NCBI RefSeq assembly: GCF_000967915.1
Contig: NC_022549.1
Span: 595,522 to 659,521 of the forward strand
DNA length: 64,000 nucleotides
Source of the DNA: Paracholeplasma brassicae
Lineage (GTDB): Bacteria; Bacillota_I; Bacilli_A; Acholeplasmatales; UBA5453
Direction: 5' to 3'
The translations under genes and the position numbers were made by a program. Shown here one piece after another: positions 1 through 64,000 of the stretch. Each line of letters starts with the position of its first letter. The stretch's first letter is position 1. Below the pieces are notes generated by a model. That model ran no database searches, was not told where the DNA came from, and saw only the letters and a program-made list of their open reading frames with translations.

Positions 1-1
1 T

Positions 2-1132
2 GAAAAAATCCTTGATAGAAAATTGAGACAAGTACTTGAAGACAAAAATCATCTAATTGAAGCAGTTCAGGATATGACAAAAAAAATGATATCAGACCAC
101 ATTCAAGATATTAATAAGCAGATTAGCGAACTATCCAAAAATGTTGAGAGAAATATGAGTAGCATCAATAACATTAAAAAAAATTTCGACGAAAACGATA
201 ACCATTTCACTAGAAATGTTACATTTCAGTCCAAGTTATCTGAATTAGAAAATCGGACTCAAGAATACATTAATAGCACAGTAGATAATCTAGCAAATAT
301 CGACTTGATTAGATTAATGAATGAAAGAATAAATGAACTTAATGAGGAGCTAAATCAATTAAAGAATCAAACCCCGAAAGAGTTTACACATATTTATGTT
401 CGGAATGACAATTATGAAACAATGGATGATTTTCTAACTGATAATATTGGTGATGTAATTGAAAACTTAGTAAAAGGGGATATTTTTGATGTATTTAGGG
501 AGTATTTAATTGAGATAGTCTACTCGAAGAAACCAATCATATGCTCATCGAGAAATTCAAGATTTTTAACCAGTATCATTTCTTCAATCATGTCAGGAGG
601 CAATTATCATATTATTACCCTAAACATAGACGCATCTACGGATAAGTTGATTGATTTTATAGAGGCTTTGCCTTCAATACAGGGGAATAAAGTCATTTTA
701 ATTAAGAATAAAATAAATGTAACTGATTCAGAATATATTCTTGATTACATCATGAGTAGACCTGTCAATGAGAAATATATATTCGAGATTACCTATGAAA
801 AAGAAGTGTTGTTTATGGCAAACGAAATACTCGACAGATACAATTTTTATTTTGCCAACATTCAAGAAGGTAAAATTGATTATAATTATCTGTACCAATT
901 CGATAAAAACCAAAGGAAATCAACAATTGTAAGTGACTATGTAAAGTCACTAGATGAAATAGGATTAAATCTAAAAAATAAAACATTGATGAATGAAAAC
1001 TTTTATGGTGTTTTTGCATTTTCTATCATTCCTTTTTTATCCATTCATAATAGTGTAGAAAAAAGTGAACTAGTTGATAAATTAACAACACACAGTATTA
1101 GAGCAAAATGTGAGGCTACTTTCAATGAGTAG
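2..1132 (+). CDS. Unknown coiled-coil protein, 5' partial, first gene of the helicase module
   Basis: The reading frame is open to the left edge (frame from base 2), so the true start probably lies outside; a TTG at 23 is the first in-window start but has no convincing ribosome site. Seen: roughly the first 130 residues are charged and heptad-like (coiled coil). Next comes an alpha/beta region containing KKPIICSSRNSRFL followed by a hydrophobic strand (NKVILIKN), spaced like the Walker A and Walker B strands of a P-loop ATPase but without a GK[ST] loop. It overlaps the next gene by 8 bases and so is translationally coupled to it. I do not recognise the family. The pseudo-ATPase reading is inference. 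The position directly upstream of a DUF1998 helicase suggests a dedicated partner of that enzyme. Confidence 0.7.
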   Translation, partial: EKILDRKLRQVLEDKNHLIEAVQDMTKKMISDHIQDINKQISELSKNVERNMSSINNIKKNFDENDNHFTRNVTFQSKLSELENRTQEYINSTVDNLANIDLIRLMNERINELNEELNQLKNQTPKEFTHIYVRNDNYETMDDFLTDNIGDVIENLVKGDIFDVFREYLIEIVYSKKPIICSSRNSRFLTSIISSIMSGGNYHIITLNIDASTDKLIDFIEALPSIQGNKVILIKNKINVTDSEYILDYIMSRPVNEKYIFEITYEKEVLFMANEILDRYNFYFANIQEGKIDYNYLYQFDKNQRKSTIVSDYVKSLDEIGLNLKNKTLMNENFYGVFAFSIIPFLSIHNSVEKSELVDKLTTHSIRAKCEATFNE

Positions 1133-2150
1133 TTCATTTAGGCTCGACAGACTATATAAAACTATATCTGATGACTTAAGAATTTCAAAATATGAAAAAG
1201 AAGATGATTTATCTTATAAAAATAGATTGGTTTACTCTGCAATTGGAAGATGGGTTATGAGTTTGTTTTCTGATAGAGATTTTGAAGAGGATGATACTAG
1301 TAAAGTGTCAAAATCGCATGTGACAATCACGGCAATGGATGTTCTATTATCGTATAAGAAGGTTGATGCTGGGCTTGAGCAATATTTTACTGATGATAGA
1401 GCGTTGATCAATATGATAGAAGAAACTTATCAAAGAGTGGGGTATGTTAACTCAGGGGCGTATAGCTTTAAAAAGCAGAGCAAAACGGCTAGAGTAGCAA
1501 TTTCTAACAAATGTCTATTCATTGATATAGATTCAAATGTTAGAATTAGAGGATTAGGTTTATGGGGTAAATGCTCAGAGAGTGATACGTCTTTATCCGA
1601 TTATCTCTTAGTGAATGAAGAAGCACATATTTATACTGAAAGATTAATAACTTTGCTTCAATACAATGCGTTTGAAGATAATGTAGGAAAAATCGAAATA
1701 TACAATACAAATAAGAATAAATGGGAGTATTACTCGAGCAGGATTGCTTATAAAGCTATGTATTCAATTGTAAGAGTTGATGACGGATTAGATTATAAAA
1801 TTATTAAACACTCAAACGATATTATTTATGCTGCTTCGTTACCGACATTATATACAAAGCAATCAACGGAATTCACTTTTAAACACGAAGTGTGGAGAAT
1901 AATACTTGGTATATGCTCGATTAATAGTAGAAAAGCTAGATGCAACATAAGAATTGTGAATAATGAAGCTGTAATAATCAAGTTTAATGGCTTTATTTTA
2001 CCAGCTTTAGAAGAAAGTATTCTCAAATGTATGGCTTGGCCATTAAATAATTGTTTAAACATTTTTGAATATATAACTGATATATCAATGCTTAAAAGCA
2101 TAATAGTATTATTATCTAGATTATCAATTGAAATTGTAGTGGAGGAATAA
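1125..2150 (+). CDS. Unknown protein of the helicase module (about 341 aa)
   Basis: No family recognised. I chose the ATG at 1125 because GTGAGG lies about 9 bases upstream and the ATGAGTAG junction overlaps the previous stop; a GTG at 1110 would add five residues but has no ribosome site. The protein is mixed alpha/beta with no signal peptide and no clear membrane segment. Near residues 140-155 it has a strand-rich patch (VRIRGLGLWGKC), and its last 60 residues are leucine/isoleucine-rich and helical. One base separates its stop from the helicase start, so the three genes form one operon. By context it is an accessory subunit of the helicase, perhaps for substrate recognition; this is inference only. 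Confidence 0.7.
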   Translation: MSSSFRLDRLYKTISDDLRISKYEKEDDLSYKNRLVYSAIGRWVMSLFSDRDFEEDDTSKVSKSHVTITAMDVLLSYKKVDAGLEQYFTDDRALINMIEETYQRVGYVNSGAYSFKKQSKTARVAISNKCLFIDIDSNVRIRGLGLWGKCSESDTSLSDYLLVNEEAHIYTERLITLLQYNAFEDNVGKIEIYNTNKNKWEYYSSRIAYKAMYSIVRVDDGLDYKIIKHSNDIIYAASLPTLYTKQSTEFTFKHEVWRIILGICSINSRKARCNIRIVNNEAVIIKFNGFILPALEESILKCMAWPLNNCLNIFEYITDISMLKSIIVLLSRLSIEIVVEE

Positions 2151-2151
2151 T

Positions 2152-5100
2152 ATGTCAAACAATCTGGGCATTAAGAAGACACATGACACAATGGTAAATC
2201 GTCTTACAGAGTACATTACGAGTCAATACTTTGGGGATAATCAATTATTGTTAAGTGCATCCGATGAATTATTGAGGAAAGAAGGAATTCTATTTCGAAA
2301 GCCGTTTATAGAATCAAATCAATCTTATGTCAAAGTAAAAGACGGAATACGAAATGCTAACATAGATAGTAACACTAAAAATTTTCTTATATCTTTAATT
2401 GACAATAAACTGGGTGTATTCGATACACCTTTTAAGCATCAAGTAGAAGCTCTGGAAAGTTTTGCAGAAGGAAAGAACCTATTTGTAGCGACTGGTACAG
2501 GCTCTGGAAAAACTGAGTGTTTTATGTGGCCAATAATTTACAAATTAGTTTATGAGGCGATTCATAAAAAGAACACGTGGGAACAAAGAGGCGTTCGTAC
2601 AATCGTTTTATACCCTATGAACGCACTTGTAACAGATCAAATTACAAGATTACGATCTATAATAGGTGACAGGGATAACAAATTCGTGGATATCTTAAGA
2701 GGTTTTTCACCAATCTCAAGAAGGCCACAGTTTGGTATGTACACAGGGAGAACACCTTATCCTGGTGATAGAGTTGATAAGAAGATAAACATAGATATTG
2801 CAAATTCTTATAGAGAAAGCTATTTGATTACTAAAGACTTAACTGCCATTCAAATAGAAGAACAAAGAAAGGATATAGAAGGCCTTAAAAAGATAAATAA
2901 GTATCCTTCTAAGAACATTGAAAAACTTGTTAAAGCATTAGAATCAAATAAACTAGAAGAGTATGATTCATCGGACGATGCAGAACTTATTTTACGATAT
3001 GAAATGCAACAACAAACACCTGATATATTGATTACAAACTATTCTATGCTAGAGTTTATGTTAATTAGGAAAGTAGAGAATAAAATTTGGGATGATACAA
3101 AAAAGTGGTTAAGTCTGAACGATGAAAACAAGTTATTAATCATTATTGATGAGGCACACATGTACTCAGGAGCAAGTGGTGGTGAAGTAGCACTACTTGT
3201 TAGAAGATTATTTTCCAAGCTTGGTATAACACATGAAAAGGTTCAGTTTATTATGACTAGTGCAAGTATGCCAAATGAGGATGAAGAGGACAAAAAATAC
3301 ATTCATGCTTTCTCTGAAGACTTATCAGGTTGTAAATCTGGTAGTTTTGTATACTTGTTTGGTAATAAAGAAGTTATTAAAGTTAACGATAAAGTTCCAT
3401 TTGATTTAAACACTTTGGCAAATTTAGATTTAGATGACACTATATTGGATGAAGTAACCATTGAAAAAAATATTTCTATTTTTGCCAACAATGTTTTTAA
3501 AGAGAATGTTTACAATGATCATAGGATATGGCTTTACGATAACATAACAAAATATGAACCTTTTAATAATTTGATAGAAAACTGTAGAGGTATCGCAACT
3601 TCATATGATGAATTACTAATAAAAACAGTAGGATCATCAACAGAAAAAGGAAGTAGAGCATTTGACAATCTACTGTTGTTAGCCCCCCTTGCAAAAGACA
3701 TTAATGGCAATGTTTTATTCCCAGCTAGAATCCATCTATTTTTTCGAGGTCTTAACGGAATTTATGCATGTTTAAATCCAAACTGTGATTGTAAACACAA
3801 AGGTGATGGAATTAATATAGGAAATTTGTACACTACTAATTATAGTCAGTGTATTAAATGTTATTCAAAGGTCTATGAATTAGTGAATGATAGAAGATGT
3901 GGCTCGCTATTTATTAGAACATTTATTCATAAGAACGCTGTTAATGATTCACAAATAATGTGTTGGAACAAAAAAGGCATTGATGAGAACAACGTAATTA
4001 TCGAGTTTCCATTGTATATAATTCCTAAAGATTACGATATTAGCAAGAGACCAAAAAACACTGAATTAGCTTATTTTGATTTTATTACGGGTAAATTGTA
4101 TTCTTTTTTGATGAATGAAGAAACTTGTATAAAAGTTTTAAAAAGTAATGATTTTGAAGAGAACAATACTATTTTTAAAAGCTGTCCACATTGCGGGAAA
4201 CGATTTAATTTTATTGGTCTATCAGATTTTAGAGTAAAAGGAAATATACCATTTTATAGTATTACAAAAGCACAATTTGACACTCAGCCGATGACAAAAA
4301 CACCCAGTGAGTTTACACCTAATGGAGGAAAGAAGGTATTACTGTTTTCTGACTCACGACAATCTGCGGCAATACTTGCAAGGGACATGACAAAGGTAGC
4401 AGATACTGATTCATTTAGAAGAGCTATATTCTTGGCAATGAAAAAAATATATGATAATAATCAAAAGAATGAATTCCCATTAAATTATTTGTATCCAGCA
4501 TTCGTAGAAGTATGTGTTGAGAATAAACTTAGATTTTTCTATGGAAAAGAACTTGATAAATTCGAAGTAGATAAAGCTAGATTTCTAAGTATTATAGAAA
4601 GATATAAAAAGATGGGCAAGGAAATAAACTATAGTAGATTACATAGTGAATTGAACACCCCTTGTGAAATGTATCAGGCGTATTTAATAGAGTTGTTTTG
4701 TAGTCCTACGGTGAGTTTCTCAAATCTTGGACTAGGATATATAGCACCAGTTGAAGAAAAACTGCAGGATATTCTTTTTGATTTAGATATAAGTACGTTA
4801 ACCGATCTTAAATTCATTAAAATATTCTTGGCCTTTGTCACTCAAACTTTTACCGACTCGTTTTGCTTCGATAACACAGTATCAGAAAGTGTAAGAAAAG
4901 AAGTAAAATATATTAAGGGTAATAGATATGGATTCAACCGTTATGATTCTTATATGAATTCATATATCAAAAATGAGTATCCGAACGAATATGAGAAAAT
5001 ATATGAATCAATTGTTAAAGAATTTTACAGAAAAGAAAATGAGAACTATTTTTTAAATTTAGAGTTTGTTAAAGTGATTTTGACATATAAAAATGACAAT

Positions 5101-7278
5101 AAATGGTTTAAATGTAGTAAATGTGGAAGTATTCATCCATTTAGTATAGGGAATAGTTGTTCTATTTGTGGTGATTCAATAATTTATGAGGAATATCCGC
5201 AGGACATTCGAAAAATAGACTATTGGAGAAAGCCAGTTATTAGCAACGATAATATAAAATCACTTAATACGGAAGAACATACCGCTCAATTATCATTTAA
5301 AGATCAAAAGGTTACAACATGGGCAAAAACAGAAGATTATGAAATGAGGTTTCAAGACGTTAATGTGGAAAGACCATCTAAAACCCCAATTGATATTTTG
5401 AGCTGTACAACAACGATGGAAGTTGGTATTGATATCGGTTCACTTACGGCGATAGGATTAAGAAATGTACCTCCACTTAGAGAGAATTATCAGCAAAGGG
5501 CTGGTCGAGCAGGTAGACGTGGTTCGTCAATTTCAACAATTTCTGTCTATGCACAAGGTGGGCCACATGACACATTTTATTTTAATTCACCAGATAAAAT
5601 CATCAGGGGTAAACTAAGAAAACCTTGGATCGATGTTAAAAATGATAAAATTATATATCGTCATTTTAATCTTGTGTTATTCTCAAGATTTTTTGACAGC
5701 ACATCTTATTCTTTATATGACATAACAATGGAGAAATTTAAAGAAATCTTTGACGATTTTATTAAATATGTTAAGGAGATTCAATTTAGCGAGGTTGAAG
5801 TTAATGAATACTTTATTAATCATAGCATTGAAGTCTTTAAGATAAAACTTGCCAATGATTTGGATAATTTTGTTTCAAGCCAAATAGAAGATAGTAGAAA
5901 GATATTTGATGCCTTGTTTGAAACAGGAATATTACCTACATACTCATTTCCATTGGATGTCATCGAATTCAACATCGAAGATAGTGAAGGGCATATAAAA
6001 CTTGCCCCTCAAAGAGGTATTGATGTTGCATTAAGCGAATATGCACCAGGTAGAACAATTGTCGTTGATAAAAAGACATACAAATCAGCAGGAATATATA
6101 CTCCCTCAAGACTTAAGGGCACTATAAACTTTTTAAAACCTGCTGAACCATACTTTAGAGAGGAAAATGGTTATTATAAAACGATACATGTCTGTCTAAA
6201 TCCGATATGCGGATGGTTTAGCAAAGAAAAACCTCATAACGGAAAATGCCCATTTTGTGGTGAGAGTTTACGGCTTGAATCGGAAAAGAAAATGCTAATT
6301 CCATGGGGATTTGCTCCATTGAATGCAAGAGATATTCCTGAAAGTGAAGCGGAAACGGAGTTTTCATATTCTGATGAACCATGTTACTCTGCGACGCCTT
6401 CTGGTGACCTAAGAAGAACTAATTACTCAAAACTTTCGGTATCTAATAGAAAAAATGAAGAAATCATTATTATGAACAAAGGTATAGAAGAAAATGGATT
6501 TGATGTGTGTAGAGATTGTGGTGCAGCACAACCAAGAGGGACAAAAACATTAAAAGAGAATGGTATAGGTGCACCGTTTACTAGTAAAGGAAATAGAGTA
6601 AGTTGTAATCATAAAAATGTTGAAGAGGGGATTTACTTAGGAACTCGTTTTAGAACTGATATGTTTTTCATGCAGATTGAGCTTGATAAAGAGAAAATCA
6701 GTGATAGAAATGTAATATTAAAATCTGCCTCGGTAACATTGTGTGAAGCTATGAAACTTGCAACAAGTAGAATTTTAGATATTTCATATAATGACTTAAC
6801 CATAGGTTCAAGAATTAGAACAAATGGGAAATTAAAAATCATTGATATATACTTCTATGATAGCCTATCAAGTGGAGCTGGATACTCATCTCAAATAGAA
6901 TCATATTTAGATGAGATAATTACAAACACATTTGACATCTTAGGTAACAATGACGATAGAGATATTTGCAATTATTGGAATCAAAGAGTACAATATCTAT
7001 TTAATAAACAACTAGCTTTTGATCTATTGTATTGGATGACTGAAGCGAAAGTGCCTAGTAAATTTACACAAGAAGAAACATTGGTCTTATCTAAACCATT
7101 AGTGAATATCATGCAAAATGAATTTAAAGCTATGTGTGAGATTTACAATAATAATGTGATTATAAATGCAAAAAAATATGAGATAATTAGAGCACTCCAA
7201 AGGAAAACCGGTAATGAAATCACTGATTTTGAGATAATTCAGGAACTTCCTACTTTAATTGAACAGATATGTAATTAA
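2152..7278 (+). CDS. Large DEAD/DEAH (SF2) helicase with C-terminal DUF1998, DruE/MrfA-like
   Basis: A 1708-residue SF2 helicase. Motifs seen: Walker A TGTGSGKTE near residue 115; TxxxxL-type YPMNAL motif; DEAH at 333-336; motif III SAS; a late motif V region (TTTMEVGIDIGSL); motif VI QQRAGRAGRRG at about 1114-1124. At least four Cys pairs (CLNPNCDC, CPHCGKRF, CSKCG...CSICGD, CLNPICGW...CPFCG) suggest zinc ribbons. The end carries the DUF1998 signature (SSGAGY near 1572). The same architecture occurs in Druantia DruE, DISARM-related helicases and the larger relatives of MrfA/YprA. It starts with ATG after GGAGG. Likely role: DNA-translocating motor of an antiphage module with the two upstream genes. 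The helicase call is firm; the system name is not, because the partners are unrecognised. Confidence 0.9.
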   Translation: MSNNLGIKKTHDTMVNRLTEYITSQYFGDNQLLLSASDELLRKEGILFRKPFIESNQSYVKVKDGIRNANIDSNTKNFLISLIDNKLGVFDTPFKHQVEALESFAEGKNLFVATGTGSGKTECFMWPIIYKLVYEAIHKKNTWEQRGVRTIVLYPMNALVTDQITRLRSIIGDRDNKFVDILRGFSPISRRPQFGMYTGRTPYPGDRVDKKINIDIANSYRESYLITKDLTAIQIEEQRKDIEGLKKINKYPSKNIEKLVKALESNKLEEYDSSDDAELILRYEMQQQTPDILITNYSMLEFMLIRKVENKIWDDTKKWLSLNDENKLLIIIDEAHMYSGASGGEVALLVRRLFSKLGITHEKVQFIMTSASMPNEDEEDKKYIHAFSEDLSGCKSGSFVYLFGNKEVIKVNDKVPFDLNTLANLDLDDTILDEVTIEKNISIFANNVFKENVYNDHRIWLYDNITKYEPFNNLIENCRGIATSYDELLIKTVGSSTEKGSRAFDNLLLLAPLAKDINGNVLFPARIHLFFRGLNGIYACLNPNCDCKHKGDGINIGNLYTTNYSQCIKCYSKVYELVNDRRCGSLFIRTFIHKNAVNDSQIMCWNKKGIDENNVIIEFPLYIIPKDYDISKRPKNTELAYFDFITGKLYSFLMNEETCIKVLKSNDFEENNTIFKSCPHCGKRFNFIGLSDFRVKGNIPFYSITKAQFDTQPMTKTPSEFTPNGGKKVLLFSDSRQSAAILARDMTKVADTDSFRRAIFLAMKKIYDNNQKNEFPLNYLYPAFVEVCVENKLRFFYGKELDKFEVDKARFLSIIERYKKMGKEINYSRLHSELNTPCEMYQAYLIELFCSPTVSFSNLGLGYIAPVEEKLQDILFDLDISTLTDLKFIKIFLAFVTQTFTDSFCFDNTVSESVRKEVKYIKGNRYGFNRYDSYMNSYIKNEYPNEYEKIYESIVKEFYRKENENYFLNLEFVKVILTYKNDNKWFKCSKCGSIHPFSIGNSCSICGDSIIYEEYPQDIRKIDYWRKPVISNDNIKSLNTEEHTAQLSFKDQKVTTWAKTEDYEMRFQDVNVERPSKTPIDILSCTTTMEVGIDIGSLTAIGLRNVPPLRENYQQRAGRAGRRGSSISTISVYAQGGPHDTFYFNSPDKIIRGKLRKPWIDVKNDKIIYRHFNLVLFSRFFDSTSYSLYDITMEKFKEIFDDFIKYVKEIQFSEVEVNEYFINHSIEVFKIKLANDLDNFVSSQIEDSRKIFDALFETGILPTYSFPLDVIEFNIEDSEGHIKLAPQRGIDVALSEYAPGRTIVVDKKTYKSAGIYTPSRLKGTINFLKPAEPYFREENGYYKTIHVCLNPICGWFSKEKPHNGKCPFCGESLRLESEKKMLIPWGFAPLNARDIPESEAETEFSYSDEPCYSATPSGDLRRTNYSKLSVSNRKNEEIIIMNKGIEENGFDVCRDCGAAQPRGTKTLKENGIGAPFTSKGNRVSCNHKNVEEGIYLGTRFRTDMFFMQIELDKEKISDRNVILKSASVTLCEAMKLATSRILDISYNDLTIGSRIRTNGKLKIIDIYFYDSLSSGAGYSSQIESYLDEIITNTFDILGNNDDRDICNYWNQRVQYLFNKQLAFDLLYWMTEAKVPSKFTQEETLVLSKPLVNIMQNEFKAMCEIYNNNVIINAKKYEIIRALQRKTGNEITDFEIIQELPTLIEQICN

Positions 7279-7410
7279 ACAAATGCAAAGTTATTTTTGA
7301 TGTATTGGAAACATTTTTGAGAATTTTTGTGAGCGTTTAAAATAACCCGTTCTTCCAATGACGTTTGACAAATACTACAATATCTATAAAAAGATAAGGC
7401 GGTATTTGAT

Positions 7411-7908
7411 ATGGCAAAAGCATACGATCAAACATTCAAAAATAAGATAATAAAAGAACGACTAAGTGGATTAAGCGTTAAATCAATTTCAATCAAACAT
7501 GGTGTTTCTGTTTCGGTGACTGGTAAGGCGGTTAGCTGTAGTTTAAAAAACAAAGTCGAACTAATGACTTATTTAAGTGACGGTCATATCCCAATCGATA
7601 ATAATTTAGATGAGCGAGGTATTAAGCCTTTCGTGATTAACCGAAAGAACTTCTTATTCTCTAATACTGAAAAAGGTGCAGAAGCATCAAGCATGTATAT
7701 GAGCATCATTCAAACAGCAAAAACAAACGGACTAGACACAAATAAGTACTTGGCGTACCTATTTGAAAACCTTTATAAGATTCAGATCTTTGAAAGTGAC
7801 TATCAAGACCCAGTCAAATTAGACGATAAATTTAAGATAATGGCGCATTTGCTCCCATGGGATGACAACATCAAGACACAATTTAAAATGAAAGAAACCT
7901 CTAGATAG
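7411..7908 (+). pseudogene. Internally deleted IS66 transposase (OrfA N-terminus fused to TnpC C-terminus)
   Basis: A 165-residue ORF in two unrelated parts. Residues 1 to about 35 (KAYDQTFKNKIIKERLSGLS...) look like the helix-turn-helix start of an IS66 accessory OrfA. From about residue 47 the sequence is the C-terminal end of the IS66 DDE transposase, with the hallmark PIDNNLDERGIKPFVI, KNFLFSNTEKGAEAS and TAKTNGLD segments. The catalytic core, normally about 300 residues, is missing, so the product cannot transpose the element by itself. The ORF is otherwise intact, suggesting a clean deletion. It is bounded by the inverted repeats and ends in a hairpin. It may be mobilised in trans by a full IS66, none of which is in the window. 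Confidence 0.85.
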
Positions 7909-7936
7909 CCGAAATTCGGCCCTAGAGGTTTTTACT
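7895..7936 (+). terminator. Rho-independent terminator inside the IS66 remnant
   Basis: A 10-bp stem AAACCTCTAG (7895-7904) pairs with CTAGAGGTTT (7922-7931). A nested GCCGAA/TTCGGC stem sits inside it, and the 3' strand runs into TTTTTACTTT. It overlaps the last codons and the stop of the transposase ORF. Confidence 0.8.
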
Positions 7937-7969
7937 TTATATGAGACGTGCTATTTTAAACGCTCACAA

Positions 7970-8293
7970 ATAACCGTAGCTACTGAACTTGTTAATAATT
8001 TAATCAGTGATAACGCAAAGACCAATATGAGCTTAGAAGAATATGATAGAAGATACAGTGAACTAACAATAAGATATGACGAGCTAGAAAATAAGAATGA
8101 GGAACTCATCAATAAAAGAGATGACAAAAAAGCTCGGGTTTATATCATGAAAGAGTTTCTATCTAATTTAAAACATGCCAAAGATAAAATGTCGGAATGT
8201 AATAATTCGTTCTTTACAAAGATGGTTGAGAGTGGCATGGTACATAGAGATGAAACGATAACATTTAAATTGAAGAATGGTTTTGAAGTATAA
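7970..8293 (+). pseudogene. C-terminal remnant of a large serine recombinase
   Basis: Reading in frame from the IS66 element's right end gives ITVATELVNNLISDNAKTNM, then SLEEYDRRYSELTIRYDELE, a coiled-coil stretch, and finally DETITFKLKNGFEV. This is the characteristic end of large serine recombinases: a LEEYEERY-type segment, coiled coil, and a terminal TFxFKNGxE strand. The resolvase catalytic domain and zinc ribbon are absent and the frame is cut exactly at the inverted repeat, so the IS66 element probably interrupted or deleted the recombinase. An ATG at 8027 opens an 88-codon ORF but has no good ribosome site. It suggests that part of this island once moved as an integrative element. Confidence 0.75.
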
Positions 8294-8416
8294 ACCAAAT
8301 GTGTATAAGTAGAAATTGATTAAGAAATCTAATAGCAATAAAAAACGCATATAAGAGTATAAAATAGTCTAAAACAGTCTAATAAAAAAATTATTTTTAG
8401 ATTTTATTAATAATTC

Positions 8417-8445
8417 TTGTTTCTAAAAAAATATAATAGTATAAT
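8417..8445 (+). promoter_or_regulatory. Sigma-70/SigA-type promoter for the HTH-helicase operon
   Basis: TTGTTT (8417-8422), a 17-base spacer, and a perfect TATAAT (8440-8445). It lies about 30 bases before the ATG at 8477 and directly upstream of the AGAGGTG ribosome site. No other good promoter is visible before the operon, so this probably drives 8477-19155. Confidence 0.7.
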
Positions 8446-8476
8446 AGAATTATAATGTAATAAAGAGGTGTTTAAA

Positions 8477-9004
8477 ATGATTCAATCAAAACTATTTGAA
8501 CGTCTTGTCACCAAGTTTTCGATTAAGGTAAACGATTTGGCTAGATACTTAGAAGTGAGTAAAGCAACGATATATAACTATCGTAATTTTGATTCGTTTG
8601 ATCAAATCCCAAACGATAAGCAATACAAAATATTTTATTTGTTTGGGAAAGAAAATGTGAATGAATTATCTCGTCTTTTAGATGAAAATGATAAAAACGT
8701 CTTAGTCAAGTATTCGGAAAGAATTGATAGTATTTTTCAAGACAAAGAAGAAAAAGCTTCTCACGATACGATTGCGATTGAAACACTTCAAAAAAGACTG
8801 AATGAAGCTACCGCACAATTAGATTCATGCCGAAACATTACCGCAATTGCTATGAAGCTTGAACATTTAGATGACATTACAAAAAAAGTGATCATTGATA
8901 AAGTCTCTGAAATTACCTGCGAAATGAACTCACTAGAAATTAAGAATTTTTTAGATTATCTGCAAGTGTATGCAGTATATTCTAAAAATGCTTTAAGGAA
9001 GTAG
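8477..9004 (+). CDS. HTH DNA-binding protein with coiled-coil tail, probable operon regulator
   Basis: About 175 residues. The start at ATG 8477 follows AGAGGTG at the right spacing; a GTG at 8468 lies inside that ribosome site. Residues about 10-55 form an Xre/Cro-like helix-turn-helix (VNDLARYLEVSKATIYNYRN), with the ATIYNYR recognition helix obvious. The rest is helical and charged, including a predicted coiled coil, so it probably dimerises. As first gene of a six-gene coupled operon behind a strong promoter, it is likely the autoregulator, as is common for defence cassettes. It could alternatively be a DNA-recognition subunit. The stop at 9002-9004 abuts the helicase start. Confidence 0.75.
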   Translation: MIQSKLFERLVTKFSIKVNDLARYLEVSKATIYNYRNFDSFDQIPNDKQYKIFYLFGKENVNELSRLLDENDKNVLVKYSERIDSIFQDKEEKASHDTIAIETLQKRLNEATAQLDSCRNITAIAMKLEHLDDITKKVIIDKVSEITCEMNSLEIKNFLDYLQVYAVYSKNALRK

Positions 9005-12000
9005 GTGGACATTTTGCCGGTTATTTTTTTAGATTTTTATACAAACTTAGAAGCGAAAGAAAAAAACAATTATAAAAACAAAAACATATACAGCACACCT
9101 TTGATGGAACAATTTGAACTCATAAATAATAGACTACCTTTAAATACAAGATTTAGTGATATAAGGTCTTTTGTTGAGAATGCATTTCCATCAGGATTAA
9201 CAAAGAGGTACTATATTTCTTGCCCGAATTATAAAAGAGAAGTAATACAACGTACAACTGCAAGCTTTTTAAGAAATGTTGTTCTTAGAGCCGATGGCTC
9301 TGAACTATCCAAAAGACTACCAAACAATATGAGTGTTATATTAATTGGAGATATCATTGAAGGTGGAAAGCTGAAGATGCTATCCGTTAAAGGCATAGAA
9401 CTCATCGATGAAGGTTTTACGAAATATGGTGAAACACTAATTATGAACTCTTACGCTTGTTCTGCATTTCAAAAGCACACATGGTCAATTCAACACATCG
9501 ATTACAATGAAACCTATTTTACGCCTAATACAATACTTAACTTGATAGAAACGAACTATCCAGTTAAAAACTATGATACTGTCATCAAGTTCTATGATAA
9601 ATGGGATAATTACTTGAAGTTTAGAGAATATTATTTGAACACACAAACGCAAAGACACTTTCCTATCTCCCATGTAGAATATAAAGAAGCATACTCAATC
9701 AATAGAAGAAGATATCAAAGAAACAAAGAATTGTATGACGCCAACCTACTTGATTCACATCACGATTTTTCAAAAGGCGAACTCATCATTTTAGAAAAAG
9801 AACTTGATGATACCGAACCATACCATCTAATTAGAGTAGATATTGATTACAATCGACTTAAATATTTTGAAGAGACGGTTGAGAAAAATGAACGAAAAAA
9901 AAATAAGATTGAAACGAGCATTCGTTCTTTTGCACGCGATAACTTAGCGTTATCAGATGTTCCTCCAAAAAACGAGAAGTATAACGAGCAATTAAGAAAC
10001 AGTTTTCAATTGGAACAACGATTCAAAATTATAAAAAGCGAAATTGAGCCTGATTGCGCTGATCTTGAACAAAAACATGCGAAAATGATCAAAGAACAAT
10101 TAGCTGCAATCGATGCTGTTTATCAACGGAAAATTGAAAGTGAAACATCAACAGCTTTAACAATCAAAGAACAAGAGTTATCAAACGCTTTAAAATCAGA
10201 ACTGGATGAGTACACTACTTTATTGAACAATCAACTTAATAATGATGTAAGAGAAATGAATGACAGCGTTATTAAGCAAAAGTATAACGATGCAGTTGAT
10301 AGATTAAAAAAACAATTGAAAAAGGATTATGATCAGCAGTTAAACGCACTTAATCAAAAACTTAAAAAAGAAAAGAATAAAGACAAGCAAGAAACTATAA
10401 GAAGCCAGATGAGCGAGCTTAAAAAAGCATATGAGAATAATGTTGAACAGGCATATCAAAACGTTGACATTAAGCAAATGTTTGTTGATAGAAATGAAGG
10501 TTTGGTTCAATCAAGAAGAGTCGAATTACAAACTCAACAAAAACATAATCTTAATGAGTTCGCTAAAAATTTCCAACAACAACGAATCAATCATTATCAA
10601 GATGTAATAAGAAAAGATAAGAATACTAAGAAACAAGAACTTGAAGAAGAATTAAGAAAGCAAATAGCCAAGCGTGTCAGGGAAGAATCAATTGTTCGCT
10701 TTTCACTTTATTTCAAAACGGATCCAGAAAACCAGTATGGTGTTGTAAATACGCTTCATAATAAGAAGTATCGCCATCTTATATATAATAATCGAGCTGA
10801 ACAGGCAAAAATCGATAGACAAAGAAATGCACTTGAATCATTTTTTGAAGGCAATGTAAAGAATCCATATTTATCTACTTTTCTCTTTTCTCCAGAAGAT
10901 CTAAGTCCGAACTTATACCAAAATCGTGATTGGAACTGGTTTTTAGAAAAACTAAACGACAAACAAAAAGAAGCTGTCAAAAGAGCCGTTACTAGTAATG
11001 GTGTGTTTTTACTACAGGGCCCTCCAGGAACAGGTAAAACTCAAGTTATTGCTGAAATAGTAGGTCATCTTGTTAAAGATGGTAAAAAGGTTTTAATTTC
11101 TAGTGAAACCCATAAGGCAATTGATAATGTCTTTGAACGCTTACCAAAAATTGCAGAGATTAGACCCATTCGACTCATGACATCCCAATCAGGAAAAGAC
11201 AGTGATTTTAGTCCTGAAAATTTAGTAGATAACTTATATTACAATATTGCTGAACAGATGAAAAAGACCATTAGATCATATGAGAACTTTACTGAATATA
11301 AAGAAAAATTTAATCTTGACTTTAAAGAACTAAAAGTTCTAAATCAAATACTAACTAAGAACAAAATGAAAAGCGATGAAATTTCTCAAAAAATCACTGA
11401 CTTTGAAAAGTCATTTGATGAGTTGAAAGAAGAACGAAGCTCAATTGTTGATAAAAAAGAAGCATATGTTTATGAGAAAGATAAATATTTCAACACTTAC
11501 AAAAGAATTCAAAATCATCTATTTAGTTTTGATGAGGATCTAGACATGCAAAGCATTGATGAATACAAGAAAGCAATCGAAAAAGCAGTTGATAGTTCTG
11601 TTTTTAATATTGCTAATACGGATGATTTCATAAGAACAGTCTTTAATGCTAAACCCCAAGAAATAGTCAGTGAATTAAGCCAAATTCAATCAAATAAAAT
11701 ATCATATGAACTTCAAGAACAAAAGAAAGAGTTGGGGATAAGAATTCTTGAGTTACTTGATCAAAATGATGAAAAATCAATTGAAACTCGCAGACAAAAA
11801 CAAAAAGAGTATCTTGAAATAAACGATAAAATCAAGAGTTTAGATGACAATTTAGATTTATCAGAAATGACCATTGGTAGAATATATAATCCAAATTGGT
11901 TAAGTGCAAATCATAAAGTCGCTGTCGAACATTTAGAAAAAATTCAAACGACAATGTTAAAGATGAAAAATGACATTACCAGTCAATTAAATGCTCAAAT

Positions 12001-13546
12001 CCAAAAACAAGCGGACAAGATTATCATGATGAACAACAAATTGATTGAGCTTGATTCAAAACTCAAGGATATCTCTAATATCATTTCGGAATTACGTGAA
12101 GATCAGTCTTATCATGATTATCAAGACAGTAAAAACAAGCTAGAAATCAAACTCGAAAACTTCTTTAAGCAGTTTGATGTTGTTGCTAACTACAAATCTA
12201 TAGATGAAGCACTTAATGTGATTCAATTTGAGTGGGAAGACTTAGAATTGAATTTTAAAGAAAAAGAAAAAGAGAATCAAACAAAAATACCTGTATATAA
12301 AAAAATCAGCGACTATATTCAAAAAGAAGAAATTATACTAGAAGATAGAAAACATTATACGAAGCCATTGTTTGATACAGTAAATTTGTTTGGAACAACT
12401 ACAACAAGCCGTGACAGGTTTGATGAAAAATCTATGAATGAACTTGAAGCATATAATCTTGGAGAACTTGACTTAAGAAAACAAGGTATAGATGTCGTTA
12501 TCATTGATGAGGTCAGCAAATCTAGTTTTATTGAATTACTCATTCCTATTTTATATGGAAAGACAGTTATCTTGGTTGGTGATCATCGCCAACTACCGCC
12601 GATGTATGAATATCGCAATTTTAGAGATGAGGATTATGAAGGACTTGATCCAAATATCATTAATTCAGCTATTAATAGGCGATATATTTCTATGTATGAG
12701 GAGAGTTTCTTTAAAACTTTGTTTGAAAAAGTACCTAACGATTATAAAATTATGCTCACTAAGCAATATAGAAGTCACGAGCATATTATGAATGTATTCA
12801 ATCACTTTTATAATAAAAATCTTGAACTCGGTGACATTGCCCAAAACAGCAACAAAAAGCATTATTTAAATATTGAAGGGAATCAAAGATTAATTATTGA
12901 GCAAGACAAACATATTTATTTTGTTGACAGTAAAGACTATGAAAATCGTTCTGAAGATTCAACATCTATTCAAAACAAAGGTGAAGCAGATATAATTACT
13001 GAACTCTTAAGAAAGATTGATGAAGGATATCAAAAAAACAAAGATTTTAACCCAAGAATCAATAAGCATCAACGCATTGATGAGCGTATGAGTATTGGTG
13101 TAATTTGTACGTATGGAGATCAAGCACGTCTTATTAAACAAAGACTAAAGGCGAACAAACTAACAAGTTTCAAATCATTTAATGAAAAAAGCGATTCTAG
13201 ATTAATCATAAGTACTGTTGATGATTTTCAAGGTGATGAAAGAGATATTATCATCGTGTCTTTGGTTCGAAATCCAATAGATCCAAGTCGAAGTAATCCA
13301 GATTTTATTAAAGCATATCAAAGAATCAATGTCGCATTTTCAAGAGCCAGAAGATTACTCATTATTGTTGGAAGCAAAGATTACTTAATTCGTAAAGGGG
13401 TCATTGATTTACCTGATGTTATGGGCGATTCAAATAATGATCAAAAGAATTTTAGAGTGTATGAGAAAGTAATTGATACGATTAAAATATATGGCAAAGT
13501 ATTAGATGATGTTGATATCATCAAAGAAAGGGGGAGTAACAAGTGA
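9005..13546 (+). CDS. UPF1/DNA2-like SF1 helicase with long coiled-coil insertions
   Basis: A 1513-residue protein. The first 300 residues are unrecognised. A lysine/glutamine-rich coiled coil spans about 290-560. The SF1 core starts with Q-motif-like LNDKQKEAVKRA and Walker A GPPGTGKT (672-679). A second coiled-coil insertion of roughly 400 residues precedes Walker B (IIDEVSKSS, D1168/E1169), motif III GDHRQLPP, and motifs V/VI (STVDDFQGDERDIIIVS; INVAFSRAR). This is the AAA_11/AAA_12 helicase layout of UPF1, DNA2 and many bacterial defence helicases. GTG 9005 and TTG 9014 are both plausible starts after AAGGAAGTAGGTGG. It overlaps the next gene by 4 bases. Likely role: nucleic-acid translocation or sensing at the centre of the operon. 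Confidence 0.9.
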   Translation: MDILPVIFLDFYTNLEAKEKNNYKNKNIYSTPLMEQFELINNRLPLNTRFSDIRSFVENAFPSGLTKRYYISCPNYKREVIQRTTASFLRNVVLRADGSELSKRLPNNMSVILIGDIIEGGKLKMLSVKGIELIDEGFTKYGETLIMNSYACSAFQKHTWSIQHIDYNETYFTPNTILNLIETNYPVKNYDTVIKFYDKWDNYLKFREYYLNTQTQRHFPISHVEYKEAYSINRRRYQRNKELYDANLLDSHHDFSKGELIILEKELDDTEPYHLIRVDIDYNRLKYFEETVEKNERKKNKIETSIRSFARDNLALSDVPPKNEKYNEQLRNSFQLEQRFKIIKSEIEPDCADLEQKHAKMIKEQLAAIDAVYQRKIESETSTALTIKEQELSNALKSELDEYTTLLNNQLNNDVREMNDSVIKQKYNDAVDRLKKQLKKDYDQQLNALNQKLKKEKNKDKQETIRSQMSELKKAYENNVEQAYQNVDIKQMFVDRNEGLVQSRRVELQTQQKHNLNEFAKNFQQQRINHYQDVIRKDKNTKKQELEEELRKQIAKRVREESIVRFSLYFKTDPENQYGVVNTLHNKKYRHLIYNNRAEQAKIDRQRNALESFFEGNVKNPYLSTFLFSPEDLSPNLYQNRDWNWFLEKLNDKQKEAVKRAVTSNGVFLLQGPPGTGKTQVIAEIVGHLVKDGKKVLISSETHKAIDNVFERLPKIAEIRPIRLMTSQSGKDSDFSPENLVDNLYYNIAEQMKKTIRSYENFTEYKEKFNLDFKELKVLNQILTKNKMKSDEISQKITDFEKSFDELKEERSSIVDKKEAYVYEKDKYFNTYKRIQNHLFSFDEDLDMQSIDEYKKAIEKAVDSSVFNIANTDDFIRTVFNAKPQEIVSELSQIQSNKISYELQEQKKELGIRILELLDQNDEKSIETRRQKQKEYLEINDKIKSLDDNLDLSEMTIGRIYNPNWLSANHKVAVEHLEKIQTTMLKMKNDITSQLNAQIQKQADKIIMMNNKLIELDSKLKDISNIISELREDQSYHDYQDSKNKLEIKLENFFKQFDVVANYKSIDEALNVIQFEWEDLELNFKEKEKENQTKIPVYKKISDYIQKEEIILEDRKHYTKPLFDTVNLFGTTTTSRDRFDEKSMNELEAYNLGELDLRKQGIDVVIIDEVSKSSFIELLIPILYGKTVILVGDHRQLPPMYEYRNFRDEDYEGLDPNIINSAINRRYISMYEESFFKTLFEKVPNDYKIMLTKQYRSHEHIMNVFNHFYNKNLELGDIAQNSNKKHYLNIEGNQRLIIEQDKHIYFVDSKDYENRSEDSTSIQNKGEADIITELLRKIDEGYQKNKDFNPRINKHQRIDERMSIGVICTYGDQARLIKQRLKANKLTSFKSFNEKSDSRLIISTVDDFQGDERDIIIVSLVRNPIDPSRSNPDFIKAYQRINVAFSRARRLLIIVGSKDYLIRKGVIDLPDVMGDSNNDQKNFRVYEKVIDTIKIYGKVLDDVDIIKERGSNK

Positions 13547-15699
13547 GCATCTTTAAATTTGAAACGTCTTTCCCTTTTCCCATTGTAAAGGTAACAACAT
13601 TAATTCATCATACAGAAGTATCTAAACCTACGGGTGTAAGTTATATTATCTTAGTGTTAATAAATGAATCAGCGAACAAAAAAGAAAAATTAAGTAATTT
13701 ATTAATCCAATTTGGCGTCCCTGTAGACTTACATGGGATATTTGCAGATGAGATATATAAGTTGATCCATGAACTAGAAATCATTAAATGTAAACCCTAT
13801 GAGTATAATAGAACTCACTTTTCAGAGTATTTAGTAGGGAACTTTGTTTTTACTGAAAAAGGGAAAAAAGTTTTTAGAGACGAGTTAATTCCAGCTGCAA
13901 AATCGATTGAATCAAAACAAGAAGTATTTTATGATCCTGCTCAAAATCTATTGATGGATAAGATTCCTTCAGATTGGAAAATTGGTCGAATCGATAGTTC
14001 CATACTTCCGAATAAATTGGCAGAGAAGTTCGAGTATAAAAACATAAACCAGTTAGAAGACTATCTCAATAGCGTCAAAGGAAAAGGAATCATTGTTAAA
14101 AAGGATGAAATCATTACAGATGTTTCTATCATGAGCAATGAATACTTTTATACAACATATCCGATAACATTATCGATAGATAGTAAAAATCATTCAATTG
14201 ATTTTGATTTTGGAAATCGTCAGTTGCAAACTTTCTTTGAAACATACTATGATAGTAAGTTAATTGCAGACGGTCTAGGTGTCAAAAGAAAGTTTAAGTT
14301 TAAGGGTAATCAGCCAGCATTATTAGATGCTAAAGTGATTGAACAAGGTATTTTGATGTTACCTGAAGATTATCAAGAAATCTTAAATAAAACAGCATCA
14401 GTCATAATCACAAAATCAAATTACATGCCTAAACAAACAACACATGTCATCCAAGCCAGTTCGCTTATATCAAGGATTAACTCGAATATTGAGACAATTC
14501 ACATCAGCGGTCAAGAAAAAATAAATGCATATATGCCTGTCCAAATACCTCTAATCAACAAGTCAACAAAAGGGAATATAAACATTAATCTGTTAGTTGA
14601 AGTCACATTTAAGGATGATGAGAGAAAAGCGATGACAAATGGTCTGATGGAGATTTTTAAGACTTATTCTATTGAAAATGCAAAAGAATGTATACATATC
14701 TTCAAAACTCTAAATGATAGACAATCTCTAGAATTGATGATGGATAAATACATTACTAAAGATGCCGAAGAAAGTATTAACATACTAAAAGAAATTAAAG
14801 ATACAACTGACATCACATTTATCAAGGATTGGTTTAACCGAAAGGTACAGAATTTATTTGATGAATACTTCAAGACCTTACCGATAAAAACGATAGAACA
14901 TCAGATTGCTATAGGTGGCTGGTTAATTAAACTCCTGAACATACAAAATATCACGATGATTCACAAAATTATTGAAAGCAATCCCAATGTAGAGAATGAG
15001 AAACTGTTTCAATTATTAGAATCTCTCAATTATTCACTCAATGATATTTTTTCTCAAATCAATATTTTGAAAGAGTTCACCCAAAAAATCATCAATAATG
15101 AAAAAATAAATACAATAGGTAACTTTTCAAATTTGATTAAGACAATCCAGTTTAGTTTGAATCAACTGAGGGGATTAACAGATATTAGAAAACCTTACGA
15201 GTTCGTCATTAAGGAAGATATCGACCGAACGAAGTTTCAAGAGGTTTACAGCGGATTTTCTACTAAACTTGAAGAATTGCTCAAGTATGAGAAATTTGAT
15301 GTCAGTGCATTTACAGAACTTAAAGAATTTGATAAGCATTTAAAGTATTTAAGTCGCGTGTTTACAGAAGAGAAAAATGCAACTAATAATCCCAAAGGTA
15401 TTGATCAATCATTTATCACATCGAAGATTAACAAAAAAGAGCACTTCACTGCCATTGTATATCTTTTTGCAAAACTCGAGTGGATACTTAAGAATCAGTA
15501 TAAGCTAAGTGGTAACACTGAATCTATGATTAATGAACTCAAAGATGCGGAAGAATTGAAAGAGTTCGTTCCTGAATTGCATCAATTAAGAAAAACAAGA
15601 AATAGTTTGATTCATCCAACTAGTGCCGAGGTAGTTATCGATTCTGGTAATATAACCAAATGGTCAGATATTGTATTTAAGGAGGTATTGAAAGCATGA
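13543..15699 (+). CDS. Large protein with C-terminal HEPN-like (Rx4H) domain
   Basis: 718 residues, GTG start after GGGGGAG, overlapping the helicase by 4 bases and the next gene by 4. The N-terminal 120 residues include a winged-helix-like stretch (IYKLIHELEIIK ... FVFTEKGKKVF). The middle is unrecognised, mixed then helical. The last about 90 residues look like a HEPN domain: a helical hairpin (IVYLFAKLEWILKNQY) followed by RNSLIHP, where R686 and H691 give the Rx4H signature of HEPN RNases. If active, the protein would cleave RNA as toxin or effector under control of the helicase and AAA+ partners. HEPN folds also occur as inactive substrate-binding modules, so activity is inference. Confidence 0.7.
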   Translation: MSIFKFETSFPFPIVKVTTLIHHTEVSKPTGVSYIILVLINESANKKEKLSNLLIQFGVPVDLHGIFADEIYKLIHELEIIKCKPYEYNRTHFSEYLVGNFVFTEKGKKVFRDELIPAAKSIESKQEVFYDPAQNLLMDKIPSDWKIGRIDSSILPNKLAEKFEYKNINQLEDYLNSVKGKGIIVKKDEIITDVSIMSNEYFYTTYPITLSIDSKNHSIDFDFGNRQLQTFFETYYDSKLIADGLGVKRKFKFKGNQPALLDAKVIEQGILMLPEDYQEILNKTASVIITKSNYMPKQTTHVIQASSLISRINSNIETIHISGQEKINAYMPVQIPLINKSTKGNININLLVEVTFKDDERKAMTNGLMEIFKTYSIENAKECIHIFKTLNDRQSLELMMDKYITKDAEESINILKEIKDTTDITFIKDWFNRKVQNLFDEYFKTLPIKTIEHQIAIGGWLIKLLNIQNITMIHKIIESNPNVENEKLFQLLESLNYSLNDIFSQINILKEFTQKIINNEKINTIGNFSNLIKTIQFSLNQLRGLTDIRKPYEFVIKEDIDRTKFQEVYSGFSTKLEELLKYEKFDVSAFTELKEFDKHLKYLSRVFTEEKNATNNPKGIDQSFITSKINKKEHFTAIVYLFAKLEWILKNQYKLSGNTESMINELKDAEELKEFVPELHQLRKTRNSLIHPTSAEVVIDSGNITKWSDIVFKEVLKA

Positions 15700-16766
15700 G
15701 TCATGTAGCAACAATTAACTATGAAGCACTATCCATAGAGGCTAAAGCAACATGTGAACAGGCGCTTAAACAATTATGCAAAATTGATGAACTACTTGCA
15801 AGAATTAAAGATAAAGCTAGTATGCTTATCACGGATAGAGTTCGTTCTTATGAATCGTTTTTAAAAAAAGAACAAGCAAATATTACAGCTGAGCTCAATC
15901 AAATCATTTCCAAAGCAAATGCAAAAACTAGAGAAGCTAGTATAGCAAGTAATGCGAATAACTTATCAAAGATAGTTGATAATTTAACCTCATATCGCTT
16001 AAATGCGATGGAAGATTTAATCAATGATGAACTTATTAATGCTACAAATAGACATCAACAATCGCTAAGTAATCAAGCACTAGGCATTATTAGTATTAGT
16101 CAAGATATTTTAAAAAAACTTGAAACAATTGATGACTTCATGTTAAGAGAAAGTATCTATCAAGTTGCATTGCAAGGTGAAAACGTAAATAAGTCATGGA
16201 CAGAATTACAACTACTAGGAAAAAACCGATTGAATGCGCAACTAAAAACATCACTTGAAAAGCATAAAGATAAAATCATGTTGGAAATCCAAAAAGAGCT
16301 TAAAGATGCTAAAGTAGATGTTCAAGTGATTGAAAACATCTCTTCATCAAAGATCCAAAATATATCTGATATAGAAACTTTTCGTAATAAAGCAACTTCA
16401 GAAATTATTGGAGAATCTGTTCGCAAAGAAACCTTGAAAGTTATTATGAAGACCGTTGAAACACGAGGGTTTATTGTTGATAAGAAGAATATAAAAATTG
16501 ACCGTGAAAAGAATGAAGTAAGGTTTATTGCTCAAAAGGTTAGTGGTGAAAGAGCAGAGTTTCGTATTTATTTGGATGGCAAATTTATCTATAAGTTTGA
16601 TGGCTACGAAGGTCAAGCATGTCAAAAAGACATTGAGCCTTTCATGAAGGATTTGGCGGATATTTATGATATTAAAGTTGTTAAACAAGTCGATAATTGG
16701 AGTAACCCAGATAAAAATCAATCGATGAAGTATCAAACAGTTAATAAAAATAAGGGAACGAATTAG
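15696..16766 (+). CDS. Unknown coiled-coil protein of the helicase-AAA+ operon
   Basis: 356 residues, ATG start overlapping the previous stop (ATGA), preceded by AAGGAGG. About residues 15-230 are helical and rich in K/E/N/A with coiled-coil character. From about 235 to 330 there is an alpha/beta part (RKETLKVIMKTVETRGFIVD, VRFIAQKVSGERAEFRIYLDG) that may form a compact beta-sheet domain. No signal peptide, membrane span or catalytic motif is visible and I do not recognise the family. The 11-base gap before the AAA+ ATPase gene suggests the two act together, for example as adaptor and unfoldase; that is inference. Confidence 0.65.
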   Translation: MSHVATINYEALSIEAKATCEQALKQLCKIDELLARIKDKASMLITDRVRSYESFLKKEQANITAELNQIISKANAKTREASIASNANNLSKIVDNLTSYRLNAMEDLINDELINATNRHQQSLSNQALGIISISQDILKKLETIDDFMLRESIYQVALQGENVNKSWTELQLLGKNRLNAQLKTSLEKHKDKIMLEIQKELKDAKVDVQVIENISSSKIQNISDIETFRNKATSEIIGESVRKETLKVIMKTVETRGFIVDKKNIKIDREKNEVRFIAQKVSGERAEFRIYLDGKFIYKFDGYEGQACQKDIEPFMKDLADIYDIKVVKQVDNWSNPDKNQSMKYQTVNKNKGTN

Positions 16767-16777
16767 GAGGGGTATTT

Positions 16778-18601
16778 ATGTCAATACTAACGAGTTTTAA
16801 TCGCATCAAACGAGAAACTGGGATTAAAAGAGCTGTTGTAATTGAAGGCAATGTTGGAGACGTATTTTTAAATGACAAAAAACGCATTGTCACTCTAAAA
16901 GACTATTTAATGGATATGCTTAAAGATATGGCATATGAAGATGTAATCTATTGGGATAGAGTCGATGGTGTTGATGGCGACTTGACAAAACTTGATCTCG
17001 TTGATGATGTTGAAGTTAAAGGCGATACTTATGAATTTGATGATGAAGAAGACGATAAAAAAACAGGGTCTGGTCTATTTAAGAAACCTGCGGAAATCTT
17101 TAATCTAGTCTTCAAGAATATGATTAATCCAAAAAGAAAAGTAGCTTTTGTACTCAATTGGGCAGACTATCTATTTGGCAATGGGAATCAATTGATGGAT
17201 GATGAAAGAGAGTATTTAACATTATTAGGAAAAGCTATCAAAGATCGTAAAGTTGACTATCTATCAGAAGATACTAACGGAAGTGTAGTTATTTTAATCG
17301 CAAATAAATTATCGATGTTTCCAATCTCTTTTTACCAATCTAACCCAGAAGTGACAACGATTACCCTACAAAAGCCTGATCGTTTAGAAAGGGAAGAAAT
17401 GCTTGCTAAGATTGAAACAGCTTTTGATGTTAAGCTAAAACCAGGCGAAACTCTTCTTACGAGTGAGAAAAAAAGTGAGTATATTGATATGCTCGATGAT
17501 TTTACAAATCGTGAGATTATTCAACTTTCAAAACTATCTAGAAAAGAAGGTAAGATGACCTTCAATAAGCTTTTTTACCTGTTTAAATATGGTGAAAAAG
17601 ATAATCCTTGGGAAAAACTGGATTATAACGATGTTAAAAACATCAAGAAAAAGTTATCCGAACGCGTTGTTGGTCAAGATGAAGCCATCGAAAAGATTGA
17701 AAAGATCATCGTTAAAGCATATATGGGTTTAACTGGTCTTCATAAATCATCAAGTCGTTCGATGCCTAAAGGAATCTTATTCTTCGTTGGACCTACTGGA
17801 GTAGGTAAAACAGAGTTATCTAAAACTTTAGCACAATTCTTATTCGGTGACGATCAAGCATGTATTCGTTTTGATATGAGCGAATATGGGACTGACAACT
17901 CCGATCAAAAATTAATTGGAGCACCTCCAGGATATGTAGGATATGAGGAAGGTGGCAGATTGACAAATGCCATTAAGGAAAAACCTTTTAGTGTCATACT
18001 TTTTGATGAAATTGAAAAAGCAGCCAAGCCTAATCCAAGAATCCTAGATATATTTTTACAAATCCTAGAAGATGGACGTTTAACTGACAGTAAAGGTGAA
18101 ACGGTCTATTTCAGCGAGAGCATCATCATTTTCACATCTAACCTAGGTGCAAGTGAAGTTAAACCTTCATCTAATCATGAAGAAGTAGCAAAAGAATTCA
18201 TCACAATCGTTAAAAACTATTTTGACAATGAAATCAAAAGACCAGAGCTTCTTGGTCGTATAGGGTATAACAATATTGTACCGTTCAATTTCATTCAAGA
18301 CAAAGAATTCATGGTGAAGATTGCTCGTTCAAAACTTAGACCGATTCAAATGGGTATATTGGAAAAATATCGCATTGATCTTGTTTTTGAAGATGAACTG
18401 AAGTTTGTTAACTATATTTTAAGTGATGCGGATATTACCAAAGGTGGCCGTGACATTCTTAATGCTATTAATGATAAGTTACTAGATGAACTTGCGATGT
18501 ATCTATTTAAAAACAAACAAGAACTAACTGCTCTTAAAGGTCAATCAATACTAGTTAAGACAAATAACAAAGGATTGGAATTTAGTTTTGAAGTCGAGTA
18601 A
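16778..18601 (+). CDS. Clp-type AAA+ ATPase (ClpA/ClpB D2-like) with unusual N-terminus
   Basis: 607 residues, ATG after AGGAGGGG. Residues 1-270 are a divergent N-terminal region (RAVVIEGNVGDVFLND, then an acidic EFDDEEDDKK linker and an ATPase-like ILIANKLSMFPI part). From about 290 comes a clear Clp/Hsp100 AAA+ module: RVVGQDEAIEKI, Walker A GPTGVGKT (338-345), MSEYG, the pore-loop-like PPGYVGYEEGG, Walker B LFDEIEKA (D410/E411), sensor FTSNLGAS and the arginine-containing ELLGRIGY. A small C-terminal ClpB D2 domain follows. There is no N-terminal Clp_N repeat and no ClpP tripeptide that I can identify. Probably a specialised unfoldase or remodeller serving this operon rather than a housekeeping chaperone. 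Its last codons overlap the radical SAM gene. Confidence 0.85.
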   Translation: MSILTSFNRIKRETGIKRAVVIEGNVGDVFLNDKKRIVTLKDYLMDMLKDMAYEDVIYWDRVDGVDGDLTKLDLVDDVEVKGDTYEFDDEEDDKKTGSGLFKKPAEIFNLVFKNMINPKRKVAFVLNWADYLFGNGNQLMDDEREYLTLLGKAIKDRKVDYLSEDTNGSVVILIANKLSMFPISFYQSNPEVTTITLQKPDRLEREEMLAKIETAFDVKLKPGETLLTSEKKSEYIDMLDDFTNREIIQLSKLSRKEGKMTFNKLFYLFKYGEKDNPWEKLDYNDVKNIKKKLSERVVGQDEAIEKIEKIIVKAYMGLTGLHKSSSRSMPKGILFFVGPTGVGKTELSKTLAQFLFGDDQACIRFDMSEYGTDNSDQKLIGAPPGYVGYEEGGRLTNAIKEKPFSVILFDEIEKAAKPNPRILDIFLQILEDGRLTDSKGETVYFSESIIIFTSNLGASEVKPSSNHEEVAKEFITIVKNYFDNEIKRPELLGRIGYNNIVPFNFIQDKEFMVKIARSKLRPIQMGILEKYRIDLVFEDELKFVNYILSDADITKGGRDILNAINDKLLDELAMYLFKNKQELTALKGQSILVKTNNKGLEFSFEVE

Positions 18602-19155
18602 GTTGTTATTTAATATTGCAAGAATCAACTTATGCACAGAAGCAGAAGGTCCTCATAAACGAATGGCCATTTGGTTTCAAGGTTGCACGATAGGGTGTCC
18701 AGGATGTTGTAATCCTGAGTTACAAGAGATGAAACAGGCTCACATCATGTCGTTACAAGAAATCATAGATATAGCAAAAAAATCTAAAAAAGAAAAATGC
18801 TATTGAGGGAGTAACGTTCTTAGGTGGAGAACCAACACTTCAAAAACATTTAGCTGAACTGTCGAATGAACTCCACAATGTTGATTTAGGAGTAATTTTG
18901 TTTACAGGTTATAAGATAAGACAGCTGAAAGAGTCTTTGATATCTTCAGTTGATCTAATTATTGATGGTCAGTTTATTGAAAGTGAAATCGATAAAGTAA
19001 GAAACCTTGTTGGATCTACTAATCAAACTTTTTATCATGTAAGCCAAAGATACATTAATGAAATGGATTGGTTTGTGAAAAAAAGGGATTTCCTTGTAGA
19101 TATAAATATTTCTGAGAACTTTCTAATTACTGGTGACTTTGTGATCAAAAAGTAG
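18588..19155 (+). pseudogene. NrdG-like radical SAM protein, frameshifted
   Basis: The first piece (18588-18806) reads LCTEAEGPHKRMAIWFQGCT with the cluster motif CTIGCPGCC: C33, C37 and C40 form CxxxCxxC as in anaerobic RNR-activase-type radical SAM proteins. It then stops at a TGA at 18804. One base over, the frame continues KNAIEGVTFLGGEPTLQKHL (the GGEP SAM-binding motif) and IIDGQFIESE through to the stop at 19155. Joined, the product is about 188 residues, a normal length. The frame change falls in adjacent A6 and A5 runs (18786-18797), so one extra A explains it. The start is TTG 18588 or TTG 18603. It is either a real inactivation, a +1 recoding site, or a homopolymer sequencing error. 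Operon position suggests it modifies or activates a partner. Confidence 0.75.
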
Positions 19156-19276
19156 ATTACTATGAATTGTTTTGGTCAATAGAATTTATGAATTAAAAAT
19201 ACAGTATAGTTTTATAAATTAAATTGTCAGATACAGCAAATGCTTAATTTAGACAAAAAAATAGAGGTGATGTCAA

Positions 19277-20170
19277 ATGACTTATCTAACAGAAGTAAAA
19301 TTAAATCTTAAACCTATTTTTCACCTATTTTTGAAGATTAGCGGTATAGTATTTTCAGTTTTTGCAATTTTGGTGACTTTTATATCTTTAGAAGATATTG
19401 GTCTAACTAATATTTGGCATAAAATCGGAATTATTATATCAATTTTAGTACTTTCGCTAATAATGAGTATGATTTTAATTTTGTTTTTATTCAAGAAAAA
19501 TCGAATATGGTCTAATGGGAAAAACAAAGTATTTGCAAGTTATGGAGATCTAATAAAATATGCCTTTAAAGTAAAAGAGAAAAACAAGAGGATAATTGTA
19601 ATACCTGTAAATGACACATTTGAAACAATTGTTGATGTTGGAGGCGAAAAAGTAGTAAATCCTCTTGTTTCACCCAATTCATTACACGGAATATGGATAG
19701 AAGAATTCTGTAAAAAATATGAAATTACTGTCAATGAACTAAATTCAAGGATAAGTGCGAATTTAAAATTACAAAATCGAAAACCAGTTCAAATTTACAG
19801 TGAAGATGAAAAACGACGCGGAAATAAGGAAAAATATGATTTAGGAACAGTTGCGATACTTAATGCAGGTAATACTATATTTTATTTAGTTGCAATTTCA
19901 GAATTTGATGAGAAAAATAATGCACAGTCTAATAAAATATATATTAGAAAAGCTGTCGAAACACTTATTGAGTTTTATGATGAAAATGGACAAGGGTTTC
20001 CTCTGTATATGCCACTTATGGGGACGGGAACTTCTAGAGCAAAACTTACTCATAAACAATCTTTAAAGTTGATAAAATCTGGTATTTTTGCTTTCGAAGA
20101 AAAGATAAATGGCCAAATAAATATTATCGTTTTTCATAAAGATAGAGATAAAATTTCAATATTTGATTAA
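19277..20170 (+). CDS. thsA: Thoeris type II-like ThsA: two-TM protein with macro-like domain
   Basis: 297 residues; ATG after AGAGGTGATGTCAA. Two transmembrane helices lie at about 13-35 and 46-72, followed by a soluble domain from about 80: IIVIPVNDTFETIVDVGG, LVSPNSLHGIWIEEF and PLYMPLMGTGTSRA. This pattern fits the DUF6430/macro-like domain found in TM-macro ThsA effectors. In type II Thoeris the TIR enzyme makes a nucleotide signal (reported as histidine-ADP-ribose) that the macro domain binds, and the membrane part then kills or arrests the infected cell. The TIR-like gene 48 bases downstream supports the assignment. Recognition is from motif memory, not a search. Confidence 0.8.
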   Translation: MTYLTEVKLNLKPIFHLFLKISGIVFSVFAILVTFISLEDIGLTNIWHKIGIIISILVLSLIMSMILILFLFKKNRIWSNGKNKVFASYGDLIKYAFKVKEKNKRIIVIPVNDTFETIVDVGGEKVVNPLVSPNSLHGIWIEEFCKKYEITVNELNSRISANLKLQNRKPVQIYSEDEKRRGNKEKYDLGTVAILNAGNTIFYLVAISEFDEKNNAQSNKIYIRKAVETLIEFYDENGQGFPLYMPLMGTGTSRAKLTHKQSLKLIKSGIFAFEEKINGQINIIVFHKDRDKISIFD

Positions 20171-20218
20171 AGATCTAGATTTTTTACAATTAATGTAATT
20201 TAAAAAAGGAGAAACAGC

Positions 20219-20707
20219 ATGGCTTATAGAAACAAAACATATGTAGCTTTTGATGGTGATAACGACATAACCTATTATTATTTGATGAAGGCTTGGAAGG
20301 CGAATGATAATAATGATTTTGATTTTCACAATGCGCATGACTTAAATACGGCAAGAGATTCCTCACAAGAAGAATCAATAAAATCTCAGCTAAGAGTAAG
20401 GATGCAAAATTCTAAAATGTTTGTATTGCTAGTTGGAGATAAAACAAAATATTTGACTAAATTCGTTAAGTGGGAAGTTGAGAGTGCAATTAGAAGAGAA
20501 ATACCTATTGCTGTTGTTTATTTAAAAGATTATTCGAGGTTTGATGAAAAAATGTGCCCTACTTGGCTAAATAATGTTCTAAGTATTCACATTCCATTTA
20601 AAAAAACAATACTTCAATATGTTATTGACAATTGGCCAACTGTATCCAAGCAAAAAGAAGATAAAGGTCATTATTGGTACAGCGATGATTTCGTAAACAG
20701 TTTATAG
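20219..20707 (+). CDS. thsB: Thoeris type II-like ThsB: TIR-like (DUF1863) signalling enzyme
   Basis: 162 residues; ATG after AAAAAAGGAGAAA. The fold signature is that of MTH538/ThsB TIR-like proteins: TYVAFDGDNDITYYYLMKAW at the N-terminus (strand A and helix A), then FDFHNAHD, then KMFVLLVGDKTKYLTKFVKW, with the W-E-x-E segment at 85-88 supplying the likely catalytic glutamate, and IPIAVVYL as the next strand. The family cleaves NAD+ and makes a signal nucleotide on phage infection. Pairing with a TM-macro ThsA rather than a SIR2-SLOG ThsA points to type II. Which glutamate is catalytic cannot be fixed from sequence alone. Confidence 0.85.
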   Translation: MAYRNKTYVAFDGDNDITYYYLMKAWKANDNNDFDFHNAHDLNTARDSSQEESIKSQLRVRMQNSKMFVLLVGDKTKYLTKFVKWEVESAIRREIPIAVVYLKDYSRFDEKMCPTWLNNVLSIHIPFKKTILQYVIDNWPTVSKQKEDKGHYWYSDDFVNSL

Positions 20708-21211
20708 AAAAATCCCAATTTTAAACTAGATTGACCTATTATTGTAGAATTTACAATACATTTTTTGGTGTGCTAAAATATTAATAGGGTGCTAAATTTT
20801 ATTAGCACTAGTAACATTAGACAAATAGAAAGCATAGGTTTGATACAATTATATCAGGCCTTTTTTGCGCTATATAGAGCCGTTTCTCCATTCGCTCATA
20901 TTATTTGAACCTAAAAGCACCATGATTTTTGTCGATATTACCATTTTACTTAGAAATTCTACACGTTTACATTTTAAAATACACGATTTAAAATGAATTT
21001 ACATGATTTCAGTAGTCAAGATGTATATCGTAATATAAAACTGAGCCACCCATCGTCATTTAAAATTGAGCCATCAAGCGACAGACATATTTTATGTAAG
21101 GATTTGATTGAATATTCAATCATGTCCTTTTCTTTCATCAGTTGCTTATAGTCTTAACTAAATGTAAAAAAATAGTGTTTTCTTTGGTCTTGCGATCCTT
21201 TTTATGATAGA
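20708..21211. other. Gene-free island edge with decayed IS-like repeats
   Basis: No credible ORF. Three things are visible. (1) GTGCTAA at 20789-20795 is the inverted partner of TTAGCAC at 20802-20808. (2) Related short repeats occur around 20957-21010 (ctacacgttta, atacacgattta, ttacatgattt), and a pair of near copies follows, AAACTGAGCCACCC and AAATTGAGCCATCA, around 21040-21075. Stacks of such repeats resemble the ends of IS21-type elements after loss of istA/istB. (3) A hairpin AAGGA-tt-TGATTGAA / TTCAATCA-tg-TCCTT at 21098-21129, followed by TTTTCTTT, looks like a terminator. I read this stretch as mobile-DNA scar at the island boundary. Confidence 0.4.
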
Positions 21212-21240
21212 ATGACAAAAAACAGTTAAGTGTTTATAAT
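21212..21240 (+). promoter_or_regulatory. Promoter of chrA
   Basis: ATGACA (21212-21217), a 17-base spacer and a perfect TATAAT (21235-21240). The ATG at 21283 follows a GAGGTGAGG ribosome site. An inverted repeat brackets the -10 box. Confidence 0.65.
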
Positions 21241-21258
21241 GAAATGGTTACACTTAAC
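21225..21258. promoter_or_regulatory. Putative operator: 9-bp inverted repeat around the chrA -10 box
   Basis: GTTAAGTGT (21225-21233) and ACACTTAAC (21250-21258) are perfect inverted copies with a 16-base centre that contains TATAAT. A dimeric repressor bound here would block the promoter. The cognate regulator is not obvious in the window. Confidence 0.55.
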
Positions 21259-21282
21259 GGATTAAGATGAGGTGAGGCTCGG

Positions 21283-22455
21283 ATGAATAAAATTAGTTAT
21301 CAAACTTTCTTATGGGACGTCTTGATGTGTTCATTAGGCTCTTATGGTGGGCCAGAGGCACACTATGGGGTCTTTTCATCGATCTTGGTAGAAAAAAAGC
21401 AGTATTTGACTGAAAATGAGTTAACAGAATTAATTGGTTTATACGCCTTAGTGCCAGGACCAAGTAGTACTCAAACGATTACTGCGATTGGTTATAAGGT
21501 TGGCGGGGCAAAGCTTGCGTTTTTAACGTTTTTGGTTTGGGCAATGCCAGCCATTTTAATCATGGCACTATTTGGTGTATTTTTTTCACAGGTAAGCAAA
21601 AACGATGCTTGGAAACCCATTGTTAGTTATCTACCAGCCATTGCGGTTTCATTTATTGTGTTTGCGGCTTACAAGTTATCTTTTCGTGTGGTAAAGAACC
21701 GTAAGGATTTGGTTTTTTATGGTGTGATGTTATTACTTGGATTACTGCTTGTACCTTATTCGGTGTTTGTCGTACCATTATTACTTGTTAGTGGCGGTCT
21801 TGTTCGATTACTACCAAAGCTTAAAGATAGAACGAAAAGTGAGGTAGCACTTAAACCAAGGTGGGCAATTCTTGGATTAATTGTATTTATCGCCTTAATT
21901 AACGAGGTGTTGTTTTATGAATTCAAAGAACCACTTGTGACGTTATTTACGTCATTTTATCGTTATGGGTATTCAGTTATTGGAGGGGGTCAAATTGTGA
22001 TTCCTTTAATGATTCAAGATTTAGTTCAAACGCAGTCTTTAATTTCACTTTCAGATTTTCTTTCTGGCTATGCGATTGATCAAGCCGTTCCAGGGCCTTT
22101 GTTTAGCTTTGCTGCATTCGTATCAGCCAGATCATTTCAAACGTCTCAGTTCGCCTTTTTATTTGGTATCATTGGTGGTCTTAGTATCTTTCTACCAGGT
22201 ATATTACTGGTATACTTTATATTCCCATTATGGAAAACACTTAGAAGAACGCCACTAATGACGTCCTTCTTAAGTGGGGTTTCACTAACAGCAGCAAGCT
22301 TAATTTTAATGACTGCGATTAACGCAACCATTAATTTAAGTGAGCATCCACTTGAGTATGTGGTTTTAGCTATAGGCGCTTTGTTGTTACTCACAAAGAA
22401 AATACCAGCCCCACTCATTGTCTTAGGTGCGGCTTTGTTGGGGTTTATCATTTAA
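21283..22455 (+). CDS. chrA: Chromate transporter, ChrA (CHR) family
   Basis: 390 residues, full-length two-domain CHR protein with about 10-12 hydrophobic segments. The two homologous halves each carry the family signature: GGPEAHYGVF ... YALVPGPSSTQT in the first and GGGQIVIP ... IDQAVPGPLFSFAAF in the second. CHR proteins are inner-membrane antiporters that export chromate, taken up by accident through sulfate carriers. It is single-gene, starts at ATG 21283 after GAGGTGAGG, and is followed by a terminator. The promoter holds a candidate operator, so expression may be inducible. Substrate is inferred from the family. Confidence 0.9.
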   Translation: MNKISYQTFLWDVLMCSLGSYGGPEAHYGVFSSILVEKKQYLTENELTELIGLYALVPGPSSTQTITAIGYKVGGAKLAFLTFLVWAMPAILIMALFGVFFSQVSKNDAWKPIVSYLPAIAVSFIVFAAYKLSFRVVKNRKDLVFYGVMLLLGLLLVPYSVFVVPLLLVSGGLVRLLPKLKDRTKSEVALKPRWAILGLIVFIALINEVLFYEFKEPLVTLFTSFYRYGYSVIGGGQIVIPLMIQDLVQTQSLISLSDFLSGYAIDQAVPGPLFSFAAFVSARSFQTSQFAFLFGIIGGLSIFLPGILLVYFIFPLWKTLRRTPLMTSFLSGVSLTAASLILMTAINATINLSEHPLEYVVLAIGALLLLTKKIPAPLIVLGAALLGFII

Positions 22456-22463
22456 GATTAAAG

Positions 22464-22487
22464 AAGATCCTTTTTGGATCTTTTTTT
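22464..22487 (+). terminator. Terminator after chrA
   Basis: AAGATCC (22464-22470), loop TTTTT, GGATCTT (22476-22482), then a run of T to 22487. Confidence 0.8.
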
Positions 22488-22492
22488 CATGT

Positions 22493-22520
22493 AATAAGAA
22501 AAAAGCACAACTTTGTGCTT
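22493..22520 (-). terminator. Terminator of the LemA-TPM operon
   Basis: On the minus strand AAAGCACAA pairs with TTGTGCTTT and is followed by TTTTCTT. It lies immediately after the TAA (22521-22523) that closes the Gly/Ser tail of the interrupted TPM gene, which supports that tail as part of the original gene. Confidence 0.75.
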
Positions 22521-22724
22521 TTAACGTCTGCGTTTGAATAAACCAATCCCACCAGAAGAGCCACCGCCACCTTTAAGTTTAATCAACCCAAAGGTCGATA
22601 GCCCACCAAATAAAGCGATTAGTATGAATGTAAAGGGCGAAAATGAGCCTGTAAATAGTGAGCTGAAAAGATAAAACAAAATAAACTGGCTTTGTTGTTC
22701 ATCCTCAGGTAGATAAGGTGCAGC
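22521..22724 (-). pseudogene. Detached C-terminal part of the TPM protein (TM helix and Gly/Ser tail)
   Basis: Directly after the TGA that ends the upstream TPM ORF, the same frame stays open for 67 codons. It reads AAPYLPEDEQQSQF, then a hydrophobic segment (FTFILIALFGGLSTFGL), then LKGGGGSSGGIGLFKRRR and a TAA. A transmembrane helix followed by a GGGGSSGG tail is the standard end of YgcG-type TPM proteins, so one nonsense codon separates two halves of one gene. It has no start codon or ribosome site of its own. Confidence 0.75.
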
Positions 22725-23291
22725 TCATAGTTCATCAAAATAGACGTCCATATCATAAACAATGGGTGTTTCTTCATAAAGATTGACATAGAAGTGATTG
22801 AGTAGCTCGTAGTTTAGTCTCATTACCATTAAATCAGGGATGTCGTAGTTGTCTTCGTGATAAAGGTTTTCCTCAATGAGGTTAGATAAACTTGGGATGG
22901 GTAGGTAAGGCTCTAAGTTATAGCCGATTTCAATGGCGTAAGCCTCTAATTGTTTCGATTCATACTCACTGGTGTCATCCTTACTAAAGTAGAGGATAAC
23001 CAAAAGACCCATGTCGTTTTTACCAATCTTAAACGATCGGAAGAGTTCGGTTTTATCGTACTTATCAATGTCTTTTTCATCATTAATTAAAAACGTAACG
23101 TAGACGATTTGTATTTCACCATAGGTTTCGTATAAATACCGGTTGTAAGAGACAATTTCTCTTTCGGTGTAAGTCATTAAGGCATCGGCGTAGTCATTTA
23201 CGTAGAATTGGTTATAAGGCTTTGGAAGACTCGATTTCTGACAAGAGACTAAAGTCAGTGTCAAGATCACGAGCGATAAAAGCTTTTTCAT
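22725..23291 (-). CDS. TPM-domain lipoprotein (YgcG-like), truncated by an in-frame TGA
   Basis: 188 residues. The N-terminus LLSLVILTLTLVSCQKS is a lipoprotein signal with lipobox LVSC. It is followed by a TPM domain (FYVNDYADALMTYTEREIVS ... YGEIQIVYVTFLINDE ... MGLLVILYFSKDD). TPM proteins are extracytoplasmic and membrane-anchored, and often pair with LemA, as here, where the LemA stop is two bases upstream. The usual C-terminal transmembrane helix and Gly/Ser tail are encoded in the same frame beyond the TGA at 22725-22727. As read, the product lacks its second membrane anchor but would still be tethered by lipid. TGG-to-TGA point mutation is the simplest explanation. Confidence 0.8.
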   Translation of the reverse strand: MKKLLSLVILTLTLVSCQKSSLPKPYNQFYVNDYADALMTYTEREIVSYNRYLYETYGEIQIVYVTFLINDEKDIDKYDKTELFRSFKIGKNDMGLLVILYFSKDDTSEYESKQLEAYAIEIGYNLEPYLPIPSLSNLIEENLYHEDNYDIPDLMVMRLNYELLNHFYVNLYEETPIVYDMDVYFDEL

Positions 23292-23293
23292 GA

Positions 23294-23887
23294 TTAGTCG
23301 CCAAAATCAATGTTTGGGACCTCGTCAACGCCTTCATTAATACGCCAGTAAGAAAGATTAGATTCAAATGAGTAAATGTTTTGATAAATATTACCAGGAA
23401 ATCTTCTAACAGTTCTATTGTAGGAAGCAACATCGTTGTTGTAATCCCTTCTTGCGACACTAAGGGAAGATTCAAGGACGTAAATCGTATCTAATAAGCC
23501 GTTAAAGGCAGAAGAAACACTTAGGTTTGGGTTATCCTCAATCACTACTAAGAGTTGTGTGATTGCCTGTGACTCAAGCGCATCTGCCTCTGCTAGTGCA
23601 TCAACGTCGTTTGAGGCACTTGCGGCTAAGTATTTCGTTCTTGCCTCTAAGATGAGCTCATAAATGGCTTGTTCGTGTTCTTGTAAACCAGAGACGGTAG
23701 AAACCATTTGTGTGATGGTGTCGTGTCGTTGTTCAAGACGGTTATACACTTGGGCGTAGGATTCATTGATGTTTTCATCTAAGCTAACCAAGCGGTTATA
23801 GTAACTAACCGACATTATGCCAAGGATTAAAGAAACGATAAGTATTAGAGAAACAGATGCGATTAAAACGTATTTGGTTGTTTTCAT
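23294..23887 (-). CDS. lemA: LemA family membrane protein
   Basis: 197 residues with one N-terminal membrane helix (about 7-29), then the helical LemA domain: YYNRLVSLDENINESYAQVY, the conserved NRLEQRHDTITQMV stretch, a long helix around DALAEADALESQAITQLLVV, and the family-typical YNRTVRRFPGNIYQ near residue 165. The ATG follows AAGGAGG at good spacing. It is the first gene of a two-gene operon with a TPM-domain lipoprotein, a common pairing. Its cellular function is unknown. Read divergently from galK, with about 270 bases between them. Confidence 0.92.
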   Translation of the reverse strand: MKTTKYVLIASVSLILIVSLILGIMSVSYYNRLVSLDENINESYAQVYNRLEQRHDTITQMVSTVSGLQEHEQAIYELILEARTKYLAASASNDVDALAEADALESQAITQLLVVIEDNPNLSVSSAFNGLLDTIYVLESSLSVARRDYNNDVASYNRTVRRFPGNIYQNIYSFESNLSYWRINEGVDEVPNIDFGD

Positions 23888-24161
23888 GATTAGGCCTCCT
23901 TCATAGATAAATTCTATTTGATTAGCATTATACCCCTAGTTATTTTGAATATCAAATAATAAAAGCTATAATTAGCACATTTTTTAGAAATTACTAATAA
24001 TTGAAATAAAATGTTTGCATAAATGGTGAAATTATGAGAAATTGCCTGGATTGAAAGATGTGTTTTTCTATAAAAGACCTATAAAAAATGACTATTTGAG
24101 AAAGACAATTAAAAAGCCAATCAAAATAGTCTATAATAAAGAAAAAGGATGTGTGATTTAA

Positions 24162-25313
24162 ATGGATATCAAAAAAGAATTTTTAGATGTGTATGGTATC
24201 GAACCGGATGTTTCTTATTACTCACCAGGTCGTGTGAACTTAATTGGGGAACACATTGATTATAACGGCGGCCTTGTTTTTCCTGCGGCCATCTCACTAG
24301 GCACGTATGCTGCGGTAAAAGTAAGAAAAGACCAAGTGTTCAGGTTTCATTCAGATAACTTTAAGGAATTAGGCATCATTCAAGTGAGTCTTAACTCACT
24401 AGATTATGATAGCAGCCACGAATGGACAAACTATGTCAAGGGTGTCTTAAAATACGTCAATGAAAATTACGAAGGTGTAACCTTTGGGTTTGATTTAGAG
24501 GTCAATGGGACACTACCACCTGCCTCAGGTCTATCATCAAGTGCCTCACTACAAGTGCTTGTTGCCTATATTTGTAATGATCTCTATGAGTTAGGGTTAA
24601 CTAGAGAGAAAATGGCACTGATTGCTCAACACGTTGAAAACAACTACATGGGCATGCACTGCGGGATTATGGATCAGTTAATCATTGCTAAAGGGATTAA
24701 AAATAAAGCCTTGTTAATGAATACGGCTACCCTTGAGACAACCCCTGTGGATGCGTTTTTTGAAGGTTATACGTGGGTGATTATGAATTCTAACTACAAA
24801 CGTAAAACGACCGAATCCAAATACAATGAACGAGTAAGAGAAACCAAAGAAGGTTTAAGAATCATTCAACAAACAAAGGTTTGTAAGTACTTGTGTGATT
24901 TAACACCTTCAGAGTTTGATGAAGTTAAAAACGAGATTAAAGACGACGTCATCCTAAGACGTGTCAGACACGTCATTAATGAACAACAACGCGTTCTAGA
25001 TAGTAAAACAGCGTTATCAACCAAAGACGCCAATTGGTTTGGTCGTCTCTTAAATGAGTCACATCAATCCTTAAAAGATGATTATGAAGTCACTGGATTT
25101 AACTTAGACTCACTGACTAATGCCGCAAGAACACACAAGGCCCTAGGTGCACGTGTGACTGGGGCAGGCTTTGGTGGGTGTGCAATAGCGCTAGTTAAAA
25201 ACGAAGACGTCAATGAAATGATTGAAAAAACAAAGAAAACCTATTATGAAGAGACAAAGACCAAAGCCGAATTCTACTTAGTTGAGTTTACCGACGGGGT
25301 CAGCAAATTATGA
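24162..25313 (+). CDS. galK: Galactokinase
   Basis: 383 residues. GHMP-kinase signatures are clear: SPGRVNLIGEHIDYNGG at 22-38 (galactokinase signature), LPPASGLSSSASLQ (ATP-binding loop) near 120-133, and GARVTGAGFGGCAIALV near the C-terminus. It phosphorylates galactose to galactose-1-phosphate in the Leloir pathway, in the cytoplasm. First gene of a galK-galM-galT operon; its TGA overlaps the ATG of galM (ATGA). An AAGGATG ribosome site precedes the start, and TATAAT at 24132-24137 is a probable -10 box with a poor -35. No galE is in the window, so UDP-galactose epimerisation must be encoded elsewhere. Confidence 0.96.
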   Translation: MDIKKEFLDVYGIEPDVSYYSPGRVNLIGEHIDYNGGLVFPAAISLGTYAAVKVRKDQVFRFHSDNFKELGIIQVSLNSLDYDSSHEWTNYVKGVLKYVNENYEGVTFGFDLEVNGTLPPASGLSSSASLQVLVAYICNDLYELGLTREKMALIAQHVENNYMGMHCGIMDQLIIAKGIKNKALLMNTATLETTPVDAFFEGYTWVIMNSNYKRKTTESKYNERVRETKEGLRIIQQTKVCKYLCDLTPSEFDEVKNEIKDDVILRRVRHVINEQQRVLDSKTALSTKDANWFGRLLNESHQSLKDDYEVTGFNLDSLTNAARTHKALGARVTGAGFGGCAIALVKNEDVNEMIEKTKKTYYEETKTKAEFYLVEFTDGVSKL

Positions 25314-26326
25314 TAAAAGCGATTAAACATGAAAACAAAGGATTAAAAACGACTGAACTGGTGCTTAGTAACGATAAATTCGAGGTCAGTTTATCGACCT
25401 ACGGGGCTTCAATCTACAAATATCACTACTTAAAAAGAAATGGGACTTGGGTAAATCTACTAATACATCCAAGTGATTACGAGGATTTCTTATTTAATCG
25501 TTCTTATTATGGTAAAACCGTTGGTAGAACCTCAGGACGTTTGTTCTTACCTTCTTATGAGATTAATGGTAAGACCTACAAATTAGAAAGTCATGGGGAT
25601 CCTCACGTCAAACTTCATGGGGGAAAAGACGGTTTTTCATTTCAGAATTTTGAGGTCATAATGGTTGATGAGGCATTAAACGAAGTCGTATTTTATTACC
25701 GGTCTAAAGACATGGAAGAAGACTACCCAGGTAACCTAGATTTACATGTTACATATAGACTAACAGCCGAAGGTCTTGAAATTAGTTATGAAGCAACCAG
25801 TGATGAGGACACGTTATGTAATCTAACCAATCACGCGTATTTCAATCTAGATCTTAAAAAAGACTACATTTACGATCATCAGTTAGAGTTAAACGCGCAT
25901 GAGTATTTGGAGCTAGATGATCAATATCACTACTTAAAGACGACGAAGTCTCATTATACGTGTTATGACTTTACAAAGGTTAAACAAATCAAAGACAACT
26001 TAAACCCGCTCATCAAATCCAAAAAACTTGGTTTTGATACGCCTTTTATGACACAACAAGAAACCGATTATAAGGGTAAGCTTGTCTCAAGTGAATCCAA
26101 ACTACAATTTGAACTCTACACCAGTTATCCGTGTGTCGTGATCTACACACATAACTATAAATCAAATTGCGCGCTTGAAGGGATCAATACCAATGGCATC
26201 CACAGTTCGATTTGTTTAGAAGCACAGTTTGAACCAGCAGGTATTCACCATAAGAACTTAAATTCAAGTATTTTAGAAAAAGATAAGAAATATCAACACT
26301 ACATTAAATATCTAGTTAAAGAATAG
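25310..26326 (+). CDS. galM: Aldose 1-epimerase (galactose mutarotase)
   Basis: 338 residues, starting in a 4-base overlap with galK. Family features: YGASIYKYHY near the N-terminus, GKTVGRTSGRL, the histidine in KLHGGKDGFS, CNLTNHAYFNLDL (the NHAYFNL signature with the catalytic His), and E in CLEAQFEPAG near the C-terminus (catalytic Glu). It interconverts beta- and alpha-D-galactose, feeding GalK. It is cytoplasmic, with no signal peptide. Co-transcription with galK and galT fixes the substrate as galactose with good confidence. Confidence 0.93.
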   Translation: MIKAIKHENKGLKTTELVLSNDKFEVSLSTYGASIYKYHYLKRNGTWVNLLIHPSDYEDFLFNRSYYGKTVGRTSGRLFLPSYEINGKTYKLESHGDPHVKLHGGKDGFSFQNFEVIMVDEALNEVVFYYRSKDMEEDYPGNLDLHVTYRLTAEGLEISYEATSDEDTLCNLTNHAYFNLDLKKDYIYDHQLELNAHEYLELDDQYHYLKTTKSHYTCYDFTKVKQIKDNLNPLIKSKKLGFDTPFMTQQETDYKGKLVSSESKLQFELYTSYPCVVIYTHNYKSNCALEGINTNGIHSSICLEAQFEPAGIHHKNLNSSILEKDKKYQHYIKYLVKE

Positions 26327-26335
26327 GGAGGTCAA

Positions 26336-27772
26336 ATGAAAGAACATCTAAATGCACTACTAACCTATGGCTTAAATAAACAGATCGTTACAAATCTAGA
26401 CCAAGCCAAAGAAAACTTATCAAAATTGTATGAGACTTCGTTTGATTATCAAGCAGTTAATCAACCGATTGAAATAACCTTAGAAAACTTACTTAACTGG
26501 GCAAATCAAAAATCGTTATTTGAACCAAACACCATCGAAGAGCGTGATTCGTTTGAGGCGTACTTGTTTGATTTGATTATGGAAAGCCCAATGGAAGTCA
26601 AAGCACACTTTAGCAAGTTATTTAAAAAAGACAAAGAACAGGCGTTTGACTATTTGTATACATTATCAAAAGACATTAACTACATTAAAACCAAACGTTT
26701 AAAAGAAAACGTGACTTTTTTATCGGATTCCAAGTATGGTTATCTAGAAATTACAATTAATCTATCCAAACCTGAAAAAGATCCAAAAGACATTGAAAAA
26801 GCCCTAAAAGAGAAAAAGATTCAATCAGAAGGACCTAAATGCGTGATTTGTAAGGAAAATGAACGAAACTACAAAAATGCAAGATCTAACCTTCGAATCA
26901 TTCCGCTAGAACTTAATCACAAGTTGTGGCATTTTCAATATTCACCTTATGGGTATTTTAATGAGCATAGCATTGTCTTGAGTGACGTTCATGAAAACAT
27001 GAAAATCAGTGATGAGACGTTTATCAATCTATTAGATTTTCTCGATTACATGCCGAGTTATTTCATCGGTTCAAACGCTGACTTACCGATTGTTGGTGGT
27101 TCAATTCTTAATCATGACCACTACCAAGCAGGTAGACACAGCTTTCCAATTGAAAAGGCAAGTGTTAGAAAAACCTATAAGCCTTTTAAAGAGGTCTCAA
27201 TTGAACATTTGAACTGGCCATTATCAACGATCCGTTTAACCTCATTAGATAAAGCGCAGTTATTAGCGGTCGCAAGCATTCTTTTAAGCCTTTGGCAAAC
27301 GTATGACAATGAAGCGCTTGACATCATTTCAAACACAAATCAAGCACATAACACCATCACGCCAATCGCAAGAAAAGTAGGCGATCTTTACCAGTTTGAT
27401 TTAATTCTTAGAAATAACCGAACGACTAAAGATTACCCAGGTGGGATTTTTCACCCACATGAAGAGAAATGGCACATCAAGAAAGAGAATATCGGATTGA
27501 TTGAAGCCATGGGTTTAGCTGTACTACCTGCTAGGCTTAAACAAAGTCTTAAAAAAGCACTGGACTACGTTAATGAAAATGTCATTGATGATTCAATCAT
27601 GGTGCATAAAGCATGGCTTGATCAATTGAAAAAAACTAAAAAACACTATTCGCTAGATGAGCTATATCAAGCGGTCGGACACGTATTTGAAGCAGTATTA
27701 GAAGACTGTGGCGTGTTTAAACTAGACGAACAAGGCTTTGATGCGATAGATTCATTCATTAAGCAACTCTAA
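26336..27772 (+). CDS. galT: Galactose-1-phosphate uridylyltransferase (Firmicutes GalT type)
   Basis: 478 residues, ATG after GGGAGG, nine bases beyond galM. The catalytic segment is GGSILNHDHYQAGRH with H260-D-H262-Y-Q264, the HxHxQ motif of GalT with nucleophile His262. CxxC (CVICKEN) near 169, EHSIVL, and NRTTKDYPGGIFHPH agree with the long Gram-positive type 2 GalT. It transfers UMP from UDP-glucose to galactose-1-phosphate. Last gene of the gal operon, ending at a strong bidirectional hairpin shared with the convergent TraX-like gene. Confidence 0.95.
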   Translation: MKEHLNALLTYGLNKQIVTNLDQAKENLSKLYETSFDYQAVNQPIEITLENLLNWANQKSLFEPNTIEERDSFEAYLFDLIMESPMEVKAHFSKLFKKDKEQAFDYLYTLSKDINYIKTKRLKENVTFLSDSKYGYLEITINLSKPEKDPKDIEKALKEKKIQSEGPKCVICKENERNYKNARSNLRIIPLELNHKLWHFQYSPYGYFNEHSIVLSDVHENMKISDETFINLLDFLDYMPSYFIGSNADLPIVGGSILNHDHYQAGRHSFPIEKASVRKTYKPFKEVSIEHLNWPLSTIRLTSLDKAQLLAVASILLSLWQTYDNEALDIISNTNQAHNTITPIARKVGDLYQFDLILRNNRTTKDYPGGIFHPHEEKWHIKKENIGLIEAMGLAVLPARLKQSLKKALDYVNENVIDDSIMVHKAWLDQLKKTKKHYSLDELYQAVGHVFEAVLEDCGVFKLDEQGFDAIDSFIKQL

Positions 27773-27781
27773 TATATAAAA

Positions 27782-27820
27782 AAAAGGAACTCAAGTTTAG
27801 CTAAACTTAAGTTCCTTTTG
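27782..27820. terminator. Bidirectional terminator between galT and the TraX-like gene
   Basis: AAAAGGAACT-c-AAGTTTA pairs with TAAACTT-a-AGTTCCTTTT around 27783-27818 with one internal mismatch. T-runs lie on both strands, so it can end both convergent genes. Confidence 0.8.
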
Positions 27821-27825
27821 TCATT

Positions 27826-28482
27826 TTAAAGCTTAAAAAGCACTTTAATTAATAGAATGACTAGGATATGAAGCGGGTAATAGAAGTAATGGAAATATCG
27901 GTTGATCTTACCATATTGGCCATTATAGAAAAATAATAATGGTATCACATACAGGCTTGCCCATTGATAAACAGGCATTGCTTCAAACCAAATAAAGACG
28001 AAATTCAGTACAGCAAGAGCTAATAAATTAAACCAAACCGATGGCGATAAGTAGAAAAACAAGACCATTAATATCGCATAGATTGATCCATCAATTTTCA
28101 GTAAATAACTGATTACTAATACAAGTATGGTTAATATTTTGATATACCATTTTTGATGACTTATTAGATATAAGGATAACAACGAAGCGAAAAGTGTTAG
28201 CATGATGTTGTTTCTTAACAGATAGTTTGTCCCGTTATAAAGGTATAAAATCAAATAGGATAGTTCAATTAATGCGGCAAATATAAAGAGTCTAAAAAAA
28301 TACTTTTTCATATTTTTAGTATGAATAAACCCGTTAACAAGCATAAAAGCATATAGAGGATACGCCCCTCTACCAATGATTTTTAATGTCAGGTACATGG
28401 ATGGGCTTTTTACTAGGTGCACACCTATGTGGTCTATGGTCATGAGTATGAGTGCAATCCATTTAAGTGTTTTCGTATTCAT
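27826..28482 (-). CDS. TraX-like multi-spanning membrane protein
   Basis: About 218 residues from the ATG at 28482. An upstream ATG (28503) adds seven residues, but TATAAT lies inside that extension and neither start has a good ribosome site. About seven or eight hydrophobic segments. The N-terminus LKWIALILMTIDHIGVHLV with the LMTIDHIG motif, and the following GRGAYPLYAFMLVNGF, are the TraX family signature (named after an F-pilin acetylase). Chromosomal Firmicutes copies have no established substrate; membrane acyltransferase activity is inferred. Confidence 0.8.
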   Translation of the reverse strand: MNTKTLKWIALILMTIDHIGVHLVKSPSMYLTLKIIGRGAYPLYAFMLVNGFIHTKNMKKYFFRLFIFAALIELSYLILYLYNGTNYLLRNNIMLTLFASLLSLYLISHQKWYIKILTILVLVISYLLKIDGSIYAILMVLFFYLSPSVWFNLLALAVLNFVFIWFEAMPVYQWASLYVIPLLFFYNGQYGKINRYFHYFYYPLHILVILLIKVLFKL

Positions 28483-28578
28483 ACTTTCATTATACACAAA
28501 CATCTACTGTTTTTGAGAAAAACGTTTCTTAGAGTTTTCTCTTTTATGATATAATAGTATCAATTCTTGGAGGTGTTT

Positions 28579-29115
28579 ATTATCAAACCATTAGATGTTG
28601 GAAAAACCGTCCAAATTCATAGTTATAAACACGATGGGTCGCTTCACCGTATTTGGCGAAGCGCTGTTGTAATTAAACAAACTGAAGATGTCTTGATTTT
28701 AGGTAACTATAAAACAAGGGTAATTGAATCAGATGGCAGAAATTGGATGACCAAAGAACCAGCGATTTGTTACTTCTTTAAAGACCTTTGGTTTAATGTG
28801 ATTGGGATGTTAAAGAAAGATGGTATTTATTATTACTGTAATTTATCCTCACCTTATTTATATGATGGTGAGGCAGTCAAGTACATTGACTACGATTTAG
28901 ACGTTCGTGTATCGGCCGATGGTAAGTTTAAGATTCTTGATCAAGAAGAATACAACCGTCATCAAGTCAAATACGATTACCCACAGGACGTCAAAACGAT
29001 TGTTGAAGCGGAATTAAAAGTGCTTTTAAAGTACATTAAAGAAGGCAAAGAACCGTTTAAACATGAAGACATCCTAAGAAATTATGACGTCTACAAGAAA
29101 TTGACAAACGTATAA
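28579..29115 (+). CDS. DUF402 protein, probable nucleoside di/triphosphate phosphatase (YgaC/Ntdp-like)
   Basis: About 178 residues. The family core is intact: VQIHSYKHDGSLHRIWRSAV at the N-terminus, KEPAICYFFKDLWFNVIGM, then YYYCNLSSPYLYDGEAVKYI and YIDYDLDVRV (metal-binding acidic residues). Relatives such as S. aureus SA1684 hydrolyse nucleoside di- and triphosphates. The start is unusual. GGAGG lies at 28569-28573 and the only codons at proper distance are ATT (28579) and ATC (28582); the upstream TTG and GTG (28567, 28573) overlap the ribosome site itself. TATAAT at 28550-28555 is a likely -10 box. Confidence 0.85.
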   Translation: MIKPLDVGKTVQIHSYKHDGSLHRIWRSAVVIKQTEDVLILGNYKTRVIESDGRNWMTKEPAICYFFKDLWFNVIGMLKKDGIYYYCNLSSPYLYDGEAVKYIDYDLDVRVSADGKFKILDQEEYNRHQVKYDYPQDVKTIVEAELKVLLKYIKEGKEPFKHEDILRNYDVYKKLTNV

Positions 29116-29140
29116 AAAGTCTAACTTAGGCTTTTTATTT
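29114..29140 (+). terminator. Weak terminator after the DUF402 gene
   Basis: AAAAAGTCTA (29114-29123), loop ACT, TAGGCTTTTT (29127-29136), then ATTTTTA. The next ORF begins 17 bases later, so some readthrough is likely. Confidence 0.65.
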
Positions 29141-29156
29141 TTAGAGGGAGGCAAGG

Positions 29157-30077
29157 ATGAATAAACAAGTCATTTGGTTTATAAAGATGAGTCTGGGATC
29201 AGTTTTATCAATACTCATCGCACTCTTTTTTAATTTGTCTTACGCAATTACAGCTGGTGTGGTTTCAATCTTATCGCTTGAACAAACAAAGAAAAAGTCA
29301 CTTGAGGTGGCATATAAACGAATCGTTATTTCGCTATTTGGATTAATCGTCTCAAGCATCTTGTATGCGGTGTTTAATTATGAGTGGGTTAGTTTGTTCT
29401 TATCCATTGTGTTGATTGTCTCATTTGGGTTATTTTTCAAACTAAGAGAAGGCATTGTCGTTTCAGTTGTCTTAATCAGTCACGCATTTGTCGAAAAATC
29501 GTTAAGCTATCAGACCAATGCGCTCTTTATTCTTTTGATTGGGGTCTTTGTTGCCTTAGTGCTTAATCTCTTTATGCCAAACAATGAAGAGCGCCTTAAA
29601 AAGGAAATTAAAGCGATTGATGAGATGGTTCGTGTTTTAATCAACCACTTGATTGATAATGTGGCACTTTCCTTTGAACTGATCGAAAAAACAATCGAAG
29701 AAGCATTAAAAGACTTAACCATCGACATTGAAAATCAGTTTTTCAGTCGTGGGGATTATAAAATCGCCTACCTTCAAATGCGCCTATCACAAGTCGAGCA
29801 TTTAAAATCCATTGAACGACTTCGATTGGGTGCGAATTCAAAAGAAGCACCCATCGATCATTTTCTACTTCAGCTAAAACAAAACATAGGCTTAGAAAAT
29901 AAGGCGACACCTCTATTAGAAGAACTAAGACAATTAGAACAAACGTATCGTCAAAAAGAACTACCAAAAACCAGGGAAGAGTTTGAACAAAGAGCCTATA
30001 TGTATTTGGTGATTGTAGAACTAAAATCGTTTCTCAATCAAAAAATCATTTTTCATCAGACCTTTCCTAAGGTATAA
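29157..30077 (+). CDS. FUSC / aromatic acid exporter-type membrane protein
   Basis: 306 residues, ATG after GAGGGAGG. Four to six membrane helices fill residues 8-142 (MSLGSVLSILIALFFNLSYA, VVSILSLEQTKKKS, the paired FGLIVSSILYAVFN and VSLFLSIVLIVSFG). A helical cytoplasmic domain (143-306) follows. The ILSLEQTKKKSLEVAYKR stretch after the second helix is typical of the ArAE_1/FUSC fold with its C-terminal ArAE_1_C domain. Members export aromatic or other organic acids; the substrate here is unknown. It stands between DUF402 and another membrane gene without a terminator downstream. Confidence 0.78.
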   Translation: MNKQVIWFIKMSLGSVLSILIALFFNLSYAITAGVVSILSLEQTKKKSLEVAYKRIVISLFGLIVSSILYAVFNYEWVSLFLSIVLIVSFGLFFKLREGIVVSVVLISHAFVEKSLSYQTNALFILLIGVFVALVLNLFMPNNEERLKKEIKAIDEMVRVLINHLIDNVALSFELIEKTIEEALKDLTIDIENQFFSRGDYKIAYLQMRLSQVEHLKSIERLRLGANSKEAPIDHFLLQLKQNIGLENKATPLLEELRQLEQTYRQKELPKTREEFEQRAYMYLVIVELKSFLNQKIIFHQTFPKV

Positions 30078-30109
30078 TGGTAATATGATAGAGTAATAGG
30101 AGGGATTAC

Positions 30110-30796
30110 ATGATTTCATTTTTAAAACATTTCAATCAGAAGATTGGAAAAACAGTGAGTTTGGTGATGGTGTTTGTCTTAACGGCTTATGCACTATACC
30201 GTGGGTTAAGTGCGGATTTAAAATTCATTGATTATTTAATCGGCATTATTTACGTGGTTGTTTTCTCAGCCATGATCTTAATTAGTGCGGTAAAGGGTAA
30301 ACAATTACTCGCACATTTGATTTTGTTAATTGCATTTTATGACAATTCGGTACGCGCATTCTTTGATTGGGTATTTACCATTGGCTCAAATGAATTTGAG
30401 TTTAGTTGGCAAATCTTAATCATGGTCGTGATTTCGGTTTATTTGATTTTACAAATCGTTTCACTCATCCTTGCGGGTGTGAAACTAGAAATCAAATGGA
30501 GTAAGACCTTAGGCCTTGTTGCGTTGTTGTTTGTGTTCTTTGCGTTATCAAATTCAATTACTGAAAGTGTGTCACTTATCTTGATTCCACTCTTAGCGGT
30601 AATGATGTACGCACCACTTGTCTCAACCCTTGGCGTGATTGTCACAACCGCAGCCTTTCCAATTAACATGGTTTATGGGTTGTTCAATGATCAAAAGTAC
30701 ACAGGAGAAGGTTTTTTCACAACCATCCTTGCCACGCTGTTGTTGGTCTTAGCAGTGATTCACTTCACTAAAATTGTCAAAACGAATAAAGTTTAA
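30110..30796 (+). CDS. Unknown integral membrane protein
   Basis: 228 residues with about seven transmembrane segments. ATG start after AGGAGGG. I see no diagnostic motif: the loops are short and charges are few (FFDWVFTIGSNEFEF and a GLFNDQKYTGEG loop are the only longer polar parts). It follows the FUSC-type gene by 32 bases and ends at a UUCG-capped terminator, so the two are probably one transcription unit. Confidence 0.7.
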   Translation: MISFLKHFNQKIGKTVSLVMVFVLTAYALYRGLSADLKFIDYLIGIIYVVVFSAMILISAVKGKQLLAHLILLIAFYDNSVRAFFDWVFTIGSNEFEFSWQILIMVVISVYLILQIVSLILAGVKLEIKWSKTLGLVALLFVFFALSNSITESVSLILIPLLAVMMYAPLVSTLGVIVTTAAFPINMVYGLFNDQKYTGEGFFTTILATLLLVLAVIHFTKIVKTNKV

Positions 30797-30800
30797 TTCG

Positions 30801-30828
30801 AAAAACATCCTTCGGGATGTTTTTTTTC
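30801..30828 (+). terminator. Terminator with UUCG tetraloop
   Basis: AAAAACATCC (30801-30810), TTCG loop, GGATGTTTTT (30815-30824), T-run. Confidence 0.85.
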
Positions 30829-30835
30829 TTAATGA

Positions 30836-30873
30836 TACGAAAAAAAAACGAACCTTTTCAAGTCGTTTGTAAG
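30836..30873 (-). terminator. Terminator of the tRNA cluster
   Basis: On the minus strand AAACGA...TCGTTT closes an interrupted hairpin around TTGAAAAGG, followed by a run of nine or more T. It lies just past the 3' end of tRNA-Gly. Confidence 0.6.
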
Positions 30874-30880
30874 TTCATAA

Positions 30881-30955
30881 TGGAGCGGGCGAGGGGAATC
30901 GAACCCCCATCTCATGCTTGGCAAGCACGTATATTAACCATTATATTACGCCCAC
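30881..30955 (-). tRNA. tRNA-Gly (GCC)
   Basis: 75 nt with encoded CCA. The acceptor stem GTGGGCG/CGCCCGC includes one G-U pair. The anticodon loop TTGCCAA gives GCC, and the T-loop GGTTCGATTCC is canonical. Last of four tRNAs read on the minus strand. Confidence 0.93.
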
Positions 30956-31021
30956 AGCAATAATATGATATCAAAGCGAAAATCCTTTGTCAATCATTTT
31001 CTTTCGATTTTTTTTAAAAAG

Positions 31022-31098
31022 TGGTCGGGAAGACAGGATTTGAACCTGCGACCTCCTGGTCCCAAACCAGGCGCTCTACCAAGCTAAGCTACTTCCCG
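31022..31098 (-). tRNA. tRNA-Pro (TGG)
   Basis: 77 nt with encoded CCA. Acceptor CGGGAAG/CTTCCCG, anticodon loop TTTGGGA (TGG), T-loop GGTTCAAATCC. Part of the Asp-Arg-Pro-Gly cluster. Confidence 0.93.
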
Positions 31099-31115
31099 TA
31101 TTAATAAAAAAGAAA

Positions 31116-31192
31116 TGGCGCGTCGTAAAGGATTTGAACCCTCAACCCTCTGATCCGAAGTCAGATGCTCTATCCAATTGAGCTAACGACGC
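31116..31192 (-). tRNA. tRNA-Arg (TCG)
   Basis: 77 nt with encoded CCA. Acceptor GCGTCGT/ACGACGC. Anticodon stem TCTGA/TCAGA with loop CTTCGGA gives TCG, decoding CGA and, by wobble, other CGN codons. Confidence 0.92.
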
Positions 31193-31205
31193 AATATGAG
31201 TTAAG

Positions 31206-31281
31206 TGGCGGTCCGGACGGGAATTGAACCCGCGATCTCCAGTGTGACAGACTGGCATGTTAACCACTACACCACCGGACC
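31206..31281 (-). tRNA. tRNA-Asp (GTC)
   Basis: 76 nt with encoded CCA. Acceptor GGTCCGG/CCGGACC. Anticodon loop CTGTCAC gives GTC. First gene of the four-tRNA cluster. Confidence 0.93.
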
Positions 31282-31430
31282 AGCAATTCGTATTATAGCA
31301 CAATAGAAATGTGAAATCAACTATATATATGAAAAAAGAGACAATTAAATTGTATCAAATTTAATTGAGCAAAGTATTTCTAAATTGAAATGGTTATGAT
31401 ATAATTAAGTAGTAAAAGGAGTGAGTAGAT

Positions 31431-32078
31431 ATGGCGTATGAATTATACAATCAATTTATTCAGTTATTAAAAGACGAAAACAAACCTGAAGCGGTCAAAT
31501 TTGCACTAAAGTTGTTAGATGATGGCATCTTAACAATCGAACAACTTTATATCGAATTACTCGTCCCGTCGCTTCAAGACTTCTATTGTGAAATTGCGGA
31601 CGAAGATATTTGTATTTGGAAAGAACATTATAGAACTTCAATTATTAGAACAATTCTAGAATGTACCTACCCTTATGTGATTAAAAGAAGAAGTGAAGTT
31701 TCAATTAGTAAAGTAAAAATCGTAGTTTTAACACCAGCGTTTGAGTACCACGAGATTGGGGCAATTCTAAACACTAATTTGATGTTACTTGTTGGGCTTG
31801 ATGCAACCTATATAGGGGCAAACACACCAAAACAAGATATCTTATCAGCACTAAGAGCTTTTAGTCCAGATTACATCGCACTTAGTGTCACAAACCCTTA
31901 TAATATTGTCATTACCAAACAGGTGACCGATGAGATTAAACGATTCTTCCCAGAAGTTAAAATCATTCTTGGTGGACAAGCGTTTAAAAATGAGAGCGCG
32001 ATAAAGACGCTTCAATACGATCAAATTTTACAATCTTATGAGGATTTAATTGAATTTAGAAAGAAGGTAGGAAAATGA
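31431..32078 (+). CDS. Cobalamin (B12)-binding domain protein
   Basis: 215 residues, ATG after AAAGGAGTGAG. The N-terminal about 80 residues form the helical B12-binding_2 cap (AVKFALKLLDDGILTIEQLY ... WKEHYRTSIIRTIL). The rest is a Rossmann-like B12-binding domain: VLTPAFEYHEIGA has an E-x-H-x-x-G version of the DxHxxG motif with H107 as lower cobalt ligand, then PDYIALSVTNPYN (SxT motif) and IILGGQAF (GG motif). No methyltransferase, mutase or DNA-binding domain is attached. Related stand-alone proteins act as corrinoid carriers or light/B12 sensors. It overlaps the downstream ABC permease gene by 4 bases, which suggests functional coupling, but the target is unknown. Confidence 0.85.
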   Translation: MAYELYNQFIQLLKDENKPEAVKFALKLLDDGILTIEQLYIELLVPSLQDFYCEIADEDICIWKEHYRTSIIRTILECTYPYVIKRRSEVSISKVKIVVLTPAFEYHEIGAILNTNLMLLVGLDATYIGANTPKQDILSALRAFSPDYIALSVTNPYNIVITKQVTDEIKRFFPEVKIILGGQAFKNESAIKTLQYDQILQSYEDLIEFRKKVGK

Positions 32079-33259
32079 AACTAGCCTTTCAAATTGCTAG
32101 ACGATTTTTATCTTCAGCAAAAAAACAAACCATCGTTATTATTCTAGGTATTGCCGTCGGGGTATCCGTTCAAGTGTTTATTGGGTCCTTAATTTCAGGG
32201 CTTCAAAAAGATTTAGTCAACACAGCAATTGGTTCAACCTCTCAAATAACTGTAACAAACAAAGACGACAAGTTATTAATTGATAACTATGAGGTCGTGA
32301 TCGATGAAATCAAAAACACCAGTGATGAATTGATTTACGTTACGCCAACGGCCACCAGAGGTGGGGGAAGCTTAATTAAGGATAGCAGTCGTAAAGAACT
32401 CCTATTAAGAGGTTTTGATCTTACTGAGGCAAATAACATTTATAAGTTTACCAATAAAGAAAGACTCATCAGTGGGCGTCTGCCAGAACAAACAAATGAA
32501 GTGATGTTAGGTATTGGATTTAAAAATGCCTATGAAAAAAATAACATTAACTTAGAACTTGGTAGCACAATCACTTACGAATACACACCATCAGATAGTA
32601 TTGAGTTAACCATTGTTGGCTTCTTTGACTTAGGAGTCAACCAAGTCAATGAACTTTGGGGAATTACACCGCTTGAAACCGTCTTTTTAATTAATGGCAC
32701 AAACTCAATTAGTTCGGTTGAAATGCAAGTTAAAGATGAATTTGTAGCCGATAGCATCGCACTTGAACTTGATCAAGTCTTATCCAGTCGTGATTTAGTA
32801 ACCACCAACTGGAAAATTGAACAAGCCTCGCTTCTTTCAGGGCTTCAAGGACAAAGCATTTCGTCATTGATGATCCAAGTGTTTGTGATTATCTCTGTTG
32901 TTTTAGGGATTGCCTCAGTGCTTGCGATTACGGTCATGCAAAAATCCAAACAAATTGGGATTTTAAAAGCCATGGGGTTAACCAATAAAGACAGCGCACT
33001 TGTTTTCTTATTTGAAGGGATGATCCTTGGTGTTTTTGGGGCTGTTGTTGGGGTCTTATTAGGTCTTGGCCTACTCTATTCGTTTACAACCTTCGCAGTT
33101 GATCAAACCACAGGACAACCCGTGGTTCCAATTAATATTGAACCAAGTTTCATTGTTTTATCCGCCTTTATTGCGTTTTTTGCATCTACATTATCGGCGT
33201 TATTCCCGGCCATCCGTTCTTCTAAGATGACCGTTATCGAGGTGATTAGAAATGCCTAA
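32075..33259 (+). CDS. ABC transporter permease, FtsX/MacB type
   Basis: 394 residues. One N-terminal membrane helix (about 18-38, IVIILGIAVGVSVQVFIGSL), a large extracytoplasmic MacB-type periplasmic-core-like domain (about 40-260), then three C-terminal helices of the FtsX domain with the family segment ILKAMGLTNKDSALVFLFEG between the first two. These proteins move or signal lipoproteins, peptides or antibiotics by mechanotransmission. It overlaps the upstream B12 protein (4 bases) and the downstream ATPase (8 bases). Confidence 0.9.
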   Translation: MKLAFQIARRFLSSAKKQTIVIILGIAVGVSVQVFIGSLISGLQKDLVNTAIGSTSQITVTNKDDKLLIDNYEVVIDEIKNTSDELIYVTPTATRGGGSLIKDSSRKELLLRGFDLTEANNIYKFTNKERLISGRLPEQTNEVMLGIGFKNAYEKNNINLELGSTITYEYTPSDSIELTIVGFFDLGVNQVNELWGITPLETVFLINGTNSISSVEMQVKDEFVADSIALELDQVLSSRDLVTTNWKIEQASLLSGLQGQSISSLMIQVFVIISVVLGIASVLAITVMQKSKQIGILKAMGLTNKDSALVFLFEGMILGVFGAVVGVLLGLGLLYSFTTFAVDQTTGQPVVPINIEPSFIVLSAFIAFFASTLSALFPAIRSSKMTVIEVIRNA

Positions 33260-33944
33260 CGTGGTAGAACTAAAAAACATTAATAAGGTGTATGGTGAAA
33301 ATACACCAAACCCAACCCAAGTCTTATTTGATCTAAGCTTGAATTTTGAGGAATCCTCATTTAATTCCATTATTGGTCAATCAGGCAGTGGGAAATCAAC
33401 GCTTCTAAATATTTTAGGTACCCTTGATAAAGCGACCTCAGGGGATGTTGTGATTAACGGTAAAAAGACCCAAGACTTGAAAGCCAATGAACTTTCAACC
33501 TTGAGAAACGAAAGCATTGGATTCATTTTCCAATTCCACTACTTACTACCGGAATTCACAGCCATTGAAAATGTGTTAATGCCATTTAAAATCTCTAAAA
33601 AACCAATCACAGAAGAGGTCTTAAACCGTGCTAATGAACTCTTAGATATTGTCGGGTTATCAACTAAGAAGAACAACTTAGCCAATAACCTAAGTGGTGG
33701 GCAACAACAACGTGTTGCCATCGCACGAAGTTTAATCAATAACCCTAAAATCATCTTAGCGGATGAACCAACCGGGAATCTAGATTCCGATACCACCGAA
33801 CAAGTTTATGAACTACTAAGAGAAATCAACCTAAAGTTTAAAACAACATTCATTATCATTACACACGATAGACACATCGCTGAAAAAGCCGATCGTATCA
33901 TCGAAATTAAAGATGGACGAATTAACTTAGACATTAAAAAGTAG
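33252..33944 (+). CDS. ABC transporter ATP-binding protein, LolD/MacB type
   Basis: 230 residues. Walker [10 protein letters not shown] near 42-50, Q-loop ([20 protein letters not shown]), signature [14 protein letters not shown], Walker [12 protein letters not shown], and H-loop ITHDRH. The [14 protein letters not shown] segment after the Q-loop is typical of LolD/MacB-type ATPases that pair with FtsX-type permeases, as here. It overlaps the permease gene by 8 bases. Terminated by a 15-bp bidirectional hairpin. Confidence 0.93.
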
Positions 33945-33948
33945 AAAA

Positions 33949-33993
33949 AAAGTCGTTACACACCAATGGTTCATCGTGTGTAGCGACTTTTCT
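33949..33993. terminator. Bidirectional terminator between convergent genes
   Basis: A 15-bp stem, AAAGTCGTTACACAC (33949-33963) with GTGTGTAGCGACTTT (33976-33990), one G-T pair, A-rich before and T-rich after. It serves the ATPase on the plus strand and the zinc protease on the minus strand. Confidence 0.85.
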
Positions 33994-35148
33994 TTATTCA
34001 ATTTCGCAACTTAAATCAAAGTAAGGGTAACCCTCATTGCGTTTTTGTTCGGTTTCATAATAACTCGGTAAGCCCTTAAATACCCAGTACATCGGGCCAG
34101 ACTTGATGTTTTCTTTTTCATTCAAGAACGTGCTTTCATCACTTTCTTTGATGAGATGAGCGATTTGTTTTTCTAAGTACGTTTTAACCGGTTCTTTGAT
34201 TTTTGAGTCAGAAAGTGCGTCTTTATACCAAAAATAGAGCTGATCTCTTTCTTTTTGTAAATGGCACTTATCAAAGTAATAGATCAGTAGGCTTGCAAGT
34301 TCTAAATGCGTTTGTTTGGTAATTAAACGCTTGTAAGCGTGCTTGTGTGTTTGAAAGTGTGTCGCCCGCTTAAAGATTTTTTCATCAAAGGTGTTGTTAT
34401 TAAAGACGTGGTGTTCAAGCAGTAATTGGAAAAACGTTAGGGTGTGAAAGGTTTGTCCATAAAGTGGTTTTGAATCCAAATAGTCCTCTAATAAGGACAC
34501 ATGATAAGCGGATAGTTCACTGGTGTATTCACTTAGAATCAGTAAAGCGAAGTCCGGGTCTGTTTTTACGTGCTTGTAGGCTTTAAAATCCCCATAAATG
34601 GTTTGTGTTTCAAAGGTCGAAGCATAGGTATATAAGCTTGAGAATAATAGCACATACGTGTTTGAGACCACCACCCAAGGCTCTTCATAAAAGAAGAAAA
34701 TCGTTAAGATAAATAATAATAAAGAAGAAACCACGGTCATCACTGGTGCGGCGATTAACGAAAAAGCAAACGCACGTTGATACCTTTTTTCATCGTCTTC
34801 ATTCAAAATCAGCCCGACATCCGGAATGACTAAACCGCCACCAAGTAAAAATAACGAGGGGTTATAAGAAAGACGCCAACCGCGTTCGGATTTATAAAAT
34901 ACGAAGCATAACAAGAAAATCGCCTTACTCTTTATGCCTCTAAACAAGAAGGCAAATAAATGAGTAAACTCGTGAAGACTCAAGGTCAAAAAGAACATCC
35001 CAACCAGGAGCATGATATGATAATAAAACGGTAACTTAAAAAAGCTACCAAAAAGCGTGCTTAAGTAACCGCTATTAAATAAGGGAACACTAAAGATACC
35101 TAAGATGAAACAAAAGGCTAAAAAGATAATTAATTTATATTTTTTCAT
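33994..35148 (-). CDS. Membrane zinc metalloprotease-like protein (HExxH, M50-like)
   Basis: 384 residues. Membrane helices lie at about 5-25, 42-62, 78-95 and 125-165, with more near 150-180. The second carries H59-E60-F-T-H63, the HExxH zinc site, placed inside a membrane helix as in site-2 proteases; GGGLVIPDVGL near 107-117 may supply the aspartate ligand in place of the NPDG motif. The C-terminal half (about 190-384) is soluble and helical, possibly repeat-like, with no recognised domain. I infer intramembrane proteolysis; a degenerate member with another role is possible because the third ligand is uncertain. It is monocistronic and convergent with the ABC operon. Confidence 0.65.
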   Translation of the reverse strand: MKKYKLIIFLAFCFILGIFSVPLFNSGYLSTLFGSFFKLPFYYHIMLLVGMFFLTLSLHEFTHLFAFLFRGIKSKAIFLLCFVFYKSERGWRLSYNPSLFLLGGGLVIPDVGLILNEDDEKRYQRAFAFSLIAAPVMTVVSSLLLFILTIFFFYEEPWVVVSNTYVLLFSSLYTYASTFETQTIYGDFKAYKHVKTDPDFALLILSEYTSELSAYHVSLLEDYLDSKPLYGQTFHTLTFFQLLLEHHVFNNNTFDEKIFKRATHFQTHKHAYKRLITKQTHLELASLLIYYFDKCHLQKERDQLYFWYKDALSDSKIKEPVKTYLEKQIAHLIKESDESTFLNEKENIKSGPMYWVFKGLPSYYETEQKRNEGYPYFDLSCEIE

Positions 35149-35234
35149 TACAATATCACCACATTTATTATATCATCAATTTGTATTTGAAAAAGTGGTA
35201 AATTGTGTTATTATCAAAAACGAGGGACTAAAAG

Positions 35235-35537
35235 ATGAAAAAAAATCACCATTTAAGACACATTCATTTTAATGCGTCTGTGTTCGTTTTAATTTACAGT
35301 GCGACGGTGTTACTTACCGAGTTATACCGTGAATCCAAATTCACTTTAGGGGAATTTACATCGATCTATCTAGTACTCGTAAACATTGGCTTAGTACTTG
35401 TGTTTTTTATGCTTTGTTTAGAGACCTACTTGATCAGTGTTAAAAAAGTATTTAATCGTTGTGAGAAAATCGGGTTTTACTTGAACATCGGTGGGCTTAT
35501 ATTACTGCTTTTACCACTGATGATTCGTATTTTTTAG
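35235..35537 (+). CDS. Small unknown membrane protein
   Basis: 100 residues, ATG after GAGGGAC. Three hydrophobic segments (FVLIYSATVLLTELY, IYLVLVNIGLVLVFFMLCLETYLI, FYLNIGGLILLLLPLMIRIF) separated by charged loops, with a His/Arg-rich start. No motif recognised. A weak hairpin (TAGCC/GGCTTTTTTTC) follows, and a promoter for the decarboxylase gene lies between, so it is probably its own unit. Confidence 0.6.
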   Translation: MKKNHHLRHIHFNASVFVLIYSATVLLTELYRESKFTLGEFTSIYLVLVNIGLVLVFFMLCLETYLISVKKVFNRCEKIGFYLNIGGLILLLLPLMIRIF

Positions 35538-35555
35538 CCGTTTAGGCTTTTTTTC

Positions 35556-35584
35556 TTGGGATTTATATCGAAACTAGATATAAT
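35556..35584 (+). promoter_or_regulatory. Promoter of the arginine decarboxylase-agmatinase operon
   Basis: TTGGGA (35556-35561), 17-base spacer, perfect TATAAT (35579-35584). The transcript would start about 20 bases before the TTG start codon. Confidence 0.6.
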
Positions 35585-35610
35585 AAGAATAGAAAGGTTG
35601 TGGATCTATT

Positions 35611-37104
35611 TTGAAAGATGAAAGACAAAAGAAGACACCGTTTTTTACGAAATTAAAAGAATATGGGTTATCGGATATAACGCCATTTGATGTGCCTGGG
35701 CATAAGCTTGGAAGACTCTCAAATGACTTGCTTGATTTTATTGGGCTAAATACCTATTTACTGGATTCAAATGCACCAAGAGGTCTTGATACCTTAAGTA
35801 AACCAACCGGTGTAATTAAAGAAGCACAAGCGCTTGCTGCAGAAGCGTTTGGTGCGGACCATGCTTTTTTTCTGACCAATGGAACCACCGGCGGCATCAT
35901 CGCGATGATTATGGCGACTTGCCGTGCCAATGAAAAAATAATATTGCCAAGAAATGTTCATAAGAGTATTATCAACGCTTTGATTTTTAGTGGGGCTGTG
36001 CCAGTCTTTGTCAAACCGGATATTGATAATAACCTTGGGATTGCGAATGGCTTAACCTTTAAAAGTATGAAAAAGGCGATTGATGACAACCCAGATGCGG
36101 TTGCGATTTTGGTCATTAATCCAACGTATTTCGGATTGACCTCTGATCTGGTTCAAATAGTCGATTACGCCCATGAAAAAGACCTGTTGGTCTTAGCGGA
36201 TGAAGCACACGGGGCACAACTCTATTTTTCTGATTTGTTGCCGATGGGTGCGATCACAGCTGGTGCCGACATCGCTTCGACCTCAATGCATAAAACGGGT
36301 GTGTCTTTTACTCAAAGTAGTATTTTACTCACCAAAGGCGATCGCATCGATTTAAATAAAATTCAATCCACGCTAAACATGATCCATTCGACCTCACCGT
36401 CGGCACTTTTGATGGCTTCACTGGATGTGGCTAGGAAACAAATGTATTTTAGCGCAGAAGAAGAGATTAAACGTGTCTTAGAACTTAAAAAAGAGGCCGT
36501 TCCAAGATTAAATTCCATTAGAGGCGTTCAAGTGCTTGATGAATCTTACGCAAACGAACGTGGTTTCTTAGGGTTTGATCACACCAAACTAGTAATCAAG
36601 GTCTCTGAACTCGGGTTAAACGGGTTTGATGTTTACCGAGCACTCAAAGACCGGTTTAATATTCAGCTCGAACTCGCTGAAACGTATCTCGTCTTAGCTA
36701 TTTTAACGATGGCAACCATTAAAGAAGATTTAGATCGGCTTTATGTGGCATTAAAGACGTTATCAGATGAAGTTTATGATCACTACGACGAACTGAAAAA
36801 GATTAAATTTAACTACACGTTTCCAGAAACGTTTGTTAGACCGCGTGTGGCTTACCACGCCCCGCATAAAATCATTGAGTTAACAGACGCACTTGGGGAA
36901 GTCAGTGCCGAATCAATCATGATTTACCCACCAGGCATTCCCATGTTGATCCCTGGTGAAATCATTACCGAGCAGTTTTTAGAAGATTTAGCGTTTTATG
37001 AAGAAAATGGTTCTGTCATTTTTAGTGAGTTAAACAATGGAAAAATCAAAGTCATCGACAAAGATAATTGGGACAAATTGGAGGTATACATAGATGAGCT
37101 TTAA
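35611..37104 (+). CDS. speA: Arginine decarboxylase (Orn/Lys/Arg decarboxylase family, PLP)
   Basis: 497 residues with a TTG start and a weak ribosome site. Fold type I PLP enzyme: N-terminal TPFDVPGHKLGR, then FFLTNGTTGGIIA, LADEAHGAQL (PLP-ring Asp and His) and the Schiff-base lysine in TSMHKTGVSFTQSS (K228). The C-terminal Orn/Lys/Arg decarboxylase domain (IMIYPPGIPMLIPGE) is present. The size matches Bacillus-type SpeA/YaaO rather than the larger inducible decarboxylases. The adjoining agmatinase shows the substrate is most likely arginine: arginine to agmatine to putrescine plus urea. The two genes overlap by 11 bases. Confidence 0.9.
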   Translation: MKDERQKKTPFFTKLKEYGLSDITPFDVPGHKLGRLSNDLLDFIGLNTYLLDSNAPRGLDTLSKPTGVIKEAQALAAEAFGADHAFFLTNGTTGGIIAMIMATCRANEKIILPRNVHKSIINALIFSGAVPVFVKPDIDNNLGIANGLTFKSMKKAIDDNPDAVAILVINPTYFGLTSDLVQIVDYAHEKDLLVLADEAHGAQLYFSDLLPMGAITAGADIASTSMHKTGVSFTQSSILLTKGDRIDLNKIQSTLNMIHSTSPSALLMASLDVARKQMYFSAEEEIKRVLELKKEAVPRLNSIRGVQVLDESYANERGFLGFDHTKLVIKVSELGLNGFDVYRALKDRFNIQLELAETYLVLAILTMATIKEDLDRLYVALKTLSDEVYDHYDELKKIKFNYTFPETFVRPRVAYHAPHKIIELTDALGEVSAESIMIYPPGIPMLIPGEIITEQFLEDLAFYEENGSVIFSELNNGKIKVIDKDNWDKLEVYIDEL

Positions 37105-37954
37105 AAAAGTAGATTTATCGTTTCAAAGTTGTGGCAGTGAGTATCAAGAATCAGACGTGGTGATATATTCATGTCCAATGGATTCAACGACTTCATACCG
37201 CCCAGGCACAAGGTTTGCAGGTAACGCAATTCGTGTGGATTCGATTGGCATCGAATGGTACTCACCTTATCGCAACATGGATTTAAAAGATTATAAAACA
37301 TCCGACATTGGTGATCTTGATTTACCAATTGGTGACGTTGAGGCGGCACTTGATGTGATTTATCAAACCACGAAACAAATTTTAAATGACCATAAAAAAC
37401 CAATGATGGTTGGTGGGGAACACTTAGTGACTTACCCAGTCTTTAAAGCAGTTAGTGAAAAATACAGCGACGTGCACATGATACACATCGATGCGCACAC
37501 GGATTTAAGAGACGAGTTTTTTGGACGTAAGCTCTCACATGCTACCGTCATTAGACGTTGTTTTGATGAAGTTGGTCCAGGTCGTATTTTCCAATTTGGA
37601 ATTCGTAGTGGTGATAAACACGAATTTGAATGGGCAAAAGCTGGTAATACCCACCTAAGAAAGTTCGATTTAGTCGGGCTTGAAGAAGTGGTGGAGTCGT
37701 TAAAAGATAAACCCGTCTATATCACCATTGACTTAGACGTACTAGACCCAGGCGTCTTTCCTGGCACAGGAACACCTGAACCAGGTGGGCTGCAATACAA
37801 AGAACTGCTTGGGGCATTTGATTTATTCGAACGTTTAAACCACATCGTTGGTGCGGATTTCGTTGAGTTATCCCCATACTTAGACCCATCGGGTGCCTCA
37901 ACTGCCGTAGCAGTTAAGACACTAAGAGAAATGGTTTTATTACTACACAAATAA
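37094..37954 (+). CDS. speB: Agmatinase (ureohydrolase)
   Basis: 286 residues. ATG 37094 follows TTGGAGG inside the end of speA. All three manganese-site motifs of the arginase/agmatinase fold are present: GGEHLVTYP, IHIDAHTDLRD (HxDxHxD) and TIDLDVLDPGVFPGTGTPEPGG (DxDxxDP). It hydrolyses agmatine to putrescine and urea. Directly coupled to arginine decarboxylase, completing a two-step polyamine pathway. No urease genes are in the window. A clean hairpin terminator follows. Confidence 0.95.
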   Translation: MSFKKVDLSFQSCGSEYQESDVVIYSCPMDSTTSYRPGTRFAGNAIRVDSIGIEWYSPYRNMDLKDYKTSDIGDLDLPIGDVEAALDVIYQTTKQILNDHKKPMMVGGEHLVTYPVFKAVSEKYSDVHMIHIDAHTDLRDEFFGRKLSHATVIRRCFDEVGPGRIFQFGIRSGDKHEFEWAKAGNTHLRKFDLVGLEEVVESLKDKPVYITIDLDVLDPGVFPGTGTPEPGGLQYKELLGAFDLFERLNHIVGADFVELSPYLDPSGASTAVAVKTLREMVLLLHK

Positions 37955-37958
37955 ACTT

Positions 37959-37984
37959 AAAACCTCAATTTTGAGGTTTTATTT
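37959..37984 (+). terminator. Terminator after speB
   Basis: AAAACCTCAA (37959-37968), TT, TTGAGGTTTT (37971-37980), then ATTTA. Confidence 0.8.
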
Positions 37985-38028
37985 ACTTATGAAATCGCCC
38001 CCTTATGTTGGGGATTGAAAGGGGTATT

Positions 38029-39189
38029 ATGAAAAAAATATTCGTACTGATGAACCTAATGATTTTATCTTTATTAGTGAGTGCGTGTTTTAAAATTCCC
38101 AAGGTTCTAGAGGTCACCTTTATGGTTAATGGACAGACCTATGAAACCATTGAAGTACTTGAGGGAACGACGCTTGTTTTGCCAGAAGATCCGGCAATCG
38201 ATAAATACGTATTTGAAGGCTGGTATTACGACGCCTTATTTACGGATCCATTTGATAAAGATACCGATTATGAAGTGACTTACACGTTTACGCTAATTGC
38301 GAAAATGACATTAATTGAGGAAGAAGACCCGGTGATTTTGCCGCCAATTGGTGACTACACAGGCGAAAGACAGTCCTCAAATGGCTATTATTACGTTTCA
38401 CCGATTACACCGGATTCTTATTATAAGGATGCGATTGATTTGGTTGGGGAAGCACTAAAGTTAAGTTTGAGAACCAGACTTAATACGGGTGTTAGCTTAC
38501 AACGCTACAGTGACGCAAAACAAATACTTGCGATTTCAGACCGTGTGACTGTCGAGGATAAAGACTATTCTTATGCCATCTATAACGGTGCACTGGTTAA
38601 CAACATATGGGATTCAAAAAGTTGGCATAGAGAACACGTATGGCCAAACTCACGTTTAGGTATGGCACGTGTGGGTGAATCTAATCGAAACCAAGCCTCA
38701 GACCTGCACAACCTAAGAGCAATTGTACCATCCATTAATAGCAGCCGTAGTAATCGCTATTTTGATTACAAAGAAAATGGGTTTGGAACTGTCGGCAGTG
38801 ATGCTTACTACCCAGGTGATGATCATCGCGGGGATGTGGCAAGAATCTTATTCTACATGGTCGTGATGTATGACTTCTTAAGTCTTGAAAACGAGAATAT
38901 CCCAGATATTCCTTATGAGATGGCAGGTGCGGTCATGGGAAAACTCGATTTACTTTTGGAGTGGCACAGACTTGATCCTGTCGATGAATTTGAAGAAAAC
39001 AGGAACGAAGTCATTTATCAATACCAAAAGAACCGAAACCCATTTATTGATTATCCTGAGTTTGTTCACTTGATATTTGAAGGTTTTACAATTGAACATT
39101 TAACGGCTCCAGGCATTGACACGAGTCTTTCTTTGGACGATCAAATGCGTTTTACAAATAGACAACTTAATTCATGGAATCTCGCTTAA
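38029..39189 (+). CDS. Secreted lipoprotein endonuclease (EndA/NucM family) with InlB-type repeat
   Basis: 386 residues from ATG 38029 (after GAAAGGGG); an upstream start at 38005 would spoil the signal peptide. The N-terminus is a lipoprotein signal with lipobox LVSAC (Cys about residue 20). Next is one InlB B/Flg_new-type repeat (VNGQTYETIEVLEGTTL ... VFEGWYYDALFTDPFD), a surface-protein module. The rest is an endonuclease I domain: SWHREHVWPNSRLG (catalytic His and metal Asn region), ASDLHNLRAIVPSINSSRSN and GDVARILFYMVVMY. It probably degrades extracellular DNA and supplies nucleotides, a useful trait for an organism with reduced biosynthesis. Terminated by a hairpin overlapping its stop codon. 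Confidence 0.9.
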   Translation: MKKIFVLMNLMILSLLVSACFKIPKVLEVTFMVNGQTYETIEVLEGTTLVLPEDPAIDKYVFEGWYYDALFTDPFDKDTDYEVTYTFTLIAKMTLIEEEDPVILPPIGDYTGERQSSNGYYYVSPITPDSYYKDAIDLVGEALKLSLRTRLNTGVSLQRYSDAKQILAISDRVTVEDKDYSYAIYNGALVNNIWDSKSWHREHVWPNSRLGMARVGESNRNQASDLHNLRAIVPSINSSRSNRYFDYKENGFGTVGSDAYYPGDDHRGDVARILFYMVVMYDFLSLENENIPDIPYEMAGAVMGKLDLLLEWHRLDPVDEFEENRNEVIYQYQKNRNPFIDYPEFVHLIFEGFTIEHLTAPGIDTSLSLDDQMRFTNRQLNSWNLA

Positions 39190-39208
39190 ATGCGAGATTC
39201 TTTTTTTT
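39177..39208 (+). terminator. Terminator overlapping the endonuclease stop codon
   Basis: GAATCTCGC (39177-39185), loop TTAAAT, GCGAGATTC (39192-39200), run of eight T. Confidence 0.85.
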
Positions 39209-39252
39209 AAAATAAAAAAACACTCAGACAAGAGTGTTTGTGTTATTCTAAC

Positions 39253-39326
39253 TGGTGCCCTCGGCGAGAATCGAACTCGCATCTCAGCATTACCATTGCT
39301 GTGTCATACCATTGAACTACGAGGGC
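39253..39326 (-). tRNA. tRNA-Thr (GGT)
   Basis: 74 nt with encoded CCA. Acceptor GCCCTCG/CGAGGGC. Anticodon stem CAGCA/TGCTG with loop ATGGTAA gives GGT. T-arm GCGAGTTCGATTCTCGC. It is isolated from the other tRNA cluster and is read opposite to its neighbours. Confidence 0.93.
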
Positions 39327-39402
39327 AACAAACTTATTATATACAATTTGAAATCAAAATTCAACCAAAATATGATATTATATTTTGAGGGGGTAGAAAC
39401 AG

Positions 39403-41130
39403 ATGAATATGATTTTAAGATTAGTTAGACCCCATTGGAAAAAGTTAACACTTTCGTTATCATTTAAAACCATTGGGTCACTTGCCGACTTAATGTTACC
39501 TTTCTTAATATCGGTTATGATCGATGACGTCATACCAAATAGTGAAGAAGGCGACATTGAGTTAATTGTCTATTTAGGCATTTTAATGTTACTGATTGCA
39601 GTTATCGGTCTTTATTTGAATATCGTTGCCAATCGTTCAGCTGAACTCGTGGCGGCGTTATCGGTTCAAGGCTTAAGACATGACTTGTTTGAGAAAATTG
39701 AATCGCTATCGGCCAATCAAGTCGATGATTTAACCAGACCTAGTTTGATTTCAAGAATGACCACAGACACCTATAATTTATATAACGCAACCGCCGGTCT
39801 ACAACGCCTAGGTGTCAGAGCACCGGTCTTATTGATTGGTGGCATTGTGATGGCACTATTCCTTGATCCAGTCTTAACGCTTGTGATGATTGCGTTATTA
39901 CCACTGATTGGGCTATTGGTTTATTTTACATCGTCCAAAGGGATTCCACTATATAAAAGAATTCAAAGTTTACTCGATAAATTAACCAGAACACTAAGAG
40001 AAAACATCACGGGTATTCGTGTGGTTAAAGCTTTGTCAATGACCGAGCATGAAGAAGAACGATTCGATAAAAATAACCAAGAAACCGTCAATGCCGAATT
40101 AAAAGCGCATTATACCATGGCTGTGATTAACCCAACCATGCACGCGATTATGAACGTCGGATTGGTGGTTGTTTTAGTGATTGGTGCTTTTCGTATCGAT
40201 TCAGAATTAACGAAAAAAGGGGAAATTATCGCCTTTATTACGTATTTCACGATTATTCTTAACGCCATGATGAGTATCACGCGTGTCTTTATCATGATTT
40301 CAAGAGCGTCTGCCTCAGGTAGCCGCATCGATGAAGTATTACACTTACCAAAAGACATGAAAGACGGGTTTGATGAGGTTGTGTTAGATGAGGCGTATCC
40401 GCACGTGGAATTTAGAAACGTCAGTTTTTCATACAACAAACAAAAAGCAAACCTTGAGAACATTAATTTCAAGTTAGAGCGCGGACAAACCCTCGGGATC
40501 ATTGGTTCAACAGGTAGTGGGAAAACCACACTAGTTAACCTCTTGATGCGTTTTTACGACCCAGATGAGGGGACAATTTACCTTCATGGAAAAGACATTA
40601 AAACCTTAAAACAAAAAGAACTTAGAAAACGCATCGGTTTGGTCCTACAAAACGACTTAATCTTTGCCGATTCGATTTATGGGAATATTCAGTTTAACCG
40701 TAATCAAATTAATGATGAGGACGTTAGGGTTGCTACCAAAGTTGCTCAAGCCGAATTCATTAAAGAAAAAGAAGATGAACTAAACTACCGGTTGTCTCAA
40801 CGAGGTTCGAATTTGTCTGGTGGACAAAAACAACGCCTCTTAATTGCTAGAGCCGTCGCAGGCAAACCAGACATCTTAATCTTAGATGATGCCTCAAGTG
40901 CACTTGATTACCAAACCGACATGAAAATGAGAAATTCACTTAAAGAAGAATTAAGTGACACGACCATGATCATCATTGCACAGCGAATCAGTTCATTAAA
41001 AGATTCTAACTTGATTTTATTGATTGATGATGGAAAAATCATCGATATGGGGACACACGAATCCTTAATGAAGACCTCAAAGATTTATCAAGAACTCGCT
41101 TTCTATCAATTAGGGGGTGAAGACAAATGA
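39403..41130 (+). CDS. ABC exporter half-transporter with degenerate nucleotide site (LmrC/TM287-like)
   Basis: 575 residues: six-helix exporter membrane domain (about 15-310), then a nucleotide-binding domain with Walker A GSTGSGKTT, signature LSGGQKQR, Walker B LILDDASSALD and Q in IAQRIS. The residue after Walker B is Asp instead of the catalytic Glu, and the H-loop His is replaced by Gln. Its own signature is normal. These are the hallmarks of the subunit that supplies the non-catalytic site in heterodimeric exporters. It overlaps the partner gene by 4 bases. Likely substrates are drugs or lipids (inference). Confidence 0.92.
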   Translation: MNMILRLVRPHWKKLTLSLSFKTIGSLADLMLPFLISVMIDDVIPNSEEGDIELIVYLGILMLLIAVIGLYLNIVANRSAELVAALSVQGLRHDLFEKIESLSANQVDDLTRPSLISRMTTDTYNLYNATAGLQRLGVRAPVLLIGGIVMALFLDPVLTLVMIALLPLIGLLVYFTSSKGIPLYKRIQSLLDKLTRTLRENITGIRVVKALSMTEHEEERFDKNNQETVNAELKAHYTMAVINPTMHAIMNVGLVVVLVIGAFRIDSELTKKGEIIAFITYFTIILNAMMSITRVFIMISRASASGSRIDEVLHLPKDMKDGFDEVVLDEAYPHVEFRNVSFSYNKQKANLENINFKLERGQTLGIIGSTGSGKTTLVNLLMRFYDPDEGTIYLHGKDIKTLKQKELRKRIGLVLQNDLIFADSIYGNIQFNRNQINDEDVRVATKVAQAEFIKEKEDELNYRLSQRGSNLSGGQKQRLLIARAVAGKPDILILDDASSALDYQTDMKMRNSLKEELSDTTMIIIAQRISSLKDSNLILLIDDGKIIDMGTHESLMKTSKIYQELAFYQLGGEDK

Positions 41131-42908
41131 TGTACGCAGGTAAACAAGGCAGAGGCAGAAATGATGGTTCTCAAAAAGCGAGAAACACTAAGAAAACCTT
41201 AAAAAAACTATGGAGTTATTTGTACTTCTATAAGATTAAACTTCTGATTGCCTTAATTTTCACCATTGTATCTAATTTACTTTCACTTGTCGGGCCTTAC
41301 TTGAGTGGACGAATCATTCAAGCCATGACCGATGGGGTTGATTTTGAGAAAGTCTTTCGTTTTGCGATATTAATGATTGGGTTCTATTTATCCTCAGCCA
41401 TCATGACTTACGTGTTATCCATTTCAATGGTTCGCATCAGTCAAAGCGTTGTCTATAAAATGCGTAAGGACGTGTTTGCGAAGCTTGCACGTGTCCCAGT
41501 TGGGTATTATGATACAAACCAAACGGGTGACATCATCTCAAAAATGACCTATGACATTGACACCATCAATACGTCACTGGCCACCGATGTGATGAGTATA
41601 TTCACCTCAATCATCACGGTAGTGATTTCATTTGTGATGATGGTAATCATGTCACCAATTCTAGTCTTAGTGTTTTTAGTAACGATTCCGTTATCGGTGA
41701 TTGTGACTCGTGTGTTATCACGTATTGTTAAAAAGAAATACCGCATTAGAAACATGAAACTTGGGGAACTCAACGGGTTTGTTGAAGAAATGATCACTGG
41801 CCAACGAACCATTCAATCCTATGTTCAAGAAGATTCGGTCTTAGAGAAATTTGATTTGATTAACGACGAAGCAACCAAAGCATCTTATGAAGCGGGCTAT
41901 TACTCGACAACCGTTGGACCAACGGTAAACTTCATTTCAAACTTATCTGTGACACTCGTTGGTGTTTTTGGTGGTATCCTCTATTTATACAAACAAATTG
42001 ATCTGGGGAACTTTACCTCATTTAGTCTTTATTCAAGACGTTTTTCAGGGCCAATTAATCAAATGAGTAACATTTTAGCAGAAATCCAAAGCGCACTTGC
42101 TGCCGCAGAGCGTGTCTTTGATTTACTCGAAGAACATAACGAAGTTGAAGACATTGAAGGCGCCATTGATTACGAAGATGTCAAAGGACACATTGAATTT
42201 AAGAACGTCGATTTCTCTTATGTAGCAAATACACCCGTCATTAGAAATCTAAGTTTCGAGGCACCGCCTGGTAAAGTGGTTGCGATTGTAGGACCAACCG
42301 GCGCAGGTAAAACGACCTTGATTAATTTATTGATGCGTTTTTACGACGTCGATCAAGGTGAGATTTTAGCCGATGGCAAAAACATCAAAGAACTCACAAG
42401 AAGATCACTTAGAAAAGCATTTTCGATGGTCTTACAAGACACGTGGTTGTTTCATGGCAGTATTCACGATAACATCAGTTACGGGAATGGTGAAGTCTCA
42501 CGCTTAGAAGTAGAAGAAGCGGCTAAAAAAGCAAGAATTCATTCATTTATATTAGCACTACCTAAGGGCTATGACACGATTTTATCGGATGAAGGCTTAA
42601 ATATTTCTAAGGGTCAAAAACAATTATTAGTCATTGCACGTGCGATGCTCTCTAAAACCAAAATGTTGATTTTAGATGAGGCAACCTCGAACGTTGACAC
42701 ACATACCGAAATTTTAATTCAAAAGGCCATGCTAGCATTAATGGAGAATAAAACGACCTTTGTGATTGCCCACCGCCTATCAACCATTCAAAACGCCGAT
42801 TTGATCCTTGTGGTTAAAGACGGTAACATCGTTGAAAAAGGAAATCACACAGAATTATTAAATCAAAATGGTTTTTATAAAGCCTTGTATCAAGCACAAT
42901 TTGAATAA
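41127..42908 (+). CDS. ABC exporter half-transporter, catalytic partner (LmrD/TM288-like)
   Basis: 593 residues, starting in a 4-base overlap. N-terminal basic cytoplasmic stretch, six membrane helices (about 38-330), then the nucleotide-binding domain with Walker A GPTGAGKTT, canonical Walker B LILDEATSNVD with the catalytic Glu, and H-loop IAHRLS. Its signature is ISKGQ instead of LSGGQ. Combined with the Asp-for-Glu change in the partner, this gives one complete and one degenerate ATP site, as in LmrCD, BmrCD and TM287/288. A terminator follows at about 42913-42951. Confidence 0.93.
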   Translation: MMYAGKQGRGRNDGSQKARNTKKTLKKLWSYLYFYKIKLLIALIFTIVSNLLSLVGPYLSGRIIQAMTDGVDFEKVFRFAILMIGFYLSSAIMTYVLSISMVRISQSVVYKMRKDVFAKLARVPVGYYDTNQTGDIISKMTYDIDTINTSLATDVMSIFTSIITVVISFVMMVIMSPILVLVFLVTIPLSVIVTRVLSRIVKKKYRIRNMKLGELNGFVEEMITGQRTIQSYVQEDSVLEKFDLINDEATKASYEAGYYSTTVGPTVNFISNLSVTLVGVFGGILYLYKQIDLGNFTSFSLYSRRFSGPINQMSNILAEIQSALAAAERVFDLLEEHNEVEDIEGAIDYEDVKGHIEFKNVDFSYVANTPVIRNLSFEAPPGKVVAIVGPTGAGKTTLINLLMRFYDVDQGEILADGKNIKELTRRSLRKAFSMVLQDTWLFHGSIHDNISYGNGEVSRLEVEEAAKKARIHSFILALPKGYDTILSDEGLNISKGQKQLLVIARAMLSKTKMLILDEATSNVDTHTEILIQKAMLALMENKTTFVIAHRLSTIQNADLILVVKDGNIVEKGNHTELLNQNGFYKALYQAQFE

Positions 42909-42912
42909 ACGT

Positions 42913-42952
42913 TAAGCAGTTCACTTTTAAATGAGTGACTGCTTTTTTTCTT
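42913..42952 (+). terminator. Terminator after the ABC exporter operon
   Basis: AAGCAGT-t-CAC pairs with GTG-ACTGCTT around 42916-42944 and is followed by seven T. Confidence 0.7.
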
Positions 42953-43063
42953 ATATGCACCAGCGTTATTTAAAAAGATAATTGAGTGAGATAGAACAAA
43001 TTATATTTGATTTATTCCCTTAAATGTTGATTATTTAGTATAATGAACGTAGAAGGTGATGAC

Positions 43064-44668
43064 ATGAATTTAACGTGGTGGCAACAAATGGTCTGTTATC
43101 AAGTATACCCAAGAAGTTTTAAGGACACAAACAATGACGGGATTGGCGACATAAACGGCATTATTGAAAAACTGGATTATTTATCATGGTTGGGCGTAAA
43201 TGCGATTTGGCTTAGCCCTGTTTATGTCTCTGCAAACGATGATTTTGGCTATGACATCATCGATTACTACGACATCAATCAAGAATATGGGACGCTTGAT
43301 GACATGAAACGTTTAATCGAAAAAGCAACAGAAAAAAACATCAAGATCATCATGGATCTTGTGATGAATCATACGTCTGATGAACATCCATGGTTTATCG
43401 AATCAAAAGACCCAAACTCAGCATATCGTGATTACTATATCTATAAAGAAGGTAAAAACGGAAAAGTTCCAAATAACTGGACTGGTTTTTTTGGTGGTAG
43501 CGTTTGGCAAAAAACAGAACGAGGGGATTTCTACCTTCATTTGTTTTCACATAAACAACCTGATTTGAATTTTAAAAATCCAAAGGTAAAAGAAGAGTTT
43601 AAGAAAATCATGGCGTTTTGGCTAGATCTCGGTATTGCTGGGTTTCGTTGTGATGTCTGTAACGTTTTTTATAAAGAAAGCCTTGAAAATGGCAAGTTTC
43701 GATTGGTGTTAAAAGGCTTAGAACACTACCATCAAACCAAACGAAATCATGAAATACTTCAAGAGCTTAAACAAGCCTTCAATAAAGACTATGATTTCAT
43801 GATGGTTGGTGAGACCGTGATGATTAATCCTAAAATGGCCAACGATTTATTAAGTACAGAAAAAGAACTCGATTTGGTTTTTTCATTTGAACATATGGAA
43901 ACCGATCAAATCAACAATAAGTGGTTTAAGCGCAAGCATAGACCCGAACGATTAATAAAAGCACTCATGAAATGGCAAACACAAGTTGATTGGAACGCAA
44001 ATTATTTTGAGAACCACGATCAACCAAGAAGTGTCTACCGGTTCGGTGATAAACGGTATCACTATTATAGTGCAACCATGTTATCAACACTCCTACTTTC
44101 TTTAAGAGGGACCCCATTCATTTATCAAGGTCAAGAAATCGGGATGACCAACTTCGATTTTACTCAAATGGATCAGTTCAAAGATACCGAATCCAAACGG
44201 ATTTATGAAATTGGTCGAAAACTAAGAATTCCTAAGAAATACCTATTCAAGATGATAAAAACCAGCTCAAGAGATAACGCAAGAACACCCATGCAGTGGG
44301 ACACCTCGGAAGGCTTTAGTCAAGCAGTCCCTTGGTTAGCAATCAACCCAAACCAAAAAGACATTAACGTTAAAAGCCAAATGATACAAGAAAAATCCGT
44401 CTTGAAATATTATAAAAAGATGATCAACGTTAGAAAAGAGAATAAACCATTGGTTGAAGGGACGATTTCGTTTATCAAAACACCCAAAGGCGTCCTTGGG
44501 TTTGAACGAACTTACCAAGACAAAAAACTACTTGTTGTCATAAACCTAACCAATAAGGTCAAAAAAATGGCGCTACACCGTAGTCAAATTTTGATTAATA
44601 ATTACGAGACGGTTTTAAAACACAAACTGATGCCTTATCAAGCCTTAATCATTGGTGGTGGGCTATGA
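43064..44668 (+). CDS. GH13 alpha-glucosidase (oligo-1,6-glucosidase / MalL-like)
   Basis: 534 residues from ATG 43064, chosen because GAAGGTGATGAC precedes it; the upstream ATG at 43043 overlaps a TATAAT box (43039-43044). It starts WWQQMVCYQVYPRSFKDTN, the GH13_31/oligo-1,6-glucosidase opening. Conserved GH13 regions: MDLVMNHTSDEHPWF, FRCDVCNV (nucleophile D197), MMVGETVM (acid/base E250) and FENHDQPR (D319). The VGET context with Val fits alpha-1,4/1,6-glucosidases. It is cytoplasmic, hydrolysing short imported oligosaccharides. It overlaps the sugar symporter gene by 4 bases (ATGA), pointing to an uptake-and-hydrolysis pair. Confidence 0.92.
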   Translation: MNLTWWQQMVCYQVYPRSFKDTNNDGIGDINGIIEKLDYLSWLGVNAIWLSPVYVSANDDFGYDIIDYYDINQEYGTLDDMKRLIEKATEKNIKIIMDLVMNHTSDEHPWFIESKDPNSAYRDYYIYKEGKNGKVPNNWTGFFGGSVWQKTERGDFYLHLFSHKQPDLNFKNPKVKEEFKKIMAFWLDLGIAGFRCDVCNVFYKESLENGKFRLVLKGLEHYHQTKRNHEILQELKQAFNKDYDFMMVGETVMINPKMANDLLSTEKELDLVFSFEHMETDQINNKWFKRKHRPERLIKALMKWQTQVDWNANYFENHDQPRSVYRFGDKRYHYYSATMLSTLLLSLRGTPFIYQGQEIGMTNFDFTQMDQFKDTESKRIYEIGRKLRIPKKYLFKMIKTSSRDNARTPMQWDTSEGFSQAVPWLAINPNQKDINVKSQMIQEKSVLKYYKKMINVRKENKPLVEGTISFIKTPKGVLGFERTYQDKKLLVVINLTNKVKKMALHRSQILINNYETVLKHKLMPYQALIIGGGL

Positions 44669-46023
44669 AAAATCAAAACGTCCTTAGTTTCGGTATTGGT
44701 ACTTTAGGCAGAGATATGGTTTATACGCTAATCTCGATGTATTTAACCTTTTATTTAACCGATGTCCTCGATTTAACCAACCAAAGTTTAGGTGTATTTA
44801 CCGTACTGATTGTGGTTGTCAGGGTGTTTGATGCGTTTAATGACCCATTTATGGGGGTTGTTGTCGATAACACAAAGACAAGGTGGGGAAAATTTAAACC
44901 GTGGATTTTAATCGGATTGATTGGCTCAGCCATCGCAACGCTTCTAATTTTCTTTCCAATCAAACCAAAGGGATTATTACTATATGTCAGCTTTTTTGTC
45001 GCGTATTTGTTTTGGGAGATATTCTATACGATGAATGACATTGCCTACTGGTCGATGATGCCAGCGCTTTCAAATGACTCTAAAGAAAAAGAAAAAATAG
45101 GGGCTAGCGCAAGGATTTTTGCCAACATTGGTTTGTTCTTTGTGGTTGGAAGCATCGTCCCATTAACCAATTTGTTTAGCCGTTTATTTGATGATAATTT
45201 GATTTTAGGTTATTTTATGTTTGCGTTACTCGTTGTTTGGGTGATGGTTATCTTTCAATTGGTTACCTTATATTATGTAAAAGAAAAGAATACCTACAAA
45301 ATACGAGAGAAAACCAAAGTCAAAGAGATGTTTTATATCTTGTTTAAAAACGATCAATTGATGATAACGGCGTTAGCAATGACAATGTTCATGACGGGGT
45401 ATATGATTACGACCTCCTTTGGGTTACACTATTTTAAATATGTCATGAATAATGAGGGGCTATATTCAATCTTTGGCGTCATCTTAGGGGTCTCGCAAAT
45501 CATTGCTCTAGGTTCGTTTAGCTATTTTTCTAAACGCTTTTCAAGAAAACAGCTGTATCGTTATTCAACGTTTCTAGTGATTATTGGTTATTTACTATTT
45601 TATTTCTTGCCAACCAACATCATCTACGTTGGTCTAGCTGCCTTGTTGTTATTTTTTGGACAAGGGTATCTACAATTATTAATTCTTGTTTTTTTATCGG
45701 ATACGGTTGAGTATGGTCACTACAAATTAAGAAGAAGAAATGAATCGGTGAGCTTTTCGGTTCAACCATTCATTAATAAGTTATCAGGTGCAATCGCTAG
45801 TGGGGTCGTTTTAGTAACGGCAATTTTATCCGGTATCAATGAGGCAACGAGTGCCTCTGAGGTTAGAACAGAGGGAATCTTACTCATTAAGACCATGATG
45901 TTGATCATTCCGTTAATTCTCATTATTTTTAGTTTTCTAATTTATGTGAAATTTTACAAGATTGATGAGCCGTTTTATCGAAAAATAGTTTCAACAATTG
46001 AAGAACGAGAACAACAGAAATAA
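44665..46023 (+). CDS. GPH-family sugar:cation symporter (MelB-like MFS)
   Basis: 452 residues with about 12 membrane helices. Family features are the N-terminal FGIGTLGRDMVYTLISMYLT, the VVRVFDAFNDPFMGVVVDNT motif (DPxxG in loop 2-3) and RWGKFKPWILIG, the strongest glycoside-pentoside-hexuronide signature. These carriers import disaccharides or glycosides with H+ or Na+. The start overlaps the stop of the alpha-glucosidase gene, so an alpha-glucoside is the likely substrate (inference). No terminator is evident before the cold-shock promoter. Confidence 0.9.
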   Translation: MKNQNVLSFGIGTLGRDMVYTLISMYLTFYLTDVLDLTNQSLGVFTVLIVVVRVFDAFNDPFMGVVVDNTKTRWGKFKPWILIGLIGSAIATLLIFFPIKPKGLLLYVSFFVAYLFWEIFYTMNDIAYWSMMPALSNDSKEKEKIGASARIFANIGLFFVVGSIVPLTNLFSRLFDDNLILGYFMFALLVVWVMVIFQLVTLYYVKEKNTYKIREKTKVKEMFYILFKNDQLMITALAMTMFMTGYMITTSFGLHYFKYVMNNEGLYSIFGVILGVSQIIALGSFSYFSKRFSRKQLYRYSTFLVIIGYLLFYFLPTNIIYVGLAALLLFFGQGYLQLLILVFLSDTVEYGHYKLRRRNESVSFSVQPFINKLSGAIASGVVLVTAILSGINEATSASEVRTEGILLIKTMMLIIPLILIIFSFLIYVKFYKIDEPFYRKIVSTIEEREQQK

Positions 46024-46052
46024 AAATATTTTAAAAATAGTTAGGATTGCCC

Positions 46053-46081
46053 TTGTTTTAAATATTTTAATAGTGTATAAT
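46053..46081 (+). promoter_or_regulatory. Promoter and structured leader of the cold-shock gene
   Basis: TTGTTT (46053-46058), 17-base spacer, perfect TATAAT (46076-46081). It leaves a leader of about 47 bases containing a small hairpin (ACATC/GATGT, 46089-46105) before the AAGGAG ribosome site. cspA-type mRNAs are usually controlled by leader structure. Confidence 0.75.
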
Positions 46082-46134
46082 ACCAGTAGACATCAAAATC
46101 GATGTTGAATTTTTAAGTAAGGAGTACACATTTC

Positions 46135-46332
46135 ATGACAGGTAAAGTAAAATGGTTTGATGCTGAAAAAGGCTACGGATTTATCTCTACATCAGAAGGT
46201 AAAGACGTTTTCGTTCATTTCAGCGCTATCCAAGCAGATGGCTATAAGTCATTAGCAGAAGGCGACCAAGTTGAATTTGAAGTTAAAGACGGTGACCGTG
46301 GCCCACAAGCTGCGTCAATTCGTAAAGTATAA
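46135..46332 (+). CDS. cspA: Cold-shock protein, CspA family
   Basis: 65 residues, the normal size for a single cold-shock domain. It has [14 protein letters not shown] (RNP1 KGYGFI) and DVFVHFSAI (RNP2), with [10 protein letters not shown] and a typical C-terminal [10 protein letters not shown]. It binds single-stranded RNA/DNA and acts as an RNA chaperone. ATG after AAGGAG. Own promoter and own terminator (46357-46381). Confidence 0.96.
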
Positions 46333-46356
46333 TTTTTCAATTGACAAGGTACATTT

Positions 46357-46382
46357 AAGGAACTGAAAAGTTCCTTTTTTGT
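46357..46382 (+). terminator. Terminator after cspA
   Basis: AAGGAACT (46357-46364), GAAA loop, AGTTCCTT (46369-46376), T-run. Confidence 0.85.
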
Positions 46383-46431
46383 TTGTTTCAAATAATATAA
46401 GCGTTTTCATGACAATATTTATTTTAATTTG

Positions 46432-46460
46432 TTGACATATTACTTCATGTGGGCTAATAT
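46432..46460 (+). promoter_or_regulatory. Promoter of the lysine-riboswitch transport operon
   Basis: Perfect -35 TTGACA (46432-46437), 17-base spacer, TAATAT (46455-46460). The transcript would start near 46467, just before the riboswitch. Confidence 0.8.
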
Positions 46461-46475
46461 AGTGTCAAACAAAAA

Positions 46476-46640
46476 AAGTTTAGAGGCAGCGATGCAAATG
46501 AGTAAAACGTCGAGCAGGCATGTGACGACACGTTTGAAAGGTAACCATCGCCGAATGAATAAATAGGCATATTTAATTCATGGGGTTATAAGAAATACTT
46601 ATAACACTCCTACATCAACATGTAGAGGCGCTAACGTGAG
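46476..46640 (+). ncRNA. Lysine riboswitch (L-box)
   Basis: All L-box landmarks are in order: AGAGGCAGCGATG, the loop-E ATGAGTA, P2 closure GCGATG (46488-46493 region) with CATCGC, TTGAAAGG, CGCCGAATG, P3 (ATGAAT/ATTCAT), TGGGG, P4 (TTATAAG/CTTATAA), ACTCC and P5 (CTACAT/ATGTAG). P1 is formed by GTTTAG near 46478 and CTAAC at 46631-46635. GGCGCT (46627-46632) can instead pair with AGCGTC (46671-46676) in the terminator, giving an antiterminator. Lysine binding should favour P1 and the terminator, shutting off the importer when lysine is plentiful. This identifies the transporter substrate. Confidence 0.92.
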
Positions 46641-46668
46641 ATTATAATTTTTAATTATTTCATGTGAT

Positions 46669-46694
46669 AAAGCGTCCAATGGACGCTTTTTTTG
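46669..46694 (+). terminator. Riboswitch-controlled terminator
   Basis: AAAGCGTCC (46669-46677), loop AAT, GGACGCTTT (46681-46689), T-run to 46693. Its 5' arm is the partner of the riboswitch antiterminator strand. Confidence 0.85.
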
Positions 46695-46724
46695 TTTGAA
46701 AATTAACTAGGAGGTCTCACAAAG

Positions 46725-47552
46725 ATGAGAAAAGTATTTTTATTATTCACAGTATTATTATCGTTTGGTTTGCTAAGTGCTTGTGGCTCTAGCGAACAAT
46801 TTGATCTAACTGAAGGTAACACGCTAACGGTTGGACTTGAAGCGGCTTACGCACCTTACAACTGGATGACTCAAACTCAAAATGAGTTTACAGTCCCACT
46901 AAATGGTCAGCCAGGGGCTTATGTCGATGGTTATGACGTTGTTGTTGCCAGAAGAATTGCAGAAGAGCTCAACTTAGAGTTAGTCATTAAAGCAATTGAT
47001 TGGGACGGCTTAATTCAAGCTTTACAAGCCAATCAAATCGATTTAATTATTGCGGGTATGAGTCCAACCTCAGAACGCGCAAAAACGGTCAACTTCTCTA
47101 ATGAGTACTATCGTAGCGAACAAGTGATTGTGGTTCAAAAAACGTCAAGCTTGGTTAATGCAACCTCACTAAATGATCTTTCAGGTAAACGTGCGGTGGC
47201 TCAATTAGGTACCTTACAAAACGATTTAATCGATCAAATTCCAAACGTGACAAAATTAACAGCGCTTGAGTCTTACGGGGCAATCACACAAGCCTTAAGA
47301 AGTGGACAAGCTGACTTATTTATTGCTGAGTTGCCTGTGGCACAATCAATCACAGCAGCAAATAGTGATTTAACTTACGTGGCATTTACAGGTGAAAATG
47401 GATTTGAAGTCGCAGAAGAAGACGTGACGACTGCGGTTGCTTTAAGAAAAAGAGATACGGATTTGTTAGAAGCAATCAACACCGTTTTAGCGGGTATCTC
47501 AGTTGAAACAAGAAATGGCTGGATGACAGCTGCACTAGAAAGACAAAACTAA
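46725..47552 (+). CDS. Lysine (amino acid) ABC transporter substrate-binding lipoprotein
   Basis: 275 residues. Lipoprotein signal with lipobox LLSAC (Cys about 20). SBP family 3 domain: LTVGLEAAYAPYNWM, YVDGYDVVVARRIAEELN, DGLIQALQANQIDLIIAGMS and ERAKTVNFSNEYYRS. It captures the amino acid outside the membrane for the permease. Start after CTAGGAGGT. The lysine riboswitch and attenuator immediately upstream argue for lysine as the main ligand; the binding-site residues alone do not settle this. Two bases separate it from the permease gene. Confidence 0.93.
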   Translation: MRKVFLLFTVLLSFGLLSACGSSEQFDLTEGNTLTVGLEAAYAPYNWMTQTQNEFTVPLNGQPGAYVDGYDVVVARRIAEELNLELVIKAIDWDGLIQALQANQIDLIIAGMSPTSERAKTVNFSNEYYRSEQVIVVQKTSSLVNATSLNDLSGKRAVAQLGTLQNDLIDQIPNVTKLTALESYGAITQALRSGQADLFIAELPVAQSITAANSDLTYVAFTGENGFEVAEEDVTTAVALRKRDTDLLEAINTVLAGISVETRNGWMTAALERQN

Positions 47553-47553
47553 G

Positions 47554-48309
47554 ATGAACGATTTATTAATGTCGTTACCGGATCAAGGTGAGTTTTTCAA
47601 AACATTAATTTATCTTTTTGTTACTTACTACAAAGTCATTTTATTTGGGCTAGGCATTACCGTCTTACTGTCTGTTGTTGGGACAGTAGGCGGGTTTTTC
47701 CTTGCCATAGGACTTACAGGTTTTCGAACACTAGAAGTGGATAAAAAAAGAGATACCTTAGTGATTAAAATACTCAAGGTGATCGGGCAAAAATTTGCCG
47801 TTCTATACGTGACAGTCTTTAGAGGCACACCGATGATTGTTCAAGCGATGATCATTTTTTATGGGGTAGCACAGGCCAATCTTTTTTCGTGGTGGGCGCC
47901 ACTACCTGCAGGTCTAATTATTGTAACACTAAACACAACCGCCTACATCTCAGAAGTGTTACGTGGGGGGTTAGAAAGTTTAGACGTCGGTCAAATGGAA
48001 GCTGCGCGTTCGGTTGGTATGACAAAATCTCAAGCGATGCGTCACGTCATGTGGCCGCAAGCCATTAAGAATGCACTACCTGGTATTGGTAATGAGTTTG
48101 TAGTTAATTTAAAAGATACCGCGGTGCTTAGTGTCATTAGTGTGGTCGATTTATTCTATGCGGTTAGACAATCTGCGAGTGAATCATATCGTTTCTTAGA
48201 AGCTTTCATGATTGCAGCAATTATGTATTTGATTCTCACATACTTGTCTTCTAAATTAATCAACTATTTGTCTAGACGCATGAGTCAAACTGGGGAGGCG
48301 AACCTATGA
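47554..48309 (+). CDS. Lysine (amino acid) ABC transporter permease
   Basis: 251 residues with about five membrane helices. HEQ/GlnP-type permease: [23 protein letters not shown], then [30 protein letters not shown] (the EAA loop that docks the ATPase) and [18 protein letters not shown]. It sits between the lipoprotein and ATPase genes, overlapping the latter by 4 bases, and presumably works as a homodimer. Confidence 0.94.
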
Positions 48310-49043
48310 GTACATTAATAAGTGTTCAAAACCTTAAAAAGAGTTTTGGTCCAAAAGTCATTCTCAATGACGTTAATCTAGATGTTAATGAAGGCGAAGT
48401 GATCACCTTAATTGGATCTTCTGGTAGTGGTAAAACGACACTACTTCGATGTCTAAATTTATTAAATGAACCAGATCAAGGTCACATTTACTTTGAAGAT
48501 TCTGACTTAATGGATCCGAATACAGACATCAATCACCTAAGAGAACGTATGGGGATGGTTTTTCAGTCCTTTAATTTATTCAATAATAAAAGCGTCTTAG
48601 ATAACTGTACACTATCGCCAATCAAGGTGTTAGGTTTATCGCCAGATGAAGCTAAAAAAAGAGCTGTTAAGTATTTAGAAAAAGTAGGGATGAAAGACTT
48701 TATAAGTGCGAACCCTAAAACATTATCTGGTGGACAAAAACAAAGAGTAGCAATCGCAAGAGCGCTTTGTATGGAACCTAAGGTGATGCTATTTGATGAA
48801 CCAACCTCAGCACTCGACCCAGAAATGGTAATTGATGTGCTAAACGTCATAAAAACATTAGCTCAAGAAGGAATGACAATGGTCATCGTTACCCATGAAA
48901 TGGGTTTTGCTAAAGATGTGTCTGATCGCGTTTTATTTATGGACCAAGGCGTTATTTTAGAATCGGGTACACCTGATGAAATCTTTAACTACCCACAAGA
49001 AGAACGTACAAAACAATTTTTAAAGCGAATATTATCACACTAA
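48306..49043 (+). CDS. Lysine (amino acid) ABC transporter ATP-binding protein, GlnQ type
   Basis: 245 residues. Walker [10 protein letters not shown] (about 38-46), Q-loop VFQSFNLF, signature [15 protein letters not shown], Walker [17 protein letters not shown] and [19 protein letters not shown], which is distinctive for the polar amino-acid (GlnQ/ArtM) subfamily. Last gene of the lysine-riboswitch operon. Followed by an AAAATGAG/CTCATTTT hairpin with T-run (49048-49090). Confidence 0.95.
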
Positions 49044-49047
49044 TTGA

Positions 49048-49088
49048 AAATGAGCGTATAGTTATATATTCTCATTTTTTCTTTTTTT
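49048..49088 (+). terminator. Terminator after the lysine importer operon
   Basis: AAAATGAG pairs with CTCATTTT across an AT-rich loop and is followed by TTCTTTTTTT. Confidence 0.65.
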
Positions 49089-49092
49089 AGTG

Positions 49093-49121
49093 TTGAATGA
49101 TAGCGCTTTTATTGGTATAAT
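49093..49121 (+). promoter_or_regulatory. Promoter of the Fic gene
   Basis: TTGAAT (49093-49098), 17-base spacer, perfect TATAAT (49116-49121). Confidence 0.7.
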
Positions 49122-49149
49122 GACAATATAGAATGGGAGTGGAAAATTT

Positions 49150-49881
49150 ATGGAAAAAGGATTACTTGAAACAGAGAAAAAGCACCTCTTGAACATCATC
49201 GATGATGTAAAAGAGGAAGTAAAACAAAAGATTTCCAAGGATTTTAGTATTAAGTATGCGCACGATGCCGTGAGTATTGAAGGTAAAAACAGCATCACTT
49301 TAGATGAGGCCTACACACTTAATCTTGCCAAGACTTTGACCAATCGAAGTGAATGTGAACAAAAAGAACTACTCAATCATCTAAAAGCTTATGAGCTAGT
49401 GTTAAACGCAGTAAATCAGGATAAACCAATGACTGAGGAATTACTAAAAGACATTCATCAAGTCCTGTTAGATGGCATTATGGCCGGAGGCTTATATCGT
49501 CAAGTAAACGTTGGGTTAATTGGTAAAACACATCAACCACCAGATCACATTAAAGTCTATGATCGAATGAAAAAGTATATGGCAAGACTCGATGACTTTG
49601 AAGGCAATGCAATTGAATTAGCCTGCTATGCGCACCTTGGCATATCAAAAATTCATCCATTTATTGATGGTAACGGTCGATTAGCACGACTAGTTATGAA
49701 TTACTATTTAATGAAGCATAACTATCTTCCAATTTCGATTTCTACAGACCAGCGGAACGCATATTTCGAAGCACTTGATTTATTCAAAGAGACGAAGGAT
49801 ATGAACCCGATGGTAGAATTTATTACATCCCTATTAATTAAGCGATACAATGAATATAATCAAGCGATAGAAAATGCATAA
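49150..49881 (+). CDS. Fic/DOC-family protein, probable AMPylator
   Basis: 243 residues, ATG after GGGAGTGG. The catalytic loop is complete: H172-P-F-I-D-G-N-G-R-L-A-R (HxFx[DE]GNGRxxR). Upstream features are the flap region (KTHQPPDHIKVYDRMKKYM) and, near residue 38, HDAVSIEGK, which resembles the N-terminal auto-inhibitory helix of Fic proteins although it lacks a Ser/Thr four residues before the Glu. Fic proteins transfer AMP from ATP to target hydroxyls. No antitoxin partner is adjacent. The target is unknown. It has its own promoter and terminator, so it is an independent unit. Confidence 0.9.
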   Translation: MEKGLLETEKKHLLNIIDDVKEEVKQKISKDFSIKYAHDAVSIEGKNSITLDEAYTLNLAKTLTNRSECEQKELLNHLKAYELVLNAVNQDKPMTEELLKDIHQVLLDGIMAGGLYRQVNVGLIGKTHQPPDHIKVYDRMKKYMARLDDFEGNAIELACYAHLGISKIHPFIDGNGRLARLVMNYYLMKHNYLPISISTDQRNAYFEALDLFKETKDMNPMVEFITSLLIKRYNEYNQAIENA

Positions 49882-49893
49882 ATAACTAATTTA

Positions 49894-49929
49894 AGACGCC
49901 TAATCCGAATGATTAGGTGTCTTTTTTTG
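49894..49929 (+). terminator. Terminator after the Fic gene
   Basis: AGACGCCTAATC (49894-49905), loop CGAAT, GATTAGGTGTCT (49911-49922) with one G-T pair, then seven T. Confidence 0.85.
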
Positions 49930-50109
49930 TTTGGAGATTATCAGTTAGATCATACCAAGATGGATTAAAAGAGATATTAAGTTGTTATAAAATATGTACT
50001 TATTGAGGTAAGTTAGATATTAGATTTCCATGATAGCGTTTAAATTAATCTTTTTTTAAAAAAGACTATATAATAATAGAATTTTGTGTATAATAATTAT
50101 GGTGATAAC

Positions 50110-51255
50110 GTGAAAGAATTAAATAAGTACCAAATGACTTATTTTATACGGTTTATAGGGGATTCGATGTTCTATCCTTTTTTTGCGCTTTATTTATCAA
50201 GTATTGGTGTAGAAAACAAAGAACTAGGCGTTATTATGATGATACTTCCTTTAATCGCAATATTTGTAAATCCGATTTGGAGTCACTTTTCAAAAAATGT
50301 GAATTCAAATCGGCTATTTTTACGAATTTTGACAATCATAGAAGCTTTAATGATTGTGCTGTTGATTGGCAGAACTTCAACTGAGGCAATTGTGATTATA
50401 ACCATCATGATTGCGATTGCAGGACAGCCTTTCTACATCATGTTAGATGGGTTCACATCAATCTTTTCAAAAGCCAATGGGTTCCAATACGGTAACATCC
50501 GGCTCTATGGTTCACTAAGCTATGCCTTAGGCACGTTAGCGGCTGGGTATTTAATCAAACTTTATGGTTATGGGACGACATTCTATTTGGCAGGTTTCTT
50601 CTTCGTTATCACAGGTGTTTTAATCCACTGGATGAAACCACTTGATTTATCGAGTGATCTTGATTTAAATGAAAAAAGTGATCTCAAATCTTTAGTTAGA
50701 AATAAACGTTATTTGCTTTTTGCGATGTATTACATCATACTACTTGGAACCATTTTTGGTGCCGATGCGTTTTTAGGTGTGTATTTCGAAACCTTAGGGG
50801 TCGAAACTGATGCGTTTGGATGGATTACATTTTATTTCATCATTGGTGAGATATTAGTATTATTCATTTTGTCGAAATTTGGTCATTTATTTAAAACCAA
50901 AAACATATTGATTTTAATGGCCATTATGAATGCCATTAGATACTTTTCATACGGTTTTGGACTGCCTCTAGTAGCTATGATCATCATATCTGCTTCTAGA
51001 AGTATTTCAATGGGTGGGATACTCTATATTTCCATTCGATATATGACTGAAATAACCAGCTCGAAAAATCTGACGTTAGGAATTTTGCTGTATTCCTCGT
51101 TTCGAAGTTTATTAACAGCAATCATCACAGTAGTTGGTGGCTATGTAACTGACTTTTACGGCTATCAGTCGTTTTACGTAATTGTTGGTATTATTGCCTT
51201 AATCGGCCTTGGATTTATCAATTACAAGGAAAGCCAAAAACCACTAGAAATGTGA
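50110..51255 (+). CDS. Major facilitator superfamily transporter (MFS_1-like)
   Basis: 381 residues from GTG 50110, chosen because GGTGATAAC precedes it. The longer ORF from 50086 overlaps a TATAAT box (50089-50094), and another TATAAT lies at 50069-50074. About 12 membrane helices. The opening YQMTYFIRFIGDSMFYPFFALYLSSIGV and the GNIRLYGSLSYALGTLAAGYLI stretch in helix 4/5 (RxxGSLxY) match the LacY/nucleoside-symporter-like MFS_1-like group. Substrate unknown. The downstream S1-domain gene begins 24 bases later in the same frame, separated by a genuine TGA. Confidence 0.85.
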   Translation: MKELNKYQMTYFIRFIGDSMFYPFFALYLSSIGVENKELGVIMMILPLIAIFVNPIWSHFSKNVNSNRLFLRILTIIEALMIVLLIGRTSTEAIVIITIMIAIAGQPFYIMLDGFTSIFSKANGFQYGNIRLYGSLSYALGTLAAGYLIKLYGYGTTFYLAGFFFVITGVLIHWMKPLDLSSDLDLNEKSDLKSLVRNKRYLLFAMYYIILLGTIFGADAFLGVYFETLGVETDAFGWITFYFIIGEILVLFILSKFGHLFKTKNILILMAIMNAIRYFSYGFGLPLVAMIIISASRSISMGGILYISIRYMTEITSSKNLTLGILLYSSFRSLLTAIITVVGGYVTDFYGYQSFYVIVGIIALIGLGFINYKESQKPLEM

Positions 51256-51279
51256 TATAATATTATAGGATGTGATACT

Positions 51280-52125
51280 ATGTTAAATATTGGTGATATC
51301 AATCAATTAGATGTCAAAAGAAAAACCGACATCGGTTATATGTTAACCGACGGTAAAGAAGATGTGTTTCTACACTTTAATGAAACAAATCATAAAGAAT
51401 TAAAAGACGGAGAAACCGTCGATGCTTTTTTGTATTTCGATAATAAAGCAAGACTTGCAGCAACGCTGTCTACGCCTGTTATTACAGTCAAACAAAAAGG
51501 GTTTGTGATGGTAAAAGAAATCAATCATGACCTCGGTGTGTTTGTTGATAACGGGATATCAAAAGATATGCTTGTTTCCAAAGATTTCCTTCCTTATGAT
51601 TTTGATAAATGGCCAGTAAAAGGCGATATGCTTTACTGTATTTTAAGACACAAAAACCGTTTGACGGCAAAACCGTTAAACAAATATGATGTTGACGTCA
51701 ATACCGAAGAAAAACTAAGTGCAACCGATCGAATTGACGCTTATGTCATTCACGTGGGTAACGAAGGGTATAACCTGCTTTCTGTCCGCAATCACTTAAT
51801 CTTTGTTCATCAAACCCAAGTTAGAGAAGCACTACGTATGGGCCAAAAGGTGAATGTTCGTATTCAAAGGGTAAATCCATTTGACTACAACGGATCTTTA
51901 ATTGAAACCAAAGAAAAAGTCATGGATCAAGACGCAGAAGTGATTTTTAAATACATCAAAGCAAATAAAAAGATACGTTTCAATAGCGATTCCGATCCAA
52001 AGGAAATCTTAGAAACGTTTGGTATGTCAAAAAAAGCATTTAAACGTGCACTTGGCAGACTATACAGTGAAAGAAAAATTATGTTTGAAGGTGACTACAC
52101 GGTGTTAGTCGAAGGTGACGAGTAA
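51280..52125 (+). CDS. S1 RNA-binding protein, CvfB/YitL-like
   Basis: 281 residues, ATG after AGGATGTGATACT. Repeated S1-type OB domains: VKRKTDIGYMLTDGKEDVFLHFNE near the N-terminus, FVMVKEINHDLGVFVDNGISKDMLVSKDFLP in the second, and ATDRIDAYVIHVGNEGYNLL in the third. A C-terminal winged helix follows (FKYIKANKKIRFNSDSDPKEILETFGMSKKAFKRALGRLY), the CvfB architecture. Staphylococcal CvfB binds RNA and affects virulence-gene expression; the role here is presumably post-transcriptional. Its TAATG junction with proS makes the two genes translationally coupled. Confidence 0.88.
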   Translation: MLNIGDINQLDVKRKTDIGYMLTDGKEDVFLHFNETNHKELKDGETVDAFLYFDNKARLAATLSTPVITVKQKGFVMVKEINHDLGVFVDNGISKDMLVSKDFLPYDFDKWPVKGDMLYCILRHKNRLTAKPLNKYDVDVNTEEKLSATDRIDAYVIHVGNEGYNLLSVRNHLIFVHQTQVREALRMGQKVNVRIQRVNPFDYNGSLIETKEKVMDQDAEVIFKYIKANKKIRFNSDSDPKEILETFGMSKKAFKRALGRLYSERKIMFEGDYTVLVEGDE

Positions 52126-53552
52126 TGAAACAAAAATTAGTTGAGACAATTACATCAAGAGACGTTGACTTTGCTCAGTGGTATACGGATCTATGTTTAA
52201 AAGCTGAACTCATGGACTATTCCGATGCCAAAGGGTTTATTATTTACCGTCCTTATGGTTATGCAATTTGGGAAAACATCCAATCCTTCTTAGACACGAG
52301 ATTCAAAGAAACTGGACATGAGAACGTCTACATGCCAATGGTCATCTCTGAATCACTCTTTCAAAAAGAAAAAGACCACGTGGATGGTTTCGCACCTGAA
52401 ACGGCATTCATGACGACAAAAAATCAAGACGAACAAGAAGAAAAACTAATCATTAGACCAACCTCAGAAGTGTTGTTTTGTCAACACTACGCTAAAATAG
52501 TCAGTTCCTATCGAGATCTACCAAAGAAATACAATCAATGGTGTTCCGTGGTCCGTTGGGAAAAAACAACCAGACCATTTTTAAGAGGAAAGGAATTCCT
52601 ATGGCAAGAAGGCCATACCATTCATAGAACCGAAGAAGAAGCCAAAAAAGAAACACTTGACATGCTTCAAATCTATGAAAACCTAGGAAAGGATTTACTC
52701 GCGATTCCATTTGTAACTGGAAGAAAGACCGAGAAAGAAAAATTTGCAGGCGCAGAAGAAACCTACGCCATCGAAGCATTAATGCACGATGGAAAGGCAC
52801 TTCAATCAGGAACGTCACATTACTTTGGGCAAGGATTCGCTCAAGCATTTGACATTAAGTTCCAAGATCAAGACTCGAAAATCAAACACGTCTATCAAAC
52901 CTCATGGGGAGTGTCGACACGTTTGATTGGTGCGGTAATTATGGTGCACGGGGACGATGAAGGGTTAGTATTACCACCTTACGTTGCTCCAACACAAATC
53001 ATCATTATTCCAATCCAATCAAATAAAGAAGTGGTACAAACAGCTACCAATCAAGTCTATGAAGACTTGAAGAAAGCTGGATTTAGAGTAAAAGTTGATG
53101 ATTCGAATAAATCACCAGGATGGAAGTTTTCTGAATATGAAATGAAGGGTGTTCCAGTCAGAGTTGAAATCGGTCCAAGAGACTTAGAAAACAACTGCGT
53201 GACCATCACCACAAGACATGACAGAAACAAAGTCCAAATAAAGATTGATGAATTGGTAGAGAAAATGCCAAATGTCCTTAAAGACATGCATGAGACGCTC
53301 TATCAAAATGCATTAAAACATGTAGAAAATAATACGTATGTGGCAAACACATACGAGGAATTTAAAACATTAATCGAAAAAGGTGGCTATATCAAGATGA
53401 GTATTTCAGGCGAAGAAGCTGAATTAATCATCAAACAAGATACAGCAGCTACCGCAAGAGTGATCTTAATCGATGAACCATTAATCACAACCGTGTGTCC
53501 TGTTACAAATAAACAAGCAACTCAAACTGTTTTATTTGCAAGGGCCTATTAA
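52125..53552 (+). CDS. proS: Prolyl-tRNA synthetase, class 3 (archaeal/eukaryotic type)
   Basis: 475 residues. Class II aaRS core: FIIYRPYGYAIWENIQSFLD (motif 1 region), LIIRPTSEVLFCQHYAKIV, NQWCSVVRWEKTTRPFLRGKEFLWQEGHT (motif 2) and GDDEGLVLPPYVAPTQIIIIPI (motif 3 running into the anticodon-binding domain). It lacks the editing domain inserted in the long bacterial ProRS and has the C-terminal domain ending in AY, which defines the ProS3 type used by Mollicutes, Bacteroidetes and some Firmicutes. It charges tRNA-Pro; a tRNA-Pro (TGG) lies at 31.0 kb. Terminated by a hairpin around its stop codon. Confidence 0.96.
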   Translation: MKQKLVETITSRDVDFAQWYTDLCLKAELMDYSDAKGFIIYRPYGYAIWENIQSFLDTRFKETGHENVYMPMVISESLFQKEKDHVDGFAPETAFMTTKNQDEQEEKLIIRPTSEVLFCQHYAKIVSSYRDLPKKYNQWCSVVRWEKTTRPFLRGKEFLWQEGHTIHRTEEEAKKETLDMLQIYENLGKDLLAIPFVTGRKTEKEKFAGAEETYAIEALMHDGKALQSGTSHYFGQGFAQAFDIKFQDQDSKIKHVYQTSWGVSTRLIGAVIMVHGDDEGLVLPPYVAPTQIIIIPIQSNKEVVQTATNQVYEDLKKAGFRVKVDDSNKSPGWKFSEYEMKGVPVRVEIGPRDLENNCVTITTRHDRNKVQIKIDELVEKMPNVLKDMHETLYQNALKHVENNTYVANTYEEFKTLIEKGGYIKMSISGEEAELIIKQDTAATARVILIDEPLITTVCPVTNKQATQTVLFARAY

Positions 53553-53578
53553 TCATAGACCCTTGTTTTATTTTTTTA
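53539..53578 (+). terminator. Terminator overlapping the proS stop
   Basis: CAAGGG-c-CTA (53539-53548) pairs with TAG-a-CCCTTG (53556-53565), then TTTTATTTTTTT. The V-ATPase operon starts 20 bases further on, so part of its transcription may come from readthrough. Confidence 0.75.
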
Positions 53579-53597
53579 GAAGAAGAAGGTGAAATCA

Positions 53598-53909
53598 ATG
53601 CATACATCCGTCATAAAAAACACAATTGAACTTGACAAAAAAGCGAGAAACAGAGTGTTAGAACTAAAAGAAGAAAAAGCAAACATTGACGAACGAATTA
53701 AATCGGATCAAAAAGAATTATTAAAACAAATGAAGCTTGAAGTCGATCAAGCCGTCTTAGAAGCCAGATCGAAATACGAAGCTCAGCTTTACACAAGACA
53801 AAGTACCGAAAGCCTTCAATTTAAACAAGTGCTTGATGAGATGACTCGTACGTACGAAGAAAATAGAGAAACATGGATCAACGAAATCGTAGCGTTTTGT
53901 GAGAAGTGA
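53598..53909 (+). CDS. V-type ATPase peripheral stalk subunit G/H
   Basis: 103 residues from ATG 53598, preceded by GAAGGTGAAATCA (a GTG nine bases upstream lies in the ribosome site). The protein is almost entirely charged coiled coil (LDKKARNRVLELKEEKANI ... RQSTESLQFKQVLDE), as expected of the G/H (NtpF/AtpH) stator subunit that pairs with subunit E. Identification rests mainly on length, composition and first place in the V-ATPase operon; sequence conservation in this family is poor. Confidence 0.75.
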   Translation: MHTSVIKNTIELDKKARNRVLELKEEKANIDERIKSDQKELLKQMKLEVDQAVLEARSKYEAQLYTRQSTESLQFKQVLDEMTRTYEENRETWINEIVAFCEK

Positions 53910-53932
53910 TTTCATGAGAGGATTGATTAATT

Positions 53933-54970
53933 ATGAGCTCATGGGCTAATAATGCAATAATAGCTAAGGCAAAGTCTTTGTATGGAAACTTTTTAAAAGA
54001 AGACGATTACGACCGATTAACAAAACTCCATTCATTACCAGATCTTGTTTCGTACTTGAAAAAACAAAAAAACTACGAAACAATCTTAAAAGACGTTCAA
54101 GAAACGTCAATACACCGTGGTCAATTAGAAGCACTTATTCGTAAGAACGCATTTGATCGTGTATTAAAGTTAATGAAACTCGTCTACTCAAAAGATGCAG
54201 AGTTTTACCAATTAAATATCGTTAAACAAGAAAACGAGATTATTTTATCCGCGCTAAGATCACTGATCGCAAAAGAATCGGATGAAACCAGAGGTAAGTT
54301 GCCATTATTCTTTAATGTGCATACCGACGTTGATTTGGAGAAAATCATCAAGTCGACCTCGTTTGATGATTTAATGGCCGCGGTTGAAAAGTCTGACTTT
54401 GAGAAAATTTTAAAACCTTTCTATACAAAAAACCCAGACATGATTCGCTATTTAGACATTGAACATGAATTAGAAGTTTATTATTACAAAGAAGCATTTA
54501 GACGAATTAATCAGCACTATAGCGGTAAGTTGAAAAGTGATCTTAAAAGCATTTATGAAACAAGAATTGAACTTGGTAACATCATTAAAGTTTACCGTTT
54601 GAAGAAGTTTTATAAGGCAGATCCGATTACAATAAAAAATGTTTTAATCCAAGAATATTCACGCATTAGTGAACGAAAAATGGATGAAATCATACAGTTG
54701 TCAGATCCAGATACCATTTTAAAATACTTATCAACCTCAGAATACCAACGATTTACAAATGATAAAGACTATGTGTATGTCGAATATTACGCTGGTAAAA
54801 TCAAGTATGATTTGGCCAAAAAGATGATGTATTTTTCGACTGAAGTACCCAAGGTTTACGTTGCATTTGTAATCCTGAGTGAGATTGAAATTGAAAATAT
54901 TATCAACATCATTGAAGGTATTCGCTATAAAGTGGATGAAAATGAAATCAAGCAAATGCTTATTTATTAG
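53933..54970 (+). CDS. ntpC: V-type ATPase subunit C (d)
   Basis: 345 residues, the usual size of the bacterial/archaeal C subunit (d in eukaryotes). The N-terminus NAIIAKAKSLYGNFLKEDDYDRL is family-typical, followed by three repeats of helical domain with LRYLDIEHELEVYYYKEAFR and ETRIELGNIIKVYRLKKFY, a strongly conserved segment. It links the central stalk (D-F) to the K ring. It is cytoplasmic. It lies 23 bases after the G/H subunit and 8 before subunit I. Confidence 0.9.
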   Translation: MSSWANNAIIAKAKSLYGNFLKEDDYDRLTKLHSLPDLVSYLKKQKNYETILKDVQETSIHRGQLEALIRKNAFDRVLKLMKLVYSKDAEFYQLNIVKQENEIILSALRSLIAKESDETRGKLPLFFNVHTDVDLEKIIKSTSFDDLMAAVEKSDFEKILKPFYTKNPDMIRYLDIEHELEVYYYKEAFRRINQHYSGKLKSDLKSIYETRIELGNIIKVYRLKKFYKADPITIKNVLIQEYSRISERKMDEIIQLSDPDTILKYLSTSEYQRFTNDKDYVYVEYYAGKIKYDLAKKMMYFSTEVPKVYVAFVILSEIEIENIINIIEGIRYKVDENEIKQMLIY

Positions 54971-54978
54971 GAGGAATT

Positions 54979-56898
54979 ATGAGTATAGCAAAAGTAAAAC
55001 TCGTCGATATGACCTCTAATGTTAGTAATTTAGATCGGGTATTAACCAAGTTTATAGACACAAAGAATTTTCATCCTGTCTTAGCTACCGAATTCGTTGA
55101 ACGGGTTCGTGGACTTACCTCGTTTGTCTCAGAAAACCCATGTCAAACGATGTTACAGGATTTAAAAGACATTGAAGTTAAATACGATTTAAACTTACCT
55201 AACGATGAAATCAAAGACGCCGAGTACAATTTAAATGAAATGTTTGAGTATATGCAAACAGTCAAACGGTCACTTGAGGGTGAAAAGAACCGCATCAAGG
55301 ACTTAGAACAGCACATCAGAGAGTATGAAAATACACTCATTCAAGTAAAAAACTTGATTAGCTTAGATGTTGCCCTAGATGATTTGTTTGCATGTGAATA
55401 CATTTTTATTCGTTTAGGTAGACTACCAAACGACAGCGTTGAAAAATTAAAGTTTTTCCAATCAAGACCATTTGTGTTTAAATCGTTCTCATACGATCAA
55501 AACTACAGTTGGTGTATGTATTTTACAACCGAAGAATACAAAAGAGAAGTCGACAACATCTTCTCATCATTATTCTTCGAACGTATCTTTATCCCAGATT
55601 TTGTAAAAGGCACACCAAAAGAAGCGATTGAAGCATTAGAATCGGAAATCGATTCGGCTAGAAAACAAATCACGTCTTATAAAGATGACATTTGTTCAAT
55701 TACGGATGGTTGTCAAAACCGATTAGCCTACATCAAAGGGGAACTGTTATTCTTAAACCGACTATTTGAATCAAAGAAGTACGTCGTTGGTTTAGGTGAT
55801 AAATTTACAATCACTGGCTTTATTGAAGAACAACACATCGAAGCATTCAAACAAGCATTTGATGGTATCGAAGATTTAGAAATTGAAGTACAAGAGGCTG
55901 ATGGTGATAAACGGATTACGCCACCAACGAAACTAAAAAACGGATGGTTTTCAAAACCATTTGGCATGTTTGTTGAGATGTATGGTTTGCCATCGTATGG
56001 TGAATTAGACCCAACCCCATTTGTTGCAATTACTTATTCATTACTCTTTGGTATGATGTTTGGTGATTTAGGACAAGGACTTGTCTTAATGCTTTTAGGC
56101 TTTTTAGCTTATAAATATAAAGGCATGCGTCTTGGGGCAATTGGTATTCGCATTGGGTTATCAAGTGCTATTTTCGGGCTCTTATACGGGTCAGTGTTTG
56201 GCGATGAAGAATTGCTTACGCCTCTATACACCGATGTCTTAGGGTTATCGCATAAGCCGATTCACATTATGGATGCTGATTTTACGATGACACTACTGAT
56301 TAGTGCCATTGCCATTGGGGCAGTTTTAATTGTGATTTCCATGATATTAAACTTAGTAACGCTTTATAAGAAGAAAGATTTTGTTGAATTTTTCTGTTCA
56401 CATAATGGCTTAGCAGGTTTACTATTTTACGGGTTTGTACTCGTTGCTGTGGCACTACAATTTGGCCTAGGCATTCCAGTGTTAAATCCGATTACGATAT
56501 CATTATTTGTGGGGCTTCCGTTCTTGGTTATTTTCTTAAAAGAACCAATTGAACGACGTGTACATCACCACAAAATGTTTCCAAATGGCTTTGGAGGATT
56601 CTTCGTTGAAGCGTTCTTTGAACTGTTTGAAATCGCATTATCTTACGTAACAAATACAATGAGTTTCTTACGTGTGGGTGGGTTTATTTTATCTCACGCC
56701 GGTATGATGCTTGTGGTCACGAGCTTAATGTCAATGGTCGGTGACGCTGGTTGGATCGTTATGATCTTTGGTAACTTATTTGTTATGGCACTTGAGGGCA
56801 TGATTGTTGGTATTCAAGTGTTACGTTTACAGTTTTATGAAATGTTTTCACGTTACTATAAAGGTGACGGTATTGCGTTTAACGCATTAAATAATTAA
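54979..56898 (+). CDS. ntpI: V-type ATPase subunit I (a)
   Basis: 639 residues, ATG after AGGAGG. The N-terminal half (1-335) is soluble with a long helical hairpin (MQTVKRSLEGEKNRIKDLEQ). The C-terminal half has about seven or eight membrane helices with the conserved GMMFGDLGQGLVLML, GLLYGSVFGDE (FG-E motif), and near the end NTMSFLRVGGFILSHAGMML, holding the essential Arg of the ion channel. It forms the half-channels for H+ or Na+ next to the K ring. Confidence 0.95.
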   Translation: MSIAKVKLVDMTSNVSNLDRVLTKFIDTKNFHPVLATEFVERVRGLTSFVSENPCQTMLQDLKDIEVKYDLNLPNDEIKDAEYNLNEMFEYMQTVKRSLEGEKNRIKDLEQHIREYENTLIQVKNLISLDVALDDLFACEYIFIRLGRLPNDSVEKLKFFQSRPFVFKSFSYDQNYSWCMYFTTEEYKREVDNIFSSLFFERIFIPDFVKGTPKEAIEALESEIDSARKQITSYKDDICSITDGCQNRLAYIKGELLFLNRLFESKKYVVGLGDKFTITGFIEEQHIEAFKQAFDGIEDLEIEVQEADGDKRITPPTKLKNGWFSKPFGMFVEMYGLPSYGELDPTPFVAITYSLLFGMMFGDLGQGLVLMLLGFLAYKYKGMRLGAIGIRIGLSSAIFGLLYGSVFGDEELLTPLYTDVLGLSHKPIHIMDADFTMTLLISAIAIGAVLIVISMILNLVTLYKKKDFVEFFCSHNGLAGLLFYGFVLVAVALQFGLGIPVLNPITISLFVGLPFLVIFLKEPIERRVHHHKMFPNGFGGFFVEAFFELFEIALSYVTNTMSFLRVGGFILSHAGMMLVVTSLMSMVGDAGWIVMIFGNLFVMALEGMIVGIQVLRLQFYEMFSRYYKGDGIAFNALNN

Positions 56899-56916
56899 TT
56901 TGGAGGATATTAGAAA

Positions 56917-57366
56917 ATGTTAAATTTTATGGAATGGTTTTTACCACTAGTTTTAATCGTATTAATCTCACTACCTTTAATCAAAGTATTTAGAGGTAGA
57001 GTTAGCGTTGTCTCAGCAAAAAGAAGATTATTTGGACACGTGTTTGGTTTCTTTGGCGTTGTTGCGTTTATTTTTGGATTTCAATTGTTATTCCAAAATC
57101 AATTAATGGCTGCTGAAACAGAAACAGCCGTTGACTTAATGACAGGGACAATGGCTCAAGGCCTTGGGTTCTTATCGGCTGCCTTAGCAACCGGGATGTC
57201 TGCACTAGGTGCGGGTATTGCCGTAGCAGCTGCAGCACCAGCAGCAATTGGTGCCTTCTCAGAAAATGAAAAGAACTTTGGTAAATCATTAATCTTCGTT
57301 GCACTTGGTGAAGGGGTAGCTATTTACGGATTACTTATATCAATTTTAATTATCAACAAACTATAA
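56917..57366 (+). CDS. ntpK: V-type ATPase rotor ring subunit K (c)
   Basis: 149 residues. The C-terminal hairpin is a classic c subunit: GLGFLSAALATGMSALGAGIAVAAAAPAAIGAF, then LIFVALGEGVAIYGLLISIL with the ion-binding Glu in GEGVAIYG. The first 60 residues form a different hydrophobic pair (LVLIVLISLPLIKVF and FGFFGVVAFIFGFQLLF) ending in a signal-like LMAAETE, as in clostridial K subunits, not the duplicated hairpin of enterococcal NtpK. The coupling ion cannot be decided reliably. ATG after TTGGAGG. Confidence 0.93.
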   Translation: MLNFMEWFLPLVLIVLISLPLIKVFRGRVSVVSAKRRLFGHVFGFFGVVAFIFGFQLLFQNQLMAAETETAVDLMTGTMAQGLGFLSAALATGMSALGAGIAVAAAAPAAIGAFSENEKNFGKSLIFVALGEGVAIYGLLISILIINKL

Positions 57367-57384
57367 TAACGAAGGATGATTTGA

Positions 57385-57693
57385 ATGAAATTTTTCTTAT
57401 TAAGCGACAATGTAGACACAGAAGTAGGGCTTAGACTTGTAGGCATCGAAGGTGTTGTTGTTCACGAAAAAAAAGAGTTTTTATACGCACTAGAAACTGC
57501 ACTAGAGGATAATACCATTGGTGTTATTTTAGTCACGACAAAACTGGTGGAACTCGCACCTGATGAAATATCAGAGTTAAAACTCACTCAAAGTCGTAAA
57601 CTCATTGTCGAAATTCCGGATCGTCATGGATCGGAAAACATTGGTCAAGCAATCGACCAATACGTTTCTGAAGCCATCGGCGTTAAGTTGTGA
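57385..57693 (+). CDS. ntpG: V-type ATPase subunit F
   Basis: 102 residues, a standard CheY-like F subunit (called NtpG in Enterococcus): MKFFLLSDNVDTEVGLRLVG at the start, IGVILVTTKLVELAPDEI in the middle, and RKLIVEIPDRHGSE toward the C-terminus. It is part of the central rotor stalk with subunit D. Preceded by AAGGATGATTTG. Its stop overlaps the GAGGTGACT ribosome site of subunit E. Confidence 0.93.
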   Translation: MKFFLLSDNVDTEVGLRLVGIEGVVVHEKKEFLYALETALEDNTIGVILVTTKLVELAPDEISELKLTQSRKLIVEIPDRHGSENIGQAIDQYVSEAIGVKL

Positions 57694-57704
57694 GGTGACT
57701 AAAA

Positions 57705-58310
57705 TTGGGATATTTTAATGAAGATCAGTTACAAAAGTATTTAGAGAAATCAATTAACCAAAAGGCCGATGAAAAAATAGCTCAACTCAGAAAAGAGATT
57801 GATCAAATTTACAACAAAGGCATGAAAAAGATTAAAGAAGACGTGCAAATAAAAAAACAATTAGAAATGAGTCGAGCGCTAAAAGATGTGCAAGTCGAAT
57901 ACCAAGACAAAATCAATAGTATTGGTTTTCGATACGATGAAAGCTTAATTGTTGAGCGTAAAAAAATGGTGGATTCCATTTTTGAAGAAGCCACATCAAA
58001 ACTACTTATTTTTACAAAAACGAAGAGTTATGAGAACTTAATGCTATCTAAACTTCAAGCAAGTACTGCTTCATATGAAGAACTAGCATTGATTTTTCAT
58101 ATTAAATCTTCAGACAAAATATTAGAAGAACTTATCACAAGACGTTACAAAACCAATGGGAAAATCGTTTACTCAAATGAAATCAAAATTGGTGGATACA
58201 TCTTAACAATTGCAGATAAGAAGCTTGAATTTGACGAAACCATTGATCAAAAATTAAATGATCGTATGACTTGGTTCTTTGAGAATTCAAACTTATACAT
58301 TAGAAAGTAG
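57705..58310 (+). CDS. ntpE: V-type ATPase peripheral stalk subunit E
   Basis: 201 residues with TTG start after GAGGTGACTAAAA. The N-terminal half is charged coiled coil (KADEKIAQLRKEIDQIYNKG) that pairs with the G/H subunit. The C-terminal half is alpha/beta (KTNGKIVYSNEIKIGGYILT, with the GG in IGGYI, then KLEFDETIDQKLNDRM), the typical globular E domain. Stator function is well established for the family. Position between F and A is normal. Confidence 0.9.
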   Translation: MGYFNEDQLQKYLEKSINQKADEKIAQLRKEIDQIYNKGMKKIKEDVQIKKQLEMSRALKDVQVEYQDKINSIGFRYDESLIVERKKMVDSIFEEATSKLLIFTKTKSYENLMLSKLQASTASYEELALIFHIKSSDKILEELITRRYKTNGKIVYSNEIKIGGYILTIADKKLEFDETIDQKLNDRMTWFFENSNLYIRK

Positions 58311-58319
58311 GTGACCCAA

Positions 58320-60068
58320 ATGGCTAATGTCATTTATTCAATTAACGGGCCTGTGGTTACCGTTAAAAACGCCGTTAGTTTTCAAATGCTTGAAATGGTT
58401 TATGTGGGAAAAAGCAAACTTTTAGGTGAGGTTATTTCCATTAGTAAAACAACGACGACAATTCAAGTTTACGAATCAACCACCGGGTTGTGTGTGGGAG
58501 AACCTGTGTATCAAACAGGCGAACCTATTTCCGCACTTTTAGGACCAGGGTTGATTAAAAATATTTTTGATGGTATCGAAAGACCATTAAAAACAATCGC
58601 AGCAACCTCAGGTATTTACATACCTACGGGCAGTGATGTCGAAGCCTTAGACAGAAACATTGAGTGGGAAGTTAAGTTGACTGTTAAAGTTGGCGATGAG
58701 GTATCATTTGGCCAAATCTACGGACTTGTTAATGAAACTTTATCAATCGAGCACCGCTTGATGGTGCCAAAAGATTGTTCAGGTACGGTCATCGAAGTTA
58801 AACAAGACGGTTTATACAAAATCCATGACGTGGTTGTTAAAGTTAAGACCAATAAAGATGAAATCAAAGAGTTAACGTTGGTCCAAAAATGGCCAATTAA
58901 AACACCAAGACCTGTCTCGAAACGTCTACCAATTTCAGAACCGCTCATCAGTGGGCAACGCGTGATTGACACGCTGTTTCCGATTGCAAAAGGTGGAGCT
59001 GCCGCTGTACCAGGTGGGTTTGGAACAGGAAAAACAATGATGCAACACCAATTTGCAAAATGGTGTGATGCGGATTTAATTGTCTACGTTGGTTGTGGGG
59101 AACGCGGTAATGAGATGACTCAAGTATTAGAAGAATTCTCAGAACTGATTGACCCAAGAACCAACAAACCATTATTAGAACGTACCGTGTTGATTGCGAA
59201 TACATCAAACATGCCTGTGGCTGCTCGTGAGGCCAGCATTTATACGGGTGTGGTAATTGCAGAATATTATCGTGATATGGGCTACAACGTCGCTGTCATG
59301 GCCGATTCAACCTCAAGATGGGCTGAGGCATTAAGAGAAATCTCAGGTCGTTTAGAAGAAATGCCAGCAGAAGAAGGGTTTCCGGCGTACTTACCTAGCC
59401 GTATCTCACAATTCTATGAACGCGCAGGCTACGTTGAAACCTTATCAAATTTAAAAGGCTCTGTTTCGATTATTGGCGCGGTATCACCACAAGGTGCGGA
59501 TTTTTCTGAACCGGTGACACAAAACACGAAACGCTTTGTTCGTAGTTTTTGGGCACTTGATAAACAATTGGCTTATCAAAGACACTACGCAGCCATCAAC
59601 TGGAACACAAGTTATTCGGATTACATCAGTGACTTGACTAAGTGGTATGACCAAAACGTCAGCCCACGTTTCTTAGAAAACAGACAACAAATCATGCATT
59701 TGCTTTCTGAGGAAAACAAATTATTAGAAATTGTGAAATTAATCGGTAGTGACGTATTACCGGATGATCAAAAATTGATTATCGAAATTGGAAAAGTCAT
59801 CCGTTTAGGTTTCTTACAGCAAAACGCATTTCATAAAGAAGATACGTATGTCCCTCTTGAAAAACAATTAAAAATGATGGACGTCATTCTCTATTTATAT
59901 AAACAGTCTAAAAAATTCATCGAAGACGGCAAATCGTTAAACATGTTAACTGAGTCTGGTTTATATGAACAAGTGATTAAAATGAAATACGATGTGGCAA
60001 ACAACGACTTAAGTAAACTTGATACTTACGAAGATTTGATCGATCAAACAATCAAGCAAATACATTAA
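58320..60068 (+). CDS. ntpA: V-type ATPase catalytic subunit A
   Basis: 582 residues from ATG 58320, which follows GTAGGTGACCCAA; a GTG at 58311 lies in that ribosome site. N-terminal beta-barrel and non-homologous region, then catalytic P-loop [13 protein letters not shown] at about 230-242, [19 protein letters not shown] with the catalytic Glu, [19 protein letters not shown] and [16 protein letters not shown]. It hydrolyses or makes ATP in three copies alternating with subunit B. A housekeeping rotary enzyme here; no F-type ATPase genes are in this window. Confidence 0.97.
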
Positions 60069-60082
60069 AAGGAGAGGTGTTT

Positions 60083-61531
60083 ATGAATCTACAATACATT
60101 GGTTTAGATGAAATTAACGGTCCTTTAGTATTCCTTGATGGTGTTAAAGGCGTTGGTTTTGAAGAAATGGTTGAAATCCGTTTACAAAATGGTGGTAAGC
60201 GTTATGGCAGAGTCGTTCAAATTGAAGGCGAAAAAGTCGCGATTCAAGTGTTTGAAGGCACACACGATTTATCACTAACCAATACAAAAACAAAATTTAC
60301 TGGTCACCCAGTTGAAGCGATGTTGTCAAAAGAAATTTTAGGCCGCACGTTTAATGGTTCAGGTTATCCGATTGATGGACTTGGGGATGTCTTTGTTGAC
60401 GAAAAAAGAGACATCAATGGGATTCCACTTAACCCAGTATCTCGTATCTACCCTAGAGATTACATCCAAACAGGTGTGAGCTCAATTGACTCATTAACCA
60501 CGTTGATTCGTGGTCAAAAATTACCAATATTTTCAGGCTCAGGGATGCCTCATAACGAATTAGCGGTTCAAATTGTAAAACAAGCGAAAATTCACGAATC
60601 CAAAGGCGATGACTTTTGCGTGATATTTGCAGCAATGGGTGTCAAGAATGACGTTGCCGATTACTTTAGACGTTCGTTTGAAGAAGCAGGCGTCATGAGT
60701 AAGGTAGTTATGTACTTAAACTTATCGAACGAACCAATCATTGAGCGTATCTTAACGCCACGATTTGCATTAACTGCAGCCGAATATTTGGCTTACAAAC
60801 ACGACATGCACGTTTTAGTTATCTTAACCGATATTACGGCTTACTGCGAAGCCCTTCGTGAGTTTTCAAGTAGTAAAGGTGAGATTCCAGGTAGAAAAGG
60901 TTACCCAGGGTATTTATACTCTGACTTAGCCTCTTTATATGAACGTGCCGGTATTGTTAAAAAAGATGGGGGCTCGGTGACTCAAATACCGATCTTAACC
61001 ATGCCAAACGATGACATTACGCATCCAGTGCCTGACTTGACAGGTTACATTACGGAAGGACAAATTGTTTTATCAAGAGATTTAAATCAAGTGGGTATTT
61101 TCCCACCAGTGGGCATTCTACCATCCTTATCACGTTTGATGAAAGACGGGATTGGTGCTGGTTATACCAGAGAAGATCATCAATCGGTTGCAAACCAATT
61201 GTTTGCCTCTTATGCGATGGTTCAAGACGCAAGAAGCTTAGCATCGGTTATTGGCGAGGATGAATTATCTTCTATTGATAAAATGTACATGGATTTTGGT
61301 AAACTATTTGAAAAGTATTTCATCGGACAAGGGTTTGAAACCAACCGTTCCATCATCGATACACTCGATTTAGGATGGGATCTCTTATCCGTGCTTCCAA
61401 AAGAAGAGTTAAACCGAATTGATGACAAGTTAATCAGTGCTTATTACAATCACGAACGCGCGGTCGAACGTTTCCATATACACAACAAACCAATCATTAA
61501 AACCTTAGCTGGAGACGCAAGATATGAGTAA
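60083..61531 (+). CDS. ntpB: V-type ATPase regulatory subunit B
   Basis: 482 residues from ATG 60083 after AAGGAGAGG. As expected of the non-catalytic B subunit it lacks Walker A: the loop reads [15 protein letters not shown]. Other marks: [62 protein letters not shown] and the [26 protein letters not shown] segment. It alternates with A in the hexamer. Overlaps the D gene by 8 bases. Confidence 0.97.
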
Positions 61532-62171
61532 CCAACAAGTATTTCCAACCAAAGGAAACTTGATGCAATTACAAAAATCACATCAACTTGCCAAAAAAGG
61601 CTACGAGTTGATGGACCGCAAACGTAATATTTTAATTAGAGAAATGATGACATTAATTTCAGACGTTCGTTTGGTTCGTGAAGAGTTGTCTGACACGTAT
61701 AAAGAAGCGTATCGAGCACTTCAAGAAGCAAACATTACACTTGGTATTGTTTCTGATATTGCAAAGTCAATTCCGATTACTACCGGGTTAGAAATCAGTT
61801 ACCGTAGTGTGATGGGTGTTGAAATTCCAAAAATTACTTACAATGAAGAAGTCGTTAGACTCACTTACGGGATTGGACATACGAATACGAAGTTTGACTA
61901 TGCGTATAAATGTTTCATTAAGGTAAGACTCTTAACGGTGAAGTTAGCTGAAATTGATAACGCAACCTACCGGCTCGCTAATGCGATTAGAAAATCTCAA
62001 AAAAGAGCAAACGCACTTGAAAATGTGGTGATTCCAAGATTTGAAGCGAACATTAAGTTTATTACTGAATCGCTCGAAGAAAAGGAAAGAGAAGCATTCA
62101 CAAGACAAAAGGTCATCAAGATGCAACAAGATAAAAAGAAAATACAATTAGAATTTAACGACTTGAAATAA
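61524..62171 (+). CDS. ntpD: V-type ATPase central stalk subunit D
   Basis: 215 residues. ATG in an 8-base overlap with ntpB. N-terminal helix [32 protein letters not shown] is the D-subunit signature. The C-terminal helix ([25 protein letters not shown]) pairs with it in an antiparallel coiled coil that turns inside the A3B3 head. Last gene of the nine-gene operon. Confidence 0.96.
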
Positions 62172-62214
62172 GGTTTCTAATTTGCTATACTTATTATCGT
62201 ACAATTTAATCCAT

Positions 62215-62308
62215 ATTATTTATGGGGAGTAGCATACGCTTTATTTCATACTCGTCACGACGGAGAAATCCCGGGTATGAATTACATTTTTGGAAATGCA
62301 AGACCATA
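62215..62308 (+). ncRNA. yybP-ykoY-type (manganese) riboswitch
   Basis: The invariant GGGGAGTAGC sits at 62224-62233 and the matching 3' end GCAAGACCATA at 62298-62308. P1 is TATGG (62221-62225) with CCATA (62304-62308), enclosing two helical arms (CATACTCGTC..., CCCGGGTATG...). The 3' arm of P1 is also the 5' arm of the terminator just downstream, so ligand binding should prevent termination: an ON switch. These elements sense Mn2+ and commonly precede cation P-type ATPases, as here. The consensus match of the inner arms is only partial. Confidence 0.75.
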
Positions 62309-62334
62309 TTTCGTTCGAAATATGGTCTTTTTTG
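62302..62334 (+). terminator. Riboswitch-controlled terminator before the P-type ATPase
   Basis: GACCATATTTC (62302-62312), GTTC loop, GAAATATGGTC (62317-62327), then TTTTTTG. It shares the CCATA arm with riboswitch P1, making the two structures mutually exclusive. Confidence 0.85.
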
Positions 62335-62360
62335 TTATAATAAATTCAACAGAGGTGGTT

Positions 62361-64000
62361 ATGATGTATTACAATCAAACAAAAGAACACGTTTTAAATG
62401 AAGTAAAATCAAATGAGAAGACAGGCCTTTCTACCGATGAAGCACGTGATCGTCTAGAAAGAGACGGCAAAAATGAGCTGGTGTCGGTTAAGAACAAATC
62501 AATTATTTGTTTATTTTTCGAACAATTAAACGATGTCTTAATCTATGTATTACTCGGTGCTGCAATACTAACATTAATCGCAAGCGAATACGCCGATACC
62601 ATTATTATTGTCTTAGTGGTTCTGATTAACGCAGCCATTGGTGTGTTTCAAGAACACAAAGCTGAAAAAGCGGTTGAAGCACTTAAAAACATGAGTACGC
62701 CAAAAGCGTTAGTCAAAAGAGATGGTGCTGTTATTGAAATTGATTCAAAAGAGGTTTGTGTGGGTGATATTGTCATTTTGGATGCCGGTCGCTTTGTGCC
62801 TGCAGACATCAGGTTAATTGAATCTTCTAATCTACAAATTGAAGAAAGCGCGCTAACCGGTGAGTCAGTTGCCTCTGAGAAAGACGCATTTTGGGTTTCA
62901 ACAGACGAGAAAACACCGCTTGGTGATCAAATTAACATGGCGTTTCAATCGACACTGGTCACTTATGGTCGTGGCGTTGGGGTGGTCATATCAACTGGTA
63001 TGAAAACTGAAATGGGTAAGATTGCCTCAATACTTCAAGAAACAACCAACGAACTGACACCACTTCAAAAGAGACTTGAGGAACTTGGTAAGGTACTAGG
63101 GATCATCGCACTGACGGTCTGTGTGATTATTTTTGGTTTAGGTTTATTCCAAGGCAATGACCCAATGGAAATGTTTGTTACAGCCATTAGCTTGGCCGTA
63201 GCGGCAATCCCTGAAGGTTTAGCTGCAATCGTCGCGATTGTTCTTGCACTTGGTGTCACACGTATGTCAAAAAAGAATGCGATCGTTAAGAAATTACCAG
63301 CGGTAGAAACACTTGGTTCAGTTAACGTCATTTGTTCTGATAAAACAGGAACTTTAACACAAAATAAAATGACCGTGACAACGTTTTATACGTATGGGAA
63401 AAAGCGACAAAGTGTTTCTGATGATCTAATCTCAGAAGACGAGAAATTCATGCAACAGGCTTTTATCCTTTCAAGTGATGCCTCGATTAAGGACAATCAA
63501 CCAATAGGTGATCCAACAGAGGTTGCCTTAGTTGAACTAGGTAAAGCCTATCAAATGGAAAAAGAGACACTAGAACAACAAATGCCACGTGTGGCTGAGT
63601 TCCCATTTGACTCTACTAGAAAACGCATGTCTACCATCGTAGAGACGAACAATCAATATCACGTGTATACCAAAGGGGCAGTTGATCAACTCTTGGCTAT
63701 ATGTGATTATGTCTTGTTAGATGGGAAAAAAATTCAATTAACAAAGGAAGTTAAAGACGAAGTGCTTGAAATGACCTTAAGCTTAAGTAACGAAGCACTA
63801 AGAGTACTAGGTGTAGCCTATAAAGAGACTAATGAGATATTAACAAACGAAGAAATGGAACAACACTTAGTCTTTATTGGGCTTGTTGGGATGATTGATC
63901 CCCCACGACTAGAAGTGAAAGATTCAATCAAACTAGCGAAGCAAGCAGGTATCAAAGTTGTCATGATTACTGGTGACCATAAGAATACGGCGTTTGCAAT
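62361..64000 (+). CDS. P2-type cation-transporting ATPase (Ca2+/Mn2+ type), 3' partial
   Basis: Open from ATG 62361 (or 62364, after AGAGGTGG) to the right edge: about 546 codons of an expected 850-900. N-terminal cation-ATPase domain (TGLSTDEARDRLERDGKNEL), actuator motif SALTGESV, membrane helix 4 with AAIPEGLAAIVAIVLALG (the PEGL motif of SERCA/PMCA-type pumps), phosphorylation site CSDKTGTLT (D327) and KGAVDQLL in the nucleotide domain. PEGL marks a Ca2+-type pump, not a heavy-metal CPx pump. The Mn2+-type riboswitch in front suggests Mn2+ (or Mn2+/Ca2+) export. Binding residues of helices 5 and 6 lie outside the window. Confidence 0.92.
   Translation, partial: MMYYNQTKEHVLNEVKSNEKTGLSTDEARDRLERDGKNELVSVKNKSIICLFFEQLNDVLIYVLLGAAILTLIASEYADTIIIVLVVLINAAIGVFQEHKAEKAVEALKNMSTPKALVKRDGAVIEIDSKEVCVGDIVILDAGRFVPADIRLIESSNLQIEESALTGESVASEKDAFWVSTDEKTPLGDQINMAFQSTLVTYGRGVGVVISTGMKTEMGKIASILQETTNELTPLQKRLEELGKVLGIIALTVCVIIFGLGLFQGNDPMEMFVTAISLAVAAIPEGLAAIVAIVLALGVTRMSKKNAIVKKLPAVETLGSVNVICSDKTGTLTQNKMTVTTFYTYGKKRQSVSDDLISEDEKFMQQAFILSSDASIKDNQPIGDPTEVALVELGKAYQMEKETLEQQMPRVAEFPFDSTRKRMSTIVETNNQYHVYTKGAVDQLLAICDYVLLDGKKIQLTKEVKDEVLEMTLSLSNEALRVLGVAYKETNEILTNEEMEQHLVFIGLVGMIDPPRLEVKDSIKLAKQAGIKVVMITGDHKNTAFA

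What the first reader, a model, noticed from the sequence alone, without database searches (positions are those of the whole stretch)
2..7278. Three-gene DUF1998 helicase module with two unrecognised partners
A DruE/MrfA-like helicase is coupled to two upstream genes I cannot assign. Druantia subtypes differ precisely in these accessory genes, so this may be an unlisted subtype or a separate system.
Basis: partly seen in the sequence, partly recalled or inferred. Interest (0 to 1): 0.65.

Follow-up and report, generated by a model that had tools for sequence, protein, structure and literature searches.

The report
Druantia-like phage-defence operon lacking druA
The "unrecognised" genes are the known Druantia type I partners druC and druD, with druB just outside the window, so this is a recognisable Druantia type I-like anti-phage operon; its one unusual feature is that it, like its whole mainly Firmicute branch, lacks the first Druantia gene, druA.

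Summary
The open reading frames are real, but the module has four genes, not three. Sequence left of the window completes gene 1 (516 aa) and adds a gene (500 aa) ending 3 bp before it. PADLOC identifies the helicase as DruE1 (E=0, 1666 bits) and gene 2 as DruD (5.8e-23). Gene 1 is DruC and the added gene DruB, shown through relatives and family profiles. What remains is a variant. DruA (PF14236) is absent from the window's genome and from all 48 genomes tested that carry this helicase clade, while two control plasmids match. All 64 loci with room carry druB-C-D-E. The helicases form a supported clade apart from four other type I-class DruE. No fifth partner is conserved; 14 loci, mostly Clostridia, have a C5 methylase and/or restriction endonuclease directly upstream. 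DruC carries a coiled coil and an AAA-like domain without a Walker A motif (0 of 74). Best mechanism (inferred): DruB, DruC and DruD sense or scaffold, DruE translocates on invading DNA; the effector step is unknown. Interest is modest: a DruA-less variant of a known system.

The parts
1..1132 (+). druC, C-terminal 376 aa of a 516-aa protein (whole gene L002:18104-19654, about G000:C1:595103-596653): N-terminal helical region, coiled coil, C-terminal AAA-like domain without Walker A. The preceding operon gene druB (500 aa) lies wholly left of the window at L002:16598-18100 (about G000:C1:593597-595099).
   Evidence: PADLOC DruC1 weak for the protein itself (0.006) but 2.1e-11 for family members; family HMM hits P. 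putida DruC at 7.8e-13; fold of the L005 homologue; 0 of 74 with Walker A. druB: family members match PADLOC DruB1 down to 6.8e-43; family HMM hits P. putida DruB at 3.7e-13
1125..2150 (+). druD (341 aa from ATG 1125; a GTG at 1110 is also possible)
   Evidence: PADLOC DruD1 E=5.8e-23 over residues 9-337
2152..7278 (+). druE, DEAH SF2 helicase with MrfA Zn-binding (MZB/DUF1998) domain, 1708 aa
   Evidence: PADLOC DruE1 E=0, 1665.6 bits, next best DruE2 581.8 bits; Pfam DEAD, Helicase_C, MZB; GxGKT-type and DEAH motifs in 79 of 79 relatives

Best explanation
The locus is a Druantia type I-like anti-phage operon, druB-druC-druD-druE, of a mainly Firmicute lineage that has no DruA. Shown: the identity of the four genes, their co-conservation and the absence of DruA. 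Inferred: DruB (zinc-finger-like N terminus) and DruD sense or recruit, DruC (coiled coil plus a probably catalytically dead AAA-like domain) scaffolds, and DruE loads on ssDNA-containing or replicating phage DNA and uses ATP to translocate on and unwind it, blocking phage replication. No active nuclease was recognised in any of the four proteins, so the damaging step is either the helicase action itself, a cryptic nuclease in DruB or DruD, or a host or neighbouring nuclease.
For: DruE1 and DruD1 PADLOC matches. DruB1 and DruC1 matches by family members. Profile matches to the DruB and DruC of a canonical DruABCDE plasmid locus of Pseudomonas putida. Four genes in 64 of 64 loci with room. No DruA in own genome nor in 48 of 48 relatives, with two positive controls at about 1e-82. 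Helicase clade apart from four type I-class controls, 100% local support. Neighbours are defence genes: type I RM upstream, Thoeris downstream. Mechanistic analogy: Druantia III DruE is a helicase-nuclease acting on ssDNA-containing intermediates, with its partner as likely sensor (PMC13192584); type I DruE has a predicted inactivated Vsr domain (PMC12458937).
Against: The window's own DruB matches no PADLOC model and its DruC only at 0.006, so those two assignments rest on relatives and position. The link between the DruC families covers only part of the protein. No function was tested. Loss of DruA might leave a system that is inactive or does something else, although conservation across the clade argues against inactivity. 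The tree is FastTree only and long branches meet among the outside rows.
Confidence: 0.85

Rival explanations
1. It is a distinct, unlisted defence system that merely shares a DruE-like helicase.
For: DruA is missing throughout the clade; the window's DruB and DruC are barely or not seen by PADLOC models; the helicases form their own clade.
Against: DruD matches at 5.8e-23 and DruE1 at E=0, far above DruE2, E3 and E4; DruB and DruC families match type I models and P. putida type I proteins in the same gene order.
Confidence: 0.07
2. It is a decayed canonical Druantia I that recently lost druA and is non-functional in this genome.
For: DruA is absent; a truncated IS66 transposase lies just downstream.
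Against: All four frames are intact; the same DruA-less set is kept in 64 of 64 loci over many genera; near relatives also lack DruA genome-wide.
Confidence: 0.05
3. DruBCDE works as an accessory of an adjacent restriction-modification system rather than alone.
For: 14 loci carry a C5 methylase and/or an Eco47II- or EcoO109I-type endonuclease directly upstream in the same direction; here HsdR ends 353 bp upstream.
Against: The RM type differs between clades and most loci have no RM gene adjacent; in L060 the two genes before druB look like methionyl-tRNA synthetase and a tRNA uracil methyltransferase; RM genes are common in any defence island.
Confidence: 0.12

Closest known systems
Druantia type I (druABCDE)
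   Same: DruE1, DruD1, DruB and DruC homologues in the same order B-C-D-E, tightly coupled
   Different: No DruA in the operon or the genome; helicase in a separate clade; DruB and DruC diverged beyond most models
Druantia types II (druMFGE), III (druHE) and IV (DruE, DruF, DruL)
   Same: Share the DruE helicase core; some clostridial relatives of this clade carry a C5 methylase upstream, of the same broad family as DruM of type II
   Different: DruE2, E3 and E4 models score far below DruE1; no DruH; type IV per PMC8565338 is defined by DruF and DruL, not matched here
ARMADA, BRIGADE, DISARM, Dpd (YprA-family systems, PMC12458937)
   Same: YprA-family DUF1998 helicase
   Different: No BrxHII helicase, PglX methylase or deazaguanine genes in the operon; DrmA and DpdJ models match only the helicase core, weakly

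Membership tests
Druantia type I | DruE helicase of the type I class | tested here: met
   PADLOC DruE1 E=0, 1665.6 bits versus 581.8 for DruE2
Druantia type I | DruD | tested here: met
   DruD1 5.8e-23, near full length
Druantia type I | DruC | tested here: met
   own protein only 0.006; 17 of 41 family members match DruC1, best 2.1e-11; family HMM to P. putida DruC 7.8e-13
Druantia type I | DruB | tested here: met
   own protein no match; family members match DruB1, best 6.8e-43; family HMM to P. putida DruB 3.7e-13
Druantia type I | DruA (DUF4338, PF14236) | tested here: not met
   0 matches in own genome and in 48 of 48 genomes of the clade; controls W01 and W02 match at 5.8e-82 and 1.2e-82
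Druantia type I | protects against phage | not testable with these tools
   needs an experiment
Druantia type III | DruH partner | tested here: not met
   no DruH match in the PADLOC scan of the operon proteins
DISARM / Dpd | their dedicated components besides the helicase | tested here: not met
   only helicase-core cross matches

The most novel reading that the evidence does not exclude
DruA-less druBCDE is a distinct, stable Druantia subtype in which DruA is dispensable or replaced, and in some Clostridia it is built into one operon with an exchangeable type II restriction-modification pair (C5 methylase plus Eco47II- or EcoO109I-type endonuclease), giving a helicase system that borrows its nuclease from a swappable RM module.
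Probability: 0.2. Interest if true: 0.55.

Novelty: new variant of a known kind. Interest (0 to 1): 0.3.

Why it matters
If DruBCDE defends without DruA, then DruA is an add-on and the minimal type I machine is four proteins, which would simplify work on the still unsolved type I mechanism. It also shows that the PADLOC models tested here miss or nearly miss DruB and DruC in this lineage, so automated annotation would probably report this operon as incomplete.

Tried and rejected
Separate-system reading: rejected after PADLOC and profile matches. DruA elsewhere in the genome: not found. The 400-aa genes upstream of druB in several Clostridia looked like DruA by size but are C5 methylases. A conserved fifth partner: none; the most widespread neighbour family is the C5 methylase in 13 of 81 loci, 12 of them upstream. 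Fold of DruB (L005 homologue, mean pLDDT 72): no confident PDB match. Fold of DruC: best matches are AAA+/STAND/clamp-loader proteins, none below E=0.001. Sequence search of DruC against PDB gave essentially coiled-coil matches. DNA search for the type I DruE of a gammaproteobacterial genome in E. coli complete genomes: no match. DruD against the Nitrosococcus 360-aa partner: no similarity. The original Druantia paper is not held.

Full report
Observation. The window lies at 595522-659521 of a single-contig genome of 1.88 Mb. Its left end holds the C-terminal 376 aa of an open frame (<1-1132), a frame at about 1125-2150 and a 1708-aa frame at 2152-7278. Sequence fetched from the left completes gene 1 to 516 aa and shows a fourth gene of 500 aa ending 3 bp before it. 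The four genes run 500, 516, 341 and 1708 aa with spacings of 3, -8 and 1 bp. The nearest upstream frame is a type I restriction HsdR, 353 bp away. Promoter and terminator scans of that gap gave nothing beyond chance.

Identity. PADLOC gives DruE1 for the helicase (E=0, 1665.6 bits; next DruE2, 581.8 bits) and DruD1 for gene 2 (5.8e-23, residues 9-337). Gene 1 gives only DruC1 at 0.006 and the 500-aa gene gives nothing. Pfam adds DEAD, Helicase_C and the MrfA Zn-binding domain to the helicase. A search of one genome per species with the helicase brought in 80 related loci. Iterated profile searches in those loci found the 500-aa family in 71 frames, the gene 1 family in 80 and the gene 2 family in 81, and all 64 loci with room upstream of the helicase (the window's own included) carry all three. 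Scanned one by one, members of the 500-aa family match DruB1 (best 6.8e-43) and members of the gene 1 family match DruC1 (best 2.1e-11). A canonical druABCDE locus on a Pseudomonas putida plasmid supplied an independent check: the family profiles hit its DruB at 3.7e-13, its DruC at 7.8e-13 and its DruE at E=0. The operon is therefore druB-druC-druD-druE.

DruA. The DruA family (PF14236) has no match in the window's genome. Because nothing rang in that search's controls, it was repeated over 48 genomes carrying this helicase clade together with two plasmids known to carry druA: 0 of 48 genomes match, and both plasmids match at about 1e-82. Many of these genomes are draft assemblies, so a single absence proves little, but 48 of 48 is consistent. 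In a helicase tree the 81 rows of this lineage form a clade with 100% local support, apart from the P. putida, Nitrosococcus, another gammaproteobacterial and a haloarchaeal DruE. The tree is FastTree only, long branches meet among the outside rows, and the loci were sampled by similarity to the window's helicase, so the root position and the completeness of the clade are not secure. The clade is mainly Firmicutes, with a few members in other groups (Bifidobacterium, Methanogenium, Succinivibrionaceae, Thermoguttaceae, Prevotella).

Other partners. No fifth family is conserved in these neighbourhoods. The most widespread neighbour is a C5 cytosine methylase (13 of 81 loci, 12 of them upstream). 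In 13 loci an Eco47II-like or EcoO109I-like endonuclease gene ends within about 50 bp of druB. In the tree most of these RM-carrying loci fall in two Clostridial groups, and each group contains both endonuclease types. The nearest relatives of the window's operon have none of this. In L060 the genes before the module look like housekeeping genes, which points to the four genes as a self-sufficient unit.

Protein features. DruE keeps its GxGKT-type and DEAH motifs in 79 of 79 relatives. No nuclease domain was seen in DruE by Pfam; Bell et al. (PMC12458937) report a predicted inactivated Vsr domain in type I DruE. DruB has invariant C39, C42, F58, H60 and C70 near the N terminus; its predicted fold (L005 homologue, mean pLDDT 72) has no confident PDB match. 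DruC, modelled on the L005 homologue (mean pLDDT 80.5), has an N-terminal helical part, a long coiled coil and a C-terminal alpha/beta domain. The closest solved folds are AAA+/STAND proteins and clamp loaders, all weak (best E 1.5e-3). None of 74 DruC sequences has a Walker A motif, so if the domain is AAA-derived it is probably catalytically dead. Bell et al. describe an inactivated McrB-like partner with a coiled coil in Druantia type II; a parallel with DruC is my inference.

Mechanism. For type III, DruH is the likely sensor and DruE a helicase-nuclease acting on ssDNA-containing intermediates (PMC13192584); a mycobacterial type III system is triggered by a tail protein and blocks phage DNA circularisation (PMC13316683). 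By analogy, DruB, DruC and DruD would sense infection and position DruE, which then translocates on phage DNA. For type I the cutting step is not identified, and here no candidate nuclease was recognised. This part is inference.

Context. The operon sits in a defence island that starts just after a tRNA-Leu gene with an N6 methylase and a type I RM system, and continues after an IS66 remnant with a helicase-led four-gene cluster and a Thoeris ThsA-ThsB pair.

Verdict. The partners are recognised Druantia type I components, so the finding is largely explained. What is left is a DruA-less variant, conserved across a clade, that existing models detect only in part. I found no paper in the held library that describes it, but the original Druantia paper and its supplement are not held, so novelty is claimed only modestly.

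Noticed in passing
L012, L015, L016, L017, L020, L030 (Eco47II type); L023, L024, L025, L028, L034, L035, L041 (EcoO109I type), just upstream of druB: C5 cytosine methylase plus an Eco47II- or EcoO109I-type endonuclease directly upstream of druBCDE in the same direction; the endonuclease type differs between close relatives while the methylase family stays the same.
   Followed up: partly
window 19277-20707: Thoeris pair: ThsA macro-domain protein and ThsB TIR protein.
   Followed up: partly
window 9005-18601: Co-directional cluster: 1513-aa AAA_11/AAA_12 helicase (MkoA-like in PADLOC), 718-aa and 356-aa proteins without family, and a ClpB-like AAA_2 ATPase of 607 aa; possibly another defence system.
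   Followed up: no
L002:7432-16244 (left of the window): N6 methylase fused to a specificity-like domain right after tRNA-Leu, then HsdM, HsdS, a 140-aa membrane-like protein and HsdR.
   Followed up: no
window 7411-7908: Truncated IS66 transposase with an HTH-like N terminus directly after druE.
   Followed up: no
L066 (Anaerobiospirillum succiniciproducens): Two druBC copies in one locus and two DruE1 genes in the genome.
   Followed up: no
L086 and L105: In L086 an annotated DruA, and in L105 a 413-aa gene in the same place, precede a 952-955-aa and a 360-364-aa protein with no detectable similarity to DruB, DruC or DruD of this clade, followed by a DruE1-class helicase: another partner set for type I-class DruE.
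   Followed up: partly
L006 and L010, just upstream of druB: A DUF2971 protein in the same position in two close relatives of the window's operon.
   Followed up: no
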